Shown here: in pieces, positions 1 to 64,000 of the stretch
How the letters are laid out: the number at the start of each line of letters is the position of its first letter
Position numbering within the stretch: position 1 is the stretch's first letter
From: Deltaproteobacteria bacterium
GTDB taxonomy: Bacteria; Myxococcota_A; Polyangia; Polyangiales; JADJMO01
Reading direction: 5' to 3'
DNA length: 64,000 nucleotides
Assembly: GCA_022843175.1 (NCBI GenBank)
Contig: JALHOE010000009.1
Coordinates: forward strand, 1 to 64,000
Notes under the pieces: generated by a model
What the model saw: only the letters and a program-made list of their open reading frames with translations
Database searches by the model: none
What the model was told of the DNA's origin: nothing
Program-made: the position numbers and the translations under genes

Positions 1-2841
1 GCCCTCGGCGTGCGCGGCGCTGCGGGGCTGACGGCCGAGATCCCCGCCGCCCACGCGCCGCCGGCGCCGGTCCCCGAGCGCGCGCTCCGCCGCACGATCG
101 CCGTCATCCGCCGGTTCCAAACGACCGTGCGTTGGTGGATGCGCTACCCGGCCGGGCTCACGGCGCCGAACCAGGAGCGGTTCCGGCAGATGGGTCTCGC
201 GGCGCCGACGTGGTCGTCGACGACGATCACCGACGGACAGATCGCCCCCGGCGACGCGTGCTTCGAGCACATGCAGCGCGTGCGCGCCTACGACGTGCAC
301 TTCGACGGCGCGCCCGCCGCGGAGGATCTCCGGTTCCACGATCACGCCGCGAGCCGCTACACGCTCTACCGCGACGGCTTCGACTACACGACGCACGATC
401 CTCGCCTCCGCGCGACGGCCGCGCCGCTCGCCCTCTACACCGCCGCCGGTCTCACCGAGACCGAGGCGTTCGGGTTGATGTTCGTGAGCAGCCACGAGGG
501 CGGCTTCGACGGCTTCAACAGCTGGGACCGCGCCATCCTCACGTTCGGCTTCGTGCAGTTCACGGTGTCGGGCTCGCTCCAGGGCTACCTCGCGCGCCTG
601 AAGCGCGAGGATCCGGCGGCCTTCACCCGCGTCTACCGCGACTTCGGGATCGACGTGACGAGCGGTCGCAGCCCGGAGCTGCTCGTGCTCGACGCCTCCG
701 GCCGCGTGCTGCGCGGCACCGAGGCCGCGCGTCGCGTCGGCACCGATCCGCTCCTCGCCTCCGTCTTCATTCGCTCCGGACGCGACGCGGCGGTGCAGCG
801 GCAGCAGATCATCGCGGCGGTCAACGGCTACGCGCTCTCCGGCCTCCAGCGTCGGGTCACCTTCACGCCGGCGCGCGGCGCCGCCACCAGCGCGACGTTC
901 CGCGAGATCCTCGTCTCGCCGGAGGCGATCACGACGCTCATCGATCGCACGGTCGCCGCCACCAACGGCGGCCCGGCGCTCGTGCAGCGCGCGGTCCTCG
1001 CGGTCGCCAACGCTGCGGGCCTCACCGACATCCGTCAGCTCACGGCGCCGCAACACCAAGCGGCGATCGTGGCCGAGGTCGAGCGCGTGGTGACCGCGAC
1101 CGATCCGCAGTTGGGCCGGCGCATCGCCGACATCCGCCAGAACCTCGCGGCGTTCATCGCGCGCCGCGGCGCCCCGGCCACCGCCCACGAGCTCGAGTAC
1201 TCCCGAGCGGAGCAGCCGCTCGAGACCTCCCGAGCGGAGCAGCCGCTCGAGAGCGACGAGGACCTCCTCGCCGAGCCGCAGCAGCTCGGGCACGGCGAGG
1301 CCGCGTTCTCGAACACCCCGGTGCTCCGCGCGCATCACCCGACGCGGCAGCCGGATCTCATCCTCCGCTGGAACGACCTCCCCACCGGCACGGACGTCGT
1401 CGACGTGGTGCTGCACCTCCACGGCTTCTCCGGCGACGGCGCGGGCATGGACCTCCGCGTCAAGGCGCGGCGCAGCGGGCTCGACCTGATGACGCCGGGG
1501 CGCGCGCGCCCGACGCTCGGGGTCATCCCTCGCGGGAAGCACGCGCCGTACACCGATCGGGAGGGGCGCTTCCACGACCAGCCGTACCACTTCCCGGTCG
1601 TGCACACCCAAGCGGGGGTCCGTGCGCTCGTCGACCACGCGCTGCAGACGCTCGCCGCGGCGAACAACCTGCCGGCGCTGCGGATGGGGCGGTTCATCGT
1701 CACCGCGCACTCTGGCGGGGGCTCGCACGCGAACCGCCTCCTCCGCGCGACGGCCGGCACCGATCTCGAGCCGCACGAGGTGCACCTGTTCGACTCGACC
1801 TACGGCGCGGCCGACGCCGTGATCGCGTGGGCGCGCCGTCGCATCGATCGCGATCGGCAGAACCCGCCCGAGGGGCCGGGCGCGCTGCGCGTCCTGTTCA
1901 TCGCGGGCTCCGACACCGCGCGCGAGAGCCTGCGGGTGCACCGCGAGGTGCAGGCCCACCTCGGCGCCGACGCGGCGCGGTTCGGGCGACGGTACGCCGT
2001 CGAGAACGTTCGTCGTGTCACGCACGGCGACATCCCCTCGCGCTTCGGCGGGAGGCTCCTCGCGCAAGCGGACGTCGACGTGGCGCCCGACGCGGCGCCC
2101 CCGGTCGTGCGCGCGCACGGCCTCGACGAGGTCGAGCCGCTCGACGTCGCCGAGGACACCGCCCAGTGGAACGACAACCCACGCGCGCACCGCAACTTCG
2201 AGGGCGGCCTGCCCACCTATCTGCGCATGGCGCCGATGTTCCACGCGGCGGGCATCGCCAACCCCGCGCGCTACCTGCTCGACAACATCACCAGCGTCAC
2301 GTTCTTCGGGCGCACGATCCCGGCGCACCGCGCGATGCAGGCGCCCTTCACGGCCGCCGAGCGCGCGCTCCGCGCGCAGGGCTTCACCCCCGAGCTCCAC
2401 TCGTTCTGGTCGTTGAACGTGCGGCCGATCCGCGGCACATCGAACCGGTTGAGCAAGCACGCCGCCGGGCGCGCGGTCGACATCAACCCGCGCACCAACC
2501 CGCGCATCACCCACGCCGACGACTACCGCGTGATCGGCGCCGTCACCGGGATCAACCTCACCCACCGCCGCATGGCGCTCGACACGCTCGAGACCGCCAA
2601 CCGTTTGTTCAAGGAGCGCTACGCGTCATGGCTCGCGGCGCTCGACCCCGCGGTGCCCGCACAGGCCGAGCTCCAGCGCGCCGCCCACGCCCGGCGCAGG
2701 GCGCTCGAGGGCTACGCAGAGCGCGGCTTCCTCGACCTCGATCGCCGCCTCGTCACCGCGCTCCGCGACGCGGGCATGACCTGGGGCGGCGACTGGGGCA
2801 CCGCGAAGGACTTCATGCACTTCGAGCTCCCGGGGTGGTGA
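1..2841 (+). CDS. Multidomain cell-wall protein: lytic-enzyme-like, alpha/beta-hydrolase-like and M15 (VanY-like) peptidase domains; 5' end probably outside window
   Basis: The frame is open from base 1; the first in-window start is a GTG at 10, so the gene may begin upstream. Three regions can be read. Residues of about 140-210 (SSHEGGFD..NSWD, then FGFVQF) resemble lysozyme or transglycosylase-like modules. Residues of about 440-640 carry HLHGFSGDG and TAHSGGG, an alpha/beta-hydrolase pattern with a GxSxG-like nucleophile elbow. The last 150 residues contain SKHAAGRAVDINP and end in GGDWGTAKDFMHFEL, which are the zinc-ligand motifs (HxxGxAxD and HxE) of peptidase family M15, D-Ala-D-Ala carboxypeptidases. 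A duplicated 10-residue segment (SRAEQPLE) links the first two modules. No signal peptide is visible in the window. The M15 call is firm; the other two are weaker. The gene lies outside the integrated element. Confidence 0.75.
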   Translation, partial: ALGVRGAAGLTAEIPAAHAPPAPVPERALRRTIAVIRRFQTTVRWWMRYPAGLTAPNQERFRQMGLAAPTWSSTTITDGQIAPGDACFEHMQRVRAYDVHFDGAPAAEDLRFHDHAASRYTLYRDGFDYTTHDPRLRATAAPLALYTAAGLTETEAFGLMFVSSHEGGFDGFNSWDRAILTFGFVQFTVSGSLQGYLARLKREDPAAFTRVYRDFGIDVTSGRSPELLVLDASGRVLRGTEAARRVGTDPLLASVFIRSGRDAAVQRQQIIAAVNGYALSGLQRRVTFTPARGAATSATFREILVSPEAITTLIDRTVAATNGGPALVQRAVLAVANAAGLTDIRQLTAPQHQAAIVAEVERVVTATDPQLGRRIADIRQNLAAFIARRGAPATAHELEYSRAEQPLETSRAEQPLESDEDLLAEPQQLGHGEAAFSNTPVLRAHHPTRQPDLILRWNDLPTGTDVVDVVLHLHGFSGDGAGMDLRVKARRSGLDLMTPGRARPTLGVIPRGKHAPYTDREGRFHDQPYHFPVVHTQAGVRALVDHALQTLAAANNLPALRMGRFIVTAHSGGGSHANRLLRATAGTDLEPHEVHLFDSTYGAADAVIAWARRRIDRDRQNPPEGPGALRVLFIAGSDTARESLRVHREVQAHLGADAARFGRRYAVENVRRVTHGDIPSRFGGRLLAQADVDVAPDAAPPVVRAHGLDEVEPLDVAEDTAQWNDNPRAHRNFEGGLPTYLRMAPMFHAAGIANPARYLLDNITSVTFFGRTIPAHRAMQAPFTAAERALRAQGFTPELHSFWSLNVRPIRGTSNRLSKHAAGRAVDINPRTNPRITHADDYRVIGAVTGINLTHRRMALDTLETANRLFKERYASWLAALDPAVPAQAELQRAAHARRRALEGYAERGFLDLDRRLVTALRDAGMTWGGDWGTAKDFMHFELPGW

Positions 2842-2972
2842 TCGGTCTCGCCGCCACGAAGCGTCCCAAAAGGCAGCAACGCCGACCCCTGTGTCGGGAT
2901 CGGTCCGGTAATGGGCGGCAGGCGGAGGACGGTCAGAGGGTCGGCGATCCGCCGCGGTGCTAGGTTTCGACG

Positions 2973-3365
2973 ATGGGGGTCGAGCCTCTCACCGACGCCT
3001 TCGTTGTCGGGCTGCTTCACCGGCTGATGGGCCGCCACCGGTACTCGCAGGTCTACCTGTTCGGACCGGCAGGCGAACCGTTCTGGGCTGCGCGGATGCC
3101 CCTCGATGAATTGGAGCTCCCGCTCCTATCCGAGGCGCTTGATCTGATCGAGGCCGCTGAGTCGGCGCACCCGAAGCCGTTCATTGCTCACGACAAGCAC
3201 GGCCGGTTCGTCGTGGGAGCGATCGACGCGAGCGAGGACCTCTACGTCGTGCTGGTCACCCCGGACCGTGAAGCCGCCGCGGCACACGCGTGGGTCTCGG
3301 TCGCCCGTCTCAACGAAGTCCGAAGGGAAATCGCGCCGCATGTCGCTGCGATCCGAGCCCGGTGA
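2973..3365 (+). CDS. Unknown 130-residue cytosolic protein
   Basis: A 130-residue ORF starting at ATG 2973, 131 bp after the peptidase gene. It has no signal peptide, membrane segment or Cys cluster. The sequence alternates hydrophobic strand-like stretches (YSQVYLFGPAGEPFW, LYVVLVTPD) with helices (LLSEALDLIEAAES), which would suit a small alpha/beta fold, and the size and pattern are compatible with roadblock/LC7-type proteins. I cannot point to a diagnostic motif, so this is only a suggestion. Codon use matches the neighbouring host genes. It lies outside the element. Confidence 0.55.
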   Translation: MGVEPLTDAFVVGLLHRLMGRHRYSQVYLFGPAGEPFWAARMPLDELELPLLSEALDLIEAAESAHPKPFIAHDKHGRFVVGAIDASEDLYVVLVTPDREAAAAHAWVSVARLNEVRREIAPHVAAIRAR

Positions 3366-3458
3366 TCCCGGCGTCGAGACCGTCGTCCGCATCGATGCAC
3401 GAGCCCCAATGCACCATCTGCTACGCGATGTGCTTTCCGGCGAGGTGGGCACGCTGCC

Positions 3459-4028
3459 TCAGAAGCGATAGCGGACGCCGACGGAACCCGACAGCGGCAC
3501 GATGAACATCCCGTACGCCCAGCTCGCGCCATATCGCGGCCGGTCGGCGCCCCACCACAACCGCCGAAGACGCACAATCCCCACGTCGAGAAACAGGTCG
3601 AGGCTCGGGGAAAGCGGGCGGGCGAGCTCGGCGTCGAAGTCGACGAAGTAGCCCGGCGTCGTCCACGCGCTCCCACCGTCGCTGCGTGCATTGGCGTACG
3701 CGAACCCGCCCGCGAACCGCACGCCGCCACGTATCGACTCGCCGTTGGTCCGGTAGGCGGCAACCGCGCCGATCACGCCGACGGACGCTCGCTGCGGCGT
3801 ATCGCGGCCGGGGTAGTTGACGTGCTCGTACCCAGCGATCGCGCCCACGGACCAGAACCGTGCAACGCGGTAGTCGTACTGCAACCGCGAGCCGACGGCG
3901 TACGGAAACTGTGGGCTTTTTGTGTCAGTGTTGGGGTTCGACTCCGGAATCTCGATGCACTGGCAGGCGACGACCTCGACGGCGACCGCGTGGCGGGGCG
4001 GTTCAGCGGCATCGACCGGCACTAGCAT
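3459..4028 (-). CDS. Outer-membrane beta-barrel-like protein, probably lacking its N-terminus
   Basis: A 190-residue product if the ATG at 4028 is used. It shows alternating polar/hydrophobic strands with aromatic girdles and ends in SGSVGVRYRF; a C-terminal Phe is typical of outer-membrane barrels. No signal peptide precedes the barrel: the first residues (MLVPVDAAEPPRH) are not hydrophobic. The frame runs open further upstream to about 4301, but that part encodes integrase-like sequence instead (see the fossil integrase). The gene is therefore probably 5'-truncated by the rearrangement that left the recombinase remnant. It could still be made but would not be exported. Its 3' end is 94 bp downstream of the convergent gene ending at 3365. 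Confidence 0.5.
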   Translation of the reverse strand: MLVPVDAAEPPRHAVAVEVVACQCIEIPESNPNTDTKSPQFPYAVGSRLQYDYRVARFWSVGAIAGYEHVNYPGRDTPQRASVGVIGAVAAYRTNGESIRGGVRFAGGFAYANARSDGGSAWTTPGYFVDFDAELARPLSPSLDLFLDVGIVRLRRLWWGADRPRYGASWAYGMFIVPLSGSVGVRYRF

Positions 4029-4199
4029 CGTCCAAGGATACCGGACGGCGGTAAGATGATGGGTCGCTGGGCCGTGGCCGGCATAGCGTGCCGATTGGGC
4101 GGTGACCGACGTTCGGCGACGTCCCGAAGCTATCGGCGTCGGGTGACCTCCGCACGCAACCCCGACCTCGAGGAAGAGGTGTCGGAGGCGTATGCGGCG

Positions 4200-4449
4200 G
4201 ACGTCGCGAGGAAGCTCGATCGCTACGTGCTGCCCGTGGTTCGCCCAGTTCCGATCGCCGCGTTCACGATTGTCCGCGTTGCGCCGGTACCGCTCGATCA
4301 TGCTCGACGTCGTGTGACCGGTGCGACGTCGGATCCATCCCTCACCTGCCCTGAGCGATCGCGAGCGTCACGAACGTGCCGCGCAGATCTCGGGGAGGGC
4401 GAAGCGGTCGCGCTGGATGCGCTGTGGCTCGCCCTTCCTGAACTGCACG
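4200..4449 (-). pseudogene. Fossil tyrosine recombinase, C-terminal fragment
   Basis: Reading the minus strand gives FVTLAIAQGR, then after a one-base shift GEGWIRRRTGHTTSSMIERYRR. This matches the end of a phage-type integrase: the segment after the HxLR motif, the conserved TGH, and the catalytic tyrosine in MIERYRR. The HDLR part itself is degenerate and a frameshift separates the two blocks, so the gene is dead. It is not a copy of the intact integrase next door, which reads FATMAFARAE and RTGHVDSRMLNQKYRR at the same places. It lies just outside the left repeat at 4595, as expected of an older, decayed insertion near the same tRNA target. Confidence 0.6.
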
Positions 4450-4591
4450 TGCACGTGCCCGCTGACGATCGTGCTGACACTTCGGCGTCGCGCACTGTCA
4501 GCAACGGCGGCGCGTCGAGCGCGATCGCCGCGGTGCACTCGGACAAAAGCAGCGACGCCGGCCTTGGCTTCCCGAGGTCCGGCGTCACTTC

Positions 4592-6097
4592 CTATTCGGT
4601 GGAGGATATGGGGATCGAACCCACGGCCTCTAGAGTGCGATTCCGGGGTTTTTGAGGCCTGGGCCGACGACGGCGCAGTTTCCTCGCCCTTCGCCGGGGC
4701 CGTCCCCGGCCATCCGCAGCGCCGGAAGACACCTGGCGGACAGCGGCGGCGTGAGCGGCCAGCTCGGGGATCGCCTCGACCATCGAGCGGTAACGCGTCT
4801 GCCCGCGCTCGGCGAGGTGAGCAGCGGGGCGCCGATACTTCTGGTTGAGCATCCGGCTGTCGACGTGGCCGGTCCGCATCATGATCCAGGTCTCCGACTC
4901 GGCGCGCGCGAAGGCCATCGTGGCGAAGCATGCGCGGAGATCGTGAGCGACGAGCTGTTTACGCGTCTTCGTCGACTCGAACAGCTCCGGGCGATCGATC
5001 CCGACGGCGCGCAGATCCTCGCGCAGGTCGTCGGCGAGCTTCTCGACATTCACGGCGGCCTGCCCATCGGCGGCGAACACGAAGCGGCTCTTGGTCGGTT
5101 GCAACGTCCGCCAGATCCGCAACGCCTCTGCGACGTCGTCGGCAGCGTTCCAGAAGCGCGGGCCGACGCGGTCGACGGTCTTGTGAATCTCGAGGGTGAG
5201 CTCGGCGCGCTCACTATCGAACCACCCCGCGGCGTCCTTGGAACGCTCGTCCGACCACTGCAGCGTGCTCGCTTCCTCTTTGCGAAAGCCCTCACGAACC
5301 AATGCGCCGTAGAGGATGCGCCTGCTGAGCGGGACGACGGTATCCCCAGCAGCGTTTCGACCCGCCAGCAATTTCGCTTCCTCTTCGACGTGGATGAAGC
5401 CTCGCGCGCGGCGCTTCCCTCCGCCCTTGGGCACGAAGTTGCTCGGCAGCGGGTTGGAGGGGCGCAGGCCGAGCGGATTCACTGACAAGTCGAGAACGCG
5501 CTTCATCGTCCACGCAATCATCTGCTTGGTCGCGTCGGAGAGAGCATCGCCGTACTTTGCTTCGATGCGAGCCATGACCTCGTTGCACTGCGGGAGGTCC
5601 ACGGCGGCGATCGGTAGGTCGCCGATCACGGGCTCGACGTAGGTCTCGCTCTTGTATTTGATGTCGGCTGCGTGCTCCTTCCCCATTACGCGGACAATCG
5701 TGGGGTACCTGCGATGGAGGGTTCCGTCCGTCAGGAGCGCACGTACGTCCGCGTAGCTCACGCCGCCGAGCGGCGCCTCGTCACGAGGCGGCCAGCGGTC
5801 CGCAACGATCAGATCGACGACGCGCGCGATGTCGTCGAGCTTCTTCTGGCTGTCTGCGCGTGCGACCTGTTCAACCGTGCGTACGGTCCAGTCGTCCTTG
5901 CCAGCCGCTCGCAGTTTCGAGCACAGGTTCGACGCGAGGCGCGCGCGCGCCCGACCCTCGTCTTCGCTCGTCGCGCTCGGGACCTTCGCGGTCTTGCGCC
6001 GTTTGTTACCGAGCGAGACCTTGATGAAGACGCCACCCTCGGCATCGACGTATACCGTGCCCTCGTTGGTACCCTTGTCGTCCATGGCCTCCCTCAT
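4592..6097 (-). CDS. Tyrosine recombinase (integrase) of the tRNA-Ala element; 3' end overlaps the attachment repeat
   Basis: A 501-residue site-specific recombinase. Catalytic residues of the family are visible: an arm I arginine in EGFRKEEASTLQW, HDLR at about 385-388, the second histidine in RTGH (about 411) and the nucleophile tyrosine in NQKYRR (about 421). The first 200 residues hold the arm- and core-binding region. The ATG at 6097 is chosen because it overlaps the stop of the upstream ribbon-helix-helix gene as ATGA. The last codons (VGSIPISSTE) are the tRNA fragment read in frame, and the stop follows directly after the 49-bp repeat. Recombination with the right-hand repeat keeps the frame and would replace this stop by 72 further codons (62846-63064). 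Myxophage Mx8 is known to change its integrase C-terminus on integration in the same way. The role of the tail here is inferred. Confidence 0.93.
   Translation of the reverse strand: MREAMDDKGTNEGTVYVDAEGGVFIKVSLGNKRRKTAKVPSATSEDEGRARARLASNLCSKLRAAGKDDWTVRTVEQVARADSQKKLDDIARVVDLIVADRWPPRDEAPLGGVSYADVRALLTDGTLHRRYPTIVRVMGKEHAADIKYKSETYVEPVIGDLPIAAVDLPQCNEVMARIEAKYGDALSDATKQMIAWTMKRVLDLSVNPLGLRPSNPLPSNFVPKGGGKRRARGFIHVEEEAKLLAGRNAAGDTVVPLSRRILYGALVREGFRKEEASTLQWSDERSKDAAGWFDSERAELTLEIHKTVDRVGPRFWNAADDVAEALRIWRTLQPTKSRFVFAADGQAAVNVEKLADDLREDLRAVGIDRPELFESTKTRKQLVAHDLRACFATMAFARAESETWIMMRTGHVDSRMLNQKYRRPAAHLAERGQTRYRSMVEAIPELAAHAAAVRQVSSGAADGRGRPRRRARKLRRRRPRPQKPRNRTLEAVGSIPISSTE
4595..4643. repeat. 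Left attachment-site repeat (att core, 49 bp)
   Basis: These 49 bp are identical to 63065-63113, where they form the 3' part of an intact tRNA-Ala gene, from anticodon-stem position 30 to 5 bp past the 3' end. The flanking base differs on both sides (a versus t on the left, c versus t on the right). Here the tRNA 5' half is missing, so this is the detached copy produced by integration. It sits within the last codons of the integrase gene. Confidence 0.93.
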
Positions 6098-6273
6098 CGT
6101 GCTTTCAAGGTGCGGGGACGTTTCGCCGGCGGTCCCTCGCGGGTGACATACTCGCGCCGCACCAACTGGCGGAGCACGTCGGAAGCGGAGAGGCCATCTC
6201 GTTCGGCGAGCCAATCGAGCATCTCACGCTCGGCCGATGACAGTCGCATAGTGAAAACTCGCTCGCGATCCAT
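6094..6273 (-). CDS. Small ribbon-helix-helix (CopG/Arc-like) regulator, co-translated with the integrase
   Basis: A 59-residue protein from ATG 6273 to TGA 6094. It reads MDRERVFTMRLSSAERE, then MLDWLAERDGLSASDVLRQL, then VRREYVTR. A short beta strand (FTMRLS) followed by two amphipathic helices with a turn is the ribbon-helix-helix layout. Its stop overlaps the integrase start as ATGA, so the two are almost certainly co-expressed. Two direct ATGTACT heptamers 11 bp apart cover its start codon, a spacing typical of operators for these dimeric regulators, so autorepression of the regulator-integrase operon is likely. The function is inferred from fold pattern and position. Confidence 0.8.
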   Translation of the reverse strand: MDRERVFTMRLSSAEREMLDWLAERDGLSASDVLRQLVRREYVTREGPPAKRPRTLKAR

Positions 6274-6303
6274 GTACTAAGTATGTACTGCTCCTCGATG
6301 TAC
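6272..6303. promoter_or_regulatory. Candidate operator of the regulator-integrase operon: ATGTAC direct repeats
   Basis: ATGTACT occurs at 6272-6278 and 6283-6289, with an 11-bp repeat interval, and a third ATGTAC lies at 6298-6303. The repeats overlap and precede the start codon at 6273. The tract is AT-richer than its surroundings. An operator bound by the ribbon-helix-helix protein is the simplest reading. Confidence 0.5.
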
Positions 6304-6335
6304 GCAAGGCGGAGTGGGTGGGGCCGGTGGGGCCC

Positions 6336-6686
6336 TCATTTGGCCTTCTTCCCGCGAAGCCCTGTCGTGGCAGGGGTCGAGAACGCCGCGACGACTCCCG
6401 GGTCGAGCTCGGTGTCCGAGGACGGCAGACCCCTGGGATATCGAGCACCGACCGGATTTCGCTTGAGGTAATCGTAGAGCTCGCTGCGGATGACGAAGAG
6501 ATCTTTCCCATCTCGGTATCCGCGGATGACGCCTCGCTGGACGAGCTTCCGCACCTTCTCGTGAGTGATCGGCGCCTGCTTGCTGTTGATGAGATCATCG
6601 GGGCGGCCACCATCGGTGTCGTGCCGACGCGCCTCGGCGATCACCTCGATGACCAGCCGCTCCAGCGCCTTGCGAAGCTCGCTCAC
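6336..6686 (-). CDS. HTH (excisionase/MerR-like) DNA-binding protein
   Basis: A 116-residue protein. The middle reads PITHEKVRKLVQRGVIRGYR, then DGKDLFVIRSELYDYLKRNP, a winged-helix pattern with recognition helix, RG-turn and Y-L anchor as found in excisionases and helix-turn-helix domain 17 proteins. The N-terminal helix (LRKALERLVIEVIAEARRHD) may dimerise. The C-terminal 30 residues look disordered. It lies 63 bp upstream of the ribbon-helix-helix gene on the same strand, an expected position for a recombination directionality factor. That role is an inference; it could instead be a regulator. Confidence 0.65.
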   Translation of the reverse strand: MSELRKALERLVIEVIAEARRHDTDGGRPDDLINSKQAPITHEKVRKLVQRGVIRGYRDGKDLFVIRSELYDYLKRNPVGARYPRGLPSSDTELDPGVVAAFSTPATTGLRGKKAK

Positions 6687-6819
6687 GGGCGCGCTCCTGC
6701 GTCGTCGGGACGGGGCACGATTTCGAGGTCGATGGGGGCCACTGCGATTCGAAAGATCGCATGTCTCTCATGAGCCTCCCGACAACGTCCGATCGAGGTT
6801 GTCGGTGTCAGGTCTCATC

Positions 6820-7794
6820 TCAATCGTCGTCAAGGGCGTCGCGAGCTCGCCGCGGAACCCAGATGCATCCGGCCGGCGGTGGCTTGCTGTCTCCGATGGG
6901 AACCGTTACTGCGTGTGCGCCCGCGAAGCCGGTCGCGCAAAGGGTCGCCCATTCGGTCACCGAGAGCATCCGATACTTCGCGCCGGGAAGGTGATCGGGA
7001 ACGATCACTTGCTCGAGCAGCTTCTGTGCGCGAACCAGGCCGCGCCCGTGCCTGAGGCGAATGGCATCGTACGAGAGCCCTGCTCGCTCCTTGTCGGGCA
7101 GCACGATGGCGAGGAGCTCCTCGACCAGATCGAACGTGTTGGCTCGGTCATCCTCTCCACGCCGCTCCCCTTGCTTGGTGGGCATCGGGACGTTGAAGTC
7201 TGTGAGAATCTTGACGAGCTCGGCGACGAGCAAGTCCATCCACGGGCGGGTGGTGTCTTCCGGATCGCGAAGGGGCACCCAGACGAGGTCCGGCACACGA
7301 CAGTTCTCGGAGACACCGGCGGTGACACCGTTGCCCGCGCTGTCTTCGACGATCGGCAGCGCGAAACGAGCGAACGCCGATTGCTGCAGGACCCATTCGA
7401 GGAGGCTCAACCAACTCGCGGCTCGCTCGAGAACCCGTTCGTTCTGTTCGATCAGGATCGAGTTGTTGAGCGCTGCGAGATCGGGATGACGGTTGTAGTC
7501 AACGGGAGCGGCGAATGGGTACCTGCCCGTGGACGACGCCGCGACGAGCGCCGCGACTTGTCGGTGCACTTCGCGAGCAGAGCGGTCGAGCTTCCGCCAC
7601 GCCTCCAGCGCCTTGGGTGGGATCGGGACGAGGACCATGCAGACGGCCGCGAGCGCGACGCTCGAACCGGGGGGCAGGTCACTGAGCTCGTCGAAGCGGG
7701 CGCGCAACTCGTCGAATGCGAGCGCCTCGTAGAGCGTGGCCCAGTCGTCGCCATCGGCGCCGGTACCCGTCCGTGCGGGAGACGATTCGGCCAT
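6820..7794 (-). CDS. Unknown protein, about 324 residues
   Basis: A complete reading frame with consistent high-GC codon use and no signal peptide. An ATG at 7794 (MAESSPARTG) is preferred; another is three codons upstream. The mix of amphipathic helices and short strands (SVALAAVCMVLVPIPPKALEAW, WLSLLEWVLQQSAFARFALP) gives no motif I recognise. It lies in the left arm, 133 bp upstream of the excisionase-like gene and on the same strand, so it may be carried with the mobility genes. No catalytic signature is visible. Confidence 0.6.
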   Translation of the reverse strand: MAESSPARTGTGADGDDWATLYEALAFDELRARFDELSDLPPGSSVALAAVCMVLVPIPPKALEAWRKLDRSAREVHRQVAALVAASSTGRYPFAAPVDYNRHPDLAALNNSILIEQNERVLERAASWLSLLEWVLQQSAFARFALPIVEDSAGNGVTAGVSENCRVPDLVWVPLRDPEDTTRPWMDLLVAELVKILTDFNVPMPTKQGERRGEDDRANTFDLVEELLAIVLPDKERAGLSYDAIRLRHGRGLVRAQKLLEQVIVPDHLPGAKYRMLSVTEWATLCATGFAGAHAVTVPIGDSKPPPAGCIWVPRRARDALDDD

Positions 7795-8053
7795 GTGGAA
7801 CATCTAGCACGCCGAGCCTGTTCCTGATTACGGGCGCTCGGTGTCTTGCAGGAAGCCAGAAGGCGAACATCTCAGCCCCGCGGCTTGGGGACCACCGCAT
7901 CGACATCGGTTCGTGTGTCGCCGGTCGCGGCCTCGGCGGACGCTCAGCATCGGCTCCGACGTCGCGGGTGTCGTGCTCGTCCACGTGACCGCCGCACGCG
8001 CTGAGAACCATGATGCTGAGTAGGCCAGAGATCGTCGGGTTCACCGTGCGCAA
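7679..8053 (-). pseudogene. Lipoprotein N-terminus followed by unrelated sequence (probable gene remnant)
   Basis: The frame begins MRTVNPTISGLLSIMVLSAC, a plausible lipoprotein signal with LSAC lipobox, followed by GGHVDEHD. The neighbouring SUMF1-like lipoprotein has a very similar border (TTSCGGHVVPDQ), so this could be a truncated copy of that gene's start. After about 35 residues the sequence turns Arg-rich and overlaps the coding start of the 324-residue protein, so the downstream part is probably not translated usefully. Its start overlaps the end of the SUMF1-like gene by 13 bp. Confidence 0.35.
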
Positions 8054-8997
8054 CGCAAGCCGATCACTGGCGTCCTGCCGGCAGCAACGTTGAACCCGGC
8101 TCGCACGTCCTCGCCGACATCGGCGAGTTCAGCCGGAACGTTGAAGTGAGCATCGCGCAACAGGAAGTAGGCGTCAGCGGTGTTCGAGTCTCGGAGGCAG
8201 TCGTTGCATGGAATGGGTATTCCGAGCTGTGGCTGCTCGTCGCGGATGCCATCACGCACGTACTCCGCGCGGCTGCCAGCAAGGTCGAACACCCCCCAAC
8301 GTCCGACGCCTGCCGGGACCGAGCCGACGCGCGCGAAGGCACCGCGTGACGTGTGTTTCAGAACGGCGCGACTCTGATCGATCGGTTGTGGTCCCCAGGG
8401 GTGCTTGCGTTGTTCGTTGCCGCCGACCGCGAGGTACACCCACTCAGTCTCTGTTAGCAGGCGCCCCCCGTCCCACGCGCAGAAGGCGAACGCCTCATAC
8501 CAGTCCAGGCAAGCGACGGGCGCCTGCTCATACGGCCCGGGCTTGTCTTGCCATGTTGTGAGCTCGGACTCCGGCACCCCGGTGCACGAGAGGTTGCGCG
8601 AGAAGTCCTCGCGGGTTGCTGGCAGACGGCTATCCCATTCGCTCTTCCAACCTGAGCCTGGCACGCGCGGGTGTGCCCCCGCGCCGACTGCTGGCCGCGA
8701 CGAAGGCCATGCGTCAACAAAGGCGCGAAACCGACCGACAGTGACCTCGAACGCATCCACTCGGAATGCCGAGACGGACGCTGGAAACGCAGCGTCATTG
8801 AATCGGTTGAACGAGCCTCCCGGGACCGAGACAGCGAGACAGCAGTCGGTCTTGCCGTTCGCTCCGCACGACCCGTCGGCACCTTCTCGCTGCACGCGGC
8901 ACGAGGTCGACGGCGGCGCGGAAGGCTGGTCGGGCACGACGTGTCCCCCGCACGACGTGGTCAGGGCGATCGCGAGGCCAAACCCGAGCAAGCGCAT
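8041..8997 (-). CDS. SUMF1/FGE-like domain lipoprotein
   Basis: A 318-residue protein. Translation is taken from the ATG at 8997 because it gives a signal peptide (MRLLGFGLAIALTTSC) with the lipidated Cys at about residue 16. The rest follows the formylglycine-generating-enzyme fold: FRVDAFEVTVGRFRAF, PVACLDWYEAFAFCAWDGGR, LLTETEWVYLA, WGVFDLAGSRAEYV and a final IGLRCAR. The usual RGGSF/W block is changed to RDAHFN, so true FGE activity is doubtful. Surface-anchored proteins of this fold in myxobacteria are common and often uncharacterised. No sigma54 element is seen upstream, unlike the core genes. Confidence 0.8.
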   Translation of the reverse strand: MRLLGFGLAIALTTSCGGHVVPDQPSAPPSTSCRVQREGADGSCGANGKTDCCLAVSVPGGSFNRFNDAAFPASVSAFRVDAFEVTVGRFRAFVDAWPSSRPAVGAGAHPRVPGSGWKSEWDSRLPATREDFSRNLSCTGVPESELTTWQDKPGPYEQAPVACLDWYEAFAFCAWDGGRLLTETEWVYLAVGGNEQRKHPWGPQPIDQSRAVLKHTSRGAFARVGSVPAGVGRWGVFDLAGSRAEYVRDGIRDEQPQLGIPIPCNDCLRDSNTADAYFLLRDAHFNVPAELADVGEDVRAGFNVAAGRTPVIGLRCAR

Positions 8998-9013
8998 CGT
9001 CTCTCTGCCTAGC

Positions 9014-10063
9014 CTACGGAGGGCTACCGGTCGACCAGTTCCAGCACACCCCGTTGTGCTTGGGTAGCCAACACGAGGGAGGATCGAACCCGCAGCCACC
9101 CTTCGCGCAGACACCTCCGATGAGACACGTGAACCCGGGACGACACTCGGGCGTCACGCCTGACTCTGCGTCGAAGCCGATCTTGCACTTTTCCGGTGCG
9201 CACAGGCCGCAAGAGTCGCCGCTGGGGAGGTTCCCGCACGCGCTGCAGAACGTGCCCGTCGTGTCGCACTTCTTCTCGAGGCCTACGCAGCGAAACGTAC
9301 CGGGAGCCTTGAAGCTGATTTGGCAGAACGAGCCCGTGGGGTACTGCGAGCACGGTTGAACGTCGATGTCGTCGACGGCGCCGTTGCAGTCGTTGTCCTT
9401 TCCGTCGCAGTCCTTCCCCTCAGGGAGCGGGAAGTTCGTCTGCTTGCAGACCGGATCCCCGAAGGGGTCCGGGCATTGCGATTGCCCCTTCTCGCATTCG
9501 CCTTCCTTGAAGTCGACCGGGCACGGCGCCGTCGAAGCGACGCATCGTTTCCTGCACGTTCCAGACGCGCACTCGAGACCTGGACAGCAGTCGTCGTTCG
9601 AGAAGCAAGTGTCGATGTTGCGTTCTCCGCACTCTCGGCACTTGCCCGCGAGACAGATGTCGCTGCCGCAGCAATCCGGCTTTCCTGTGCACGAATCTCC
9701 GGTGGGCTTGCAGCAACGCTCGCCGAAGCAGACGGAGCCGTCGTCGCAGCACGGGTTGTGCGTGTCGCACGCGGTGTCGCGAACCTTCTTGCACTTGACG
9801 CAGACATTCTGCGGGACTGCGGGATGCTCAGCGTGGTTGTTGCTGCAAGAAAGACCGCGTCCGCACGGACAATCGTCGTCGCGGCGGCACAGCGGCTGAC
9901 ACTTGCCAGCGTAGCAAGTGAGACCGGGACCACAGGGACGGCAGGCACGCGTGAGCGAGGGCTTCGCGAGATCCCCATCGCACGCCGCTCCGATGATGTC
10001 GATGGTAGCTGCGCAGATTGCCGGTATGCTGCCGTCGTGCGGCAGCAACGAGGACCTCGCCAT
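9014..10063 (-). CDS. Cys-rich protein, 5' end probably truncated
   Basis: About 350 residues if the ATG at 10063 is used. It has more than 40 cysteines in short CxxC, CCxxG and GLxC blocks plus a DGKDNDCNGAVDD segment typical of the MYXO-type Cys-rich repeats and calcium-binding DGxDNDCnG motifs of myxobacterial surface proteins. It lacks a signal peptide; its first 35 residues lie on the far side of a junction with a truncated TolC gene (see 10030-10457). The original export signal seems to have been lost in that rearrangement. If expressed it would be cytosolic and misfolded. It ends 17 bp before the SUMF1-like gene starts. Confidence 0.6.
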   Translation of the reverse strand: MARSSLLPHDGSIPAICAATIDIIGAACDGDLAKPSLTRACRPCGPGLTCYAGKCQPLCRRDDDCPCGRGLSCSNNHAEHPAVPQNVCVKCKKVRDTACDTHNPCCDDGSVCFGERCCKPTGDSCTGKPDCCGSDICLAGKCRECGERNIDTCFSNDDCCPGLECASGTCRKRCVASTAPCPVDFKEGECEKGQSQCPDPFGDPVCKQTNFPLPEGKDCDGKDNDCNGAVDDIDVQPCSQYPTGSFCQISFKAPGTFRCVGLEKKCDTTGTFCSACGNLPSGDSCGLCAPEKCKIGFDAESGVTPECRPGFTCLIGGVCAKGGCGFDPPSCWLPKHNGVCWNWSTGSPP

Positions 10064-10457
10064 ACGCTGCGACCGCCTCGCCGACGGCGTTCGATTGCGC
10101 CGCGAGCTTCGCCGTCTGCTTCCACGCGACCATCGCGTCGACCTCGGCGATGCGCTTTCCGCGCTGCCCCGAGAGCTCGATAGGGAGCCATAGATTGGCC
10201 TGCGCCGCCGCGAGCCCCCGGGTCTCCTTGGTTCGATCGATGAAAATCTCGAGATAGGGATTGGTGAGCGGCGGGAGGCCGGCGCCGTACCGGGTGGCAC
10301 CGGCGACCCGCACGTCGGCCGCGGCAACCAGCGCGGCCGGACCCTTGGTGCGTGCACGCTCGATCGCGTCCTTCAGGCTGGGGAACTCGGCGTGCGCGCG
10401 CTCGGATGCAACCACTGCGGCAACGACGAGCGCGACGCCCGAGACACGAGGTTTCAT
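10030..10457 (-). pseudogene. Truncated TolC/CzcC-family outer-membrane efflux protein (N-terminal third)
   Basis: From ATG 10457, with a GGAGGAG ribosome site about 17 nt upstream, the protein starts MKPRVSGVALVVAAVVASE with a signal peptide and continues SLKDAIERARTKGPA, NPYLEIFIDRTKETRG and LWLPIELSGQRGKRIAEVDA. This is the start of a CzcC-type outer-membrane factor. After about 142 residues of an expected 420 or so the homology stops at the junction with the Cys-rich gene. The same frame upstream reads GAFLLGGEAVKL, like the end of a CzcB adaptor, so a second czc operon may have decayed here. Confidence 0.6.
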
Positions 10458-11106
10458 TAGCTTCACAGCTTCTCCTCCGAGCAGGAATGCTCCCGACAAC
10501 AAACCGTCTCGCCCCTTGCTCAACCGCTCTTTGGTCGCGACGACCTCGGAGGGCAATGGCGACTTTGCGGATGTCGAATTCGTCGGGGCGACGACGCGTC
10601 GACCATGTCGGCTTCGCCGAGGCGCTGGCAGCGCCCATGACCGATGGTCGTCGGCTCGGCTTTGCGGCGCAGCGTGATCGAAGCGGCGACGAGACCTCGG
10701 CGGGCTCGCAGTACAACTACGACGCCGACACCGCGCGTGGTCGTCCTCGACCGCGTTCGTCGGCGATCCGGAGGTGGCGCGCATCGCTCGTGCGCACGTG
10801 CAGGTCGACAACGGCGACGCCACGCCACCGCGCCTGCGCCCAACGTAGGTGCGATAGAGGAGACGCTCCCTGGCGACCGGGCACAAGTCGATGAGTCCCC
10901 TGGGGTGCCTACGATCCATTAGGAGCGCGTCGCTGAAATCGGGTGCCTCCGAGCATGCTCGGGGCGACTTGGGAACCCGCTATGGGCGCTCGATGTCGCG
11001 TCGCTTCGGTGTTTCAGCGTCCGGAGAAGCCTCGCGCAACGACGATCATCCAGCTGCAAGTGGCCGTCGCCCAAGCGCCACGATCCCAGTGCAGAGTGGC
11101 AAACCC
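10458..11106. other. Degenerate 650-bp stretch without a convincing gene
   Basis: No frame on either strand has the codon pattern of the neighbours over its whole length. Short protein-like pieces occur: GAFLLGGEAVKL on the minus strand just before 10457, and FVGDPEVARIARAHVQ on the plus strand near 10765-10815. I read the stretch as debris of an efflux operon. Confidence 0.4.
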
Positions 11107-11595
11107 TCACCTCACGCGGGGCTGTGCGCCGTCGAGCAGCGCGCGGAGTGCGGCGCGACTGATGTCAGCGAGGGCAAACGGCTTGCACAGCAACGGGACG
11201 CCGAGCTGCTCTGCATTGTTCATGACCTCGCTGTCGGGGAACGCCGTCATCAGCACCGCCGACACGTGAAACCGGTCGCGCGCGACGATACGAAGCGCTT
11301 CGAGGCCCGTCATGCCGGGCATGCGCACGTCGGTGATGATTAGGTCGATTGGCTTGGCAGAGCCGTCGTTGGCGGAGAGCTCGCTGAGAGCCGCGAGCAA
11401 CTCGCGGCCGCTCGCCGCCTCGTGGACCTCGTATCCCTCGGCAAGGAGCGCTTCGCGCAGCATCGCACGCATCGCCGGGTCGTCGTCGGCGACAAGCACG
11501 CGCGCGCCATCTTGCGGCCGGAAGCGCTCGGTGATCGCGTCGTCGTCGATCGCGAAGTCCGTGTCGTCGATGAGGGTGAGAGCGTGTTGCTTCAT
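11107..11595 (-). CDS. Stand-alone response-regulator receiver protein
   Basis: A 162-residue receiver domain without an output domain. VLVADDD supplies the acidic pocket, LIITDVRMPGMTGLEAL the phosphoryl-acceptor Asp, LMTAFPD the Thr/Ser position and CKPF the conserved Lys. An Asp-rich 30-residue N-terminal extension precedes it. It is a paralogue of the receiver at 33861-34304. The ATG at 11595 is chosen because a sigma54 element ends 14 nt upstream, the spacing seen before many genes here. A second ATG at 11607 would overlap that element. It may relay phosphate from the kinase encoded at 34.3 kb to another partner; this is inference. Confidence 0.85.
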   Translation of the reverse strand: MKQHALTLIDDTDFAIDDDAITERFRPQDGARVLVADDDPAMRAMLREALLAEGYEVHEAASGRELLAALSELSANDGSAKPIDLIITDVRMPGMTGLEALRIVARDRFHVSAVLMTAFPDSEVMNNAEQLGVPLLCKPFALADISRAALRALLDGAQPRVR

Positions 11596-11607
11596 GCCTA
11601 CGCCCAT

Positions 11608-11623
11608 CGCAAGTCGCGTACCG
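11608..11623 (-). promoter_or_regulatory. Sigma54-type promoter of the receiver gene at 11595
   Basis: CGGTACG-CGAC-TTGCG has the GG-N10-GC spacing and a good -12 box. The start codon is 14 nt after the -12 dinucleotide. Confidence 0.55.
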
Positions 11624-11827
11624 CGGTGTCGGGCGGGGATACGGCCATCTCGGCGTGGCGATCCGCAGCAGGTGGGGCAAATTGCGACGACGCGCAAAAC
11701 CGCATCGGTTGCGAGGTCGTTGACAGCCTGGGTCGCAGCGGCGTCGCGCGAGTTGATCCGGAGAGCGTGGTCGTGGGCACCGCGATGACCCGTCGAGCCC
11801 ACATCGGCTGCCGTCTGAAGGCGGCCG

Positions 11828-11843
11828 CGGAACGGGCTTTGCA
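11828..11843 (+). promoter_or_regulatory. Sigma54-type promoter of the DUF218 lipoprotein gene
   Basis: CGGAACG-GGCT-TTGCA has a perfect TTGCA -12 box and GG-N10-GC spacing. The GTG start at 11856 lies 14 nt after the -12 dinucleotide, so the mRNA would be nearly leaderless. Confidence 0.55.
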
Positions 11844-11855
11844 CTTGGCGTCGGC

Positions 11856-12932
11856 GTGCTCCGCGTAGCCCGCCCACTTTCGCTGGCCCTCGCGCTCGTC
11901 GCGGCGGCGTGCGTACGCACCGCTCGTCCGCCTCGCGGGCCCGCGAGAGGCGAGGCTTGCGCATGTCGCGGGCACCCAAGCGGTGCCGTCAACCGCAACC
12001 TGCTCTGCCGCGACTGGCGTAGGGCAACCGAGTCCACCGAGGACCGCTCGCACGTCGCGTTTCCCGAGCTCGATCCGCGCTCATGCTACACAGAGGTCCG
12101 CCACAGCGGCGACAAGATCGTCTTCTCGCCGCCGGCCACCGAGGAGTGCGGCTACACGCCCGTGACCGCGGCCCCGACGCTCGAACACGAGGCGATTCGG
12201 TTCGAAGCAATCGCGAAGGGCGAGACGGGCGACCTCCCTCTCGAGCTCTCATGTGAGCTGCCGCCAGCGGTGCGTGCGGCCGCCGCCAAGCAAAACGCGC
12301 GGGTGCTCCGCACCTTGCTCGCCACCACGCCGGCACGCACGTACCCCTACGCGCTGGTCGGTACCTTCGGGTACGGCGCCGCGCTACAGAAGGATAGTCC
12401 GATCGCGAACTTCAGCCATGGCGATGCCTGTGTGCCTCTGACGTGGCTTGACAAAGGACGGCTCCAGCCGAACGTCACGCGCGCTACGAACGCCGCTGCG
12501 GCCTACCATGCGGGCGTTGCGCCCGTCATCACCGTGAGCGGCGGTGCGGTGCACTCGAGCGTCTATGAGGCGAACATCCTCTTCCACCTCCTCGTCTGCG
12601 ATCTCGCTGTGCCGCCGACGGCGATCCTCGTCGATCCTTGCGCGAATCACACGCACACCAACGTGCGCAACACCGCGGGGTTCGTCGTCGCATTGGGGGG
12701 ACGTGCGGGCTACGTCGTGACCGACTCCATGCAGGCGGCGTATCTCGAGGATTGGACGCCGGCAGATTTCCTCGACAAGAGTATTGATGACCGTTCACTC
12801 CGAGACTTCGGCTACCTCCCCGCGAGCTACCGACGCGCAAGCGTCGGCGCGAAGACCGGCTTCTGGCTGACGCCCTACCGCTTCTTCGGTGAGCCTCGCG
12901 ACGGACTTGGTGGCGTCGCGTGCGCACGTTAG
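11856..12932 (+). CDS. DUF218 (YdcF/SanA-like) domain lipoprotein
   Basis: A 358-residue protein from GTG 11856. The first 19 residues form a lipoprotein signal ending ALVAAAC. The C-terminal half follows the DUF218 pattern: VITVSGGAVHSSVYEA (nucleotide-like GG loop), ILVDPCANHTHTNVRN (the conserved Thr-x-x-Asn region) and AGYVVTDSMQAAYL. Proteins of this family act in envelope metabolism, but the reaction is not known. A frame-broken paralogue lies at 33050-33496. The gene is divergent from the receiver gene at 11595, and both have sigma54-like elements within the 260-bp gap, which otherwise shows no palindrome. Confidence 0.75.
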   Translation: MLRVARPLSLALALVAAACVRTARPPRGPARGEACACRGHPSGAVNRNLLCRDWRRATESTEDRSHVAFPELDPRSCYTEVRHSGDKIVFSPPATEECGYTPVTAAPTLEHEAIRFEAIAKGETGDLPLELSCELPPAVRAAAAKQNARVLRTLLATTPARTYPYALVGTFGYGAALQKDSPIANFSHGDACVPLTWLDKGRLQPNVTRATNAAAAYHAGVAPVITVSGGAVHSSVYEANILFHLLVCDLAVPPTAILVDPCANHTHTNVRNTAGFVVALGGRAGYVVTDSMQAAYLEDWTPADFLDKSIDDRSLRDFGYLPASYRRASVGAKTGFWLTPYRFFGEPRDGLGGVACAR

Positions 12933-13026
12933 AATTTACCGCACGCGCGGAACTAGTCCGTTTTGAGTTTCTCGCGGTTTCGCCTCGTCGAACTACAAGT
13001 ACTTCGAGCGCGGCGCGAATCGGTCC

Positions 13027-14856
13027 TCAGTCAAACACTTCGTCGCGACCGACGAGGTCGAGACCCTCGCGTCGGAGGGTCTCGCGGAAGTCGGGGAGCG
13101 CACCGTTGAGGGTCGCGTGAACTGCAGCGAGCAAGCCACGCGACGCCTCGGTACGCATCGAGAACACGTAATCAGCTCCGGCTGCATACATCGCGGCGGC
13201 GCTGGAGGGCGAGAGCGTGTTGACGATGATCGTCGCGCCGGGCGCCAGCCGGCGGAGCTGACGCGCAAGAGCGAGATTGGATGTGCCCTTGAGCAGGTCA
13301 TCAGGCACGGTCGAGATGATGATCTCGGCGCTCTCGATCCGCGCGTGGGCCAGCGAAGCGGGGTTCGCGATGTCGCCGTAGAGGACGTGCGCACCCGTGG
13401 AACGAATCGCGTCGTGTAGGGCGACATTGAGGTCGACGACCACCGTTCGTTCCAGGAGCGCGGGGGTGTCCCGCGAGATGTCGTGCAAGAGCGAGGAGCC
13501 GAGACGGTGAAACCCGAGGAGGGCCAGGCGCGGCCGAAAGTGCAGGTCTTCGCCCGCCGGCTCCTGCACAGTCGGCGCCTTCATTCCCAGCCGCGCGAGC
13601 AAGGGCGCGGCGCGCCGGTCGAGTCCTTCGGCGATCGAGAACAAACTCGGTGTGATCAATGCGGTGAGCACGAACGCGAAGATCACCACCCCGACCTGTT
13701 CGCCGGTGACGTGACCAAGGCTCGCTCCGAGGTAGAGGATGACGAGACAGAATTCGGACACCTGGGCGAGCCGCGTTGAAGTCATGACCGAGGTGCGTCG
13801 GTCGACACCGGCGATGTAGAGAAGCGGAAGGAAGACGGCGTAGCGCAGTACCACCGCTATCAGGGCCAACGTTGCAGCGAGGATCAACGTGCTCGCGCCG
13901 CTGGGGACGGGGATCCCCATGCCGAGCGCGACGAAGAACAGCGTCACGAAGAAGTCTCGAAGGTTGATAACCTTGGCAACAACCTCGTGCGAATAGGGCA
14001 GTGACGCGATGCATGCGCCCGCGATGAGGGCAGCCATCTCCAGCGACACCGAGACCTGGACGTCGATGCCCACTCGGTGAAGGAGGCTGCCGAGGTGCGC
14101 GCCGAAGAGCCCGAGCCCGAAGCACCAGGCCAAGGCCACGGAGATCACCAACTCGGGGACCTTCGCGACGGAGCGGAAGGCGTGCGGAAGGATGTATCGC
14201 GCAAAGACCACCGCCACGACGGCTACGACAACAATGCCGCCGAATGTCGCTGCAAGCGGGCGAATGTCCGGCTTCGCGAAGTTGGGCTGCAGCGCGAGGA
14301 TGATGATCGCCCAGACATCCTGGAAGATGAGCAGGGCAACGCATAACCGGCCGGATGGTGAGTCGAGCTGGAGCTTCGACTGCAGCAGCTTCACCACGAG
14401 CAACGTCGAGGAGAAGCCACAAGCGAGCGCCAGGTAGAGCGCCCCGTACTGGCCCTCCATGCCCTGGAGCCCAAGCCGCTGGAGACCGAGGAACGCGAGA
14501 TATCCCGCTGCGATCGTGAGCGGCACCTGCAGCAGGCCCGACACGAGGAGTGTCCTTCCGCTCGCGAGCAGGCTTCGGAGGTTCACCTCCAGGCCGATGA
14601 CGAAGAGCAGCAGCGTCAACCCGAGGTGGGCGATGGTCTCGATCCGTGCCTTGTCACTGACCACCGACAGGCCGACCGGGCCGACGGCAACTCCGGCCAC
14701 GAGTAGCGCCGCGATCGCGGGGATCCGCAAGCGTTCGAAGACCACGGAGAGCGCACCGGCGAGGATCACGCAGATGCCGATGTCTTGAACGAGCGGATCG
14801 ATCGCTGCGGCGCCAGCCGTCAAGACTTCTATCGAGCTTGGGTCCATTGGGTTCAT
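13027..14856 (-). CDS. CPA2-family cation:proton antiporter with C-terminal RCK-like domain (KefB/RosB type)
   Basis: A 609-residue inner-membrane protein. Roughly the first 400 residues contain 12-13 membrane segments with family features (LLLFVIGLEVNLRSL, LIFQDVWAIIIL, FFVALGMGIPVP). Residues of about 435-570 form a TrkA-N-like domain (VVVDLNVALHDAIRSTG, VLYGDIANPASLAHARI), though the first glycine loop (GFHRLG) is a weak GxGxxG. Such proteins exchange K+ or Na+ for H+ and are usually gated by nucleotides or glutathione. It lies 43 bp downstream of a small membrane-protein gene on the same strand and is probably transcribed with it from the sigma54 element at 15210-15225. Substrate ion cannot be told from sequence. 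Confidence 0.9.
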   Translation of the reverse strand: MNPMDPSSIEVLTAGAAAIDPLVQDIGICVILAGALSVVFERLRIPAIAALLVAGVAVGPVGLSVVSDKARIETIAHLGLTLLLFVIGLEVNLRSLLASGRTLLVSGLLQVPLTIAAGYLAFLGLQRLGLQGMEGQYGALYLALACGFSSTLLVVKLLQSKLQLDSPSGRLCVALLIFQDVWAIIILALQPNFAKPDIRPLAATFGGIVVVAVVAVVFARYILPHAFRSVAKVPELVISVALAWCFGLGLFGAHLGSLLHRVGIDVQVSVSLEMAALIAGACIASLPYSHEVVAKVINLRDFFVTLFFVALGMGIPVPSGASTLILAATLALIAVVLRYAVFLPLLYIAGVDRRTSVMTSTRLAQVSEFCLVILYLGASLGHVTGEQVGVVIFAFVLTALITPSLFSIAEGLDRRAAPLLARLGMKAPTVQEPAGEDLHFRPRLALLGFHRLGSSLLHDISRDTPALLERTVVVDLNVALHDAIRSTGAHVLYGDIANPASLAHARIESAEIIISTVPDDLLKGTSNLALARQLRRLAPGATIIVNTLSPSSAAAMYAAGADYVFSMRTEASRGLLAAVHATLNGALPDFRETLRREGLDLVGRDEVFD

Positions 14857-14899
14857 CCGACGGGGGCAACGATGCGGAGCCGGTAAGGTGGTCCGAACT

Positions 14900-15196
14900 T
14901 CACGCGACTCGCGAAGTCTCGACCTCGCGCGTCTTGACCCCGAGGACTCTCACCGCCACGGCGTGGCGAGTCGCCACGCCGGGGCGCAACGCCACGGCCG
15001 TGCGGAGCGCGTGCACTTCCGAGTACCCGCGATATGGATCTCCGACGCCGACCTCGATGAAGACCGTGATGTCGAGCCGCTGCCGGCGCCACACGCAGAC
15101 AGTCGTCGCCCCACCCAAGACCATCATCAGCGCGAACCCTGCGACAGGGATCACGCTGCAGACAGCGAGCATCGCGAAGAACGGATGCGGGGACAT
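14900..15196 (-). CDS. Small membrane protein (98 residues) upstream of the antiporter
   Basis: From ATG 15196 the product has one strong membrane segment (about residues 6-32, FFAMLAVCSVIPVAGFALMM) followed by a basic, beta-rich tail. The tail (ALRTAVALRPGVATRHAVAVRV) resembles the C-terminal end of the HHxAWWLG lipoproteins (FAIAPDRALRHRVAVELAL), one of which is encoded divergently 48 bp away. The start is supported by a sigma54 element whose -12 dinucleotide ends 15 nt upstream. The gene is short and unknown; the regulatory geometry is the best argument that it is real. It may partner the antiporter or the lipoprotein. Confidence 0.6.
   Translation of the reverse strand: MSPHPFFAMLAVCSVIPVAGFALMMVLGGATTVCVWRRQRLDITVFIEVGVGDPYRGYSEVHALRTAVALRPGVATRHAVAVRVLGVKTREVETSRVA
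14963..14977. promoter_or_regulatory. Inverted repeat GTGGCG-AGT-CGCCAC (inside the small membrane-protein gene)
   Basis: A perfect 6-3-6 palindrome of the same form as the putative activator sites upstream of other core genes, with extra half-sites on both sides (CGCCAC at 14954 and 14990). It is 240 bp from the divergent promoters at 15210-15231. Being inside codons, it could be fortuitous. Confidence 0.35.
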
Positions 15197-15209
15197 TGGC
15201 TCTCCAATT

Positions 15210-15225
15210 TGCACTCGGCATGCCG
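15210..15225 (-). promoter_or_regulatory. Sigma54-type promoter of the small membrane-protein/antiporter operon
   Basis: CGGCATG-CCGA-GTGCA on the minus strand. The -24 part overlaps that of the plus-strand promoter through the palindrome GGCATGCC. The -12 GC ends 15 nt before ATG 15196. Confidence 0.5.
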
Positions 15226-15231
15226 CTTGGA
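15216..15231 (+). promoter_or_regulatory. Sigma54-type promoter of the first HHxAWWLG lipoprotein gene
   Basis: CGGCATG-CCGC-TTGGA. The TTGGA variant of the -12 box is shared with the promoters of the other two paralogues (35661 and 44991). ATG 15245 lies 15 nt after it. Confidence 0.55.
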
Positions 15232-15244
15232 TCGAGCCGCCCGC

Positions 15245-15724
15245 ATGGACAGGTACGCTCCGCTCTTCGTCGCCATCTTTGCTCTCGGCTGCGCGGCTCG
15301 CAGTCGGCCGCCGGACGTCTTCAACCCGGCGCCGGAGGTCCACCACCACCATGCTTGGTGGCTCGGCCTGCAGGCCTCGCGCACGACCTTCACGTTGGGC
15401 CCTAACCTCGTGGGGAGATGCCCGGAGGTCACGTCGGAGCAAGCCGCGGGCTCCGAGGAGTGGTGGCGGGAGGTGATCGCCGGCCTCGCGGCGTGCGATC
15501 GGAGGGGAGCGCTCGAACGCCTTGACGTGGTGATGTGGGCGCACGTCGCAGACTCGCGGGTGCCCCGGCTCCGTCGTTACGTGCGGGACTTGTCGAGCGC
15601 GCTGGAGCAGGCGCTCGAGACGGCCTCTGTCGATGTCATCGTCCGGAGCGAGTTTGCGATCGTGCCTGCCCACGCACTCCCTCGGCGCGTCGCGGTCGAG
15701 GTGGAGCTCGAACACGCGCACTGA
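15245..15724 (+). CDS. HHxAWWLG-family lipoprotein, copy A
   Basis: A 159-residue protein with a short lipoprotein signal (LFVAIFALGC, Cys about residue 16). It then has a Pro-rich linker, the motif HHHHAWWLGLQASRTTF, a central block GSEEWWREVIAGLAACDRRGAL, RRYVRDL, and a C-terminal RRVAVEVELE strand. Copies B (35689-36174) and C (44487-44963) share all blocks in the same order at about 40-55 percent identity by eye. I do not recognise the family. The His and paired Trp residues suggest a metal or aromatic-ligand site in an envelope protein, which is speculation. All three genes have the same type of promoter with a TTGGA -12 box. Confidence 0.8.
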   Translation: MDRYAPLFVAIFALGCAARSRPPDVFNPAPEVHHHHAWWLGLQASRTTFTLGPNLVGRCPEVTSEQAAGSEEWWREVIAGLAACDRRGALERLDVVMWAHVADSRVPRLRRYVRDLSSALEQALETASVDVIVRSEFAIVPAHALPRRVAVEVELEHAH

Positions 15725-15783
15725 CTGGTCATCTTCTCGACGTCCGACCCGGCCGGCACGGGACGTGAAGGTCGGAGAGGTCC

Positions 15784-16353
15784 ATGAGGCGCGTCGTCGT
15801 CGCTTTGATCGCTGGTGGGCTCACACTCTCGGTATTCGGCTCGTCCGCTCAGACGCCGGGCCCGATCGCGGTCCCCACGACGGAGGTACCGCAGTCGGTA
15901 GCTCCCATCGTGCACGACGCAGCTCCGCTCGCTCACGACGTCGCGCCCATGGCACACGACGTCGCGCCAATCGCCCACGACGTCGCTCCCTTCGATCCGA
16001 TGCCATCGTCGTCCGGGAAGGCGAAGCCCGTCGTGAACACGATCGCGGAGGTCGACCTGCCGACCTTCCATGCGGCCACCGAAGGCGAAACGATCGAGCT
16101 CCCGACGACGAGCGCGTGTATTGTCGCGCTCGTCGCATCGACGGCAACGCGGGTGACGGTCCTGGTGTCTTGCCGGCTGGCTGGCAAGCGCGTCGTCGCA
16201 CGAGCGACGAATCCGAAGGGCAAGCTCGCGCGCTCCGTCAACATGGAGGCAAAGGGGCCGAGCACGCTCGTGGTCGTCGAGGTAGGCGCCCCCGCCACGT
16301 TCGTCGTCACTTCCGCGCAGAAGCGCATTCGGATCGACCTCCGGCCGAAGTGA
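15784..16353 (+). CDS. Secreted protein with AP-x-x-HDV heptad repeats
   Basis: A 189-residue protein with a signal peptide (MRRVVVALIAGGLTLSVFG..SSAQ). Residues of about 40-70 contain four tandem seven-residue units of the form AP-(I/L/M)-(V/A)-H-D-(A/V), a regularly spaced His-Asp array. The C-terminal 110 residues are beta-rich (ATEGETIELPTTSACIV, TRVTVLVSCRLAG) with two Cys. Regularly spaced His-Asp pairs could bind metal, but no homologue is recognised. A weak sigma54-like element (CGGCACG-GGAC-GTGAA, from 15754) ends 16 nt before the ATG, and a GGAGAGG ribosome site is present. It is 59 bp downstream of lipoprotein A on the same strand. Confidence 0.7.
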   Translation: MRRVVVALIAGGLTLSVFGSSAQTPGPIAVPTTEVPQSVAPIVHDAAPLAHDVAPMAHDVAPIAHDVAPFDPMPSSSGKAKPVVNTIAEVDLPTFHAATEGETIELPTTSACIVALVASTATRVTVLVSCRLAGKRVVARATNPKGKLARSVNMEAKGPSTLVVVEVGAPATFVVTSAQKRIRIDLRPK

Positions 16354-16367
16354 CCCCCGTCGGCGCT

Positions 16368-16781
16368 TCAGCGCGCCGCCGGCACCCATGATCGAAGCGC
16401 GCGCAGTAGGTCGACGTAGCTCACGATGCCCACGACGACACGATGTTCGTCGATGACCGGGACGGCCCCGATCCGGTGCGCCGTGATCACGTCGATGATG
16501 TCGGTGACCGCGGTGTCGGGGTCGACCGCGAAGACGTACGTCGACATGATGTCCGCGACACTGCGATGGAACGATCGGTCGACTACGTCGTGCGGGGTCC
16601 CCTCTGGCCCGAACGCGCCGAGCAAGTCGCGCTCGCTGAGCATGCCGATCAGGGCATCTTCGGCATCGACGACGGGAAGGTGGCGGACGTCGAGCGCGGC
16701 GAGTCGTTGTAGGGCGAGCGCAATGGTGTCCGTGGAGCGCACGGTCGTTGGGGACTTGGTCATGACTTCGTGCGCTTGCAT
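16368..16781 (-). CDS. CBS-domain pair protein
   Basis: A 137-residue protein composed of two CBS domains: VMTKSPTTVRSTDTIALALQ..RHLPVVDAEDALIGMLSERDLL and IMSTYVFAVDPDTAVTDIID..GAVPVIDEHRVVVGIVSYVDLL. Such Bateman modules bind adenine nucleotides and sense energy state. The start at 16781 overlaps the end of the P-type ATPase gene by 22 bp, so the two form an operon and the CBS protein may report nucleotide status to the pump. A second CBS protein is encoded at 37290-37715. Confidence 0.9.
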   Translation of the reverse strand: MQAHEVMTKSPTTVRSTDTIALALQRLAALDVRHLPVVDAEDALIGMLSERDLLGAFGPEGTPHDVVDRSFHRSVADIMSTYVFAVDPDTAVTDIIDVITAHRIGAVPVIDEHRVVVGIVSYVDLLRALRSWVPAAR

Positions 16782-19564
16782 GTGACGCCTCCATCCACGG
16801 CATCCGTAGAGAAGTACTTCTGTAGTTCTGCGATAACGAAGACGGTTGCGCCGATCGCGGACATGACGCCCCACCACCAAGCGTCGATGGGGGCCGAGTG
16901 AAAGAGCCGGTTCATCGCCGGCACATAGGTGAAAGCGAGCTGCGCGAGCAGCATGAACAGCGCGCCAACAAACACCCAACGGTTGGTGAACAGACCGATC
17001 TGCGAGAGCGGGAGTCGGAGAGAACGGCAGGCGAAGAGATATCCAACCTCGATGACCACGATCGTGTTCACGGCGATCGTGCGTGCTTGCGCGTCGCTGA
17101 GCCCCCGATCGCGCGCCCACGTGAAGAGCACGAACGCCGATGCCCCCATTGCAATGGACACAACCGCGGTGCGGACGGCGAGCCCGACATCAACGAGTGG
17201 TGCGTCCACTTTCCGGGGCGGCCGGGACATCAGCCCGGGCTCCCGCGGCTCGAACACGAGTGCCGTGCCGAGCAGGACCGCGGTCGCCATGTTCATCCAC
17301 AACAGCTGGACCGGCAGCACCGGCAGCAGCGCCCCGAAGAGGACGCCCGCGAGCAGAACGGTGGCCGAGCCACCGTTCGTCGGGAGGGTCCATGCGATGA
17401 ACTTCACCAGGTTGTCATAGACAGCTCGCCCCTCTTCCACCGCAGCGGCGATGGTCGCGAAGTTGTCGTCGGTGAGGACCATCGCTGAGGCAGAGCGCGC
17501 GACATCTGTTCCGCCGCGCCCCATCGCGACGCCAATGTCTGCTTGCTTGAGCGCCGGCGCGTCGTTCACGCCGTCGCCCGTCATCGCGACGACGTGTCCG
17601 CGCTGCCTCAGCGCGCGCACAAGCGCGAGCTTCTGTTCCGGTGCGACGCGCGCGAACACCGCGACGTCATCGGCGATTTCTGGGAGCAACTCCGGGGGAA
17701 TGCTCGCGAGCTCGGTACCGGTCATCGCTCGCAGACGGCCATCGTCCTCCCGGAGCCCCTCGAGCCCGAGCTCCGCTGCAATCGCGGTCGCCGTGACGGC
17801 GTGATCTCCTGTGATCATTTTTACTTTCACACCCGCGCGGCTGCAGGCCGCCACAGCGCGCTTCGCCTCGGGACGCGGCGGATCGATCATCGCGACAAGC
17901 CCAACTAGGGTTAGCTGCCCGACGCTCTCGTGCGAGATCGTGCGTTGATCAAGAAACCGTCGGCGCGCGACCACGAGCACGCGGAGGCCACGCGCAGCGA
18001 GCCGGCGCACCGCGGCATGCACCGCGGACCGATCGATCGATGAGACCGTCCCATCCTCTCGAAGCTCGTCGACGCAGCGGTCCAGCAAGGCGTCGGACGA
18101 TCCCTTCACGTACATCACGCACTCCCGATCGCTCGACTCGTGGAGCGTCGCCATGTACATGTGCTGCGACTCGAAGGGGACGACATCGCGCCGCGGCCAC
18201 GCGGCGAGCGCCAGTTCGTCAATCCCGATCTTCCGCGCGGCAACGAGCAAGGCGGCCTCCGTCGGATCCCCCTCGATCGTTACCCCGGACGCCCGGTTGG
18301 TGAGGCGCGCATCGTTGCACAGCGCACCCGCGCGAAGGCACTCGCCGACGGCATGTTCGGTTCCCGTAATGACAGCGCCGTCGTGCCGCACCTCTCCGGC
18401 TACGTCGAAGCCGACACCCGTCACCTCGTATTCGGAGTCGCCGATCAGGACCGCGGTCACGGTCATCTGGTTCTCGGTGAGCGTGCCAGTCTTGTCCGAG
18501 CAGATGACCGTCGTGCTACCGAGCGTCTCGACCGCGGGGAGCCTTCTAATCAGCGCGTTCCGTCGCGCCATCGCCGACACGCCGACGGCGAGCAGGATCG
18601 TGACCGCGGCCGGTAGGCCCTCGGGTATCGCGCCGACGGCGAGCGCGACGGCCGCGTTGAACGTGGCGCGGAGCGGACTGCCGCGGAGTGCTTCTACGAG
18701 AAAGAGAATGGCCGCGATCGCGAGGATGATCCAGACCAGCTGCTGCGACAGTCGTGCGATGCGGCCGAGGAGTGGTGTCTCGAGCTGCTTCGTGCTCGCC
18801 ATCAGGCCAGCGATTCGCCCGGTCTCGGTGCGATCGCCGGTCGCGACGACGATGCCGCGCGCCTGCCCCGACGTGACCTGTGCCCCGGCGAATGCCAGGT
18901 TCCGTCGGTCGCCGAGCGGGGTCTCGAGCGGCAGCCGCTCGGGCGACTTGTCCACCGGCAGTGACTCGCCGGTGAGCGCAGCCTCCTCCACCCGAAGCCC
19001 CTTCGCGCTGACGAGCCGTAGGTCCGCCGGAACGGTGTCGCCGGACTGAATCAGCACGACATCACCGATGACCAACTGCTCGCTCGGGACCCTGCGTGCG
19101 ACGCCGTCTCGCACGACGGTCGCTTCGGTGACGACGAGTCTCGCAAGGGCCGCGATGGCTTGCTCGGCGCGATACTCCTGCAGAAAGCCGATGAGGGCGT
19201 TGAGCACGACGACGCCAGCGATTACGCAAGCATCCACGTAGTCCCGGAGCACCAGCGACAGCACGGCTGCGCCGATCAGCACCACAACGAGCGGCTGAAT
19301 GAATTGCTCCGCGAGTTTGCGTGGCCACGTGGGGCCGCCGCGCGTCGTCAGTGCATTCGGCCCGTTGGATTCGAGCCGTCGACGCGCCTCGATGTCGCGC
19401 AGGCCATCCTCCGACGATTCGATGGCGGAAATCACCGCCGGCACGTCGAGCGCGTGAAAGCGCGACTCGTTGTCGACGAGTGGGGGGCCAGGCCGACGGT
19501 TGTAGCCTTCGCTTGCCAGGTGCTGCACGCCCGTTGGGTCAGCACGATTCACACCCATCCGCAT
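16760..19564 (-). CDS. P-type cation-transporting ATPase (type II, Ca2+/PMR1-like)
   Basis: A 934-residue inner-membrane pump. Hallmarks are the LTGES actuator loop, the membrane motif PEGLP, the phosphorylation site SDKTGTLT, and the hinge TGDGVNDAPAL. About ten membrane segments and an N-terminal cation-ATPase domain (ALDVPAVISAIES..RLESNGPN) fit types IIA/IIB, which move Ca2+ or Mn2+; the ion is not certain. The first ATG is at 19564. A GTG at 19528 (before QHLASEGYN) is an alternative, because a sigma54-like element (19541-19556) ends 14 nt before it, matching the other core genes. It overlaps the downstream CBS gene. Confidence 0.93.
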   Translation of the reverse strand: MRMGVNRADPTGVQHLASEGYNRRPGPPLVDNESRFHALDVPAVISAIESSEDGLRDIEARRRLESNGPNALTTRGGPTWPRKLAEQFIQPLVVVLIGAAVLSLVLRDYVDACVIAGVVVLNALIGFLQEYRAEQAIAALARLVVTEATVVRDGVARRVPSEQLVIGDVVLIQSGDTVPADLRLVSAKGLRVEEAALTGESLPVDKSPERLPLETPLGDRRNLAFAGAQVTSGQARGIVVATGDRTETGRIAGLMASTKQLETPLLGRIARLSQQLVWIILAIAAILFLVEALRGSPLRATFNAAVALAVGAIPEGLPAAVTILLAVGVSAMARRNALIRRLPAVETLGSTTVICSDKTGTLTENQMTVTAVLIGDSEYEVTGVGFDVAGEVRHDGAVITGTEHAVGECLRAGALCNDARLTNRASGVTIEGDPTEAALLVAARKIGIDELALAAWPRRDVVPFESQHMYMATLHESSDRECVMYVKGSSDALLDRCVDELREDGTVSSIDRSAVHAAVRRLAARGLRVLVVARRRFLDQRTISHESVGQLTLVGLVAMIDPPRPEAKRAVAACSRAGVKVKMITGDHAVTATAIAAELGLEGLREDDGRLRAMTGTELASIPPELLPEIADDVAVFARVAPEQKLALVRALRQRGHVVAMTGDGVNDAPALKQADIGVAMGRGGTDVARSASAMVLTDDNFATIAAAVEEGRAVYDNLVKFIAWTLPTNGGSATVLLAGVLFGALLPVLPVQLLWMNMATAVLLGTALVFEPREPGLMSRPPRKVDAPLVDVGLAVRTAVVSIAMGASAFVLFTWARDRGLSDAQARTIAVNTIVVIEVGYLFACRSLRLPLSQIGLFTNRWVFVGALFMLLAQLAFTYVPAMNRLFHSAPIDAWWWGVMSAIGATVFVIAELQKYFSTDAVDGGVTCKRTKS
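19541..19556 (-). promoter_or_regulatory. Possible sigma54-type promoter of the P-type ATPase gene
   Basis: GGGTGTG-AATC-GTGCT has GG-N10-GC spacing and lies 14 nt before the alternative GTG start at 19528. It is weaker than the other elements, and it would be inside the gene if ATG 19564 is used. Confidence 0.35.
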
Positions 19565-19906
19565 GCGTGCGTGACGAGGGGCGCAAGTTCAGCGCGCACG
19601 CGGCGCAATCCGTGCACCGAGCACAAACGCGCGTCGTTGTACGAACCGGTTCTATGACGCGCGCCCTCGGGAGTGGCGGACGATCGACTGAGATCGGCAT
19701 CTGCGTGGGCGCAGCGATTCGTAGCGTTCTGCCACGCGCGCGCAGGTGCGTGTGGCGGAACGCAACGCCGCGGCGCGTGGGGACCCGCGCCTTTCGCGCG
19801 CGACAATTTTCGAGGCGACAGGCTTCGCCTTGGAGCTGTTGTCGTCGGCAACGCGAGAATGCTCGCATGGTCCCGGAGTTGCTGAGTAGCGCGCCCGGAG
19901 GACACG
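19565..19906. other. Divergent intergenic region between the ATPase and cytochrome genes (342 bp)
   Basis: It holds the sigma54-like element for the cytochrome gene (19868-19883). Half-sites TGCCACG (19730) and GTGTGGCG (19750) resemble the core palindrome but are too far apart to match it. A minus-strand GG-N10-GC match (CGGTGCACGGATTGCG, 19603-19618) faces the ATPase. No gene is seen. Confidence 0.4.
19868..19883 (+). promoter_or_regulatory. Sigma54-type promoter of the collagen-stalk cytochrome gene
   Basis: TGGTCCC-GGAG-TTGCT has a perfect -12 box and correct spacing; the -24 part keeps only TGG. It lies 24 bp before ATG 19907, which has a GGAGGA ribosome site. Confidence 0.45.
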
Positions 19907-21244
19907 ATGGCCTACTCACGCATCGTCGGCGCCGTTTCCATTTCGATCCTCGGCGGCTTCTTGGTCGCGTGCGCTGGGCCCGATGGCAAGGAGGGCCCCG
20001 CGGGGCTCGCTGGTCCGGCGGGACCACAGGGTCCGGCCGGTCCGGAGGGACCTCCGGGCACGACGCCCTTCATTGATGCAGGCGTCGACGGCGCGACCAC
20101 CAACAGTTGCGCACAACCCTGTCACGGCTTTGGCAACGTTGTCGATCAGTGGAAGTTCAGCGGCCACTACAAGATCAGCGCAATGGCGGACGACAACCCG
20201 ACTTGGACCGGCGCCGCGAGCTGCGGCAACTGCCATGCGCTCGATGGGATCGAGCGACGCGTGGCCGGGGTGGTGACCGTCGCCGACGGCGGCGTCGCGA
20301 GTGGTGTGGCCAACGGCCACCTCAACTTCCAGACAGCGACCGGCGGTGCCGCCGAGGCCGTCTACGCGGGCCTGGGCAAGAACGCGATCATCCACTGCTC
20401 CACGTGTCACGCCTTCACGCCGACGAACGATCCCCACGTCACCGGGAAGTACGAACCCGGCTCGGCGCCCCTCCGCGTTGCTTCCGGACCGGACGATCAA
20501 TCGTTGATCGAGAAGAGCCCCGCGGACGCGGGCGTCGTCGGGCAGCCGGCCGGGAAATACAAGGCCGGGAACACGTGCGTCTTCTGCCACAAGTCGAGGC
20601 GCGACGTCACCGCGTTCATCACGCCGGCCAATCGCATGAGCAGCACGCGCTGGGGCCCGCACCAGGGACCGCAAGCAGACATCTACTCGGGCAAGGGAGC
20701 ATATCACTTCCCCGGACAATCGTACGGGACGTCGGTGCACACGACGCTCGCCAACGGCTGCGTCGGTTGTCATATGACGCCCGTCGCGTCGAACAAGAAC
20801 GTCCCCGATCACTCGATGATCGCCTCGATCGCCGCTTGCAAGACGTGCCACACGACGTACACGGGCACGAGCTACGACATCCAGAGCGGCCAGTCGACCG
20901 TTCGCGCCGGTCTTTTCGAGCTGCAAGCCGCGCTCAACGCACGTGGATTGCTCACGCGTAGCAGTGCTGCTCCGTTCGTCGCGATGTCGGAAACGGAGCT
21001 CCGCGATGGAGCCTTCCAGCTCGATCAACCGCGCCCACAGAGCGGCGTCGGACCGGACGGTGGTGTCGCTGACCAAGTCCTCAGCGCTACGGACGCGGGC
21101 GCCCTCTACAACTACCTGCTCCTCGCGCGAGGACGCGACTTCGGCGTGCACAACCCGACGTATACGAAGCAACTCCTCTGGGACTCCATCCGGCAGATCA
21201 AGGGCACCACGCCTACGTTCATGAGCGCGCGCGCGAGCTCGTGA
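19907..21244 (+). CDS. Multihaem c-type cytochrome lipoprotein with collagen-like stalk
   Basis: A 445-residue protein. The signal peptide ends GFLVAC (lipidated Cys about residue 22). Residues of about 24-51 are nine Gly-x-y triplets rich in Pro, a collagen-like stalk. Then follow haem-binding motifs: CAQPCH (C-x3-CH), CGNCH, CSTCH, CVFCH, CVGCH and CKTCH, so five canonical and one extended site. His residues for distal ligation are frequent in the same part. The C-terminal 120 residues have no haem sites. I infer an envelope or cell-surface electron carrier held away from the membrane by the stalk. The gene at 21311 follows by 66 bp and is probably co-transcribed. Confidence 0.88.
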   Translation: MAYSRIVGAVSISILGGFLVACAGPDGKEGPAGLAGPAGPQGPAGPEGPPGTTPFIDAGVDGATTNSCAQPCHGFGNVVDQWKFSGHYKISAMADDNPTWTGAASCGNCHALDGIERRVAGVVTVADGGVASGVANGHLNFQTATGGAAEAVYAGLGKNAIIHCSTCHAFTPTNDPHVTGKYEPGSAPLRVASGPDDQSLIEKSPADAGVVGQPAGKYKAGNTCVFCHKSRRDVTAFITPANRMSSTRWGPHQGPQADIYSGKGAYHFPGQSYGTSVHTTLANGCVGCHMTPVASNKNVPDHSMIASIAACKTCHTTYTGTSYDIQSGQSTVRAGLFELQAALNARGLLTRSSAAPFVAMSETELRDGAFQLDQPRPQSGVGPDGGVADQVLSATDAGALYNYLLLARGRDFGVHNPTYTKQLLWDSIRQIKGTTPTFMSARASS

Positions 21245-21310
21245 TGCGTGCCCGAAGTGAGCCTGCGACGGATGAATCCCTCGCTCTGAGCGAAAGACCG
21301 GGAGCGCACC

Positions 21311-21964
21311 ATGGACCGAAATGCGATCATAGTTATCGGTGTCATCGGCGGAGCCGCGGTCTTCGCGGCGACGCGGAGCGCAGCACCGAATGCCCCCTCG
21401 TCGGCAACCACACAGCCGAGCGCGGTACCCGAACAGGCTGCGACGCAAGCACTCACCACGAACCATCCGCCGATCGGAAACCTGCCGGCCAACCACCCGC
21501 CGGTCGGCGCAATCCCGACCGGCGCACAGAAGCCGGAGGCGGCCCTGCTCTGGACCGCGCCTGCACGCTGGGAGGCGATCCCCCATCCGAGCGCGATGCG
21601 TGTCGCGACCTATCGAGTTCCCAAGGTTGCGGGCGACGTCGAGGACGGCGAGCTCTCGGTGACGCGCGCAGGGGGCGACGTCGAGCAGAACCTGACTCGT
21701 TGGGTCCAGCAGTTCGACGAGCCGAGTCGCGCGAGCGCCAGACGTGCGACGAAGCTCGTGGGCACGCTGAAGGTCCATACCGTGGACCTCGCGGGTACCT
21801 ACACGACGATGCAGGGAGACATGGAGCAGGGCTTCGCCCTCGCTGGTGCCATCGTGGAGTCGCCGGCTGGCCTGCACTTCTTCAAGCTCACCGGCCCCGC
21901 CAAGACCGTCGCGGCAGCGCGCGCCGAGCTCGATGCTTTGGTGGCTTCGCTTCGGGCACGCTGA
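21311..21964 (+). CDS. Unknown exported or membrane-anchored protein downstream of the cytochrome
   Basis: A 217-residue protein. An N-terminal hydrophobic segment (IIVIGVIGGAAVFAA) is followed by a low-complexity linker with a repeated NHPP(I/V)G motif, then a globular domain beginning LLWTAPARWEAIP and containing VAGDVEDGELSVTR, DVEQNLTRWVQQF and AGAIVESPAGLHFFKLTGP. I recall this domain layout in unstudied proteins of myxobacteria and planctomycetes, but no activity is known to me. The position suggests a partner of the stalk cytochrome. Confidence 0.65.
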   Translation: MDRNAIIVIGVIGGAAVFAATRSAAPNAPSSATTQPSAVPEQAATQALTTNHPPIGNLPANHPPVGAIPTGAQKPEAALLWTAPARWEAIPHPSAMRVATYRVPKVAGDVEDGELSVTRAGGDVEQNLTRWVQQFDEPSRASARRATKLVGTLKVHTVDLAGTYTTMQGDMEQGFALAGAIVESPAGLHFFKLTGPAKTVAAARAELDALVASLRAR

Positions 21965-22053
21965 CCGGAGACGCACGAAGTTCCTTGCGCCACCACGTCG
22001 ATGAATCCCGAAGTCGGCCGAGCCGACAGAGATCGAATGTGAGGACTACGCGC

Positions 22054-22068
22054 GTGGCACAAAGCCAC
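22054..22068. promoter_or_regulatory. Inverted repeat GTGGC-ACAAA-GCCAC, putative activator site
   Basis: A 15-bp palindrome of the same family as GTGGCG-N3-CGCCAC. It ends 43 bp before the sigma54 element at 22112, about one helical turn closer than in four other promoters. Confidence 0.5.
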
Positions 22069-22111
22069 AGCCGAAAGCGAACTTCTCTCGCGCGCTTCCA
22101 CGACTCTCCCG

Positions 22112-22127
22112 TGGCACGCCGGTCGCA
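22112..22127 (+). promoter_or_regulatory. Sigma54-type promoter of the DUF6671/murF-like operon
   Basis: TGGCACG-CCGG-TCGCA: the -24 box is perfect and the -12 box is TCGCA, a variant shared by several promoters in this element. The coding start is 47 bp downstream. Confidence 0.65.
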
Positions 22128-22173
22128 GGACTGAGCGGCGCCGGTGGAATCCAGCGTCGAGCGAGCTGGCTGA

Positions 22174-23001
22174 GTGCGGGGCGGACGCTTCTACGGGCGG
22201 CGGGCGATCCTCGTGTCTAAGCACGGCAAGGAACAAGCGATCGGGCCAGCGCTGGCCGAGCTCGGTGTCGAGCTCGAGGTCGCGAACGTCGACACCGACC
22301 GCTTTGGGACGTTCACCGGCGAGGTCGAGCGCACCGGCAGCGCGCTCGATGCAGCTCGCGCGAGAATCGCGACTGGCATCGCGACGTGCGGTGGCGACCT
22401 ATTTGTCGCGAGCGAAGGCAGCTTCGGGCCCCATCCCGTCCACGGGCATCGTGCGTGCGATCACGAACTGGTGCTGCTCCACGACTGCCAAGACGACCTC
22501 GAAATCAGCGGCGAGCACCTGACCGACGACACCAATCACGGATCACACGTCCTGCGACGCGGCGACGACCCACGACCCGTCGCTGCGCGGATCGGGTTGC
22601 CGACGCACGCGGCGCTCGTGCGCGCCGGAGGGACATGTGTCGCGAAGGCAATCTTCGATGACACGCGGCTACGGGAGGTGCTGACCGCTGCCTTCGCTGA
22701 ATGGAAGGAGGTCGTCGTCGAAGCGGAGCTGCGCGCGATGTGCAACCCGCGCCGCATGCGCGCCATCGCCAGCGCATCGCGCGCGGTCGTCGACGCGGCG
22801 CGCTCGCTGTGCCCGCGGTGTCAAACACCGGGCTTCGTAGCGCGGTCGGTCCGCGCGGGATTGCCCTGCGAAGACTGCGGCGTCCCCACGAAGATCATCG
22901 CCGCCGATATCGCCGATTGCCGACGGTGCGGCCACACCTGTGTCGTTCCGCGGAGTTCAACGCATGCCGCTGCTCGATGGTGCAATGTCTGCAACCCCTG
23001 A
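22174..23001 (+). CDS. DUF6671 family protein with two CxxC zinc-ribbon-like pairs
   Basis: A 275-residue protein from GTG 22174. It matches my recollection of DUF6671: GRRAILVSKHGKEQAIGPAL near the start, DTDRFGTFTGEVER, LFVASEGSFGPHP, ELVLLHD and DDTNHGSH, then a C-terminal part with CPRCQTPGF, CEDCGVPT, CRRCGH and CNVC, i.e. paired CxxC knuckles that should bind two zinc ions. No activity is established for the family as far as I know. Its last 38 bases overlap the start of the murF-like gene, so the two are translationally linked. Confidence 0.8.
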   Translation: MRGGRFYGRRAILVSKHGKEQAIGPALAELGVELEVANVDTDRFGTFTGEVERTGSALDAARARIATGIATCGGDLFVASEGSFGPHPVHGHRACDHELVLLHDCQDDLEISGEHLTDDTNHGSHVLRRGDDPRPVAARIGLPTHAALVRAGGTCVAKAIFDDTRLREVLTAAFAEWKEVVVEAELRAMCNPRRMRAIASASRAVVDAARSLCPRCQTPGFVARSVRAGLPCEDCGVPTKIIAADIADCRRCGHTCVVPRSSTHAAARWCNVCNP

Positions 23002-24334
23002 GCCCATCCCGCGCAACTCCGTGTTGCTCGACACCGACGCGCTGCGACGGGTACTCCCGGACGCGATCGTCGGCGACGAGCTGCGTGCGTGCGGGATCTC
23101 CATCGACAGTCGCACCCTTGAACCCGGCAATCTGTTCGTGGCCCTACGTGGCGGTCGCGACGGACACGCGTTCGTCGGGCATGCCGCCGCGCGCGGAGCG
23201 GCGGGCGCGATTGTGGAGCGCGGGCGCGCCACCGCCGGTATCCCGTGCGTCGAGGTCGACGACCCCCTGACGGCGCTCGCGCGGTTGGCCGCGGCGCGAC
23301 GTGACGTGTTCCCGGGCACGGTCGTCGCGATCGGTGGAGCGGCAGGAAAGACAACTACGACCATGTTGACCGGTGTGCTGCTCGCGGAGGTCGCGGGTCC
23401 GACCCACGTCACGCGCGGCAATCAGAACAACCTGCTCGGCGTCGCGATGACGATCCTGGCCGCATCGACCGCGGCCAGGGCCTGGGTCATTGAATGCGGA
23501 ACAAGCCGGCGCGGAGAGCTCCTCCAGATCGCCAACATCGTAAGGCCCGACGTGTCCGTTCTCCTCAACATCGCGTACGAGCACGTCGATGGAATCGGCG
23601 GGATCGACGCGATCGCGGAGGAGGAGGGCCACCTTCTGCGCGCGGCCCGTGTCGAGGCGATCGCCAACGCGGGTGACACGCGCGCGCGATTGGAGCTGCA
23701 GACTTCATCCGCGCGGCGGTCAACCTTTGGCCGCGGCGGTGATGTCGCCCTGCTCGATGTCGGGCCGTTTGGCCTTCGCACGAAACTGCGGGGCGAGGTC
23801 CACACTGTGCCTCTGTCCATTCCCGGAGAGGCCGCGGCGCTCGACGCGTGTGCCGCGCTCGCCTGCGCAGTCGCCGTCGGGATCGACGACTCCGTGCTCG
23901 CCGCGGGTGCGAAGCGCGCGTTTGCTACAGTCCCCGCTCCTCCCGGTCGCTTCGCCACGCAAGATGTGCGCGGCGTCCTCATCGTCGACGATTGCTACAA
24001 CGCCAATCCCGCTTCGGTAGAGGCCTCGCTCTCGACCGCTCGAACGCTGGCGAATCGGCGCGGTGGCCGGCTCATCGCCGTACTCGCGGACATGTTGGAG
24101 CTCGGGGACGTGAGCGTCGCGGAGCATGGTCGCATCGGAGCGCTCGCTCGCCGTGAAGCGGACGTGATCATCCTCGTCGGCAAGCGCTTCACGATCGAGG
24201 GAGCGGCTCGCGCTCGTGGCCCCGCGGAAGCCGCGGACCTTGCTTCCCTGGCTGCGGAGCGCGGTGACGTCGTGCTGGTTAAGGGATCACGCGCGATGGG
24301 CTTGGAGGCGACGGTCGTTCGACTGTGCCGATAG
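22964..24334 (+). CDS. MurF-type ligase (UDP-MurNAc-tripeptide:D-Ala-D-Ala ligase homologue), complete
   Basis: A 456-residue protein. All three MurF domains are visible: an N-terminal substrate domain (ISIDSRTLEPGNLFVALRGG, GHAFVGHAAARGAAGAIVER), a P-loop domain (GGAAGKTTTT, then HVTRGNQNN) and a C-terminal domain with the MurF signature DDCYNANPASVEASL. MurF joins D-Ala-D-Ala to the peptidoglycan precursor in the cytosol. The P-loop GGAAGKTTTT departs slightly from the usual TGSNGKTTTK. Starts at 22964 or 22985 are possible, both inside the preceding gene. It is a second copy relative to the housekeeping gene presumed elsewhere, and is under sigma54-type control through the DUF6671 promoter. 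Confidence 0.88.
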   Translation: MPLLDGAMSATPEPIPRNSVLLDTDALRRVLPDAIVGDELRACGISIDSRTLEPGNLFVALRGGRDGHAFVGHAAARGAAGAIVERGRATAGIPCVEVDDPLTALARLAAARRDVFPGTVVAIGGAAGKTTTTMLTGVLLAEVAGPTHVTRGNQNNLLGVAMTILAASTAARAWVIECGTSRRGELLQIANIVRPDVSVLLNIAYEHVDGIGGIDAIAEEEGHLLRAARVEAIANAGDTRARLELQTSSARRSTFGRGGDVALLDVGPFGLRTKLRGEVHTVPLSIPGEAAALDACAALACAVAVGIDDSVLAAGAKRAFATVPAPPGRFATQDVRGVLIVDDCYNANPASVEASLSTARTLANRRGGRLIAVLADMLELGDVSVAEHGRIGALARREADVIILVGKRFTIEGAARARGPAEAADLASLAAERGDVVLVKGSRAMGLEATVVRLCR

Positions 24335-24561
24335 TCCGCATATCACGGGACTCGCGCGTCTGTAGCGTGACAGTGGGCTCTGCATGAGTACATCACGAGC
24401 GCGACCCTGTGACAGGAGCTGCGCTGTTACGTCGATGATGGCCGACCGTCGTGTCCGGGTCGAACCAGAAAAATGGCGTCGAGTTGGCCCGAGCGCGCCG
24501 GGGCTGAGAATGCCGATCAGGTTATCTCGGGCGCGACGCGCGTTACCTTCTTACCTTCGGG
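24335..24561. other. Convergent gap between the murF-like gene and czcA (227 bp)
   Basis: I see no gene, palindrome with T-tract or promoter here. Two short inverted pairs around 24365-24420 (GTGACA/TGTCAC-like) might help termination. Confidence 0.3.
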
Positions 24562-27500
24562 TCAGCGTCGTTCCGGGAGTCGGAACCACCGCAGCACGAA
24601 CACCATCATCGCGGGCATCGCGAAGATTGCGACAGCGGTATCGACGATCAGACCTCCGATGACGACGGTGGCCAGGGGCCGCTGCACTTCGGCGCCCGCG
24701 CCGGTCGCGATCGCAAGTGGAACGAATCCGAGCGCGGCGACGAGCGCGGTCGAGATCATGGGCCGGAAACGCGAGACGGCAGATTCCTGCACACGCTTAT
24801 AGATTGGGTCCGCCGGATCGCATTCGAGGAGGCGCGCCGTCATCACGGCACCGCCCATCACCGAGACGCCGGCAAGTGCGATGAAGCCGACGGCAGCTGG
24901 GATGCTGAATGGCAGGTCGCGTAGAAGCAGTGCGACAACGCCGCCGCCGAGCGCGAATGGGAGCGTCAACAGCGTCACGAGCGTAAGCGGGACGGAGCGA
25001 TACGCCGAATAGAGCAGCACCGCGATGATCGCCATCGATACCGGCAGGAGTAGCATCAGTCGGTTCTTCGCGCGGTTGAAGTTCTCGAACTGACCGCCCC
25101 ATTCGAGCTCGACGCCGGGAGGCAGACCGATCGCCTCGACGCGCTTCCGGGCCTCGTTGACGAACGACACCATGTCGCGACCGCGCACGTTGCACTCGAT
25201 GACCAGACGGCGTCGCAGCTTCTCGCGCGAGATCTGGGTGATCCCGCGCTCCTCGACGATCGTTGCGACGGAGCCCAGTGGGACGAGATCACCGCTGGAG
25301 GTCACGATCGGTAGCCGCGCGAGGTCCTGTGCGTCGCGTGCGTCCTCGCCGCCGACGCGGAGGACGAGATCGAACGAGCGCTCTCCCTCGAAGACCTTGC
25401 CCAGCGGCTGTCCGACGCGCGCCATCTCCACCGCGTCGAGGACGGACTGCGCAGCGACGCCAACACGCGCGGCTCGAACCCGGTCGACGATCACGCGAAG
25501 GGTCGGCAGCCCCGTCGGGATCTCCCGCTTCACGTCGGCGGCGCCAGGGGTCGCCGCGATCAGGCGCTTGATCTCTTCCGCGAGGCGGTCGAGCGTCTCG
25601 AGGTCGTCGCCGTACACCTTCAATGCGACCTCGGACCGTACGCCGGCGATCAGGTCGTTGACGCGCATTTCGATGGGCTGCGAGAACGCATGGACGGTCC
25701 CCGGGACTCGGAGGGCGACCTTGGCGTCCATCTCCTTGACGAGCTGTTCCGGCGTGAGCCCCTTCCGCCACTTATCTCGCGGCTTGAGGATCACGAAGAC
25801 GTCGCTCGCCTCGGGGCCCTGTGGATCGATGGAACCCTCGGTCCGACCGGTGCGAGTCACGACGCGCGACACCTCTTGAATCTCAAGAAGGGCACGCTCG
25901 GTCTCTGTCGCAAGCGCGACCGCTTGCAACACCGAGGTGCTCACCGGCCGCCGCGCGTCGATCGCAAAGTCGCCCTCGAAGATCCGCGGCAAGAACTCAG
26001 CGCCGAGCCGGCCGGCAGGAGCGATGGTCACGATGCCAACAAGTGCGGAGAGGAGGAGGGTGAGGCCGGGACGCGCGACAGCGCGCTTCAACAGGGGCTC
26101 GTACGCGCGGCGTAGCATCCTGATGAGCCAGGGGTCGTCGCGCTGCACCGTCTTCGCGAGCAGGGACGGGGCGACGGCGGGCACGAGCACCAGCGCGTAG
26201 AACAGCGAACCGGCGAGCATTACCACGAGCGATGCGACGACCGGCCGAAACATCTTGCCCTCGACGTCCTCGAGCGTGGCCAGCGGGAGGAAGACCAGGA
26301 CAACGATCACCACAGCAAACATGACCGGGCGTGCGGTGTGTGCGCACGCCGCGCGGATCGCCTGCATTCGGTCGGCGACAGAGGATTGATGAGCGGCGGA
26401 ATGCAGGGCGTGCTCGATCACCACCACGGTCCCCTCGACGATGATGCCGAAGTCGACCGCGCCGAGCGACATCACGTTCGCGCTCATGCCGAGCGCCGAG
26501 AGGCCGATGAAGGCAACAAGCATCGCGAAGGGAATCGCCCCCGCAGCGAGCAGGCCGGCTCGCAGGGAGCCCAGCGTGAGGAACAGGATCACGACAACAA
26601 CGATCGCGCCCTCGACGAGGTTCTTTACGACCGTGGTGACCGTGCGCTCGATGAAGCTCGCCCGATTGAGGAACGGCACGAGTTCGACGCCTTTCGGCAG
26701 CGTGCGGTTGATGTCTGCGACAGCCACCATCAGTCGTTCGACGACCTCGCGGCTGTTTCTGCCCTTCAGCATCAGTACGCTTCCGCCGACGATCTCTCCG
26801 CGGCCGTCCGCTGTGAGCGCGCCGTGGCGCATCGCGGGGCCGGTATCGACCTCGCCGAGCATTCCGACCGTGAGCGGGGTGCCCCCCTGTTGGCTCCGGA
26901 CGACCGTGGCGCGGATGTCATCGAGCGTCGCGTATCGCGCCTCACCGCGAAGCACCAACATCTCCCCGGCCTTGTCGAGTGCGCCGCCGCCGGAGTTCTT
27001 GTTGTCGCGAAGCAGCGCCGCGCGGATCTCCTCGACGCTCACTCTCTGGGCAGCCAGGCGCGCGGGATCCAGCGTGATCCGGAAGACCTTCACGGCTCCG
27101 CCGAAGTTGACGGTGTCGATCACGCCGGGCACCTGCCGTATCCGTGGCGCGATCGACCAGTCGAGCATCGCGCGCAGCTCCTCTTGGGTGCGGCCGGGGC
27201 CGCGGAGCTCGAACATGAGGATCTCTCCGAGACCGGTCGCGATCGGTCCCATCTCCGGCTTGCCGATCTCGGGAGGGATCTGATCTCTTACGGCGGTCAG
27301 GCGCTCATGGACTTGCGCTCTCGCACCATACAGGTCGACGTCGTCGTCGAAGATGAGGGTCACAAAGCTGATTCCGAAGCGCGACACGCTTCGGATCGAC
27401 TTCAAGCCCGGCAGGCCGGCCATCGCTCGCTCGACGGGCAGCGTGATCATCCGCTCGACCTCGGTCGCGGGAAGTGCCGGGGCCGCGGTCACGACCTGGA

Positions 27501-27651
27501 CCTGGTTGTTGGTCACGTCCGGAACGGCATCGATGGGAAGACGTCGAAGCGCGATCGCGCCCGCGACGATCAACACCACGGCGATGACGAAACCTATCGC
27601 CCTCCGTTCGGCGAGCCAGGAGACCACGTTGCCGTGGCCGGGGGTGTTCAT
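24562..27651 (-). CDS. Heavy-metal RND efflux pump (CzcA/CusA family)
   Basis: A 1029-residue inner-membrane pump. Family features include the first membrane segment followed by RRLPIDAVPDVTNNQVQV, the periplasmic porter loops, the repeated 12-segment layout and the second-half motif MGGAVMTARLLE. The charged motif of monovalent (Cus) versus divalent (Czc) pumps in TM4 reads GAVDFGIIVEGTVVVIEHAL, the D-x6-E pattern of HME-type transporters, here closer to the DFG(I/L)IVDGAV form of CzcA-like pumps. ATG 27651 is preferred to 27681 because a sigma54 element ends 15 nt upstream and the protein then starts at the usual place. Its adaptor gene (28661-29782) is separated from it by two genes on the other strand. 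Confidence 0.93.
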   Translation of the reverse strand: MNTPGHGNVVSWLAERRAIGFVIAVVLIVAGAIALRRLPIDAVPDVTNNQVQVVTAAPALPATEVERMITLPVERAMAGLPGLKSIRSVSRFGISFVTLIFDDDVDLYGARAQVHERLTAVRDQIPPEIGKPEMGPIATGLGEILMFELRGPGRTQEELRAMLDWSIAPRIRQVPGVIDTVNFGGAVKVFRITLDPARLAAQRVSVEEIRAALLRDNKNSGGGALDKAGEMLVLRGEARYATLDDIRATVVRSQQGGTPLTVGMLGEVDTGPAMRHGALTADGRGEIVGGSVLMLKGRNSREVVERLMVAVADINRTLPKGVELVPFLNRASFIERTVTTVVKNLVEGAIVVVVILFLTLGSLRAGLLAAGAIPFAMLVAFIGLSALGMSANVMSLGAVDFGIIVEGTVVVIEHALHSAAHQSSVADRMQAIRAACAHTARPVMFAVVIVVLVFLPLATLEDVEGKMFRPVVASLVVMLAGSLFYALVLVPAVAPSLLAKTVQRDDPWLIRMLRRAYEPLLKRAVARPGLTLLLSALVGIVTIAPAGRLGAEFLPRIFEGDFAIDARRPVSTSVLQAVALATETERALLEIQEVSRVVTRTGRTEGSIDPQGPEASDVFVILKPRDKWRKGLTPEQLVKEMDAKVALRVPGTVHAFSQPIEMRVNDLIAGVRSEVALKVYGDDLETLDRLAEEIKRLIAATPGAADVKREIPTGLPTLRVIVDRVRAARVGVAAQSVLDAVEMARVGQPLGKVFEGERSFDLVLRVGGEDARDAQDLARLPIVTSSGDLVPLGSVATIVEERGITQISREKLRRRLVIECNVRGRDMVSFVNEARKRVEAIGLPPGVELEWGGQFENFNRAKNRLMLLLPVSMAIIAVLLYSAYRSVPLTLVTLLTLPFALGGGVVALLLRDLPFSIPAAVGFIALAGVSVMGGAVMTARLLECDPADPIYKRVQESAVSRFRPMISTALVAALGFVPLAIATGAGAEVQRPLATVVIGGLIVDTAVAIFAMPAMMVFVLRWFRLPERR
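27626..27639. promoter_or_regulatory. Inverted repeat CCACG-TTGC-CGTGG inside the start of czcA
   Basis: A reversed-arm relative of the core palindrome, 66 bp before the sigma54 element at 27706. It lies within codons, so it may be accidental. Confidence 0.25.
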
Positions 27652-27664
27652 GGACCGCCCCGTG

Positions 27665-27680
27665 AGCGTGCGCCGTGCCA
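27665..27680 (-). promoter_or_regulatory. Sigma54-type promoter of czcA
   Basis: TGGCACG-GCGC-ACGCT: the -24 box is perfect and the -12 GC is in register though its TT is replaced by AC. ATG 27651 lies 15 nt after it. Confidence 0.5.
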
Positions 27681-27705
27681 ACGGCTAATACGCGCGTGAG
27701 CTGCG

Positions 27706-27721
27706 AGGCATGCACGTTGCT
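27706..27721 (+). promoter_or_regulatory. Sigma54-type promoter of the degenerate receiver gene
   Basis: AGGCATG-CACG-TTGCT matches the consensus at all -12 positions and at GGCA. ATG 27735 is 15 nt after the -12 GC. Confidence 0.6.
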
Positions 27722-27734
27722 GCGGCACCTGCTC

Positions 27735-28214
27735 ATGGACGAACATCACGGCGAGGAGCCGACAGTAGAGCCGCTCGACGAGGTCACGCAACCAATCTTT
27801 CGTCGCTGTGTGTCGCTGGTGGGCCGGCGCGCGATCCTCGTCCTTCGAGCCGAGAACGAACGCGCACGCATCTCCGACGGGCTGCGGATGGTCGGCTTTG
27901 CAGTCGAACATGCGGCCGGACGGACGGAGTTGATCGCGGCCCTTCGCGACGCTTCGTCGCGAGGCGACGGCTTCTCCGTGGTGCTCATCGATCCGTCAGC
28001 CCCCGGGATGGCCATCTTCGACCTAATCGCCGAAATTGCGCGCCACCCCGGCCTGATCGTGGTCGCAGCCGAGATGGATCGACGGGTGCTCACGCGCGCC
28101 CGGCGAGTCGGCGCAGCGCTGATCCGTCGCCCTTTCCACGACGACGACCTCGGCGACCTAGCCGTCGATCGGGTGCTCGAGCAGGATCGCCCAACCCTCC
28201 CGGATCTCCGATGA
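27735..28214 (+). CDS. Degenerate receiver-like protein
   Basis: A 159-residue protein with the length and layout of a response-regulator receiver. VVLIDPSAPGMAIFDLI keeps an Asp where the phospho-acceptor should be, but the acidic pocket is replaced (LVLRAENE in place of VDDD) and the conserved Lys-Pro is RRPF. Such pseudo-receivers usually act without phosphorylation. The start at 27735 fits the promoter spacing. It overlaps the next gene as ATGA. The pair is inserted, in reverse orientation, between the pump gene czcA and its adaptor gene. Confidence 0.7.
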   Translation: MDEHHGEEPTVEPLDEVTQPIFRRCVSLVGRRAILVLRAENERARISDGLRMVGFAVEHAAGRTELIAALRDASSRGDGFSVVLIDPSAPGMAIFDLIAEIARHPGLIVVAAEMDRRVLTRARRVGAALIRRPFHDDDLGDLAVDRVLEQDRPTLPDLR

Positions 28215-28651
28215 GAGCCGCACTCGCCCTCGCGTTGATGCTCGGCTGCCGGCCGGCAACCAGCGCCACACAGTCCTCGCCGACCGAGCGGCTCGCCGCA
28301 CTTATTCCCCCCGACGAGATCGCCTTCGGTCCGGGGCTGCAGCGGACGTGCGGTGTTCACCGACCGAGCGACACCGAAGCTCGTGCGTTCTGGGCAGGAG
28401 TACTGAAGCAGATCGCCACGTGCGTGGCTGATCGCCACGCGCTCGTCCTCGTCGACCACGCGGACCGCACGATCACCGAGACGCGGATCGCCGCGGTCCG
28501 AGTCCGCGCCGCTGCGATCTCCGAAGCGCTCGGTACGCATGGAGTCGACTTGACGGTGAGCGTCCGTGTGAGCCTCGCGGCGGCTCGTCCGACCGGCCAC
28601 GCCCGCTACCTGGATATTGAGGAGGCCGGGGTCGACCCCGGCCACCATTGA
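28211..28651 (+). CDS. Small lipoprotein with OmpA-like C-terminal segment
   Basis: A 146-residue protein with a lipoprotein signal MRAALALALMLGC. The C-terminal half (ALVLVDHADRTITETRIA, then RVRAAAISEALGTHGVDL) resembles the strand-helix-strand of OmpA-like domains (GHAD..N..LSxxRAxAVxxxLxxxGV), although the peptidoglycan-binding Asp/Arg residues are not all evident. I infer an envelope-anchored protein. It begins inside the stop codon of the receiver-like gene and ends 9 bp before the convergent adaptor gene. Confidence 0.65.
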   Translation: MRAALALALMLGCRPATSATQSSPTERLAALIPPDEIAFGPGLQRTCGVHRPSDTEARAFWAGVLKQIATCVADRHALVLVDHADRTITETRIAAVRVRAAAISEALGTHGVDLTVSVRVSLAAARPTGHARYLDIEEAGVDPGHH

Positions 28652-28660
28652 GGGGCGCCT

Positions 28661-29782
28661 CTACCGCTTGGCAGCCTCCGCTCGGAGCAGGAAGGCTCCC
28701 TCGACGACCACGACTTCGCCGAACGCCAGTCCCGAAGTCACGGTGGCCAACCGTCCGCTCCCCTTCGCGACTTGAACGGTTCGGACCTCGAAAACGCCCT
28801 TGGCCTTCTCGACGAAGACCACGTCGTCGCCACCGAGTGGCTGCACTGCGTCGATCGGAAGCAGCAATTGCTTGGTCGAGGGGTTGGGGGACGGTAGGGC
28901 GAGCGAAGCACGTACGAACATCCCCGGGCGCAGGGCGCGGTCGGCATTCACGACTTCGAGCCGTGCGCGGGTCATACGGGTGACGGGATGGACAGCCGGA
29001 TCGATCCACGCGACCTTGCCTCGGAAGACCCTGTCGCCGAGCGCGTCGGCCCGGAATTCCACCACCGCGTCGTGCGCGAGGTGCGGGAGATCTGCCTCGT
29101 GCACGTCGGCGGCGATCACCACGGTGGAGAGGTCTGCGACGGCGAAGGCCGTGGCTGACGCGGGGAGGAATGCCCCGAGCGTCGCGTTTCGCGCCACGAC
29201 CACGCCGTCGATCGGGCTCGTGAGCGCGAACGTGCCTGCTCCGCCCCCGTGGACGCCGAGCGCCGACAGGCGTGCTTCGGCGGCGATGACCTCGGCGGTC
29301 GCGGTCTTGAGCTCGCTGCGCGCGAGCTCCTCTTCGCGGGCAGTGGTCAGCCCCTTGGCGAGCAGTGACGCTTCGCGTGCCGCGTTGGTCGCCGCGGCTT
29401 CGCGCAAGGCTTTCGCACGCACGAGCGCAGCGTGCGCGTCGCCGAGCGTCGGCGCCGCGAGCATCGCGAGGATCTGCCCCTTTTGCACCTTGTCGCCGAG
29501 TTTTGCGCGCACCTCGACGAGCCGGCCGTCGAGCCGCGCTCCAACCTCTGCGTAGCGATCGACGTGATACTCAACTGCCCCCGGGACGGTGAGCGCGATC
29601 GCGAGCGGTGACCCGGCGACCGCCGTTCGAATACCGAGGCGCGCCGTTACGTCTTCCGCCAGGTGGACGTTGCGAGGTCCAGCGGGCGCGGTGGGTGTGG
29701 ACGTTGCGGACGCGGCTCGTTCGCATGCAGACGTTCCGAGGGCAAGGAGGAGCAGCGAGAGGGAGGCAAGTCGGGCAGGCAT
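28661..29782 (-). CDS. RND membrane-fusion lipoprotein (CzcB/CusB family)
   Basis: A 373-residue periplasmic adaptor. The signal MPARLASLSLLLLALGTSAC has a good lipobox. A split lipoyl-like domain (VGARLDGRLVEVRAKLGDKV and GTFALTSPIDGVVVARNATL) flanks a helical hairpin with repeated Ala/Glu/Lys heptads, followed by beta-barrel and membrane-proximal domains (LRPGMFVRASLALP, LAFGEVVVVEGAFLL). It should link the CzcA-type pump to an outer-membrane factor. The ATG at 29782 is supported both by the signal peptide and by a near-perfect sigma54 element ending 15 nt upstream. It also follows the MscS gene by 62 bp. Confidence 0.92.
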   Translation of the reverse strand: MPARLASLSLLLLALGTSACERAASATSTPTAPAGPRNVHLAEDVTARLGIRTAVAGSPLAIALTVPGAVEYHVDRYAEVGARLDGRLVEVRAKLGDKVQKGQILAMLAAPTLGDAHAALVRAKALREAAATNAAREASLLAKGLTTAREEELARSELKTATAEVIAAEARLSALGVHGGGAGTFALTSPIDGVVVARNATLGAFLPASATAFAVADLSTVVIAADVHEADLPHLAHDAVVEFRADALGDRVFRGKVAWIDPAVHPVTRMTRARLEVVNADRALRPGMFVRASLALPSPNPSTKQLLLPIDAVQPLGGDDVVFVEKAKGVFEVRTVQVAKGSGRLATVTSGLAFGEVVVVEGAFLLRAEAAKR

Positions 29783-29795
29783 GCGGACGTCGCAG

Positions 29796-29811
29796 AGCGA
29801 GCCCCGTGCCA
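29796..29811 (-). promoter_or_regulatory. Sigma54-type promoter of the czcB-like gene
   Basis: TGGCACG-GGGC-TCGCT: perfect -24 box, TCGCT -12 box, and ATG 29782 15 nt after the -12 GC. Confidence 0.65.
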
Positions 29812-29844
29812 ATGTCTGTCGCTCTAGCGACGCAGCGGTCCTTG

Positions 29845-31338
29845 TCACGCCAATCCAAAAAGATCGCGGACCCTGGCAAAGACCCCATTTTCCGCGGTCG
29901 TCGCGACGGGCGGCGCGACCGGGGCGCGTCCCTTGTGCGACGCAAGCGCGCGCGTCCTTGTCTCGACGATCTCCGAGATGCGTTGCGCGATGCTCGGCTC
30001 GCTGTGCAGCGCATCGCGAAAGGCGTCCTGCCCGATCTCGAAGACCTCGGTCTCCACGACCGCAACCACGTCGGCGTAGCGCTGGCCTCCCGTGAGGAAA
30101 CCGAGCTCGCCGAATACCGCCGACGGACCGAGGCGTCCGAGCTCCTCGCCGTCGCGACGGGCAATGGCCTCACCGCGGCGTACGACGTAGAGCTCGCGGC
30201 CCTCCGCGCCTGCGCTGACGATCGTCTCCCCAGGGGCGAACAGGAGGCGCCGGCCTCGGCGCGCGAGGTCGTCACGCGCCGCTTCCGAGAGCGGCTGCAA
30301 GATGTCGATCGCGTCGATCGCGGCGCGTCGATCGCGCAGGGTGCTCTCGTGCGAGGCTGCACGCGCCGTATCGTCCATCGGGATGACGAACTGTTTGCGC
30401 GGCGGGATAGCCAGCTCGATCTTGCGCCGGTGCAGGTGGTACCAACAGCGCGTGAGTAGCTCTCCGCCGAGGCGGTCTCGCAGGGCGAAGTCTGCGATGT
30501 AGTAGCGGAGCCAGTACTGAACACCGTTTTCCACGAACGCCGAGGTCACGACCGACGGTGGTGGCTCGGCGAGCACCCCTCGCGTGTCCGCGCATGCAGC
30601 CAGCGCGGCCTCGTGCACTCGGTTCGGAGGCACCTCGAACGGCACCACGAAGTTGACGTTCCGCCGGAAAGCGCCGCCGGGCCGCGAGAAGTTGGTGAAC
30701 GGAGTGCGGCTGAAGTGACTGTTCGGCACGACGACGTGGAGACGGTCGTCGCCCTCGAGCGTCACCGATCGCCAGTTCGTCGATACTACGCGGCCAATCA
30801 CGTCGCCCTTGTCGACGCGGACCCAGTCGCCGAGCTCGATGGGCCGCTCGACCTGAATTGCGGCGCCCGCAGCGAGGTTGCCGAGGGTCTCTTGCAGCGC
30901 GAGACCAACGATTGCGGTGACCACCGTTCCGGTGGCGAGGAGCGACGTCGGCCGCACGCCGAGCGCGTGCAGCGCCCCGAAGATCGCGAACGCGAAGATC
31001 GCCGCCTGGAGGACGTCGCGCACGAGCTGGTTGAGCGGAGCCCTACCCGCTCTCTCCCACGCAATATCGACCACCGCCACGAATAGCAATCGAGCGAGCG
31101 CGATCGATGCGGCGACCGAGGCCGCGCCATCGATGATCGCGAAGGCGCGTGATGTTTGGCCGAGCGCGTATGCGCAGACCTCGAATGCGAAGTACAACCC
31201 GAGCAGCACGATCACCGCGCGAAGCCGTCGACGGATGAGCGGGGGTACTACCACGCTGAGCGTGACCGTTAGCAGCGCCGCCGCGACGAGCAGAGACGCC
31301 GCAGCGCTCGAGCCAAACCACCGTTCGAGGATCCACAT
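29845..31338 (-). CDS. MscS-type mechanosensitive channel with C-terminal cyclic-nucleotide-binding domain
   Basis: A 497-residue membrane protein. Four or five membrane segments fill about residues 10-165. The MscS pore and beta domain follow (TGTVVTAIVGLALQETLGNL, IELGDWVRVDKGDVIGRVV, VVPNSHF). Residues of about 350-470 form a cNMP-binding fold (LFAPGETIVSAGAEGRELYVV, GRLGPSAVFGELGFLTGGQRYADVVAV) in which FGELGFL..RYADVVA is the phosphate cassette, with Arg replaced by Gln-Arg. Such channels release solutes on membrane tension and can be gated by nucleotides. It starts 21 bp after the Mur-ligase-like gene ends, on the same strand. Confidence 0.92.
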   Translation of the reverse strand: MWILERWFGSSAAASLLVAAALLTVTLSVVVPPLIRRRLRAVIVLLGLYFAFEVCAYALGQTSRAFAIIDGAASVAASIALARLLFVAVVDIAWERAGRAPLNQLVRDVLQAAIFAFAIFGALHALGVRPTSLLATGTVVTAIVGLALQETLGNLAAGAAIQVERPIELGDWVRVDKGDVIGRVVSTNWRSVTLEGDDRLHVVVPNSHFSRTPFTNFSRPGGAFRRNVNFVVPFEVPPNRVHEAALAACADTRGVLAEPPPSVVTSAFVENGVQYWLRYYIADFALRDRLGGELLTRCWYHLHRRKIELAIPPRKQFVIPMDDTARAASHESTLRDRRAAIDAIDILQPLSEAARDDLARRGRRLLFAPGETIVSAGAEGRELYVVRRGEAIARRDGEELGRLGPSAVFGELGFLTGGQRYADVVAVVETEVFEIGQDAFRDALHSEPSIAQRISEIVETRTRALASHKGRAPVAPPVATTAENGVFARVRDLFGLA

Positions 31339-31359
31339 CGAGTCACTCCACGCTCAAAG

Positions 31360-32871
31360 TCAGAGCAGCCGCGTCTGCAGCGAGGGGCGCGCGCCGTTGT
31401 TGGCCGCGTTGTGAGCGTTGCCTCGTGGGTCGAACGCGCGGGCGACCAGCGCCTGCGTCAGCGCCGCGAGGCCGTTATCGCGACCGCCGGCGATGACGAC
31501 CACGTCGCCGGCAGACACGGCCGACAAGACGCGGGGAATGGCTGTGGCCGCGTCGCTTGCGGCGAACGTATCGACGCCGAGCGAGAGGGCCTCGACAGCG
31601 GTGTTGCGCGCGGTCTGGCCGATCGTCACGAGGACCGCGGGGCGCTGCAGCGCGATGTGCGCGCCGAGCGTCGCGTGTTCCCGTGCTGAGTCCCTTCCGA
31701 GCTCGTGAAGCTCCCCGAAGATAACGACGAGCCGCCGTGTGAGCGCAGCGGCGACCTCCCGTGCCGCTTCGAGGCATGCGCGCATCGACGCAGGGGTTGC
31801 GTCGCTCGCGTCCGAGAGCACGATCGTCTCGTTCGGAAGCGTCGTCGCAGACAGGCGCGCTTCGCGCCGATCGTCGGAGAGCCGCACCGCTTCTTCGATC
31901 AGCTTTGGGTCGAGCGAGGCGCCTGTTGTCGCCTCGACGATCGCGAGCGCGCCGCCGATCGCGAGCGCGCCGCCGACGCCGAACGAGCGCGTCACCACCG
32001 AAACCTCCGGACCGTCGGGCCGCGCGAGCCGTACGCGCGAGCCCTCGAGCCCGAGCGGCGCGCGCGAAAGGATCCGGTAGTCGGCGGAGGGACTGAAGCC
32101 CCAGGTCACGCGGCGCCGGCCAGGCGCACGTTCGACCTGTGCCGCTGCGTAGCGGTCATCGACGTTGTAGGCGACGGTCCCGTTGGGACGCACGGCGGCG
32201 AGGAGATCTCCCTTCTCCTTCGCAAGATCGTCGATGGACCCGACGCCCTCGGCGTGCGCAAAGGCAACAAGGGTAAGTGCGGCGACGTCCGGGTCGGCGA
32301 GCGCTCCGAGTCGCGCGACGTCGCCCCGGTGGCGTGTCGCCGTTTCGACCACGGCGAACCGATCCGCATCGGTCAGCGAGAGGAGACTCAGAGAAACACC
32401 GATGCGGTCGAGGGCGTCGCCCGTCTCCACGACCGACCCGCGGCCGAGAAGGCGGAGGAGCGTGGCAACCAGGCGGCGTGTCGACGACTTTCCAGAAGTA
32501 CCTGTGATCGAGATGACCGCGCGCTCGCCGGCGGCGTGAGGCGCATGCCCCCACCTCGTTCGGTGGGCGCGTGCCAGCGTGGTGAGTGCGTCACTTGCGC
32601 TTCGAACGAGCACGACGCCGCACCCCGGCGGACACGACATGGCTCGTTCGATGATGAATCCGGACGCGCCCGCAAGCGCCGACTCCGCGACGCGTCGCGC
32701 GTGGTCATACGGCGTTGCCCCGACGGCGATGTATCCGCACCCGGGCGCGACGTCCTGCGGGTATGCAGCGATCCCCCGTACCGGCGGGCCGTCGCGGAGC
32801 ATCGTGCCGCCGGTGAGGGATGCGATCTCGGCGATCGTGAAGGGGGCCGCGTTCTCCACGGGGATAGTCAT
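31360..32871 (-). CDS. MurF paralogue with altered substrate and C-terminal motifs
   Basis: A 503-residue protein. It keeps the MurF layout: an N-terminal domain (IAEIASLTGGTML, APGCGYIAVGATPYDHARRV), an ATPase domain with P-loop TGTSGKSSTRR, and a C-terminal domain. Yet the DSR motif of the first domain reads AAYPQD and the DYNANP signature is DASDATPASMRACL. The residues that hold the UDP-MurNAc-peptide in true MurF are thus changed, so a different acceptor or a non-ligase role is likely. It is closest in these features to the shorter protein at 45215. The ATG at 32871 is 16 nt after a sigma54 element. Confidence 0.85.
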   Translation of the reverse strand: MTIPVENAAPFTIAEIASLTGGTMLRDGPPVRGIAAYPQDVAPGCGYIAVGATPYDHARRVAESALAGASGFIIERAMSCPPGCGVVLVRSASDALTTLARAHRTRWGHAPHAAGERAVISITGTSGKSSTRRLVATLLRLLGRGSVVETGDALDRIGVSLSLLSLTDADRFAVVETATRHRGDVARLGALADPDVAALTLVAFAHAEGVGSIDDLAKEKGDLLAAVRPNGTVAYNVDDRYAAAQVERAPGRRRVTWGFSPSADYRILSRAPLGLEGSRVRLARPDGPEVSVVTRSFGVGGALAIGGALAIVEATTGASLDPKLIEEAVRLSDDRREARLSATTLPNETIVLSDASDATPASMRACLEAAREVAAALTRRLVVIFGELHELGRDSAREHATLGAHIALQRPAVLVTIGQTARNTAVEALSLGVDTFAASDAATAIPRVLSAVSAGDVVVIAGGRDNGLAALTQALVARAFDPRGNAHNAANNGARPSLQTRLL

Positions 32872-32885
32872 GGGAGAGACGGCGT

Positions 32886-32901
32886 AGCGAATGTTGTGCC
32901 G
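32886..32901 (-). promoter_or_regulatory. Sigma54-type promoter of the divergent murF paralogue
   Basis: CGGCACA-ACAT-TCGCT has GG-N10-GC spacing; ATG 32871 lies 16 nt after the -12 GC. An activator-like palindrome lies 51 bp upstream. Confidence 0.6.
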
Positions 32902-32952
32902 CTGCGATTGCTCGGCGAACTGCGACGCGTGGACTTGTCCTTCGTAGCGATC

Positions 32953-32967
32953 TGCCACGCCGTGGCA
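32953..32967. promoter_or_regulatory. Inverted repeat TGCCAC-GCC-GTGGCA, putative activator site
   Basis: A perfect 6-3-6 palindrome with the same half-site as the others but in outward orientation. It is 51 bp from the sigma54 element at 32901. Confidence 0.5.
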
Positions 32968-33049
32968 TTCGGCGACGCCGGGCCCGTCGACTTCGGCCGC
33001 AGCGGCACGATTCGGCGGAGGCCTCGCCCGCCGCCGCGGAATACGTGTA

Positions 33050-33496
33050 CGACGTGGCCTCCGCGTGCGGAGCCGACGGCGGACCCACGCACCGCGCTCG
33101 CTGCTCGCGAAGAACAAGCTCGCGCCCGGACGGCACACGCCGCGGCCGTCTATCGGGGCGACATCAGCGCCGATCGCGACGCTCAGCGGCGGTGCGGCTC
33201 GTTCCCTCGTCGTCGTCGCGTACATCCCAACACGCGGAACGCGGCGAGCCTGATCATCGCTCCCGGCGGGCGGCAGCGGTATGTCGTGACCGACGCATTC
33301 CACGCGAGCTACCTGCACAATCGGTCGCCGGCCGATGCGGCGCGAGATCGACGCTCGGTCGCTCCGAGAATGGCGCCCTTCGCCCGGCGAGCATCGTCTG
33401 CGGATCGTCTTTCGGCTCACGCCCTATCGCTTCTTTGCCGCGCCCTACGTGCTCGGTGGCGTCAACCTGCGTGCGGAGCCAACCGCTCCGCGATGA
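33050..33496 (+). pseudogene. Frame-broken DUF218 paralogue
   Basis: Pieces of the lipoprotein at 11856-12932 can be read in three frames: APIATLSGGAARS, then NTRNAASLIIAPGG..RYVVTDAFHASYL, then RLTPYRFFAAPYVLGGV. The intact gene has VITVSGGAVHSS, NVRNTAGFVVALGG..GYVVTDSMQAAYL and WLTPYRFFGEP..LGGV in the same order. At least two frameshifts and loss of the N-terminus make it non-functional. Confidence 0.65.
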
Positions 33497-33519
33497 CGCG
33501 CACCGAGCACGGCCCCACA

Positions 33520-33678
33520 TCACGGCATTTCGCGGATGGTGTGGTTGACATCGTGGTGCGCTTCGCTGGACTTCGCCTTGGCCCCGGGCGTGGCAGACGG
33601 CTTCCTCGGCGCGCAGCCGAGCGCGAAGGCAATCGACAGCGTGAGCGCGCAAACAACCGTGAGCATCGACTTCTTCAT
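33520..33678 (-). CDS. Very small lipoprotein (52 residues)
   Basis: From ATG 33678, with an AAGGAG ribosome site 9 nt upstream, the product is a lipoprotein signal (MKKSMLTVVCALTLSIAF, then ALGC) followed by only about 30 residues rich in Lys, Ser and His (KSSEAHHDVNH). The lipobox is textbook quality. It may be a small envelope lipoprotein of unknown role. It faces the receiver/kinase operon across a region containing a palindrome (33766-33782) that could serve both directions. Confidence 0.65.
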   Translation of the reverse strand: MKKSMLTVVCALTLSIAFALGCAPRKPSATPGAKAKSSEAHHDVNHTIREMP

Positions 33679-33765
33679 GGTGTAGCTCCTTCCGTTGGCC
33701 GCTTGTGGTGCATGCAACGGACCAAGAAACCTCCGGCGTGCCGCGCGCTGCAAAATGCTACGTCG

Positions 33766-33782
33766 GTGGCGAAGGGCGCCAG
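33766..33782. promoter_or_regulatory. Inverted repeat GTGGCG-AAGGG-CGCCAG, putative activator site
   Basis: A 6-5-6 palindrome with one mismatch in the last base pair. It is 50 bp before the sigma54 element of the receiver/kinase operon. Confidence 0.45.
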
Positions 33783-33832
33783 CGATACGCAATCGACAAG
33801 GAAGACGCGCGTCGACGCGCGTCGAGTCACCG

Positions 33833-33848
33833 CGGCACGGGCGTTGCG
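33833..33848 (+). promoter_or_regulatory. Sigma54-type promoter of the receiver/kinase operon
   Basis: CGGCACG-GGCG-TTGCG: near-perfect -24 and -12 boxes. ATG 33861 lies 14 nt after the -12 GC. Confidence 0.65.
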
Positions 33849-33860
33849 ACTCGACATCTC

Positions 33861-34304
33861 ATGCGCCAAACAAACCACGAACACGATGACGACAGCCCGG
33901 TGATCTCCTTTCGCATCGAGGAGGGTGCCCGGGTGCTCGTCGTCGACGATGACGAGGGGATGCGCGAGATGCTCTCGGATACTTTGCGTGAGGAGGGCTA
34001 CGAAGTGCACCTCGCGTCCTCGGGCTCGGCGCTGCTCGAGGTCGTTGAAGACGGGACCGACAAAGGCTCGAGCTTCGACCTGATCATCACCGACGTCCGC
34101 ATGCCGGGGATGGACGGCTTCACCGCGCTCGATCGCCTCCGCGCGCGAGGCTGCGCCATCCCGGCCATCGTCATGACCGCGTTCCCGGATGCGCCGACTG
34201 TGGCGCGCGGCCGCGAGCTCGGGTGTGTCTTGCTCGAGAAGCCGTTCCCGCTCGAGCACGCGAGCCGCGCGGCGCTCGAGGTCCTCCTTCGCCGCGCATC
34301 ATGA
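33861..34304 (+). CDS. Stand-alone response-regulator receiver protein
   Basis: A 147-residue receiver with complete phosphorylation site: VLVVDDDEGMREML (acidic pair), LIITDVRMPGMDGFTAL (acceptor Asp), VMTAFPD (Thr) and LEKPFPL (Lys). A 25-residue His/Asp-rich N-terminal extension precedes the fold. It is a paralogue of 11107-11595. The ATG at 33861 is supported by promoter spacing. Its stop codon overlaps the kinase start (ATGA), so the kinase is the likely phosphodonor. Confidence 0.9.
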   Translation: MRQTNHEHDDDSPVISFRIEEGARVLVVDDDEGMREMLSDTLREEGYEVHLASSGSALLEVVEDGTDKGSSFDLIITDVRMPGMDGFTALDRLRARGCAIPAIVMTAFPDAPTVARGRELGCVLLEKPFPLEHASRAALEVLLRRAS

Positions 34305-35650
34305 AGCTAGCCTGGCGCCTCACATTCGCCCTGAACCTTGGCGCCGCCGCGTTCTGGAGCGCGCATGAGTGGGAGCGGGAGCGGCGCGAACGGGCGGCGT
34401 TCGTCGCGGATGTCGAGCGAGACCACCGCGACCTCGGCGTGGCGATCACGGCTACCTGGAACGGTAGGGTCGAAGACCTCCGGACCGCCGCCGACAGGAT
34501 CGCCCGCTCACGCGAGGGTTTGGCCATCGCGGTCCTGCCTCCCGGCGCCGCACGCAAGACGCCGGACGGCTCAGGCCATGTGAGCTACATCCCGATCCAG
34601 CACGGCGGCGCCGACGTCGCGCTTCTCGAGATCACCGAGAAGGTCGATTGGCACCGGACCGTCATCGGCACGCTGAGGCGCGAGGCTGTCATCGCCCTGT
34701 GCGCGATGTTGATCTTCTTCTTCGCGTTGACCGCTGTTCTCAGTGAGCGCCTCGTGGGGCGGCCCACGCGTGCGCTTGTCGACCGAACGCGTCGCATCGG
34801 CGAGGGAGATCTCGCACCGGCCAATGACAAGCCGAGTCCGGACGAGCTCGGCGAGCTATCCCGCGCGATCGACGACATGCGGCATAAGCTGGCCGAGACC
34901 GGTCACGCGCTCGCGAGGACGTCCCTCGCGCACTCGTCGGCGATCACCCAGCTCCGTCACGCGGATCGATTGAGCACGGTCGGCAAGTTGGCTGCTGGGA
35001 TCGCGCACGAGCTCGGGACCCCGCTCAACGTCATTACCGGACGCGCCTCGTTCCTCGCGCGCGCGACCGAGCCCGCGGACGTGCAACGCCAGGCCGGGGC
35101 GATCACGGAGGCTGCCGAGAGAATGAGCCGCCTCGTGAAGCAACTCCTTTCGTTCGCACGCCGCAACGAACCGAAGCTCCGCGCGCAGACGGTCTGGCCC
35201 GTGGTCCAGCGCGCAACGGCGTTCGTCGAGCCGCTCGCGCGCAAACGAGGCGTGACGATCGAGGGCCACTGCGAGGCCGCCGACGTGGAGGCGGAGATCG
35301 ACGGCGCGCAGATAGAACAGGTCCTGACCAACCTCTTGATGAACGCGATCCAGGCCAGCGCTCCGACATCGCGCATCGAGGTCCGCGCGACGGCGGACGC
35401 GACTTCCATCTCGATCGCGGTTCAAGACCGAGGCGAGGGGATCTCGGAGGCCGAGATCGCGAAGGTCTTCGACCCCTTCTACACGACCAAGGACGTCGGC
35501 GAGGGCACCGGGCTCGGACTGTCGGTCGCGCGAGGGATCGCGGAGGACCACGGCGGCACGATCGCGCTCGTGAGCAAACGGGGTGCTGGGACGACGGCGA
35601 CGCTGAAGCTACCGAAACGCCCGATCGACGGTTCGCGCCCTGCACCGTGA
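34301..35650 (+). CDS. Membrane sensor histidine kinase (NtrB-like)
   Basis: A 449-residue protein. Two membrane segments (about residues 5-25 and 127-150) flank a small periplasmic region of about 100 residues, then a HAMP linker (RPTRALVDRTRRIGEGDL). The catalytic core has the H-box AAGIAHELGTPLNVI, N-box NLLMNAIQA, G1 QDRGEGIS, F-box FDPFYTTKD and G2 GTGLGLSVARG. An HExGTPL H-box and FYTTK are usual in kinases that pair with NtrC-type regulators, so both the co-encoded receiver and the sigma54 activator at 48 kb are possible targets. The signal sensed is unknown. Confidence 0.93.
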   Translation: MKLAWRLTFALNLGAAAFWSAHEWERERRERAAFVADVERDHRDLGVAITATWNGRVEDLRTAADRIARSREGLAIAVLPPGAARKTPDGSGHVSYIPIQHGGADVALLEITEKVDWHRTVIGTLRREAVIALCAMLIFFFALTAVLSERLVGRPTRALVDRTRRIGEGDLAPANDKPSPDELGELSRAIDDMRHKLAETGHALARTSLAHSSAITQLRHADRLSTVGKLAAGIAHELGTPLNVITGRASFLARATEPADVQRQAGAITEAAERMSRLVKQLLSFARRNEPKLRAQTVWPVVQRATAFVEPLARKRGVTIEGHCEAADVEAEIDGAQIEQVLTNLLMNAIQASAPTSRIEVRATADATSISIAVQDRGEGISEAEIAKVFDPFYTTKDVGEGTGLGLSVARGIAEDHGGTIALVSKRGAGTTATLKLPKRPIDGSRPAP

Positions 35651-35660
35651 CCCGGGATGC

Positions 35661-35676
35661 GGGCACGCCTTTTGGA
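35661..35676 (+). promoter_or_regulatory. Sigma54-type promoter of lipoprotein copy B
   Basis: GGGCACG-CCTT-TTGGA, the TTGGA variant of this lipoprotein family. ATG 35689 lies 14 nt after it. Confidence 0.5.
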
Positions 35677-35688
35677 GAACACGTCGGC

Positions 35689-36174
35689 ATGGTCAAGCAA
35701 CTGTTCGTCGCGCTGGCTGCGTCGGTCACTCTCGCGTGCGTGCCCGCCATTGACCGACCTCCGGAATCTCCCGCGCCGCGCGCACCGGAGACACATCACC
35801 TCGCATGGTGGCTCGGCGTCCAGGCAACGCGCGCCTCGTTCGGCGTGGCACCCAGCATGTCGGTGCGCTGCCCGGATGCCGCCTCCGAGGCCCCAATCGG
35901 GTCCGAGACCTGGTGGAAAGACGTCGTCGCGGGCCTCGCGGCGTGTGAGCGGGCGGGGGTCCTCGCGCCGTACGACATCGTTCTGCACGTGCATCTCCAC
36001 GAGGAGCCCTCGCCGGCGCTTCGCCGGTACGTCGGCGACATCGCGCGGACCATCGAGCACGCGCTCGACGCGGAGGCGGTGGATGCCGCAGTGCGCGCCC
36101 ATTACGCGATCACCCCCGAGCGGCCGGTCACTCACCGCGTCACCATCGACCTGGCTCTCGAGCCGACGGAGTGA
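35689..36174 (+). CDS. HHxAWWLG-family lipoprotein, copy B
   Basis: A 161-residue paralogue of copies A and C. The signal MVKQLFVALAASVTLAC is followed by a Pro-rich linker, THHLAWWLGVQATRASF, GSETWWKDVVAGLAACERAGVL, LRRYVGDIARTIEHAL and a final HRVTIDLALEPTE. The first motif has HHL where A and C have HHH. It follows the histidine-kinase gene by 38 bp and probably also has its own sigma54 promoter. Function unknown; outer-membrane or inner-membrane anchoring cannot be decided. Confidence 0.8.
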   Translation: MVKQLFVALAASVTLACVPAIDRPPESPAPRAPETHHLAWWLGVQATRASFGVAPSMSVRCPDAASEAPIGSETWWKDVVAGLAACERAGVLAPYDIVLHVHLHEEPSPALRRYVGDIARTIEHALDAEAVDAAVRAHYAITPERPVTHRVTIDLALEPTE

Positions 36175-36272
36175 TGCGTCTATCGATCGGATTCCCTGAT
36201 CGCGGGCACCGGCCGTGCTTTCTGATATGCGCCGACCCGCCGTTGCGATTCTCCACACCTGGTGAGGCAATC

Positions 36273-36287
36273 GTGGCGGAACGCCAC
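36273..36287. promoter_or_regulatory. Orphan inverted repeat GTGGCG-GAA-CGCCAC
   Basis: A perfect 6-3-6 palindrome identical in form to the putative activator sites, but it lies between two convergent gene ends (36174 and 36310) with no promoter in reach. It might act as a terminator hairpin, or be a leftover site. Confidence 0.35.
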
Positions 36288-36309
36288 GCGCTCGACGCTC
36301 GCTAGACCG

Positions 36310-37293
36310 TCACCCGAGGTCGGAGGTGAATCGCTCGGGCCGCGAGATCAGCACGTCGCATGGGGCGTGCGCGAGAATCCAGTTCGCAGTCGAGCCGAAC
36401 AAGAGACGCTCGACCCCGCTGCGAGCGTGCGTGCCGAGGACGACGAGGTCAGCGTGTCGCGCGCGGATTTCCCGGACGATAACGGAACATGCACCGCCGT
36501 TGCGGAACGTCAGAACCCATCGCCGCGCAGGCTCCGGTAGAAGGGCCTCGATCGCGGCACGGCGGCTGTCGGCGAACTCACGACGGAGCTCTCTTCCCTT
36601 GCCCGCAGGCGGGACCGCGGCGTTCGTGAAGGGGCGTTGTTGAGCGTGAATCACGCGCATCGTGACGGCTGGACGAACGACCAGGCACGCCGTATCGAGC
36701 ACCGCGGCGGACGCGTCGCAGAGGTCGACCGCGACGAGCGGAAGCTCGTACGGCCAACACGGCGCGCGATTCACAACCAGGACCGGCGTGCTGCCGGTGC
36801 GAATGACGCTGTCGGCCGTCGCGCCAATGCGAGAGCCGGCGGCGGGGCGGCCCCCGACCACCGTGAGGTCGGCCCGGTACAATCGCGCAGCGCGCACAAT
36901 CGCCGCGGGTGCATCACCGGCCACAACCTCCACATCGACATCGACGCCGACTCGAGACGTCAGTTCGCGTCGTCCCTGCTCGAGGCGCGCGCGTGCATCG
37001 GAGGCTTCGTCGGGAGCGCTGCTCGACGCGACGTGCAGCAGGAGAACCGACGCGTTGCCCGCAAGTGGAAGCATGGATGCTCGCTCGATCGCCGAGCTGG
37101 AAGCGATGGAGAAGTCTGTTGCTACGACGAGACGCCGAAGCTCCGGCAGCGGGAACCTGCGTCGCGCGACAGGCGTTGATGCGGCGCGTGTATTTGAACT
37201 CGACATCACTCCCGGCATCGCAACCGCTGTTCCAACCCACGCCGCGATCCGTCGCGGTCGGCCGATGACGGCGCCGCGGGTTGCACGGGTCAC
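36310..37293 (-). CDS. Tandem universal stress protein (two USP domains)
   Basis: A 327-residue protein if the GTG at 37293, overlapping the CBS stop as GTGA, is used; an ATG at 37200 (MSSSNTRAAS) would remove 31 residues with no fold. Domain 1 (ELRRLVVATDFSIASSSAIERA ... VGGRPAAGSRIGATADSVIR) has an imperfect ATP loop. Domain 2 ends VVLGTHARSGVERLLFGSTANWIL, a good G-x2-G-x9-G-S/T ATP-binding loop. Such proteins are induced by starvation, anaerobiosis or other stress. It forms an operon with the CBS protein. Confidence 0.9.
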   Translation of the reverse strand: MTRATRGAVIGRPRRIAAWVGTAVAMPGVMSSSNTRAASTPVARRRFPLPELRRLVVATDFSIASSSAIERASMLPLAGNASVLLLHVASSSAPDEASDARARLEQGRRELTSRVGVDVDVEVVAGDAPAAIVRAARLYRADLTVVGGRPAAGSRIGATADSVIRTGSTPVLVVNRAPCWPYELPLVAVDLCDASAAVLDTACLVVRPAVTMRVIHAQQRPFTNAAVPPAGKGRELRREFADSRRAAIEALLPEPARRWVLTFRNGGACSVIVREIRARHADLVVLGTHARSGVERLLFGSTANWILAHAPCDVLISRPERFTSDLG

Positions 37294-37715
37294 CGCAGCT
37301 CGGACGCATCGACGGCGCGCTCGATCCCATCGCCGAGATCCTTCAGCTCACGGGCGAGCAGCTGGACCAGGTCGTCGTGCGTGACGATGGCAACGAGACG
37401 ACCGCGCTCGTCGACCAACGGCAACCTTCGCGTGCCGGCCAACCGGATTTCGCGCAACATGGTCGGAATCGCTGCCGTCGCCGGGGCCGTGACCGGCGCG
37501 GGCGTCATGACGGCAGCGACCTCCGTCGTGGTGGCCAGGCTCTCTGCGACCACCCGAAGCGCGAGATCGCGGTCGGTCACGATCCCGATCGGTCGCTCGT
37601 CGCGCACGATGACGACGCAACCGACGTGATGCGCGCGCATAATCTGCGCCACCTCGGCGACGGTGGCACTGGGACTCGCGGTGATGACTGGGGTCGTGGC
37701 GATGTGGTCGGTCAT
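37290..37715 (-). CDS. CBS-domain pair protein
   Basis: A 141-residue protein with two CBS domains: TPVITASPSATVAEVAQIM..VGCVVIVRDERPIGIVTDRDLAL and VMTPAPVTAPATAAIPTML..RRLPLVDERGRLVAIVTHDDLV. It would bind adenine nucleotides. The ATG at 37715 has a GAGG ribosome site and a sigma54-like element 24 nt upstream. The gene runs directly into the tandem USP gene. It is a distant paralogue of 16368-16781. Confidence 0.9.
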   Translation of the reverse strand: MTDHIATTPVITASPSATVAEVAQIMRAHHVGCVVIVRDERPIGIVTDRDLALRVVAESLATTTEVAAVMTPAPVTAPATAAIPTMLREIRLAGTRRLPLVDERGRLVAIVTHDDLVQLLARELKDLGDGIERAVDASELR

Positions 37716-37737
37716 GGCTGCCTCGGACAGCGGCCGT

Positions 37738-37753
37738 TGCGAGCGGTATGCCG
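37738..37753 (-). promoter_or_regulatory. Sigma54-type promoter of the CBS/USP operon
   Basis: CGGCATA-CCGC-TCGCA, GG-N10-GC spacing, 23 nt before ATG 37715. It lies almost back to back with the promoter of the divergent USP gene. Confidence 0.5.
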
Positions 37754-37774
37754 TGCCCGCGCGCGCGCCGCGGC

Positions 37775-37790
37775 GGGTGTGCCGCTTGCA
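37775..37790 (+). promoter_or_regulatory. Sigma54-type promoter of the single-domain USP gene
   Basis: GGGTGTG-CCGC-TTGCA has a perfect -12 box; the -24 box keeps GG and the last G. ATG 37805 is 16 nt after the -12 GC. Confidence 0.5.
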
Positions 37791-37804
37791 CGCAGCGTCC
37801 TCCC

Positions 37805-38326
37805 ATGGAGAAGCGCGTGCGCCGCTACGTGGTCGGCCTCGACGACGATCTGGGTCTTGCCGCTCTCGACCGCGCCGTCTCCACCGCGGTCGCGAGCGAT
37901 GCCGAGGTCCACGCGGTTTTCGTTCAGGCCGAAGTCACAGATCTGGCGCGCCTCGTTGCGAACTCGTCGCCACCGAGCATGGAGCGCGGGCTCGAACGCC
38001 TGGTGCCGCTCGTAAGAGAACGCGTCGCGCGGCTCGGACCGCGTGCACCGGTCGTGATCGTGCACGGGGTCGTGGGAAGCGCAGCCGACGCCCTCGTTGC
38101 GTGCGCGGCGGTGTTGGACGCGGAGATGATTTTCGTCGGGACGCATCGACGCACCGGGATCAGCCGCCTGGTTCGGGGGTCGGTCGCGGAGCAGGTGGTG
38201 CGGTCGGCGGGTTGCCCCGTCACCGTCGTACGGGGGCGAGCCCACGACCTCTCCGCTCGATGGCCCGCCCTTCATCGGCAAGTCGGCGTGTGCGGGCGCC
38301 CGACGAACGGCGGCAGCACGGCCTGA
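37805..38326 (+). CDS. Universal stress protein, single domain
   Basis: A 173-residue protein. MEKRVRRYVVGLDDDLGLAALDRAV begins the fold, and IFVGTHRRTGISRLVRGSVAEQVVRSAGCPVTVVR is its ATP-binding end with the G-x2-G-x9-G-S loop. About 25 residues extend beyond the usual end. It is divergent from the CBS/USP operon, with both promoters in the 89-bp gap. Confidence 0.9.
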   Translation: MEKRVRRYVVGLDDDLGLAALDRAVSTAVASDAEVHAVFVQAEVTDLARLVANSSPPSMERGLERLVPLVRERVARLGPRAPVVIVHGVVGSAADALVACAAVLDAEMIFVGTHRRTGISRLVRGSVAEQVVRSAGCPVTVVRGRAHDLSARWPALHRQVGVCGRPTNGGSTA

Positions 38327-38362
38327 CCCTCGAGTTCGTGGTAGAGGCAAGCCCCGTCACGC

Positions 38363-39778
38363 ATGGAAGCACGCCAGACCAGCCGACCGAGGGATGCGAC
38401 ACCGCGCCGCGTCCGCGCACGCCCAAACTCGATCGCGCGAGCAGCGTCGCTCGCCATCCTCGTCGCTGCAGGGATGGCTGGTTGCGCCTCCGAGCGCGCC
38501 CCCCTCGAACCCTCGTATCGCGACAACATTGCTGCGCTCGTGGCGGCGCGCTGCACGTCGTGCCATTCGGGCGACGCGCCTGCTGGCGCTCTGCGACTGG
38601 TGTCGTACCTCGATCTAATCGGCTGCGCGAATGGCGAGCCGCTTACGCTGGGCGCCGATCCGAAGCTGCTGCGCGCGCTCGAAAGTCCGTCGCATGCGAG
38701 TGTGATCGACACGAAACCGCGCCTCGCTCAATGGCTCGCGCGCGGAGCGCCCCTCTCCAACGGCGGAGTGCATCCACCCGACTTCGTCGACCCGCGGTCC
38801 GCAGCGGCACATGGCCGCTTCCTACGTGACCGCCGCTGGAAGCCGATGCTCGACCTCAAGGACGCCGACGCGTGTGGGAAGTGCCATGCGGGAACGCCGG
38901 CGAGCGGCGCGTCGATGGCGCCCGGCGCGACGACGTGCACGTCGTGTCACACGGAGTCGGTTCTCGCATGCAACACCTGCCACGGCGCGGCGGAGGCGTA
39001 TCCGCCGAGGGACGCCTGCTTCTTCCCCGGCGAGAAGGCGGGCGCGCATGCCGCGCATGCGGAGCCGAGCGCGTCGGCGCCGGCCGGCGTTCCGTGTGCG
39101 GGCTGCCACCCGGTGCCGACCGACGGGCGCCCCGCCGGCGCACACGGCGATGGCGGCGCGCAGGTATATCTCGCGAGCGGCAGCTTCAACGCGACGACGA
39201 AGACGTGCACGACGACGTGCCACGCAGGCACCGGCGCGCTGCGGCCGACGCCGAACTGGACCGACGGGAAGATGGCGTGCGGCGATTGCCACGCGGCACC
39301 GCCGCCAGCGCATCCGGCAGGGGCTTGTGCGAACTGTCACTCGCCTCTCCTGCACGTCAATGGGCGACTCGATCTCGGCGACGGCAGCGGCAAGTGCGGA
39401 GCGTGCCACGGCGTGGCCGACGATCCACGACCGAAGACGGCCGCGCACGGCAAGCACGCCTTCGACTGCAACACCTGTCACGCGGTCGACGCCAAGCATC
39501 CCGATGGGATGTTGAGCGTCCGCTTGCTGGGCCTGGCCGCGAAGGGTGGGCGCGCCCCGGTGTACGACGCAGCGACCAAGACCTGCACCAGCACGTATTG
39601 TCACGACCTCGCGGGGGGAAGCCATCGCACCCCGAAGTGGAGCGAGACGCTCACGGGGTGCAACGCTTGTCACTCCTCGCCGCCGCCTCCGCCGCACACG
39701 ACGAGCGTCGGGTGTGGGACGGCGAGGTGTCATCTCGATGTCGCCGGCAAGCACGTGAACGGCGCCATCGATCTCTGA
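38363..39778 (+). CDS. Multihaem c-type cytochrome lipoprotein (10 CxxCH plus 3 extended sites)
   Basis: A 471-residue protein. An Arg-rich n-region of about 25 residues leads to a signal segment ending AAGMAGC. There are ten CxxCH motifs (for example CTSCHSG, CGKCHAG, CAGCHPV, CGDCHAA, CNACHSS), one C-x3-CH (CTTTCH) and two C-x4-CH (CTSTYCH, CGTARCH). The pair CTSTYCH ... CNACH fits the CxxxxCH...CxxCH motif first noted in Geobacter cytochromes. Up to 13 haems are possible. It probably works at the cell surface with the convergent porin-cytochrome operon, whose last gene ends 6 bp away. No sigma54 element is evident upstream. Confidence 0.93.
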   Translation: MEARQTSRPRDATPRRVRARPNSIARAASLAILVAAGMAGCASERAPLEPSYRDNIAALVAARCTSCHSGDAPAGALRLVSYLDLIGCANGEPLTLGADPKLLRALESPSHASVIDTKPRLAQWLARGAPLSNGGVHPPDFVDPRSAAAHGRFLRDRRWKPMLDLKDADACGKCHAGTPASGASMAPGATTCTSCHTESVLACNTCHGAAEAYPPRDACFFPGEKAGAHAAHAEPSASAPAGVPCAGCHPVPTDGRPAGAHGDGGAQVYLASGSFNATTKTCTTTCHAGTGALRPTPNWTDGKMACGDCHAAPPPAHPAGACANCHSPLLHVNGRLDLGDGSGKCGACHGVADDPRPKTAAHGKHAFDCNTCHAVDAKHPDGMLSVRLLGLAAKGGRAPVYDAATKTCTSTYCHDLAGGSHRTPKWSETLTGCNACHSSPPPPPHTTSVGCGTARCHLDVAGKHVNGAIDL

Positions 39779-39784
39779 CCGCGT

Positions 39785-41422
39785 CTATCGGAAGATGTGG
39801 CAGCCCTTGCAGCTGGTCGCACCGGGCATGTGATCGACTTGCTTGGTGTGGCAGGTGCCGGTGCACGTTGCCCGATCGGACTTGGTGGGCGCGTGACCGC
39901 TGTGACAGCTCTGGCAGGTCGTGTGTTTTGCGTGGAGCGCTGGAAGCTTGGTGTGGCAGGAGCCGCAGCTTGGCGGTGCGGCGACGCCGCTCGGTCCGTG
40001 GGGGCGGTGGCAGGTCGCACACGAGAGCGTCGAGTGTTGCGTCTTCGGCTTGTCTGCGTGGCAGGACGCGCACGTCTTCGCGACCGTGCCCGTGTGGCTC
40101 GTGTGACAGGAGTTGCACTTGCCATGGCCCTTCGGCGCGGACGTGGCTTCCTTGTCGTGGCAGTTGCTGCAGGCGACGTCCTTGGCGGGCGCGTGCGCGG
40201 AGCCGTGGCATCCGATGCAGTTGTTGTGACCGACTGCGGTCGTCACCTTGGCGTGGCACGTGGCGCACGCCGGGGCCTTGAACTCGTGCTGCGCATGGCA
40301 CTTGTTGCAGGCGACGCCGGCGTGCAGCTTCGTGTCGATTGGCGCGGTCTTGTGGCAGGAGGTGCAGGTCGCGACGGTGATGTTTGCGGTCGGATGGGGC
40401 GCATGACAGCCGTTGCACGTTCCCGACGCGACGCCGGGGTGCTTCGTTGCGATCTTGTCGTGGCACTTGTTGCAGGACGGCTTGTTCGTGGGGGCGTGGA
40501 CGTCGTGGCAGCTCGTGCACTTGTCGTGCGCTGCGATGCGCGCGGCGCCGAGCGCTTCGTGGTCCTTGTGACAGCTCCCACACGCGCTCGCCGCACCCAG
40601 GGGTGCGTGAGGCGCGTGGCATGAGGTGCAGTTGCCGTGACCCTTCACGGTCGCGACGGCGGTCTTCGGCGCGTGACACGTAGAGCAAGCCTGCTTCGCG
40701 CTCACCTCGTGCGGGGCGTGGCACGTCGTGCAGGCCGGGTGGCCTTTTTGCTTCACGACGGGCGGCGTCGTCGCGTGGCACGGCGCGCAGTTGTTCTTGG
40801 CGTCGGCCGCCGCGCTGTGCGGGGCGTGACAAGTGGTGCACGTCTGGGAGGTGGCCGGACCGTCCGCATCGCGCAGCTCGGACGCGACGTCCGGTACGAC
40901 CATTGCGTCGCCGGCGTTGACGATCCGGGCTGCGCCATGCTGGGCGCTCACGTTGGCGTGACAGCTGGTGCAGCGCGCGTTGATCGTCTTCGGCTCGCCA
41001 TGCGGCGCGTGGCAGCTCGTGCACGGCGAGCTCGCGCCGCCGTGATGCTTCTTCTCGTTGGCGTGGCAATCGAGGCAACCCGGAGCGACGGCGCCGTCCT
41101 GCATGGAGAACGAATGACATGTAATGCAGGTGGTCGGCTTCTGAGCGCTGCCCTGATGGTGCCGCTTGGCCTTGTCGTCGTGGCACTTTGCGCACGGCGC
41201 TGCGCCGGGTGACTTGAAGCCCTCTGTGTCGGTGTGACAGTCGGCGCACGCGACCACGTGCCCGTCGGCAGCCTTCTTTCCGAGGTGCGCGGCGTGGCCC
41301 GGTGTCGCGCGCGCGCCGCTCCAGGTGGTGGGGACCTCGGTCGGTGCCGGCGGCGAGCCGCGGTCGCACGCTGCGACCAGGGCGCCGACGAATACCGCCA
41401 CGACGAGTAACCACCGGGTCAT
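39785..41422 (-). CDS. Giant multihaem c-type cytochrome lipoprotein (26 CxxCH plus one C-x3-CH)
   Basis: A 545-residue protein with lipoprotein signal MTRWLLVVAVFVGALVAAC. I count 26 CxxCH motifs and one CTGTCH, about one haem per 20 residues, spread evenly from residue 60 to the C-terminus (last CKGCHIF). Many repeats have the form CxxCHAPH, giving regularly placed distal His. The protein is essentially a haem wire with little other fold. It starts as ATGA over the stop of the preceding 13-haem gene. Together with the porin gene at the operon's head it suggests electron transfer across the outer membrane. Confidence 0.95.
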   Translation of the reverse strand: MTRWLLVVAVFVGALVAACDRGSPPAPTEVPTTWSGARATPGHAAHLGKKAADGHVVACADCHTDTEGFKSPGAAPCAKCHDDKAKRHHQGSAQKPTTCITCHSFSMQDGAVAPGCLDCHANEKKHHGGASSPCTSCHAPHGEPKTINARCTSCHANVSAQHGAARIVNAGDAMVVPDVASELRDADGPATSQTCTTCHAPHSAAADAKNNCAPCHATTPPVVKQKGHPACTTCHAPHEVSAKQACSTCHAPKTAVATVKGHGNCTSCHAPHAPLGAASACGSCHKDHEALGAARIAAHDKCTSCHDVHAPTNKPSCNKCHDKIATKHPGVASGTCNGCHAPHPTANITVATCTSCHKTAPIDTKLHAGVACNKCHAQHEFKAPACATCHAKVTTAVGHNNCIGCHGSAHAPAKDVACSNCHDKEATSAPKGHGKCNSCHTSHTGTVAKTCASCHADKPKTQHSTLSCATCHRPHGPSGVAAPPSCGSCHTKLPALHAKHTTCQSCHSGHAPTKSDRATCTGTCHTKQVDHMPGATSCKGCHIFR

Positions 41423-42453
41423 GGCGTGTGACAGAGCCGACAGGGCTCGTCCTTCGTCTTGTCCTTGGTGCTCGAGAACGTGGGTCCGTGCGGGCTCCCG
41501 CCGGGCGCACCGACCTTATGACAGCCAACACACAACATCTCGCCCGCGCCGCCGTGACAGCTCGCGCATGAGACCGGATCGAGCCGCGCGGCCTGTCCGT
41601 GAAGGCCGCCCACGGCGCGGACCCACCCCGGCGGGTGCGGGGTCGGCACGCCCTTCTTCGCGGCGACGTTGCGATCGACGTGACACCCGAGGCACGAGCT
41701 CTCGCTGTGACAGGTAACGCACAGCGCGGGTTGGGCGCGCGCCTCATCCGGGTGGCGGGCCATGAAGTTTCCCGGGTGTAACCGGGAGAGCGTCGGCGAT
41801 TCGATTGCGAGCTTCCACGGCAGCACCGCCGTCGTCGCGCCATGACAGACATCGCAGGACGACTGGCTGTGGCAGGTCGCACAGAGATCGCGCGAAGAGG
41901 CCGCGCGGACGCCGTGCTCGCGGAGGAAGTCGCCCTCGTGCACGATGTGGCTCGACGGCTTGATGTGCTCCGACGGCAGATCGTGGTGGCAGCTGTCGCA
42001 GTCGCGGACCTTGAATTGGTCCTTGTGTTGGTGACACGTGAAGCACTGGGCCATCGGTGGCCGGCGCGTCTCGCTGTCGGGCTGACCGGCGGCCGCATGG
42101 CACGGCACGCACTGGCCGGTCACCTTGGCCATGTGACCCTGATGGGAGAAGCGGAGGAACTTCCGCGCGGCGAACGCGCCCTCGCGCGCCGGCGGCGTGC
42201 CGTGGCAATCGTTGCAGGCGCGCGTGTCGTGCGGCTTCTGATGGCAGCTCGTGCACGTCGCCGTCGTCGGGATGTGGAGCGGTCCGTCGTCGCCGGTCTT
42301 GTCGATATCGGCGTGACAGCTCACACACGAGACGCCGGCGAGCGCGTGCCGCTTGTGCTCGAAAGGGCGACCCTGATCCTTCTTCTTGAGGCCGAGCACG
42401 CCCGCGCACGCGGCAACGCTCATCGATGCGAACAGCAAGATCGCTGGCCTCAT
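41419..42453 (-). CDS. 13-haem c-type cytochrome lipoprotein
   Basis: A 344-residue protein. The signal MRPAILLFASMSVAAC precedes 13 CxxCH motifs (CVSCHAD, CTSCHQK, CNDCHGT, CVPCHAA, CFTCHQH, CDSCHHD, CATCHSQ, CDVCHGA, CVTCHSE, CLGCHVD, CASCHGG, CVGCHKV, CRLCHTP). FEHKRHALAGVSCVSCH and FSHQGHM give extra His ligands as in NrfB/MtrA-type and octahaem cytochromes. It overlaps the porin gene upstream and the 26-haem gene downstream by ATGA. A periplasmic partner of the porin is the likely role. Confidence 0.94.
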   Translation of the reverse strand: MRPAILLFASMSVAACAGVLGLKKKDQGRPFEHKRHALAGVSCVSCHADIDKTGDDGPLHIPTTATCTSCHQKPHDTRACNDCHGTPPAREGAFAARKFLRFSHQGHMAKVTGQCVPCHAAAGQPDSETRRPPMAQCFTCHQHKDQFKVRDCDSCHHDLPSEHIKPSSHIVHEGDFLREHGVRAASSRDLCATCHSQSSCDVCHGATTAVLPWKLAIESPTLSRLHPGNFMARHPDEARAQPALCVTCHSESSCLGCHVDRNVAAKKGVPTPHPPGWVRAVGGLHGQAARLDPVSCASCHGGAGEMLCVGCHKVGAPGGSPHGPTFSSTKDKTKDEPCRLCHTP

Positions 42454-43604
42454 CGCGAACGCTCGAACGTATAGGTGACGCGACCGAGCGCGTGCAGCTC
42501 GCGCCGCTCGTCGCGTGTGGTCACCGCTTCGATACCGGCGACGAAGTCCCAACCGCGTGGCGCGCGATATGCGAGCGCGAGGAGCGCCCACGGCCAGAAC
42601 CGGCCGTCGTCGTGACGGACGGCCTCGATCTCCGTGGCCAACCGAACCGACGCGCCGAGCGGAATGCCGAGGAGCGCGCGCGCGCCCGTCCACCGCGCGC
42701 TGCCGACGTACTGTCTGCGAAGCTCGACGCCGAGGGTGCCGAGCGCGTCGTCGTCGAGAGCAAGGGTCGCGCGCGCGGTGGCGAACCCGCCGAGATCACG
42801 TCCCATCGCGATGCCGCCGCCGGTGCCGAGAAGATCGAGCCGTGGCGCGATCTTGTAGCGGACCGTGCCGCCGAACGTGGTGCTGGGGATGTCGCCAAGG
42901 ACCGTGAACACCGAGGTGGACGGCAGGATGCGCGAGGGCGAGCGGTGGGTGAGAAAGCCCTCGGCGCGGACGTCGCCCGAGTGCGCACCGATGGAGAACA
43001 ACGCGTCGCTCACGCCGCGGGTGACGAGATCGACGGCGAGGCGGCTCGCGATGTCGACGCTCTTGCTCGGCGAGATCGCCAGGTCCGGTCCGACCTCTTG
43101 ATCCGCGATGCGACCGTCGCGCCGCTGCATGATGTACGAGACGCCAAGGACCGCGAACGACCCAATGGGCTGGCCGACGCGACCGCCGAAGGCGCTGTCG
43201 AACATGCGCGAGCCGAGCCGCGGTGCGACCGGTGCACCCCCGAACAGCTCGAGGGTCGTGCCGAACGGGGCGCGGCCGAGCGCGCGGACGCCGTCGAGGT
43301 GTAGCGGCCGGATCGCGCCCGATGCGAAGACAAACCTCCCGAGCCGCACTTCGCCCGCGCTGCTGCGAAGCCGCACCGTCAGGGTCTGGACATCGCCCGT
43401 GACCTCGGGAGAATGGCGCGCACCGACCCATGCGACGGTCTCGACATCGATCCAGGGCTTCAGGCGGTCTTCGCCGCGAAGCACGAGCAGCCCGACGGGC
43501 GAGCGTGTTTGCACGAACGCATCGCCGCGGAGGCGGAGTGGGTCCGCGCTCGCCGATGCCGGCATGAGAAGTGCGAAGCCGATGGCGAGGGCGCTTTGAA
43601 ACAC
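42450..43604 (-). CDS. Outer-membrane porin-like beta-barrel of the cytochrome operon
   Basis: A 384-residue protein from GTG 43604 (GGAAA just upstream) with signal peptide FQSALAIGFALLMPASASAD. The rest is strand-rich with alternating residues and aromatic belts (DVQTLTVRLRSSAGEVRLGRFVFASG, YVGSARWTGARALLGIPLGA, VTYTFERSR). It is first in an overlapping operon with the 13- and 26-haem cytochromes, the arrangement of porin-cytochrome conduits. It is shorter than MtrB (about 650 residues) and I see no MtrB-type CxxC. The start overlaps by 9 bp the start region of the divergent NapC-like gene. Confidence 0.75.
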   Translation of the reverse strand: MFQSALAIGFALLMPASASADPLRLRGDAFVQTRSPVGLLVLRGEDRLKPWIDVETVAWVGARHSPEVTGDVQTLTVRLRSSAGEVRLGRFVFASGAIRPLHLDGVRALGRAPFGTTLELFGGAPVAPRLGSRMFDSAFGGRVGQPIGSFAVLGVSYIMQRRDGRIADQEVGPDLAISPSKSVDIASRLAVDLVTRGVSDALFSIGAHSGDVRAEGFLTHRSPSRILPSTSVFTVLGDIPSTTFGGTVRYKIAPRLDLLGTGGGIAMGRDLGGFATARATLALDDDALGTLGVELRRQYVGSARWTGARALLGIPLGASVRLATEIEAVRHDDGRFWPWALLALAYRAPRGWDFVAGIEAVTTRDERRELHALGRVTYTFERSR

Positions 43605-44234
43605 TTTCCAATCGACGAGCACAACCTTCTGTCGGTGGCCGCCGTGGTGTGCGCCGCGCTCGCCGCCGCCATCCTCGTTGTGTACCTGGTGCGGCGGCCG
43701 CCGCGGGAGCATCGAGCGACCAAGCTGTGGTTGCTGATGGGCCTCGGCGTGCTGCCGATCGCCGCCGCGACGTCCGCCAACGTGCAGGGATACAAGGCGA
43801 CGCAGCATCGAGCGTTTTGCGGATCGTGTCACGTAATGGTCCCGCATGCCTCCGACTCGGACGACCCCAAGAGCAACTCGCTTGCCGCCGTCCACGCGCG
43901 CAATCCCTACTTCGGCAAGGACAACTGCTACACCTGCCACGCGGACTACGGGATGTTCGGCACGTTCTTCAGCAAGCTCGGGGGCATGCGCCACGTGTGG
44001 TTCTATGCGACCGAGTTCCGCACGATGAGCCTCGAGGAAGCCAAGCACAAGATCCACTTGGTGAAGCCCTACCCCAATGCGAACTGCATGCAATGCCACA
44101 CCACGACGGCCCCGGGGTGGAACAAGCTGCCCGACCACGCGAGCGCGAAAGACGCTGTGATCGCAGAGAAAGTCGGCTGTTCGAGCAAGGGCTGTCACGG
44201 CGTCGCGCATCCGCTGACCAAGGAGACGAAATGA
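43596..44234 (+). CDS. NapC/NirT-type membrane tetrahaem cytochrome
   Basis: About 212 residues from a TTG at 43596 (ribosome site GGCGAGG); no ATG fits. Two hydrophobic segments (LLSVAAVVCAALAAAILVVY and LWLLMGLGVLPIAAA) precede CGSCHVM, CYTCHAD, CMQCHTT and CSSKGCH. The last is a C-x4-CH in place of the usual CxxCH. Family members take electrons from quinol and pass them to periplasmic partners, here probably the multihaem proteins encoded divergently. A weak sigma54-like element (43560-43575, CGGCATG-AGAA-GTGCG) lies 21 nt before the start. Two membrane segments rather than one is unusual for NapC. Confidence 0.85.
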   Translation: MKHFPIDEHNLLSVAAVVCAALAAAILVVYLVRRPPREHRATKLWLLMGLGVLPIAAATSANVQGYKATQHRAFCGSCHVMVPHASDSDDPKSNSLAAVHARNPYFGKDNCYTCHADYGMFGTFFSKLGGMRHVWFYATEFRTMSLEEAKHKIHLVKPYPNANCMQCHTTTAPGWNKLPDHASAKDAVIAEKVGCSSKGCHGVAHPLTKETK

Positions 44235-44437
44235 GCACGCGTCGCGAGAAAGTGCTCCGAATCGCAAGCGTATTGGCGCTCATCGGGCTCGCGCTGATGG
44301 TTTGGTCAGTGCTCTCGCCAACGCCGCTGCCGGTGCTGGTCGGGCTGTCCATCGGCCAGGCCATCGGCACGCTGTCTTTCGTTCTCTTCCTCGGTGTGGT
44401 CGCCGCCGACCTCGGGCTGAAGCAGAAGTTGCGTTAG
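44231..44437 (+). CDS. Small two-span membrane protein co-translated with the NapC-like cytochrome
   Basis: A 68-residue protein starting as ATGA over the NapC stop. Two hydrophobic helices (VLRIASVLALIGLALMVWSV and PVLVGLSIGQAIGTLSFVLF) leave short basic ends (MSTRREK, LKQKLR). It may anchor or stabilise the quinol-oxidising complex. No homologue is recognised. Confidence 0.75.
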   Translation: MSTRREKVLRIASVLALIGLALMVWSVLSPTPLPVLVGLSIGQAIGTLSFVLFLGVVAADLGLKQKLR

Positions 44438-44486
44438 CGTGCGCACTGCCGGCGCAGATTCTGCGGGCGGAGGCTCGCTCGAACCG

Positions 44487-44963
44487 TCAGTGCGCCGGTT
44501 CGAGCGCGAGCTCCACCGCGACGCGGTGACGGAGCGCCCGGTCGGGCGCGATTGCGAACGCGTCGCGCACCACGGTGTCCGCCGCCGATGCCTCGAGCGC
44601 GAGTCCGATCGTGCCCGAGAGGTCGCGCACGTAGCGGCGGATGGGCGGTGCAGGCGCGTCCAGAAGATGCGCCCGAACCACAACGTCGAAGTGTTCGAGC
44701 GCCCCCTTCTGCTCGCAGGCGACGAGGCCGGCGATCACGGACCGCCACCACGCCTCGGAGCCCGCAGCGTGATCGGACACCGCCTCCGGACATCTCGCCG
44801 ACAGGCTCGGACCGATCTCGAACGCGGTTCGAGACGCCTGCAAGCCGAGCCACCAGGCGTGGTGGTGCGTCTCTGGAGCTGGTGAGGTGACAGGCGTTGG
44901 AGGCGCGTTCGCGGCGCACCCGAGAGCGAGCGACGCGGCGAGAAGCAAAACGTACTTCGTCAT
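44487..44963 (-). CDS. HHxAWWLG-family lipoprotein, copy C
   Basis: A 158-residue paralogue. The signal MTKYVLLLAASLALGC has an ideal lipobox. Then come ETHHHAWWLGLQASRTAF, GSEAWWRSVIAGLVACEQKGAL, IRRYVRDLSGTIGLAL and RHRVAVELALEPAH. It is closest to copy A. The ATG at 44963 has GAGGCGAGG upstream and lies 14 nt after the TTGGA-type sigma54 element. It is divergent from the truncated Mur-ligase gene, with a perfect palindrome at 45118-45132 between them. Confidence 0.82.
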   Translation of the reverse strand: MTKYVLLLAASLALGCAANAPPTPVTSPAPETHHHAWWLGLQASRTAFEIGPSLSARCPEAVSDHAAGSEAWWRSVIAGLVACEQKGALEHFDVVVRAHLLDAPAPPIRRYVRDLSGTIGLALEASAADTVVRDAFAIAPDRALRHRVAVELALEPAH

Positions 44964-44975
44964 TCCTCGCCTCTT

Positions 44976-44991
44976 TCCAAGCGACGTGCCA
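44976..44991 (-). promoter_or_regulatory. Sigma54-type promoter of lipoprotein copy C
   Basis: TGGCACG-TCGC-TTGGA: perfect -24 box, TTGGA variant as at copies A and B. Confidence 0.55.
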
Positions 44992-45117
44992 GGTCGCTTC
45001 TCGATGGCGGCGGCCTTCTTCGAGCGCCGGTTCGCGCGACGACAGCCCCAGCTGCCAGTCTTCACGGTGTGGTTTCGGCCCGCGTCGGCACCGACGGCCG
45101 TGGCAGTACGCGACAGC

Positions 45118-45132
45118 GTGGCGCCCCGCCAC
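45118..45132. promoter_or_regulatory. Inverted repeat GTGGCG-CCC-CGCCAC, putative activator site
   Basis: A perfect 6-3-6 palindrome between divergent genes. It is 54 bp before the sigma54 element at 45187 and 126 bp from the one at 44991. Confidence 0.55.
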
Positions 45133-45186
45133 GCCGCCTACGGCCGGTCCCTCTGACCGCGACACGCGAAGGCGTGAATCCGCGAA

Positions 45187-45202
45187 TGGCACGAACTTCG
45201 CT
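45187..45202 (+). promoter_or_regulatory. Sigma54-type promoter of the truncated Mur-ligase gene
   Basis: TGGCACG-AACT-TCGCT: perfect -24 box; ATG 45215 follows the -12 GC by 14 nt. Confidence 0.65.
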
Positions 45203-45214
45203 CAACGGCTCCGC

Positions 45215-46393
45215 ATGGCTGCAGATGACCTCTTCACGCTCGCCGCCCACCATCGCCGCGCCTGGGCCACGACTCCCTCGCCCTTCTCACGTGACGTGGT
45301 CGCGATCACGGGTACCTCGGGCAAGTCAACGACGCGACGCCTGCTTGCAGCGCTGCTTCGCGCAGCGACGGGCGCCGAGATCCTCGAGAACCGCGGCGAC
45401 CAGACTTCAGCGCGCGACCTCGCCCGGTGTCTCCTCGCACTGCGGCCCTCGACCGCCGCCTGCGTGCTCGAGGTCTCTGCGCGCCGCCGGGGCGACCTCG
45501 CGCGCCTCGCGTCGATGATTGCCCCCGACTTCGGCGCACTCACGCTCGTGGACATCGCGCACAGCGACGCGCTCGGCTCGATCGACCACATCGAGCACGA
45601 GAAGGGCGACCTGCTCCGCAACAGCAGGACGGCCTCGGTCAACGCCGACGACCCGCGGTCGCTTCGTCAGCAGATGACCGCACCGCGCGCGGGCGTAACG
45701 TGGGGATTCTCCCCTTCGGCGGATTACCGGGTGATGTTCCGCGCCTCGCGTGGCCTTGCCGGGTCAACGGTCAGCATCGCGCGACCGCGCGACGTGCCCC
45801 TCACCCTTGATGCGCCCGTCTTTGGCGAGGCGGGAGCCCGCGCGGTGGCGGCCGCCGTCGCACTTGCCGAGCAGGCGCTCGGCTCGCCGCTGGATCTCCG
45901 CGTCGCGCAGAAAGCGATGGCCTACATCGGTGAGGAGACCGCGCGATTCTTTCCGCGGCGTCTCGCCGACGGCACCGTGCTCCTCGCCGACGCCGCCGAC
46001 GCGACGCCCACCTCCATGCGCTCGGCCATCGAAATCGCGCGCGAGCTCGCCGACCACGAATCGCGGCGCCTGATTGTCGTCGCCGGCGCGATGAGCGCGC
46101 TCGGTCGTGCATCGCTCGGGGCTCATACGGCCGTGGGCGTTGCCTGCGCGCGAGTCGAGGCCGACGCGGTCCTGGTTTGCGGGCGAGAAGCTTCGCCGAT
46201 CGGCATCGCCACCCTGGCACACGGGATCCCGACCCACTTCGCCCGCGATCGCTACCTCGCGGGAAACGCCCTCATCGACCTCGTGCGGCCCGGCGACTTC
46301 GTGTTGCTCGCGGGCGGGCATGACGCACCGATGAAGTTCCTCGGCGACGTCGTCGCGCGCGCTGGCCGGGGCGCTGCCGCCCGCGCGGCATGA
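45215..46393 (+). CDS. Mur-ligase-like protein lacking the N-terminal substrate domain
   Basis: A 392-residue protein. After a 25-residue lead it begins directly with the ATPase domain (VVAITGTSGKSTTRRLLAALL) and continues through ALTLVDIAHSDALGSIDHIEHEKGDLL to the C-terminal ligase domain. Compared with MurF (about 455 residues) the whole UDP-binding first domain is absent. The MurF signature DYNANP is DAADATPTSM, as in the paralogue at 31360. GVTWGFSPSADYRV is also shared with that paralogue, so they form a divergent pair. A cyanophycin-like or signalling role is possible; a murein ligase role is unlikely. Confidence 0.85.
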   Translation: MAADDLFTLAAHHRRAWATTPSPFSRDVVAITGTSGKSTTRRLLAALLRAATGAEILENRGDQTSARDLARCLLALRPSTAACVLEVSARRRGDLARLASMIAPDFGALTLVDIAHSDALGSIDHIEHEKGDLLRNSRTASVNADDPRSLRQQMTAPRAGVTWGFSPSADYRVMFRASRGLAGSTVSIARPRDVPLTLDAPVFGEAGARAVAAAVALAEQALGSPLDLRVAQKAMAYIGEETARFFPRRLADGTVLLADAADATPTSMRSAIEIARELADHESRRLIVVAGAMSALGRASLGAHTAVGVACARVEADAVLVCGREASPIGIATLAHGIPTHFARDRYLAGNALIDLVRPGDFVLLAGGHDAPMKFLGDVVARAGRGAAARAA

Positions 46394-46402
46394 TTCCCGG
46401 CT

Positions 46403-46750
46403 TCACTCGAGAGCGGCGCAGCTCGAGACGGCTGCCTCGTCCCGTGAGAAGGCGGTCGATTGCCGCTCACACTCGGCGCTCGTCATCTTGCAGCTCGCGC
46501 GGTGGACGCCGTCCTTGCCCTCGAACGTGAAGCAATACGCGGATTCCAACGGCTTGCACGTCACCCCCGGCGCGTTCGAGACAAGCGCATCGCACTCGGA
46601 TCGCTGCCGCACGCAAACGCTCTCTGCCGTGCGCGGCGCGGCGCAGAACCAGCCGCGCCCCGGCGGAACCGCGATGGCGCTCGCCTCGCGCGGGCGACAC
46701 GCCGCGACCGAAACGAAAACGACAGCCGCAAGCACTCGAGTGATGTTCAT
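46403..46750 (-). CDS. Small Cys-rich lipoprotein
   Basis: A 115-residue protein with signal MNITRVLAAVVFVSVAAC and six more Cys in the mature part (GWFCAAP, VCVRQRSEC, VTCKPLESAYC, ASCKM). Alternative starts lie 4 codons and about 18 codons upstream. A sigma54-like element at 46798-46813 (TGGCGCG-GCCA-TCGCA) precedes it by 48 bp. It converges with the Mur-ligase-like gene, ending 9 bp away. Function unknown. Confidence 0.7.
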   Translation of the reverse strand: MNITRVLAAVVFVSVAACRPREASAIAVPPGRGWFCAAPRTAESVCVRQRSECDALVSNAPGVTCKPLESAYCFTFEGKDGVHRASCKMTSAECERQSTAFSRDEAAVSSCAALE

Positions 46751-46797
46751 TGCTCGCCTCATCTCCGTGAGATCAAGTTCGTCCCTGCGACGGGCCA

Positions 46798-46813
46798 TGC
46801 GATGGCCGCGCCA
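46798..46813 (-). promoter_or_regulatory. Sigma54-type promoter of the small Cys-rich lipoprotein
   Basis: TGGCGCG-GCCA-TCGCA differs from the consensus only at the A of the -24 box. Confidence 0.45.
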
Positions 46814-46896
46814 CCGAGCGCGAAGCGCCGTCCTCGAGTAGCCGCGAGCCGTCACGCCCGAAGGGTACCGCCGCGCGGGTGCGCGCGGACGAGAAA

Positions 46897-47940
46897 CTAC
46901 AAGCGCGCAACGAGCGTCAGCGTGCCGATGCTGATGACGCGGCGGGCCTCGGGCTCCCCCGGGCCGCGTACGCCATCTACCGCACGCGCGACTTCCGCGA
47001 GCACACGTAGTCCGGTCGCAATCGGCACGCCGAGGACGACTCCGACGGTATCGCGAGCATTGCGCGCGAGAGCCACGTTCGGACTGTAGTGATCGAATCG
47101 GACGCCGAGCACCGCGCCCCAACCGATTGGCTGTTCGACGCGAACGAAGAAGCCTCGCTGCAGCTGCGGATCCTCGCTCGCAGCAGCGACCGCATAGCGG
47201 ACGCCTCGATCGAGGTTGCTCGCGACGGTCAGCTCAGTCGAAAGGCTCGTCGGCGGCAGCGCGCGCGACCATCGAAGACGCAACGCCGCCTCCATGCGAA
47301 AGGCCCATCGCTCGAGCGGGCGGTTCACGACGCGCTCGTCATGCCCGTAGTAGGCACCCAAGCCGAATTGCGCGGGCCCGAAGTCGTGACGCGCGCGCAG
47401 CACGACGTCCTTGTACCGGTCCGAAGAGGGTACGACGGCGAACGACGGCTCCCCCTGAACGACACCGTTCACGACCGCGACATCGAGAGTGCTGCGGAAG
47501 GCTTGAAGGCGTAGCCATGCGCCGGTATCGCGCTCGCTCGGAAACCAGTTGCGCGACGCCCAGCTGCGCTCGACGAACGGGCGTTCGCCCGAGGACTCGA
47601 GGAGCTCCGCGCTCAGCGGCACCTTGAAGATGCCTGCGATCAGCTCGAGTGCGACGTTCTTGCCGAGACTCGCTTTGTACGCGACGGTCGTGTCTCTAGC
47701 GATAGTTCCCGTCCCTTCGGCCGGGCCGCCGGTCGGGAACGGATCGAGCTCGAAGACGAACCGCACGGAGCTCGTCGGAGTGAAGGTGAGCTTCGGCCGC
47801 GCGCGACGGATCCGAAAGGCCGCGCCCTCCTCGGCCCACACGAGCTGCGGCTGCATATAGCCGGAGATGCGGACCGGATCGTCGTTGGCCGAAGTGGTGG
47901 CGGCCAGGATCAGCGTCGCAAGCACGCGGACCTCGCCCAC
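46897..47940 (-). CDS. Phosphate-selective porin-like outer-membrane channel (OprO/OprP family)
   Basis: A 347-residue protein. The start (GTG 47940, or GTG 47925 with a better ribosome site) leads into a short signal VLATLILAATTSA. The barrel shows family features: GYMQPQLVWAEE near the start, FRIRRARPKLTFTP, FVFELDP, YKASLGKNVALELIAGIFKVP, and a hydrophobic last strand (LTLVARL). An anion channel in the outer membrane is likely; selectivity cannot be read. A sigma54-like element (47970-47985) lies 29 nt upstream. Confidence 0.8.
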   Translation of the reverse strand: MGEVRVLATLILAATTSANDDPVRISGYMQPQLVWAEEGAAFRIRRARPKLTFTPTSSVRFVFELDPFPTGGPAEGTGTIARDTTVAYKASLGKNVALELIAGIFKVPLSAELLESSGERPFVERSWASRNWFPSERDTGAWLRLQAFRSTLDVAVVNGVVQGEPSFAVVPSSDRYKDVVLRARHDFGPAQFGLGAYYGHDERVVNRPLERWAFRMEAALRLRWSRALPPTSLSTELTVASNLDRGVRYAVAAASEDPQLQRGFFVRVEQPIGWGAVLGVRFDHYSPNVALARNARDTVGVVLGVPIATGLRVLAEVARAVDGVRGPGEPEARRVISIGTLTLVARL

Positions 47941-47969
47941 CTGGATTGCTTCATCGCAGCGCGCTCAGC

Positions 47970-47985
47970 TGCAGCGACCGCGCCA
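47970..47985 (-). promoter_or_regulatory. Sigma54-type promoter of the porin gene
   Basis: TGGCGCG-GTCG-CTGCA, with the same A-to-G change in the -24 box as the element at 46798. Confidence 0.45.
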
Positions 47986-48044
47986 AGCCGTCTGGTACCC
48001 ATGCCCTGGTGCCGCGCCATCCGCGACATGGTAGGGCAGCGCTT

Positions 48045-49448
48045 ATGCCGCATCGAGTCGTGGTGCCGCCGTCGGCCTCCATTCTGCTGATCGAGGACGA
48101 TCCGGCGCTCAGCGAGTTGCTCGTCGAGGGTCTCGCGCAGCATGGACATCGGGTCGAGGCGGCGGGAGACGGCAACGACGCCCTCGCCGCCTTCGAGGCT
48201 CGCGACTTCGACGTGGTCCTCACCGATCTCAATGTCCACGGCGTCAACGGCCTGGAGATCTGCCGCACGGTCGTCGCCCGCCGTCCCGACGTGCCGGTGC
48301 TGGTCCTCACCGGACACGGCACGCTCGAAACAGCTGTCTCTGCGATCCGCGCGGGCGCATACGATTTCCTCACGAAGCCGATCGAGATCGACGGGCTGCT
48401 CGTGGCGGTCAACCGCGCCCTGCAACATCGCGCCTACCGCGAGGAGATCAAGCGCCTGCGCACCGCGCTCGCAGCGTCCGAGGGCTTCGACGACCTCGTC
48501 GGAGAGAGCGCGCCCATGAAGCGCCTCTACGAGCTGCTTCAGAAGGTGGCGCAGTCCGATGCCTCGACTCTGATTTCGGGCGAGAGCGGGACGGGCAAGG
48601 AGCTTGCCGCGCGCGCGATCCATCAACGCGGACCTCGCAAGGACCGCCCCTTCATCGCGATCAACTGTGCCGCGATGCCCGAGGCGCTGCTCGAGAGCGA
48701 GCTCTTCGGACACGCGCGGGGCGCGTTCACCGACGCAAAGACAGCGAAGGTAGGACTGTTTGTGCAGGCGAACGGGGGGACGCTGTTCCTCGACGAGGTC
48801 GGCGACATGCCGATCTCGCTGCAGCCCAAGCTGTTGCGTGTGCTCCAGGAGCGAAAGGTCCGACCCGTCGGCGGTAGCTCCGAGACCCCGATCGACGTGC
48901 GCGTAATCTCGGCGACGCATCGCGATCTCGAGGAGGAGGTCGAGGAACGGCGGTTCCGCGAGGACCTGTACTTCCGATTGAACGTGATCCACGTAGACCT
49001 TCCTCCCCTCCGTTCACGCGGCTCCGACGTGCTTCTCCTCGCGCAGAAGTTCCTCGAGCACCACGCGAAGCGCGCCGGGCGGGCCGTCCTCGGTCTCACG
49101 CCGGCCGCAGCGGAGAAGCTCACCGCGTACAGTTGGCCGGGCAACGTGCGTGAGCTGCAGAACTGCATGGAGCGCGCCGTCGCACTGACCACGCACGATC
49201 GAATCGCCCCCGACGATCTCCCCGCGAAGGTCCTCAATCATCAACCCTCGCATGTGGTCGTCGCCTCGGACGATCCGAGTGAGCTGCAGTCTCTCGAGGA
49301 GGTCGAGCGTCGCTACATCCTCCGCGTCCTCGAAGCTGTCGCAGGCAACAAGGCGGTCGCCGCACGTGTTCTCAAGCTGGACCGCAAGACCCTCTATCGG
49401 AAGCTCGCGCACTACGGCGTTCACCGCTCGGCGTCCGACGACGAGTAG
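48045..49448 (+). CDS. NtrC-family sigma54-dependent response regulator
   Basis: A 467-residue activator. The receiver ([44 protein letters not shown]) is complete. The AAA+ domain has Walker A GESGTGKE, the sigma54-contact loop GAFTDA (usually GAFTGA), Walker [12 protein letters not shown] and the arginine-finger region. The C-terminal Fis-type HTH reads [23 protein letters not shown] 48045 is preferred. It has no sigma54 element of its own, which suits a master regulator. I infer that it drives the many sigma54-type promoters of the element and may bind the GTGGCG palindrome; its kinase is probably the one at 34301. Confidence 0.94.
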
Positions 49449-49455
49449 ACGCTCT

Positions 49456-49470
49456 GTGGCGAGACGCCAC
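49456..49470. promoter_or_regulatory. Inverted repeat GTGGCG-AGA-CGCCAC, putative activator site
   Basis: A perfect 6-3-6 palindrome 8 bp after the activator gene's stop and 52 bp before the sigma54 element at 49523. Confidence 0.55.
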
Positions 49471-49522
49471 GGCGTGGTGAAACGCGTCACGGCCAAAACG
49501 AAATTGTCCCGCACTTCCTCGT

Positions 49523-49538
49523 GGGCATGCGAACTGCT
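49523..49538 (+). promoter_or_regulatory. Sigma54-type promoter of the isocitrate dehydrogenase gene
   Basis: GGGCATG-CGAA-CTGCT with correct spacing. The start codon 49566 is 28 nt after the -12 GC and has a GGAGG ribosome site. Confidence 0.6.
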
Positions 49539-49565
49539 TGTCCAGGCGACCAATCGGAGGTCCGC

Positions 49566-51032
49566 ATGGGAATTTTGGCCGACAAGAGGGTTCATCGCGT
49601 CACGTTGATCGAGGGCGATGGGATTGGTCCCGAGGTAGTGCGCGCGGTTCGGCGCGTGGTCGACGCCGCGGGCGTCGCCGTGCTCTGGGATGAGCAGATC
49701 GCGGGCGGAGCGGCGTTCCGCAAGGGCATCGCCTCCGGCGTGCCCGCAGAGACGCTCCAGTCCATCCGCACCAACCGCGTGGCGCTCAAGGGACCGTTGG
49801 CAACACCTGTCGGCGATGGCGAGAAGAGCGCAAACGTCACGCTGCGCAAGGTCTTCGAGACGTACGCCAACGTCCGACCCGTGCGCGAATTGGCAGGCGT
49901 CGAGACGCCGTTCTCGGGCCGGGGGATCGACCTCGTGATCGTGCGTGAGAACGTCGAAGATCTGTACGCGGGCATCGAGCACCAGCAGACCGAAGGAGTC
50001 GCGCAGTGCCTCAAGCTCATGTCTCGCACCGGTTGCGAGAAGGTGATTCACTACGCGTTCGCGCTCGCGGTCGCGGAGGGACGCAAGTCGGTTCACTGTG
50101 CCACGAAGGCGAACATCATGAAGCTCACCGAGGGCTTGATGAAGAAGACCTTCGAGGAGATCGCGCCTCAGTATCCCGGCATCCGCGCGCAACACATCAT
50201 CATCGACAACTGCGCGCACGAGCTCGTACGACGCCCCGAGCAATTCGAGGTCATCGTGACCTCGAACATGAACGGCGACATCGTCTCCGACCTCGCCTCC
50301 GGTCTGACAGGAGGGCTTGGAATTGCCCCGGCCGCGAACGTGGGCGACGGCGTCGCCATCTTCGAAGCCGTGCACGGGACGGCGCCCGGCATGGCAGGGC
50401 TGGACGCGGCCAACCCGGCAGCGCTCCTCCTCTCGGCCGTCATGATGCTGCGTCATCTCGGCGAGCTCGAGGCCGCGGACGCGATCGACCACGCGCTGCA
50501 GGTCACACTCGCCGAGGGCGCGCGCACAGCCGACATCGCCCGCGGCGACGAGATCCCGATGTCCACGACCGACTTCACGAGTGCCGTGATCGGCAATCTC
50601 GGACGCCGCTCTGCGCAGCGGTCACGTGAGCACCGCCCGCTCGCCCTGCCGCGTCTCGTGCGACGCCCCGGTCAGCCGCGCGGCGCCACACGGACCATCG
50701 GCGTTGATGTCTTTGTGCAATCCGATCTCTCTCCGGCCGCCCTCGGCAAGAGCATCGAGACGCTGATCGCTGGCGCGAGCTTCCGCTTGCAGATGATCAG
50801 CAATCGCGGGACGAAGGTCTATCCCCACGTCGCCGACCTTCCCGACCTGGTCGATCACTTCCGCTGCCGACTCGTCGTCCACGATCCGGCGTTCGCTGCC
50901 ACGGACGCGGAGATCCTCGATCTCGTGCATCGCATCGGGCGCGGTCACGTCTGGATGCACATCGAGAAGTTGCGCGATTACGACGGGACGCCCGGCTTCA
51001 CCCGCGCGCAGGGGGAAGACGCCGAACGTTAG
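49566..51032 (+). CDS. Isocitrate dehydrogenase homologue (Thermus-type, with C-terminal extra domain)
   Basis: A 488-residue protein. RVTLIEGDGIGPEVV opens the decarboxylating-dehydrogenase fold. SANVTLRKVFETYANVRPV holds the substrate Ser, Asn and Arg of isocitrate/homoisocitrate enzymes, VIVRENVEDLYAGIEH the following block, and NMNGDIVSDLASGL the metal-binding Asp residues. GTAPGMAGLDAANPAA is the cofactor loop. About 140 extra C-terminal residues (TIGVDVFVQSD onward) match the extension of the longer bacterial IDH type. It converts isocitrate to 2-oxoglutarate with NAD(P)+; cofactor choice is undecided. Carrying its own sigma54 promoter is unusual for a citric-acid-cycle gene and suggests use under special conditions. 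Confidence 0.9.
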   Translation: MGILADKRVHRVTLIEGDGIGPEVVRAVRRVVDAAGVAVLWDEQIAGGAAFRKGIASGVPAETLQSIRTNRVALKGPLATPVGDGEKSANVTLRKVFETYANVRPVRELAGVETPFSGRGIDLVIVRENVEDLYAGIEHQQTEGVAQCLKLMSRTGCEKVIHYAFALAVAEGRKSVHCATKANIMKLTEGLMKKTFEEIAPQYPGIRAQHIIIDNCAHELVRRPEQFEVIVTSNMNGDIVSDLASGLTGGLGIAPAANVGDGVAIFEAVHGTAPGMAGLDAANPAALLLSAVMMLRHLGELEAADAIDHALQVTLAEGARTADIARGDEIPMSTTDFTSAVIGNLGRRSAQRSREHRPLALPRLVRRPGQPRGATRTIGVDVFVQSDLSPAALGKSIETLIAGASFRLQMISNRGTKVYPHVADLPDLVDHFRCRLVVHDPAFAATDAEILDLVHRIGRGHVWMHIEKLRDYDGTPGFTRAQGEDAER

Positions 51033-51044
51033 TGGAACTGCTCT

Positions 51045-51392
51045 TCACCGCGGGTCGCTCTTTACTTTGCGAAGCGCGGTGACAACGAGACGCGTCGCAG
51101 AGGCCTCGATCGAGAGGAGCCGAGCCCCGCTCTCGAGCCATCGCGCGATCTCCGGCGTGGCCAGCTGATAGAAGACGTGCTGGCCGCGCCGTACCGCGGT
51201 GACGAGGCGACGACCGCGCAAAAGGCCGAGGTGCTGAGACACGGCGGTGCGCGACGTGCCGAGCGCCGCGTGCAGGGCGCCGACGTCGCGCTCGCCGTGT
51301 GCGAGCTCCTCGATGATCCGGATTCGGTCCGCATGTGCAAAGGCGCTGAGGAGATCGGCGAGCGCTTCGGCTACGACTCGTGCGGGGTCCAT
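51045..51392 (-). CDS. ArsR-family winged-helix regulator, last gene of the export operon
   Basis: A 115-residue protein: LLSAFAHADRIRIIEELAHGERDVGALHAALGTSRTAVSQHL holds helix-turn-helix, and VRRGQHVFYQLAT the wing. There is no ELCVC metal motif in helix alpha3, so it is not a classical As/Cd sensor. Its ATG overlaps the TolC stop (ATGA), so it is translated with the ABC/HlyD/TolC operon and may regulate it. Confidence 0.88.
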   Translation of the reverse strand: MDPARVVAEALADLLSAFAHADRIRIIEELAHGERDVGALHAALGTSRTAVSQHLGLLRGRRLVTAVRRGQHVFYQLATPEIARWLESGARLLSIEASATRLVVTALRKVKSDPR

Positions 51393-52819
51393 CAGAGCAC
51401 CCCCGGCTGCGTCGCCGTTGTGGCGCGATAAATCGCCACCGCTCGCTGATAGTCGGCGAGCGCGACAACCTCGCGGACGGCCGCTTCGGCGACCGCCTGT
51501 TCACGCAGATTCACGATGAGCATCGTGCTCGTCCCGAGCGCAAAGGCGTCACGCTCGGCGTCCGCGAGCTTCTTCGCGAGCGCGAGCTCGGTCCGCGCCA
51601 GCGACACACGCGCGCGCGCTGCAGCCTCCGCAGCGAGCGCGTCCTTCACGTCGGCGGCGATGCGATCCTCGAGGAGCTTCTTTTGCGCAGCGACCTTCTC
51701 GGTCTTCGCGTTTGCGGCCGCGAGCTTGCCGTTTGCGGTTCGCGCGAGCAGGGGGATGTCGATGACGATCGCGAATTCGACCTCGGCCGGGCGCAGGTAT
51801 CCGGGGCCCGCTCCGTAGTCTTTGGAGACGACGGCTTGAAAGTCGATTGCCGGTTTGGCAGTGTTTGCTGCGAGCTCCCCCTCGAGCGCAATCTGCTCCT
51901 GCACCGCGACAAGCCGGAGCAGGTCTGGGCGTTTCGCGATCGCCTTTCGGACGACGTCATTCACATCCAGCACCGCGATCGCTTGCGGCTCGGGCAGGGA
52001 TGACGGGACCTGCGCTTCGGTCGGAGTCTTCGTCGCACCCGCCGTATCGCGATAGAAGATGGAGAGCTCATACGCAGCTGCGAGATATGCGCGCTCGACC
52101 GCAATGACCGTACCTTTGCGACCGAGGATCGTGCGTTGATTGTCTTGCCGCTCGATTGCAGCGAGGTCGCCCTTGGTCACGCGCTCGGCCAGTTGCGCGT
52201 CGCGCTTCTCGGCGAGGTCGAGGAGCTCCTTGGCGATGGCGAGCGTGCGTCCTGCCTCGACCCAGTTCCAGTAGCGAATCGAGGCGGCTCTTGCGACCTC
52301 GATCTTCTGCACTGCCACCCCCGCGTCGGCGATGCGCGGGGCGATCTTCGCGGACCATAACGCAGCGCGGCGACTATCGATGGTGAGGTCGCGCCAGAGG
52401 GGAACGCTCACCCCGGCGCGAACCTCTCCAAAGCCGAGCGTCTCGAGCTTGCCGTCGTAGATAGGAAAGTTCCCCGCCCCGATGCGATACCCGGCGAAGA
52501 CATTCGTGCCGCCGAGCGCGGTGGGCTGCACGACCAGCGTGTCGAGCCGTTTGGTGTCGTAGTAGCCGATGGGGACGAACACCGAACGGGTGCGCCATAC
52601 CGGGTCGAACGCGCCGTACGCGCTGAGGACCTCGGCCTCGGCAACAGCCTTGTCGGCTTTGGCGGCGGCGATCGAGGGGTGCCTGGTGACGGCGCTCGTC
52701 ACAACCTCGTCTACGCCGAGCGTGGTCTTGGAGGCTACGTCGACCTGCGCATCCGCGCGCGGCGACGCGAGACCGAGCGCGATCATCAGGGTCATGACGG
52801 ATAGTCGACGCATCATCAT
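51392..52819 (-). CDS. TolC-family outer-membrane factor of the export operon
   Basis: A 475-residue protein with signal MMMRRLSVMTLMIALGLASP (three possible Met starts; the first overlaps the adaptor stop as ATGA). Two internally repeated halves of long amphipathic helices (SVTRHPSIAAAKADKAVAEAEV, VVRKAIAKRPDLLRLVAVQEQ) are typical of TolC trimers. It would complete a tripartite exporter with the ABC and HlyD-like proteins encoded just upstream, and might also serve the CzcAB pump, whose own TolC copy at 10 kb is truncated. Confidence 0.9.
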   Translation of the reverse strand: MMMRRLSVMTLMIALGLASPRADAQVDVASKTTLGVDEVVTSAVTRHPSIAAAKADKAVAEAEVLSAYGAFDPVWRTRSVFVPIGYYDTKRLDTLVVQPTALGGTNVFAGYRIGAGNFPIYDGKLETLGFGEVRAGVSVPLWRDLTIDSRRAALWSAKIAPRIADAGVAVQKIEVARAASIRYWNWVEAGRTLAIAKELLDLAEKRDAQLAERVTKGDLAAIERQDNQRTILGRKGTVIAVERAYLAAAYELSIFYRDTAGATKTPTEAQVPSSLPEPQAIAVLDVNDVVRKAIAKRPDLLRLVAVQEQIALEGELAANTAKPAIDFQAVVSKDYGAGPGYLRPAEVEFAIVIDIPLLARTANGKLAAANAKTEKVAAQKKLLEDRIAADVKDALAAEAAARARVSLARTELALAKKLADAERDAFALGTSTMLIVNLREQAVAEAAVREVVALADYQRAVAIYRATTATQPGVL

Positions 52820-54117
52820 TTCGTCTCCTTGCTTGCCGGCGGCGCGACCGCGGGCGGGAACCCATTGAACTGCCGCCAGAGCTCGTAGCCGAGGCGCACG
52901 CGACCGAGCAGCGTCCATCCATGCGCGCGCACGCCGGGTCGCAAGTACGCGGCGGATGGCCACGGGTCGTTCGGATCGGGCGACACCAGAACGCGGAATC
53001 GGCCTTTGCCATCGTCGGTGGCGTCGACGAGCACGATGCGACCGCCGAACGTACCGACCGCGACCGAGGGCCATCCGCTGAACTGCAGGGCGGGCCAACC
53101 CTCGAACTGCAACCGCACCTCGTTGCCGACGCTGATGAGCGGGACATCGCGACCGTCCACCCAGAGCTCCACCGCGCGATCGGTAATCGTCGGCACGAAG
53201 ATCGCGAGCGGATCGCCGGGCTTCACCATTTCGCTCCCGGGCTTCGCGACGATGCGAAGGATCGTGCCGGCGCGCGGCGCCTTGACCGCCTGAGCGCCCT
53301 GCCGCGCGAGACGCACATCAATGCGCTGCAGCTCGACCGTCGAGTTCGCGACCTCGCTCGTCGCCAAGGCGGTCGATGCGCGCGCGTCTTCGAGGGATGC
53401 CGTGGTGTCGGCATCAACCTTGAGTCGGTCGGCTTCGATCGCGAGCTCCTCGCTCCGCGCCAGGAGCGAGCCCACCTTCGCTCGATCGAGGTCGGTTGAG
53501 GCCCGCGTGTAGTCGAGGTCGGCGAGCTCGAGAGCGCGGTTGCTCGTCAGACCCTTCTCGACAAGCGCCTTCTGCCGATCGAGGTTCAGCTTCGCCGTCT
53601 TCTCCGCGGCGGTCGCGGCTTCGACGGCCTTGTCGGCGGCGTTGACTCTTGCGCGCGCCATCGCGACGCGCAGCTTCGCCGCCGAGAGCGCGGCGGTTCG
53701 ACTCGCGTCGAGCGCTTTGATTCGTGCCTCCACGGCGGTCTTGCGGGCTGCTGCGGCATCGAGCCGCTTCTGCACCGCGTCGCGTTCACCGCGGAGCCGC
53801 GCAACGATGTCCGGATCGTTGTCGGAGATGTCCGCGATCGGATCGCCCTCTCTGACGACCGAGCCGTCCTGCACGTACCACTTGGCGATCCGCCCGTCGA
53901 CCGGAGCCTCGATGCGTTGTTCGCGCTCGACGGGCGCGTAGGCGATCACCCGTCCATCTCCCCAGGCGGTCTGTTGCCACGGCGTCACAACGAGAACGAC
54001 GAGGACGACCAGCACAAACCACATCACCGTGCGTGCCGCGGTGCGCGCGGCATGCGGAGTGCGCGTCAGGCGCATCGCGGGCAAGCGGACGTTTCGATAC
54101 GGATGATCGGTCATCAT
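52816..54117 (-). CDS. HlyD-family membrane-fusion protein
   Basis: A 433-residue adaptor. One N-terminal membrane segment (VMWFVLVVLVVLVV), then a lipoyl half (APVDGRIAKWYVQDGSVVREGD), a long coiled-coil (about residues 100-270, Ala/Lys/Glu/Arg rich), the second lipoyl half (VKAPRAGTILRIVAKPGSEM) and a beta-barrel. No signal cleavage site is seen, as expected for type I secretion adaptors. The start overlaps the ABC stop and the stop overlaps the TolC start. Confidence 0.9.
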   Translation of the reverse strand: MMTDHPYRNVRLPAMRLTRTPHAARTAARTVMWFVLVVLVVLVVTPWQQTAWGDGRVIAYAPVEREQRIEAPVDGRIAKWYVQDGSVVREGDPIADISDNDPDIVARLRGERDAVQKRLDAAAARKTAVEARIKALDASRTAALSAAKLRVAMARARVNAADKAVEAATAAEKTAKLNLDRQKALVEKGLTSNRALELADLDYTRASTDLDRAKVGSLLARSEELAIEADRLKVDADTTASLEDARASTALATSEVANSTVELQRIDVRLARQGAQAVKAPRAGTILRIVAKPGSEMVKPGDPLAIFVPTITDRAVELWVDGRDVPLISVGNEVRLQFEGWPALQFSGWPSVAVGTFGGRIVLVDATDDGKGRFRVLVSPDPNDPWPSAAYLRPGVRAHGWTLLGRVRLGYELWRQFNGFPPAVAPPASKETK

Positions 54118-56165
54118 GTTGAAGCCTCGGTGCTGAGGAGACCGCGTTCGATGCGCAGCCTACGGTCGCAAAGCGCGGCGATATCACTCGAATGGGTCGT
54201 GAGAAGAACGGTCCAGCGAGCCGTGGGACCGAAGATTGCGCGGGTGATCTTCGTGCGCGCGTCGTCGTCGACGCCGTCGAGCGCTTCGTCGAGGACGAGG
54301 AGTCTCGGACGGCCGACGATCGCGCGCGCCAACATGAGGCGCCGGCTCTGGCCGGACGACAGCGGAAGTCCGTCGGTCTTGAGTGGTGTGTCCAGCCCCT
54401 CGGGCAGATTCATGACTTCTTCGAGCATCGAGACGGCGGCGAGCGCATCGCGGACGTCCTGCGCCGTCACCTCGGGGCGCCCGACGCGCACGTTGTCGAA
54501 GATCGTGCCGTCGAATACCTCGGTCCCTCGAACTACGGCCACCGCCGTGCGGTACGCGGCGCGGTCGAGTGACCGAAGATCGACGCCGTCCACGCTGACC
54601 GAGCCCCGAATTGGCCTTTGCGAGCCGTACAGGATGTCGACCAATGTCGATTTCCCCGATCCGTTCGCGCCCTTGATGGCGACTCGCTCGCCAGCTGCGA
54701 TCCGTAGGTCAATGGCCGGGGCGGCGTCCGCGACCGGAACCCCCGCGACAGCGATCGCGAGTCCGTCTGCGCGCTTCGGCAAGGTCTCTCTCCCGGAGCT
54801 CTCGCTGGGCAGATCGAGGACATGCCCGAGCTTGTCCACCGCGGCGATCAGGTCGTAGTAGCTCTCGAGATGCTTGCCGAACTTGGCCACGCCGGCGAGC
54901 ACCGAAGCGACGATTAGCTCGGCCGCAACGAGCTGCCCGAGTGTGAGCTGCCGCTTGATCACGAGGAGCCCGCCCACGCCGAGAAGCGCCGAGCTCGCGA
55001 CGGCCTGCAGCACCTTCGTGCCCGCGATCTGTCGCACGACGATGGTCCAATGCTTCTTTCGATACGTGACGTACTGCGTGGCGATCTCGTCGACGCGGTC
55101 GAGCGCGAACGCGCGGCCGTGCCCCGAACGGAAGGCGGTGGGATGCCGCGCAATCTCTTCTAACCACGAAGCCATGGCGTACTTCGCTTTGGACTCCTTG
55201 ATGGCGGTATCGACGGCGCCCCGACCGAGTCCAACGATGACGAACACAATCGCGCCGACGAGCACCACGTCAAACGCGAGCAAGAAGGGGTGGTAGAACG
55301 CAAGGATCGCCATGCCGACGAGCGTCTGGAGAAGCAGCGCGACGCCATCGAGCAGCAACGTGGCCGCGCTCTTCTGCACGGTCACGACGTCGAAGAAGCG
55401 GTTCGCGAGCTCGGGGACATAGGAGCCGCTCAGTGCTTCGCGCCGGACGACCGCGAGCCGGTCGGCCATCGCGCCAGCGACGCGGACGAACGTGCGCTGC
55501 TGGATCCACTCCACGACCGTCGCCTGGTGGACCCGCAACAGGCCGGCGAAGCCGAGGGCGATCGCCACCAGGCACGTCAACACGACGAGCGGTTGCAAGA
55601 CCGTGCCGAAGGCGACGCTGTTGACCAGCGCCTGTACCGCTACGGGAACTGCGAGGGAGAGGAGCCCCGCTGCCGCAGCGTACGCGACGACCACGCGCAG
55701 CTCGGCGCGCTCGTCGGCGAGCATCGCCTTGAGTTGCTGGTAGGGCGAGCGCGGTGCAGCAGCCGGAGGGAGGATGGAGGCTGCTTCCACAACTGCCCAC
55801 GTCAGTTCGTCCTCACCACCGAGAGCGGAGACGGCCGAAGGCGCGAGTAGATCCTCCCGCTCGCCATCGGCGACGAGGATGGCGCCTCGGGTCCGACCGA
55901 CAACGGTCATGAACACGCGGTCCGTCCGGTTCCAGGTGATCAGTGGACCATGCCGCTCTGCGAGCTCCGCCGCCTGCACCGGCTGCGCACTGAAGTACGT
56001 GAGGCGAAGCCCGAGGACTGTCGCGGCCACATCGAGTCGTTCGCGCCAGTCGCCGGAGACTTCCGGGACCCGCCGTGCAGCGACCGGCTCGACATGGATG
56101 CCGAGGCGCCCAGCGGCCGCCGTGAGGACGGCAGCGACGTCGGTCGCGTGCGAGGATTCGAACAT
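54114..56165 (-). CDS. ABC exporter (bacteriocin/type I secretion type) without a peptidase domain
   Basis: A 683-residue protein. About 130 N-terminal residues resemble a degenerate C39-like domain lacking an evident catalytic Cys. Six membrane segments fill about 155-420. The nucleotide-binding domain has Walker A GANGSGKST, signature LSSGQSRR (usually LSGGQ) and Walker B RLLVLDEALDGVD, then the H-loop TTHSSD. It heads an overlapping ABC-HlyD-TolC-ArsR operon, so a peptide or protein is probably exported in one step. No cargo gene with a leader is seen beside it. A palindrome at 56241-56257 and a sigma54-like element lie upstream. Confidence 0.9.
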   Translation of the reverse strand: MFESSHATDVAAVLTAAAGRLGIHVEPVAARRVPEVSGDWRERLDVAATVLGLRLTYFSAQPVQAAELAERHGPLITWNRTDRVFMTVVGRTRGAILVADGEREDLLAPSAVSALGGEDELTWAVVEAASILPPAAAPRSPYQQLKAMLADERAELRVVVAYAAAAGLLSLAVPVAVQALVNSVAFGTVLQPLVVLTCLVAIALGFAGLLRVHQATVVEWIQQRTFVRVAGAMADRLAVVRREALSGSYVPELANRFFDVVTVQKSAATLLLDGVALLLQTLVGMAILAFYHPFLLAFDVVLVGAIVFVIVGLGRGAVDTAIKESKAKYAMASWLEEIARHPTAFRSGHGRAFALDRVDEIATQYVTYRKKHWTIVVRQIAGTKVLQAVASSALLGVGGLLVIKRQLTLGQLVAAELIVASVLAGVAKFGKHLESYYDLIAAVDKLGHVLDLPSESSGRETLPKRADGLAIAVAGVPVADAAPAIDLRIAAGERVAIKGANGSGKSTLVDILYGSQRPIRGSVSVDGVDLRSLDRAAYRTAVAVVRGTEVFDGTIFDNVRVGRPEVTAQDVRDALAAVSMLEEVMNLPEGLDTPLKTDGLPLSSGQSRRLMLARAIVGRPRLLVLDEALDGVDDDARTKITRAIFGPTARWTVLLTTHSSDIAALCDRRLRIERGLLSTEAST

Positions 56166-56190
56166 GTCGGCGTGCGCTTAGCACCGTCCG

Positions 56191-56206
56191 TGCCGTGCGC
56201 ATGCCG
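56191..56206 (-). promoter_or_regulatory. Sigma54-type promoter of the ABC export operon
   Basis: CGGCATG-CGCA-CGGCA: good -24 box, -12 GC in register but without TT. It is 25 nt before ATG 56165. Confidence 0.4.
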
Positions 56207-56240
56207 GGCCGGCATTGCCGTCACACGCGGCAGTCAGGCG

Positions 56241-56257
56241 GTGGCGCTTTTCGCCAC
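56241..56257. promoter_or_regulatory. Inverted repeat GTGGCG-CTTTT-CGCCAC, putative activator site
   Basis: Perfect arms with a 5-base centre. It is 34 bp from the sigma54-like element at 56206, about two helical turns closer than the usual 50-54 bp. Confidence 0.45.
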
Positions 56258-56408
56258 GCGCGTGGACGTTCGCTACATCGGCCGTGCGGCGAACGGCCGA
56301 TTTCGTCGCCTCGTCGCCCCGGCAGGGAGATTGCGAGTGGGTCGCCAGCGACGAGTGCGATCTGGACTGCCGAGGCTCCGACTGAAAAGGCAAACTCCAT
56401 TCGAATCC

Positions 56409-56702
56409 GTGAACGGGACGCTCGACGTTTCGTTGGTCGCCAACTGGCTCCGCACGATCGCTCACCCCGTCCGATTGCGCTTGCTCATCGCCCTTCGAGA
56501 GGGGCCGCGCACGGCGTGGACGCTCGCCCGTACGCTCGACATCGCGCAGCCCGAGGTCATGCGACACCTCCGTGCACTTGCGCGCGCAGATCTCGTGCGC
56601 CTGCGGCGGCATGAGTCGGTCGACACGGCGGTTCTATCCGCGCCATTCGTGATCATGGACACAATCGACTGCGTGGCTCGCGACCCGAGGTGCTGGAAGT
56701 AG
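56409..56702 (+). CDS. ArsR-family winged-helix protein
   Basis: A 97-residue protein from GTG 56409. VANWLRTIAHPVRLRLLIALREGPRT, TLDIAQPEVMRHLRALARADLVRLRR and the following wing form the ArsR fold. No metal-binding Cys pair is present in the recognition helix. Divergent from the ABC export operon, it may regulate it, as may the second ArsR protein at the operon's end. Confidence 0.8.
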   Translation: MNGTLDVSLVANWLRTIAHPVRLRLLIALREGPRTAWTLARTLDIAQPEVMRHLRALARADLVRLRRHESVDTAVLSAPFVIMDTIDCVARDPRCWK

Positions 56703-56746
56703 CGTCCATCAGACGCGGCTTTCCGCTCACAATGCGCCCTGCAACG

Positions 56747-57265
56747 TCATCGTCGGACGCCGAGCTCGCGCGTCCAGTATTCGGCGGCCGCCAGCACTCC
56801 GAAGAGGGCGGTGGCAGCAAGGAGCGGCGTTGCGATCCCCAACCGGGCAACGACCGCGATGACGGATGCAAATTGCAACGCCGTTGCTGCCTTACCAACG
56901 GGCAGTGCTTTGACCGCCGCGCGCGGGCCGCCGCGGAAGACGATGAGGACCACGAGCGGCAGGAGGCCGATCTCGCGCGCGAGCAACGCTAGGAGCGCCG
57001 GTTCGTCGAGGCGATTGAACAGTGCCATGATCACGCAGGCCGCAAAGATCTTGTCTGCCACTGCGTCGGCAAGAGCGCCGGTGTCGGAGACCTCACGCCG
57101 CTGACGTGCGACCGCACCATCCAGTGCGTCGCTCAATGCCGCTAGACCGAGGATAGTCAGGGCCACGGCCTGCTCGCGCGCGAAGGCGACGAACGCCATC
57201 CCGAGGGGGATGCGCAGCATCGTAAGGAGCCCTGCTGGCCGAAGGAGATCGCGCGCGACGAACAT
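56747..57265 (-). CDS. CDP-alcohol phosphatidyltransferase
   Basis: A 172-residue membrane protein with the full family motif D-G-x2-A-R-x8-G-x3-D-x3-D in SDALDGAVARQRREVSDTG and ALADAVADK. Five or six membrane helices surround it. It would transfer a phosphatidyl group from CDP-diacylglycerol to an alcohol, making a phospholipid such as phosphatidylglycerol phosphate; the acceptor is not readable. The ATG at 57265 is 16 nt after a sigma54-like element, so membrane-lipid change seems part of the same response. Confidence 0.9.
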   Translation of the reverse strand: MFVARDLLRPAGLLTMLRIPLGMAFVAFAREQAVALTILGLAALSDALDGAVARQRREVSDTGALADAVADKIFAACVIMALFNRLDEPALLALLAREIGLLPLVVLIVFRGGPRAAVKALPVGKAATALQFASVIAVVARLGIATPLLAATALFGVLAAAEYWTRELGVRR

Positions 57266-57530
57266 AACGATGGGACGTCAGCAAGCGGCGTGCGACGCGA
57301 GCATGCACGCAATCGTTGCGCTCACGCGAACGCTACGTCATTGGGCAAACGGGCGCCTGCGTCGTCGTCTGCTCGTACGACCGCGACACCTGCCGCGCCC
57401 GCCGCATCCTCGTCGAACGCAATTACTGCGTCGCGTCCCGACCCGCATTCGCTCAAACCGGCGCCCCTCCATCGCGCGCTGGCACCGCCTGAGGCGTGCT
57501 GGAACACGCCATGCATCGACACCACGCGCG
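57266..57530. other. Divergent gap between the CDP-alcohol transferase and PAS-like genes
   Basis: It holds the sigma54-like element at 57280-57295 and a weaker one for the plus strand (TGGAACA-CGCC-ATGCA, starting at 57500, ending 17 nt before ATG 57531). No palindrome of the core type and no gene are seen. Confidence 0.35.
57280..57295 (-). promoter_or_regulatory. Sigma54-type promoter of the CDP-alcohol transferase gene
   Basis: TCGCACG-CCGC-TTGCT matches TGGCACG-N4-TTGCT except for one -24 G. ATG 57265 is 16 nt after the -12 GC. Confidence 0.45.
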
Positions 57531-58211
57531 ATGCGCGGCCTACCATACAACCTTGTGCCGGCAGTGCTGGCCGATGAAGACGGTTCGGCGCTGACGCCGG
57601 AGTCGCCGGCAGTGATCGTCGCCGACAAGAATGGTGACATCATCGTCGCAAACACGCGTGCAGTAGAGCTGGTCGGCGCGGCGCCAGTCGCTGGAAGCAC
57701 AGGGGTACTCGGCTGGTTGGACGGCATCATCGATGCCTCACGCCTCGGGTCGCTCATTGGCGACGCCCGCGTCGCCGCCGGCAGGAGCTTCGAACACATC
57801 ATGTCACTCCCGCGCGGGGACATCGTCGTGCGATGCGCGGCGCCGGTGCCGGACCTCGTCACCGTCGTCATCGTCGATGCGCGCCACGCATCGACGCCGC
57901 CGAGCTCGAACACTCACCCCACCACCGACGACGGGGTGCATCCGATGTTTCTCTTCGATCGTGCGTCGCTCAGGCCATTCGCAGCGAATCAACCCGCACG
58001 CGTTCGATTCCCGGTGGACGTCGCGCTCGCGGCACTCGTGCAGCCCGACGACCGACGGCAACTTGTGCTGCATGCGGCGGCGGTCGACATCGGCGAGGTG
58101 TCGTCATCGACGTATCGCTCGTCCGAGGGTCCCGTGGAGATCGGGTTGCTACCCGCAGAGCATGGCGGCCTCGCTGCGCTCGTCGCCGTTGTGATCCGAA
58201 CCGAGAGATGA
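57531..58211 (+). CDS. PAS-like sensor protein of unknown output
   Basis: A 226-residue protein taken from ATG 57531. SPAVIVADKNGDIIVANTRAVELVG is a typical PAS opening (IxDxxGxIxxxNxAxxxLxG), and the following helices and VVRCAAPVPDLVTVVIVDA strands complete one PAS fold. The remaining 100 residues show no kinase or cyclase motif. It may bind a small molecule or a partner. It is the last gene of the core region on the right. Confidence 0.6.
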   Translation: MRGLPYNLVPAVLADEDGSALTPESPAVIVADKNGDIIVANTRAVELVGAAPVAGSTGVLGWLDGIIDASRLGSLIGDARVAAGRSFEHIMSLPRGDIVVRCAAPVPDLVTVVIVDARHASTPPSSNTHPTTDDGVHPMFLFDRASLRPFAANQPARVRFPVDVALAALVQPDDRRQLVLHAAAVDIGEVSSSTYRSSEGPVEIGLLPAEHGGLAALVAVVIRTER

Positions 58212-58584
58212 TGAACGACATCGAGGGCCAATGGCCGGTTCGCGCAGCTGTCACAGGCAGCCCTCTATGGAGGCGCAACCGACGCGCTGGCGCGTTTTCC
58301 CGCATCTCCGGCTGCACTGTCGCGTCCCCCTCGGGGACGCGACAGTGGAGTCGCAGACACGAAGATCGGGCCGAGGACGGCCGTCCCCGTGACGACCGCC
58401 CCGACCGCTTTTCGTGGTGGACGCGGAGGCGGCAGGTGCGTTGGCGAAGGTCATCTCCCTCGCCTCGCGTGCGTTGGGAGGGAGCTGCGCGCAGTGGAGA
58501 GGAAACGAAGAAGGCCTTCGCGCGAGGCCTGAAATCCTTGGTGGGTGTTGGAGGATTTCAACTGCTACTTCAACGGGGTGAAAG
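58212..58584. other. Gap of 373 bp with hairpins and no gene
   Basis: A perfect 15-bp-arm hairpin lies at 58315-58347 (arm CACTGTCGCGTCCCC, loop CTC). It has no T-tract. A second inverted pair GAAATCCT/AGGATTTC lies at 58531-58559. No frame looks coding. The hairpins may end transcription of the core region. Confidence 0.45.
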
Positions 58585-58866
58585 TTAGCTGACCGCGCTC
58601 CGCGGCCTACCCGCCCTGCGACGAATCCTCGCCGGCTCCTCGAACAGCGCGGCGAGCTGGACGCCGAGCTCGTCCGCGTTCCGCAGGAGCGTGCTAATCG
58701 TCGGGTTCGAGCGTCCCTGTTCGAGTCTGGCGTAGTTCGGGGCCAGCATCCCCACGCGCTCCGCGAAAGATTCCTGTGTCAGCGCCAAGGCCATCCGAAG
58801 CTCGCGGACTCTTGCGCCGACGCGTCGCATCGTGCGCTTCGTGCGGCGTCGAAGGGCCTCGTCCAC
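58585..58866 (-). CDS. XRE-family HTH regulator
   Basis: A 93-residue protein. VRELRMALALTQESFAERVGMLAPNYARLEQGRSNPTISTLLRNADELGV is a complete XRE helix-turn-helix domain. A basic C-terminal tail ([11 protein letters not shown]) follows and is also present in the XRE protein at 61089 (RIRRRGRPLR), so the two may be old paralogues. Typical role: repressor of mobile-element genes. Confidence 0.88.
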   Translation of the reverse strand: MDEALRRRTKRTMRRVGARVRELRMALALTQESFAERVGMLAPNYARLEQGRSNPTISTLLRNADELGVQLAALFEEPARIRRRAGRPRSAVS

Positions 58867-59185
58867 CCCCCGGACGGTGGCGCTTGCGGCCCCCCCGATA
58901 AACAGAGTCGAATATGACTAGTTTTGCACCTGCGGTCTGCGCGAGGATCGGACGCGCAATCGTTCAAGCTGTGCGCGACGCGGTGGAAGTCAGCTGCCAT
59001 GTCCGAAGTTCCCTTGTTACCCGGCGAAGTGCCCCTGAAACCCGGTGATCAGATCACCGCCTTGTTTGGCTGATGGCGGCTATCTGGTGTCTCCCTCCGC
59101 CCACCGACAACTCCGGTTCGAGGTTGTCGAGTCGTTCGACCGGCGCGTGAAATCATGGCGCCACCTTGGCGACAGGAGGGCTGCC
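58867..59185. other. Divergent regulatory region with a 17-bp palindrome (319 bp)
   Basis: A perfect palindrome CGGTGATC-A-GATCACCG occupies 59043-59059. An AT-rich tract (58905-58925) next to the XRE start could hold its promoter. No gene is seen. Confidence 0.45.
59043..59059. promoter_or_regulatory. Candidate operator, palindrome CGGTGATCAGATCACCG
   Basis: A perfect 8-1-8 inverted repeat lying between two divergently oriented DNA-binding-protein genes. Either could bind it. It is 127 bp before ATG 59186. Confidence 0.45.
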
Positions 59186-59740
59186 ATGAAGCGCGACGAC
59201 GAGTTGACCAGGCGGGAGGCAGCGAAACGCCTCGGCGTAACGAAGGGCACCATCATCTATCACGAGCGGCGCGGCCGGCTCAAAGCCCGCTTCGACGAGG
59301 ATGAGCGGCAGTGGGTCCATGACCGCGCCGCGGTGGACGCGCTCGCCCGGCTCACGCGCGCTCATTCTGCGCGTTCGGACGACGGCGAGGAGCACACAGA
59401 AGCCGACGACGTAATTGACCTCGAAATCTTTCGGCGCCTCGATCGCGGTGAGAACGGCGTGGCAATCGCGCTCGCGCTTGGTGTTGCCCCGCGCCGGGTC
59501 GCGAAGACAATCGAGTTGTTCCAAGCGATGCTCCACACAGGGACGAACGCTACGGCCGCGAACTTGAACGCAGTCGCGGCGTCGTATGCGCCCACGGCGG
59601 CGCCCGAGATCACCCCCTCGGTGACGCTCGACTTCGAGACGCCCAACCGCGACGATCCCGATGCTGAGCTATTGAAGATCACCGAGGAGGCGGTTCCTCG
59701 GATCACGCCTGACTTTACCCCGGAGGGCGACGGCGAGTAG
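59186..59740 (+). CDS. MerR/excisionase-like HTH protein with acidic C-terminus
   Basis: A 184-residue protein. The ATG at 59186 has an AGGAGGG ribosome site 5 nt upstream. LTRREAAKRLGVTKGTIIYHERRGRL is a MerR/excisionase winged helix. EIFRRLDRGENGVAIALALGVAPRRVAKTIELF may be a second helix-turn-helix. The last 50 residues are Pro/Asp/Glu rich. It could be a directionality factor or a regulator; its place in the right arm, close to attR, allows either. Confidence 0.75.
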   Translation: MKRDDELTRREAAKRLGVTKGTIIYHERRGRLKARFDEDERQWVHDRAAVDALARLTRAHSARSDDGEEHTEADDVIDLEIFRRLDRGENGVAIALALGVAPRRVAKTIELFQAMLHTGTNATAANLNAVAASYAPTAAPEITPSVTLDFETPNRDDPDAELLKITEEAVPRITPDFTPEGDGE

Positions 59741-60092
59741 CAACGCCGTACAGGCCCGTATGTGGCGCATCTCCGCGAGCGCGCGCCGGAGATGTTTTCG
59801 CGCCCCGGAGTGGCTTCGCGGAAGCCCCTGCATGCAGGATGGTGATAACGCTGCAGCGTTACGCCGCATACGGTGCATCGCCGCTCGGGTTCGCGCGGTG
59901 ATGCTCGCGGACCGGCCGGCTTCGAAGAAGCCGCTGAATGCAGCTGCATGCAGCGCTGTGCCGCATGGCCGCAGGCAGCCCGCGAGTGATCGCGGCGTGT
60001 TTGACCCGTGGAAGCGTCGCGCACGCCGACTCGTGAGAAGCCTAAGGCAACTGGGATCCCGTCGTCGTAGCGATGTGCGAGCAGCGTTCGCG
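59741..60092. other. Gap of 352 bp, no gene recognised
   Basis: The only structure I see is a short palindrome ATGCAGCTGCAT near 59938 with nearby GCAGCG repeats. No frame has convincing coding character. Confidence 0.3.
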
Positions 60093-61016
60093 CTACACCT
60101 TCTTCGAGCAGGGCACGCACATGCCGGTCCACTTGCAGCTCGCGGCCGCGTTGTCGCACGCCGATGTCGGCGGCTTCGCGCAGCACGCGACGCCGGGGCT
60201 CTTGCAGTCGGAGTCCGTTCCGCACCCAGCTGCGCAGTACGAGCTTCCGGTCCGGAGATCCTTCCAGCAGTCCATGCCGCCACTAGACCCGCAGCGCGGC
60301 ACGTTGATGCTGCAACCATGGTAGTAACCGCCGTCGTTCGCGACGCAGACGTACGGACCGTCGGGCGTGCGCACGCCCGACAAGGGAACGTGCGGCGCGC
60401 AAACAGTCGACGCGCAGTCTGCGGCGGCGCCGCACCGGCAACTGTCGGTGGCCGAAGGTCCGCACACCCCGCCACCGTTCGGTTTCCCGGTGGCTGCATC
60501 GACCGTGAAGCGGCAGCACTTCGTTCCGTCGACCGCGTCGAATCCGCACTCGGTGCTCGTCGAGCAGGATCGGCTGCACCGTAGTTGTGGCTTGTCCTTC
60601 GTGCCCCAATCGACGCATGCGTCGCCCGACGCGCAGCATGTCGTTCCGCAGGTGCGTGCGAGTCCGCAGCAACCGCCGCTGACGCAGGACTCGCCGGCTG
60701 GGCATGTCCCCTTCGGATTGGAAGGCGAGCAAGGCCCGGGCGCGGGCGGCCCGGTGTCCACAGGCGACGTGTCGGGCGGCGCGGGGGCATTGGTGTCGCT
60801 CGCCGCGGCGTCCGTCTCGGCGATCGGGCAACCCGAACACGGATCGAAAGCGGTTCCCGTCGAGTTGCAGACCTGCGCCGCTGTCGCGCCACCCGCGCAA
60901 GCACACGCCCGGGTCTCCCCCGGAGCGCATGCATTCGTGCTCGCATCGTTCGACGAGGACTCCTCGCGGCCAGAGGAGCAACCGATGGTGACCAGAAGCA
61001 CGAAGATCCACCGCAT
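60093..61016 (-). CDS. Cys-rich lipoprotein
   Basis: A 307-residue protein with a short lipoprotein signal MRWIFVLLVTIGC. A Ser/Asp/Pro-rich linker follows, then about 190 residues with some 30 Cys in the repeating pattern typical of myxobacterial surface proteins (GESCVSGGCCGLARTCGTTCC, DSCRCGAAADCAST, ACCAKPP). It resembles the truncated protein at 9014 in style but not in detail. Role unknown, probably at the cell surface. Confidence 0.8.
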   Translation of the reverse strand: MRWIFVLLVTIGCSSGREESSSNDASTNACAPGETRACACAGGATAAQVCNSTGTAFDPCSGCPIAETDAAASDTNAPAPPDTSPVDTGPPAPGPCSPSNPKGTCPAGESCVSGGCCGLARTCGTTCCASGDACVDWGTKDKPQLRCSRSCSTSTECGFDAVDGTKCCRFTVDAATGKPNGGGVCGPSATDSCRCGAAADCASTVCAPHVPLSGVRTPDGPYVCVANDGGYYHGCSINVPRCGSSGGMDCWKDLRTGSSYCAAGCGTDSDCKSPGVACCAKPPTSACDNAAASCKWTGMCVPCSKKV

Positions 61017-61034
61017 TCGAGCCCTCCCGCGTTG

Positions 61035-61058
61035 AAAACCACATCTTCGTGTGGTTTT
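61035..61058. promoter_or_regulatory. Candidate operator: AAAACCACA/TGTGGTTTT inverted repeat
   Basis: Perfect 9-bp arms around TCTTCG, in the 72-bp gap between the divergent lipoprotein and XRE genes. A second small palindrome TGGTCAACCA follows at 61065-61074. The position favours an operator over a terminator. Confidence 0.45.
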
Positions 61059-61088
61059 ATCTGATGGTCAACCAGCGACGTTCGGGCT

Positions 61089-61364
61089 GTGAAGCGCGAG
61101 CGGCCCGACGACGTGATCGCAGCCGTCGGCGCCCGAATCGCCGAGGTCAGGACCGCACTCGGTTGGACGCAGCATGAGGCGGCGGAGCGCCTGCGGATGC
61201 CGCTGAAGAACTTCCAGCGCTACGAGGCGGGCGCGAATGTGACGATTCGAACGCTCGTTCGTATCGCGCACGGCCTCGGCGTGCCGACTCGGTCACTTCT
61301 CGACGAACCCCACGATCGGATCCGTCGTCGTGGTCGCCCGCTGCGCACGCCTGCTTCGTCGTGA
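61089..61364 (+). CDS. XRE-family HTH regulator
   Basis: A 91-residue protein with VGARIAEVRTALGWTQHEAAERLRMPLKNFQRYEAGANVTIRTLVRIAHGLGV, a full XRE domain, and a basic tail. The inverted repeats just upstream are a likely binding site. The alternative start GTG 61089 is the one used here. Confidence 0.88.
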   Translation: MKRERPDDVIAAVGARIAEVRTALGWTQHEAAERLRMPLKNFQRYEAGANVTIRTLVRIAHGLGVPTRSLLDEPHDRIRRRGRPLRTPASS

Positions 61365-61439
61365 GCGCGGTCGCCGTGCGCACCGGATTAATGACGCGGG
61401 TGTCAGCAGAGAGGCGGGCACCACGGTGGCCGATCCGAC

Positions 61440-61880
61440 GCCGCCGCGGCGCGAAGCCGCGCACACGCACGATGGTGAGCGCGCCGCTCTCGAGGAGCGG
61501 CGTGACGTCGTTGCCGATGGATGACCCTCGCGCGCGCGACAAGAGAGCTCGGTGTCTCGTCGAACGTCACGAACAGGCACGGCTCCCCGGCGCGCGCCCC
61601 TGCCGCCGCGAACGCGAGCGAGAGCAGCGTCTTGCCGATGCCCGTCCCGCCTGCGAGCGTGGTCGTGCTCGAACGAGGAAGGCCGCCGTGGAGCAGATCG
61701 TCGAAGACCGGCAGGTCGAAGGTCGCGCGATCCGAGATCGGGTACTTCGTCGAGCGCCTCCGCGATTCGCTTCGAGCCGCGGGACGACGCGAACGCCGGC
61801 CGGCGTGATGAGCATCGCGTGCGTCCCGGTCAGGTGCGCGGGCCTCGCCTCTTGATGACCTCGAGCCGGCGCGTGCTCAG
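61440..61880 (-). pseudogene. KaiC-like (RecA-superfamily) ATPase remnant
   Basis: Reading the minus strand in changing frames gives RRLEVIKRRGPAHLTGTHAM and ITPAGVRVVPRLEA (end of a first KaiC domain), then FDLPVFDDLLHGGLPRSST and LAGGTGIGKTLLSLAFAAAG (P-loop of a second domain), then EPCLFVTFDETPSSLVARAR. Frameshifts near 61770 and 61520 and loss of both ends show it is dead. Confidence 0.65.
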
Positions 61881-61997
61881 AGTTTCTGTAACCCACATCA
61901 AGCGTCGGACCGCAGCGAGGAAGCGCAAGTTCACGGGCGCTCGATAGGGGACGCGGTAGTCGGCCCGCTGCGCCGCCGGTGGCAACAGAGGGCGCGC

Positions 61998-62648
61998 TTA
62001 GAACGTGACCGAAATGCCAGCCATCGCGCCGCCTCGGACCGGCGCGACCGCGACACCGAGCGCGCGCTCATAGATCCGGAGGCCCCGGCGGTAGTGGCCG
62101 GGCCTCGCTGTGACGTACGAACCGAGGAGCACGTAGACGCCGCCGAGCGCGGCGAAGAGGGCGCCGCCAGCGTTGTTGAATCGAAGGGTCATGTACGTCC
62201 CGAGGTTCATCAGCAATACGCCGCCGCCAACCGTGACCCACGAGAGAGCGCGGAACGAGTCCTCCTCTCGCGCGAGCTCGCGCCAGCGGCGCTCTGCTTC
62301 TGCGACGATCGGCGCGGGCGACTCGTTCGCCTGACGCCGTCGCACCACGTCCGAATGGATCTTTTCGATCGCGCTCGGCATGAGCGCCGTACCGAGGCCG
62401 ATCAGAGCCACGGATGCGCCCCCGATCGCGATCGTCGTTCCGAGGAGCCGCTCGCGATCGTCGTCGCCGAACCGAGCCGACCAGACCCCGAGCGGCACGA
62501 GCGTCCCGCCGACGAGCATCGACGCGACGCCGACACGCATGCGCGCCGCGCGAATCGAGCGGGCTTCCTCCTCGAGAACGGCCTCGAGCCTTGGAAGGCG
62601 CTCATCGGGCGGAAGCATCACAGCGCTGAGCGGCAGGGGGAGTACCAT
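61998..62648 (-). CDS. Unknown four-span membrane protein
   Basis: A 216-residue protein. Hydrophobic segments lie at about 42-60 (VGVASMLVGGTLVPLGVW), 73-93 (IAIGGASVALIGLGTAL), 138-157 (WVTVGGGVLLMNLGTYM) and 165-183 (ALFAALGGVYVLLGSYV), with a charged helical loop between the pairs. The second pair looks like a repeat of the first. No family recognised. It is the last complete gene before attR. Confidence 0.7.
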   Translation of the reverse strand: MVLPLPLSAVMLPPDERLPRLEAVLEEEARSIRAARMRVGVASMLVGGTLVPLGVWSARFGDDDRERLLGTTIAIGGASVALIGLGTALMPSAIEKIHSDVVRRRQANESPAPIVAEAERRWRELAREEDSFRALSWVTVGGGVLLMNLGTYMTLRFNNAGGALFAALGGVYVLLGSYVTARPGHYRRGLRIYERALGVAVAPVRGGAMAGISVTF

Positions 62649-62845
62649 CGTGCGAGGCTAAAGCGCTCCCCTCGGTGAGGCCATCAACGCCTCTCCCACG
62701 GGAAGGCGTCGCGGGGTTGCGCTGAGGGGCTCGCCTCCGGGCAAGTGCCTCGCGATCGCGATGGGACGCATCATTGCGCCAATCGACATGTGACAGGCGA
62801 CGGGCGCGGAGAGTCGCGTCGCGCGCCCCGCCGAGGATGACGCGG

Positions 62846-63064
62846 TCAGCGCGGTCCGGGATCTACCCACTTGCTCTGCTCGTCGAGCAGGCGGCCCAGC
62901 GCTTCGAAGACGACGCGCGCTGCCGAGAGGTCGCCGCCGAGCAGCGCATCACGAAAGCCACCGACCAAAGCCACCATCAACTCTGTTCGAGGAGAGGGTG
63001 TCTTTGGCGGTGTCTTCCGCTCAGGGCCAGATCCCGCAGGATCGTTACGAAAGCCCTTGTTTCT
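62846..63064 (-). other. Detached 3' coding segment of the integrase (72 codons), joined only in the excised circle
   Basis: On the minus strand, the frame of the tRNA repeat (..SIPISSTE) continues past 63064 as RNKGFRNDPAGSG and ends in DPGPR at 62846. The centre, LMVALVGGFRDALLGGDLSA followed by ARVVFEALGRLLDEQ, has coding-like codon use and an amphipathic helix pattern. The left repeat enters in the same frame from the integrase gene, so recombination between the repeats would make a 573-residue integrase. Confidence 0.75.
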
Positions 63065-63145
<81 letters not shown>

Positions 63146-63182
63146 AGGGAGGCGTACCTTACAACGCCGAAGCCAAACGTCA

Positions 63183-63806
63183 ATGAGGATCCTGTACGCC
63201 CACGGTTTCGCGAGCGGGCCCCTGTCCAAGAAGGGCGTCGCGGTGCGCGCGCACCTGGCGAAGCGGGGGCTCGAGGTCGAGCTGCTCGACCTCCGGGTGC
63301 CGTCGCCGACGGGGCTCCGGCTGTCGCGGATGATCGAGGTGGTGCGCGCGGCCGCCGGGCCGGAGACGCTCGCGATCGGCTCGTCGCTCGGCGGGCTCAC
63401 GGTCGCGCACGCGGCCGCGATCGACCCGCGCATCCGCGCGACGGTGCTGCTCGCTCCTGCGTTCCGGCTCGTCGAGCGGTGGCGGCGGCGGATGACGGTC
63501 GAGGAGTGGGCGCGGTGGGAGCGCGAGGGCACGTTCCGCTACGACGATCACGCGACCGGGGGCTCGCTCGACGTCGACTTCGGGTTCATGGAGGACGCGG
63601 CGCGGGTGGACACGTCGTGGCCGGACGTGCGCGTGCCGACGACGATCGTCCACGGGACGCGGGATGCGACCGTCGAGCCGGAGCTGTCGCGCACCTTCGC
63701 GGCCACGCGGCCGAACGTGCGGCTGGTGGAGGTGGACGACGACCACCAGCTGCTCGGGTCGCTCGAGCGGATCTGCGCGGAGATCGACGCAGCGCTACGC
63801 CAATAG
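63183..63806 (+). CDS. YqiA/YcfP-type alpha/beta-hydrolase
   Basis: A 207-residue protein. ILYAHGFASGPLSKK is the family opening, IGSSLGGLTVAHAA holds the nucleophile Ser in GxSxG, VHGTRDATVEP gives the Asp and DDDHQLL the His of the triad. Esterase activity on short acyl chains is known for YqiA. It is host DNA directly upstream of the tRNA in the opposite orientation. Its stop codon lies within the first of the downstream repeats. Confidence 0.9.
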   Translation: MRILYAHGFASGPLSKKGVAVRAHLAKRGLEVELLDLRVPSPTGLRLSRMIEVVRAAAGPETLAIGSSLGGLTVAHAAAIDPRIRATVLLAPAFRLVERWRRRMTVEEWARWEREGTFRYDDHATGGSLDVDFGFMEDAARVDTSWPDVRVPTTIVHGTRDATVEPELSRTFAATRPNVRLVEVDDDHQLLGSLERICAEIDAALRQ

Positions 63807-64000
63807 GCGCGCGCGTCAGCGAGCGCCTGACCGGTAGGGATTTGCGTTGAGGCGCTCGCTTACGCGCGCGCCTATCTCTTCGCCAATAGGCGCGCGCGTC
63901 AGCGAGCGCCTGACCGGTAAGGATTTGCGTTCAGGCGCTCGCCTACGCGCGCGCCTATCTCTTCGCCTCACAGGCGCGCGCGTCAGCGAGCGCCTATCTA
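63801..64000. repeat. Tandem 83-84 bp palindromic repeats at the window end
   Basis: Units begin at about 63801 and 63884, and a third is cut by the window end near 63968. Each unit can fold into a hairpin with arms of about 27 nt (TAGGCGCGCGCGTCAGCGAG ... and its near-complement) around a 17-nt centre. They resemble REP or MITE-like elements. No coding capacity. Confidence 0.8.

Follow-up and report, generated by a model that had tools for sequence, protein, structure and literature searches.

A probable porin-cytochrome conduit with its own NapC-like quinol oxidase on a tRNA-integrated island of a Labilithrix-like myxobacterium

Introduction

In the Myxococcota, extracellular electron transfer has mainly been discussed for Anaeromyxobacter. 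The porin-cytochrome (Pcc) clusters of this genus (Group IV; Shi et al. 2014) encode a porin and a cytochrome of 338-344 amino acids with 12-14 haems, and one of these cytochromes was more abundant under Mn(IV) reduction; no outer-membrane cytochrome gene was reported from these clusters (PMC4245776). In Geobacter, the components of different conduits share no homology; ExtB has 18 predicted strands and ExtE has 21 (PMC6148476). In MtrCAB, MtrB has 26 strands and MtrA has 10 haems (PMC7198977). The quinol oxidase gene cymA is clustered with mtr or mto genes in some bacteria (PMC6295460).

Here we analyze a window of 64,000 nucleotides from contig C9 of a 9.75-Mb genome, which groups among Labilithrix-like Myxococcota in a tree of the 13-haem protein described below. 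A reading of the sequence alone had proposed that six genes of this window could carry electrons from quinol across both membranes. Like the Anaeromyxobacter clusters, which come from the same phylum, the locus has a small porin beside a cytochrome that is comparable in length and haem count (here 344 amino acids and 13 haems; the comparison is by size and haem number only). Unlike them, it adds a surface-type lipoprotein cytochrome, a NapC-like protein with a small partner, and a 26/27-haem cytochrome. It shares with OmbB-OmaB-OmcB and ExtABCD/ExtEFG of Geobacter the combination of a periplasmic multihaem cytochrome, an outer-membrane barrel, and lipoprotein cytochromes, but those operons, as described, contain no quinol oxidase (PMC6148476). 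The logic of a cytochrome in a barrel is that of MtrCAB, MtoAB, and PioAB, although no relevant family model recognises the barrel, and the 13-haem protein has only a weak match to the MtrA/DmsE model. We think that the locus probably encodes a Pcc-type conduit, of a kind found in Myxococcota, that has its own quinol oxidase and sends electrons outward.

Results

A compact cluster of six genes

When the genes were re-read from the sequence, every one of the six was recovered where the sequence-only reading had placed it, at 38363-44437:

38363..39778, plus strand: lipoprotein cytochrome with 10 CxxCH and 3 CX3-4CH motifs, proposed surface cytochrome (TIGR01904; place in distant relatives)
39785..41422, minus strand: cytochrome with 26 CxxCH and 1 CX3CH motifs, proposed periplasm-spanning wire (haem count; N-terminal anchors among homologues)
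41419..42453, minus strand: 13-haem cytochrome c lipoprotein, proposed trans-outer-membrane wire (13 CxxCH; lipobox; adjacency to the barrel)
42450..43604, minus strand: predicted beta-barrel, porin-like sheath, 384 amino acids with signal peptide (AlphaFold2 model; Foldseek; alignment conservation)
43596..44234, plus strand: putative NapC/NrfH-type tetrahaem quinol dehydrogenase with two N-terminal helices (PF03264; invariant Met81 and Lys127)
44231..44437, plus strand: two-helix membrane protein of 68 amino acids (ATGA overlap; co-occurrence with the NapC-like gene)

The described layout was also borne out. The barrel, 13-haem, and 26/27-haem genes are linked by ATGA overlaps (42450-42453 and 41419-41422), the divergent NapC-like and two-helix genes overlap by ATGA as well, and the gene for the 10+3-haem cytochrome converges on the minus-strand trio. 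The barrel and NapC-like reading frames lie head to head, and their likeliest starts (GTG and TTG) overlap by 9 bases (43596-43604). Because the same 9-base overlap is found in a second copy of the cluster on contig C11 (L025:4530-4538), the start assignments of these two genes need caution. Unless the starts are misassigned, the overlap in both copies would place each promoter inside the other gene.

The gene set is far beyond chance, judging from the 13 CxxCH motifs of the 13-haem protein, all of which are invariant in a 15-row alignment, and from its recurrence in about 50 genomes. The genome also contains cytochrome c assembly genes, and the proposed wire totals about 57 haem motifs.

The barrel and the 13-haem lipoprotein

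The barrel protein has a Sec-type signal and no cysteine. It is conserved across a 16-row alignment, and in the AlphaFold2 model from this alignment (mean pLDDT of 75.1), residues 38-378 contain 21 long strands. The model is poor for the N-terminal 37 residues, where a further strand probably lies, for a predicted total of about 22. No relevant family in Pfam or NCBIfam, including the MtrB/PioB and porin models, matched the barrel at E <= 0.1, and a search of PDB sequences with the barrel profile gave only spurious matches. Foldseek matched the model to the outer-membrane barrels FimD, VDAC, PapC, AlgE, and MtrB (6r2q_B, E = 4.7e-4), none of them close. We found no barrel homologue on plasmids.

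With 21 modelled strands and a probable N-terminal one, the barrel falls short of the 26 strands of the MtrAB/PioAB type and within the 18-22 strands predicted for Pcc porins, which were described as far smaller than MtrB (PMC4245776). It had been suggested from the sequence that a barrel so much shorter than MtrB would be a different conduit design; we dropped this idea because published Pcc porins are of that size. A barrel too narrow to hold a cytochrome had been named as grounds for rejecting the conduit. In ideal-barrel geometry, 22 strands with a shear of 24 give a backbone diameter of about 40 Å (26 strands with a shear of 28 give 47 Å). MtrA measures about 80 x 30 x 35 Å, and the pore of MtrB is about 30 Å wide at its periplasmic face (PMC7198977). 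By these dimensions, a slim haem wire inside a barrel of about 22 predicted strands would be tight yet possible, so the objection does not apply.

The gene that overlaps the barrel gene encodes a protein with a lipobox and 13 CxxCH motifs, which places it within the 5-14 haems of the periplasmic-side cytochromes that neighbour Pcc porins. Against TIGR03508 (the MtrA/DmsE decahaem family), it scores 24.8 bits, far below the cut-off of 192.2, and it has 13 haems instead of 10. All 50 of the homologues that were scored have a lipobox with alanine at position +2. The 13-haem protein is thus predicted to be a lipoprotein, in contrast to MtrA and OmaB, for which a soluble periplasmic state has been described. 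AlphaFold2 gave no usable model for it (pLDDT of 46); haems are outside the method, and the fit of cytochrome and barrel stays a proposal.

The quinol end

The NapC-like protein, with three CxxCH motifs and one CX4CH, scores 43.3 bits against PF03264 (curated cut-off of 24.1), which agrees with its first description, and falls below every equivalog cut-off in NCBIfam. Two of its invariant residues, Met81 and Lys127, fall in the alignment at the positions of Met49 and Lys82 in NrfH of Desulfovibrio (2j7a_C), which we take, from NrfH structures, to be the heme-1 methionine and the quinol-site lysine. The protein thus shares with NapC, NrfH, and CymA the PF03264 domain, four haems, an N-terminal membrane anchor, and the equivalents of these two residues. 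It differs from them in its CX4CH fourth motif, its two N-terminal helices, an invariant histidine at the position of NrfH Asp89, and its constant two-helix partner. Just two PF03264 genes are present in the genome, this one and its paralogue, and both lie in conduit clusters. The best reading is that the NapC-like protein is a quinol dehydrogenase (oxidase) that serves the conduit.

The small partner has a conserved G-Q..G-T.S motif and matched no family in NCBIfam or Pfam. The two genes occur together in 40 of 40 loci.

Other inputs may also exist. A Rieske protein, a cytochrome b, and a 9-haem cytochrome are found in the conduit neighbourhoods of L038 and L026, along with a 23- or 31-haem protein (the families were assigned with Pfam for L038, and the L026 genes were named by length and resemblance). 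This suggests that the Rieske/cytochrome b set may be an alternative input and that the quinol-oxidising inputs may be exchangeable. Sets of this kind, with proteins of 23-33 haems, lie at L038:3770-6541, L026:474-5764, L041:1-4953, and L042:4840-9905; the last two are similar to L038 by gene length and haem count. We also considered a fusion of a NapC domain to the 31-33-haem relatives and rejected it: there is only a weak NrfH-like start in L026 (TIGR03153, 2.4e-4), which a local NapC profile did not support.

A large cytochrome, probably for the periplasm

The 26/27-haem protein (545 amino acids) has a lipobox, AAC-Asp. Aspartate at position +2, which is also found in the C11 paralogue and in the L044 copy, keeps lipoproteins in the inner membrane in E. 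coli, a rule that may differ in Myxococcota. A hydrophobic N-terminal anchor without the lipobox cysteine is present in 28 of 48 homologues; the others have a lipobox. Because most homologues have a membrane anchor instead of a lipobox, and given the aspartate, the protein is probably attached to the inner membrane, from where it would extend through the periplasm as a wire, rather than being part of the outer membrane. This role differs from the one implied by its first description. In MtrCAB, 20 haems cover 185 Å (PMC7198977); by this scale, 27 haems would cover about 250 Å, near the width of the periplasm, as a rough estimate from haem number. A PDB sequence search with the protein returned no matches.

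Proposed surface cytochromes

The 10+3-haem protein scores 70.6 bits against TIGR01904 (cut-off of 27) and has a lipobox-like N terminus; a PDB sequence search returned no matches. It recurs in the conserved core: members of its family adjoin the barrel and 13-haem genes in distant relatives. This three-gene core in other classes implies that the convergent cytochrome of the window is a core member and not a bystander. The sequence-only reading had counted up to 13 haems, which is consistent with the 10+3 motifs, but the part that it implied for the protein needs revision, as this lipoprotein is likely the surface cytochrome.

In two loci of distant relatives (L097:4493-8461 and L099:4724-8593), very large surface-type cytochromes of about 1300 amino acids, with 28 CxxCH and 8 atypical motifs, stand in for the 10+3-haem protein. 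In L101, whose core also has a NapC-like neighbour, a gene for a decahaem protein of the OmcA/MtrC family lies beside the conduit (251 bits; curated cut-off of 209).

Two more genes of the window may belong with these:

19907..21244, plus strand: collagen-like (GPxGPx) lipoprotein with 5 CxxCH and 1 atypical motif (weak MtrC/MtrF-domain and collagen matches)
21311..21964, plus strand: accompanying protein of 217 amino acids (paralogue at the equivalent place on C11, 55% identical)

The collagen-like lipoprotein is likely an accessory surface cytochrome of the same island, and its paralogue directly adjoins the conduit on C11. The 217-amino-acid protein had no match in Pfam.

Distribution

A search of 97 relatives for the barrel matched 27, about 15 of them strongly. 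Across 84,980 GTDB species genomes, the 13-haem profile identified 53 named loci. Nearly all of the carriers are metagenome-assembled genomes of Myxococcota (Labilithrix, Polyangiaceae, Kofleriaceae, Sandaracinaceae, Nannocystis, and others). A few record titles name other taxa, such as "Actinomycetes bacterium" (L072), which falls inside the Myxococcota clade of the 13-haem tree and is probably mislabelled. One carrier is an isolate, Minicystis rosea DSM 24000 (L071), which has the barrel, 13-haem, 26-haem, NapC-like, and surface cytochrome genes. This cultured myxobacterium is generally regarded as aerobic, a point against the proposed reading.

Among 51 loci with the barrel, some of which are cut by contig ends, the 13-haem gene is present in 50, the 26/27-haem gene in 46, the NapC-like and small genes in 40 each, and the 10+3-haem gene in 38. 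In 17 loci, all six genes are co-directional, in the order surface cytochrome, NapC-like, small, barrel, 13-haem, and 26/27-haem; the arrangement of the window is found in 12. In other classes of Myxococcota, the recurring genes begin with a surface-type cytochrome (in most cases with 7 to 28 CxxCH and further atypical motifs), followed by the barrel and a 12-14-haem protein; this is the usual porin-cytochrome plan.

In a sample of 379 Myxococcota genomes, 44 matched the barrel profile at E <= 1e-6, and nearly 90% had no barrel homologue at this threshold. The 13-haem profile had 115 matches in the sampled genomes at E <= 1e-20, the weaker of which may be other multihaem proteins.

A second copy in the same genome

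The second full copy of the conduit lies at G000:C11:3673-9901. In the 13-haem tree, the two copies are sister sequences with full support. They are 85-87% identical for the barrel, the 13-haem protein, and the NapC-like protein, and 68-70% identical for the 26/27-haem and 10+3-haem proteins. Values of dN/dS between the copies are 0.09-0.30 throughout, which indicates, at the level of sequence, that purifying selection maintains both. A genome of the same genus (G001, 91% completeness) contains no barrel.

Universal-stress and CBS-domain genes lie near both copies (36310-38326 in the window; L025 11941-16148 and L130 4434-4856, the latter being C11 24434-24856), hinting at an energy-stress regulon.

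A tRNA-integrated island

The cluster had been placed on a mobile element, and the following features of the window support this:

4592..6097, minus strand: tyrosine integrase (Phage_int_M / Phage_integrase, below curated cut-offs)
4595..4643, plus strand: left attachment repeat, a 49-bp exact copy of the 3' half of tRNA-Ala, overlapping the 3' end of the integrase gene
63065..63113, plus strand: right attachment repeat inside tRNA-Ala (49-bp exact repeat)
63068..63142, minus strand: tRNA-Ala(CGC), the integration target (ARAGORN)

This tRNA is the one tRNA that ARAGORN found in the window. A repeat of the 3' end of a tRNA gene at both ends, together with an integrase, is what characterises tRNA islands, and these sequence features place the conduit cluster on a tRNA-integrated island of 58.5 kb with about 49 called genes. 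The integrase has a 43% identical paralogue in its own genome, and in G002, a 41% identical integrase adjoins the orthologous tRNA-Ala. The same esterase gene adjoins the orthologous tRNA-Ala in four relatives, whose contigs end at or near the site. GC content does not sharply mark the island, and no conjugation genes were found among the island genes that were scanned with Pfam (part of the total).

Other cargo includes an RND efflux pump, a Na+/H+ antiporter, a cation ATPase, a mechanosensitive channel, an NtrC-type regulator, and isocitrate dehydrogenase. Three small lipoproteins of the island are paralogous (15245-15724 and 35689-36174 on the plus strand and 44487-45065 on the minus strand), with a motif like PAPETHHHAWWLGLQASR; one of them was compared to Pfam, with no match. 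The gene at 44487-45065 converges with the small gene of the conduit. There are also three Mur-ligase-like genes (31363-32958, 45215-46393, and 22964-24334; two identified by Pfam and the third by eye), which are not an obvious cell-wall set.

Discussion

In the mechanism that we propose, the NapC-like tetrahaem protein and its two-helix partner would oxidise menaquinol in the inner membrane and hand the electrons to the 26/27-haem protein, which would be tethered there and cross the periplasm. From this protein, the electrons would move through the 13-haem lipoprotein, enclosed by the barrel of about 22 strands, to the 10+3-haem lipoprotein at the cell surface. This last protein would reduce an external acceptor, for example Fe(III), humics, an electrode, or a second cell. 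We infer the transfer order, the protein locations, the direction, and the acceptor; the gene set, the motifs, the fold prediction, the conservation, the duplication, and the island are observed or computed. The path from quinol to the outside that was first read from the sequence is still the best reading, short of proof.

We consider it unlikely that the same conduit runs inward, with the surface cytochrome accepting electrons from Fe(II), from another cell, or from a cathode and the NapC-like protein reducing quinone with them. Proteins of the NapC/CymA type operate both ways (PMC6295460), and the Rieske/cytochrome b/9-haem set near the conduit in L026 and L038 could serve either direction. 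However, no genes for carbon fixation or iron oxidation were noticed beside the cluster, in an inspection that was not systematic, and genomes of 4-11 Mb suggest heterotrophs.

We give less credence still to a purely periplasmic role, in which the cytochromes store electrons or donate them to a periplasmic reductase, and the barrel, an ordinary porin, is co-transcribed with them by chance. The classical role of NapC/NrfH proteins is to supply periplasmic enzymes, and a capacitor function, as suggested for large multihaems (PMC11495043), is conceivable for the 26/27-haem protein. Against such a role, the barrel gene adjoins the 13-haem gene in 50 of 51 loci, and the pair recurs in the three-gene core of distant relatives; also, the barrel matches no porin family model, and the cluster encodes no catalytic subunit such as NrfA. 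Finally, the conduit is very unlikely to feed a specific surface or secreted enzyme instead of minerals, as DmsEFAB does in Shewanella: Mtr-type modules can pair with surface reductases and the 13-haem protein has its weak DmsE-family match (24.8 bits against a cut-off of 192), but in the neighbourhoods that we inspected, we noticed no gene for a molybdoenzyme or a different reductase next to the cluster, and the recurrent extra genes encode multihaem lipoproteins.

Returning to the outward conduit, its trans-outer-membrane core is of the known Pcc kind. What is new here is the conserved NapC-like dehydrogenase with its dedicated small partner and the anchored 26/27-haem cytochrome. This gene set was not described in the open-access literature that we searched; the subscription literature and preprints may differ. 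A bolder and more tentative idea, which we hold as possible rather than probable, is that the set forms a one-unit wire from quinol to the surface: a NapC-like protein, a tethered 26/27-haem protein that replaces soluble shuttles, a 13-haem protein in a barrel of about 22 strands, and a surface cytochrome. Such a wire would be widespread in Myxococcota, and the island could install extracellular respiration in one step.

The mtrCAB genes have been hypothesised to be a mobile element (PMC8805035), and the island described here shows one concrete way in which extracellular respiration could spread horizontally, as has been proposed. The question of how electrons get across the periplasm also gains a testable answer from the fixed six-gene set, namely a tethered 27-haem wire as opposed to free cytochromes, and Minicystis rosea is a cultured carrier. 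If the proposed conduit works, many myxobacteria with large genomes, often predators, could respire with solids or partners as acceptors.
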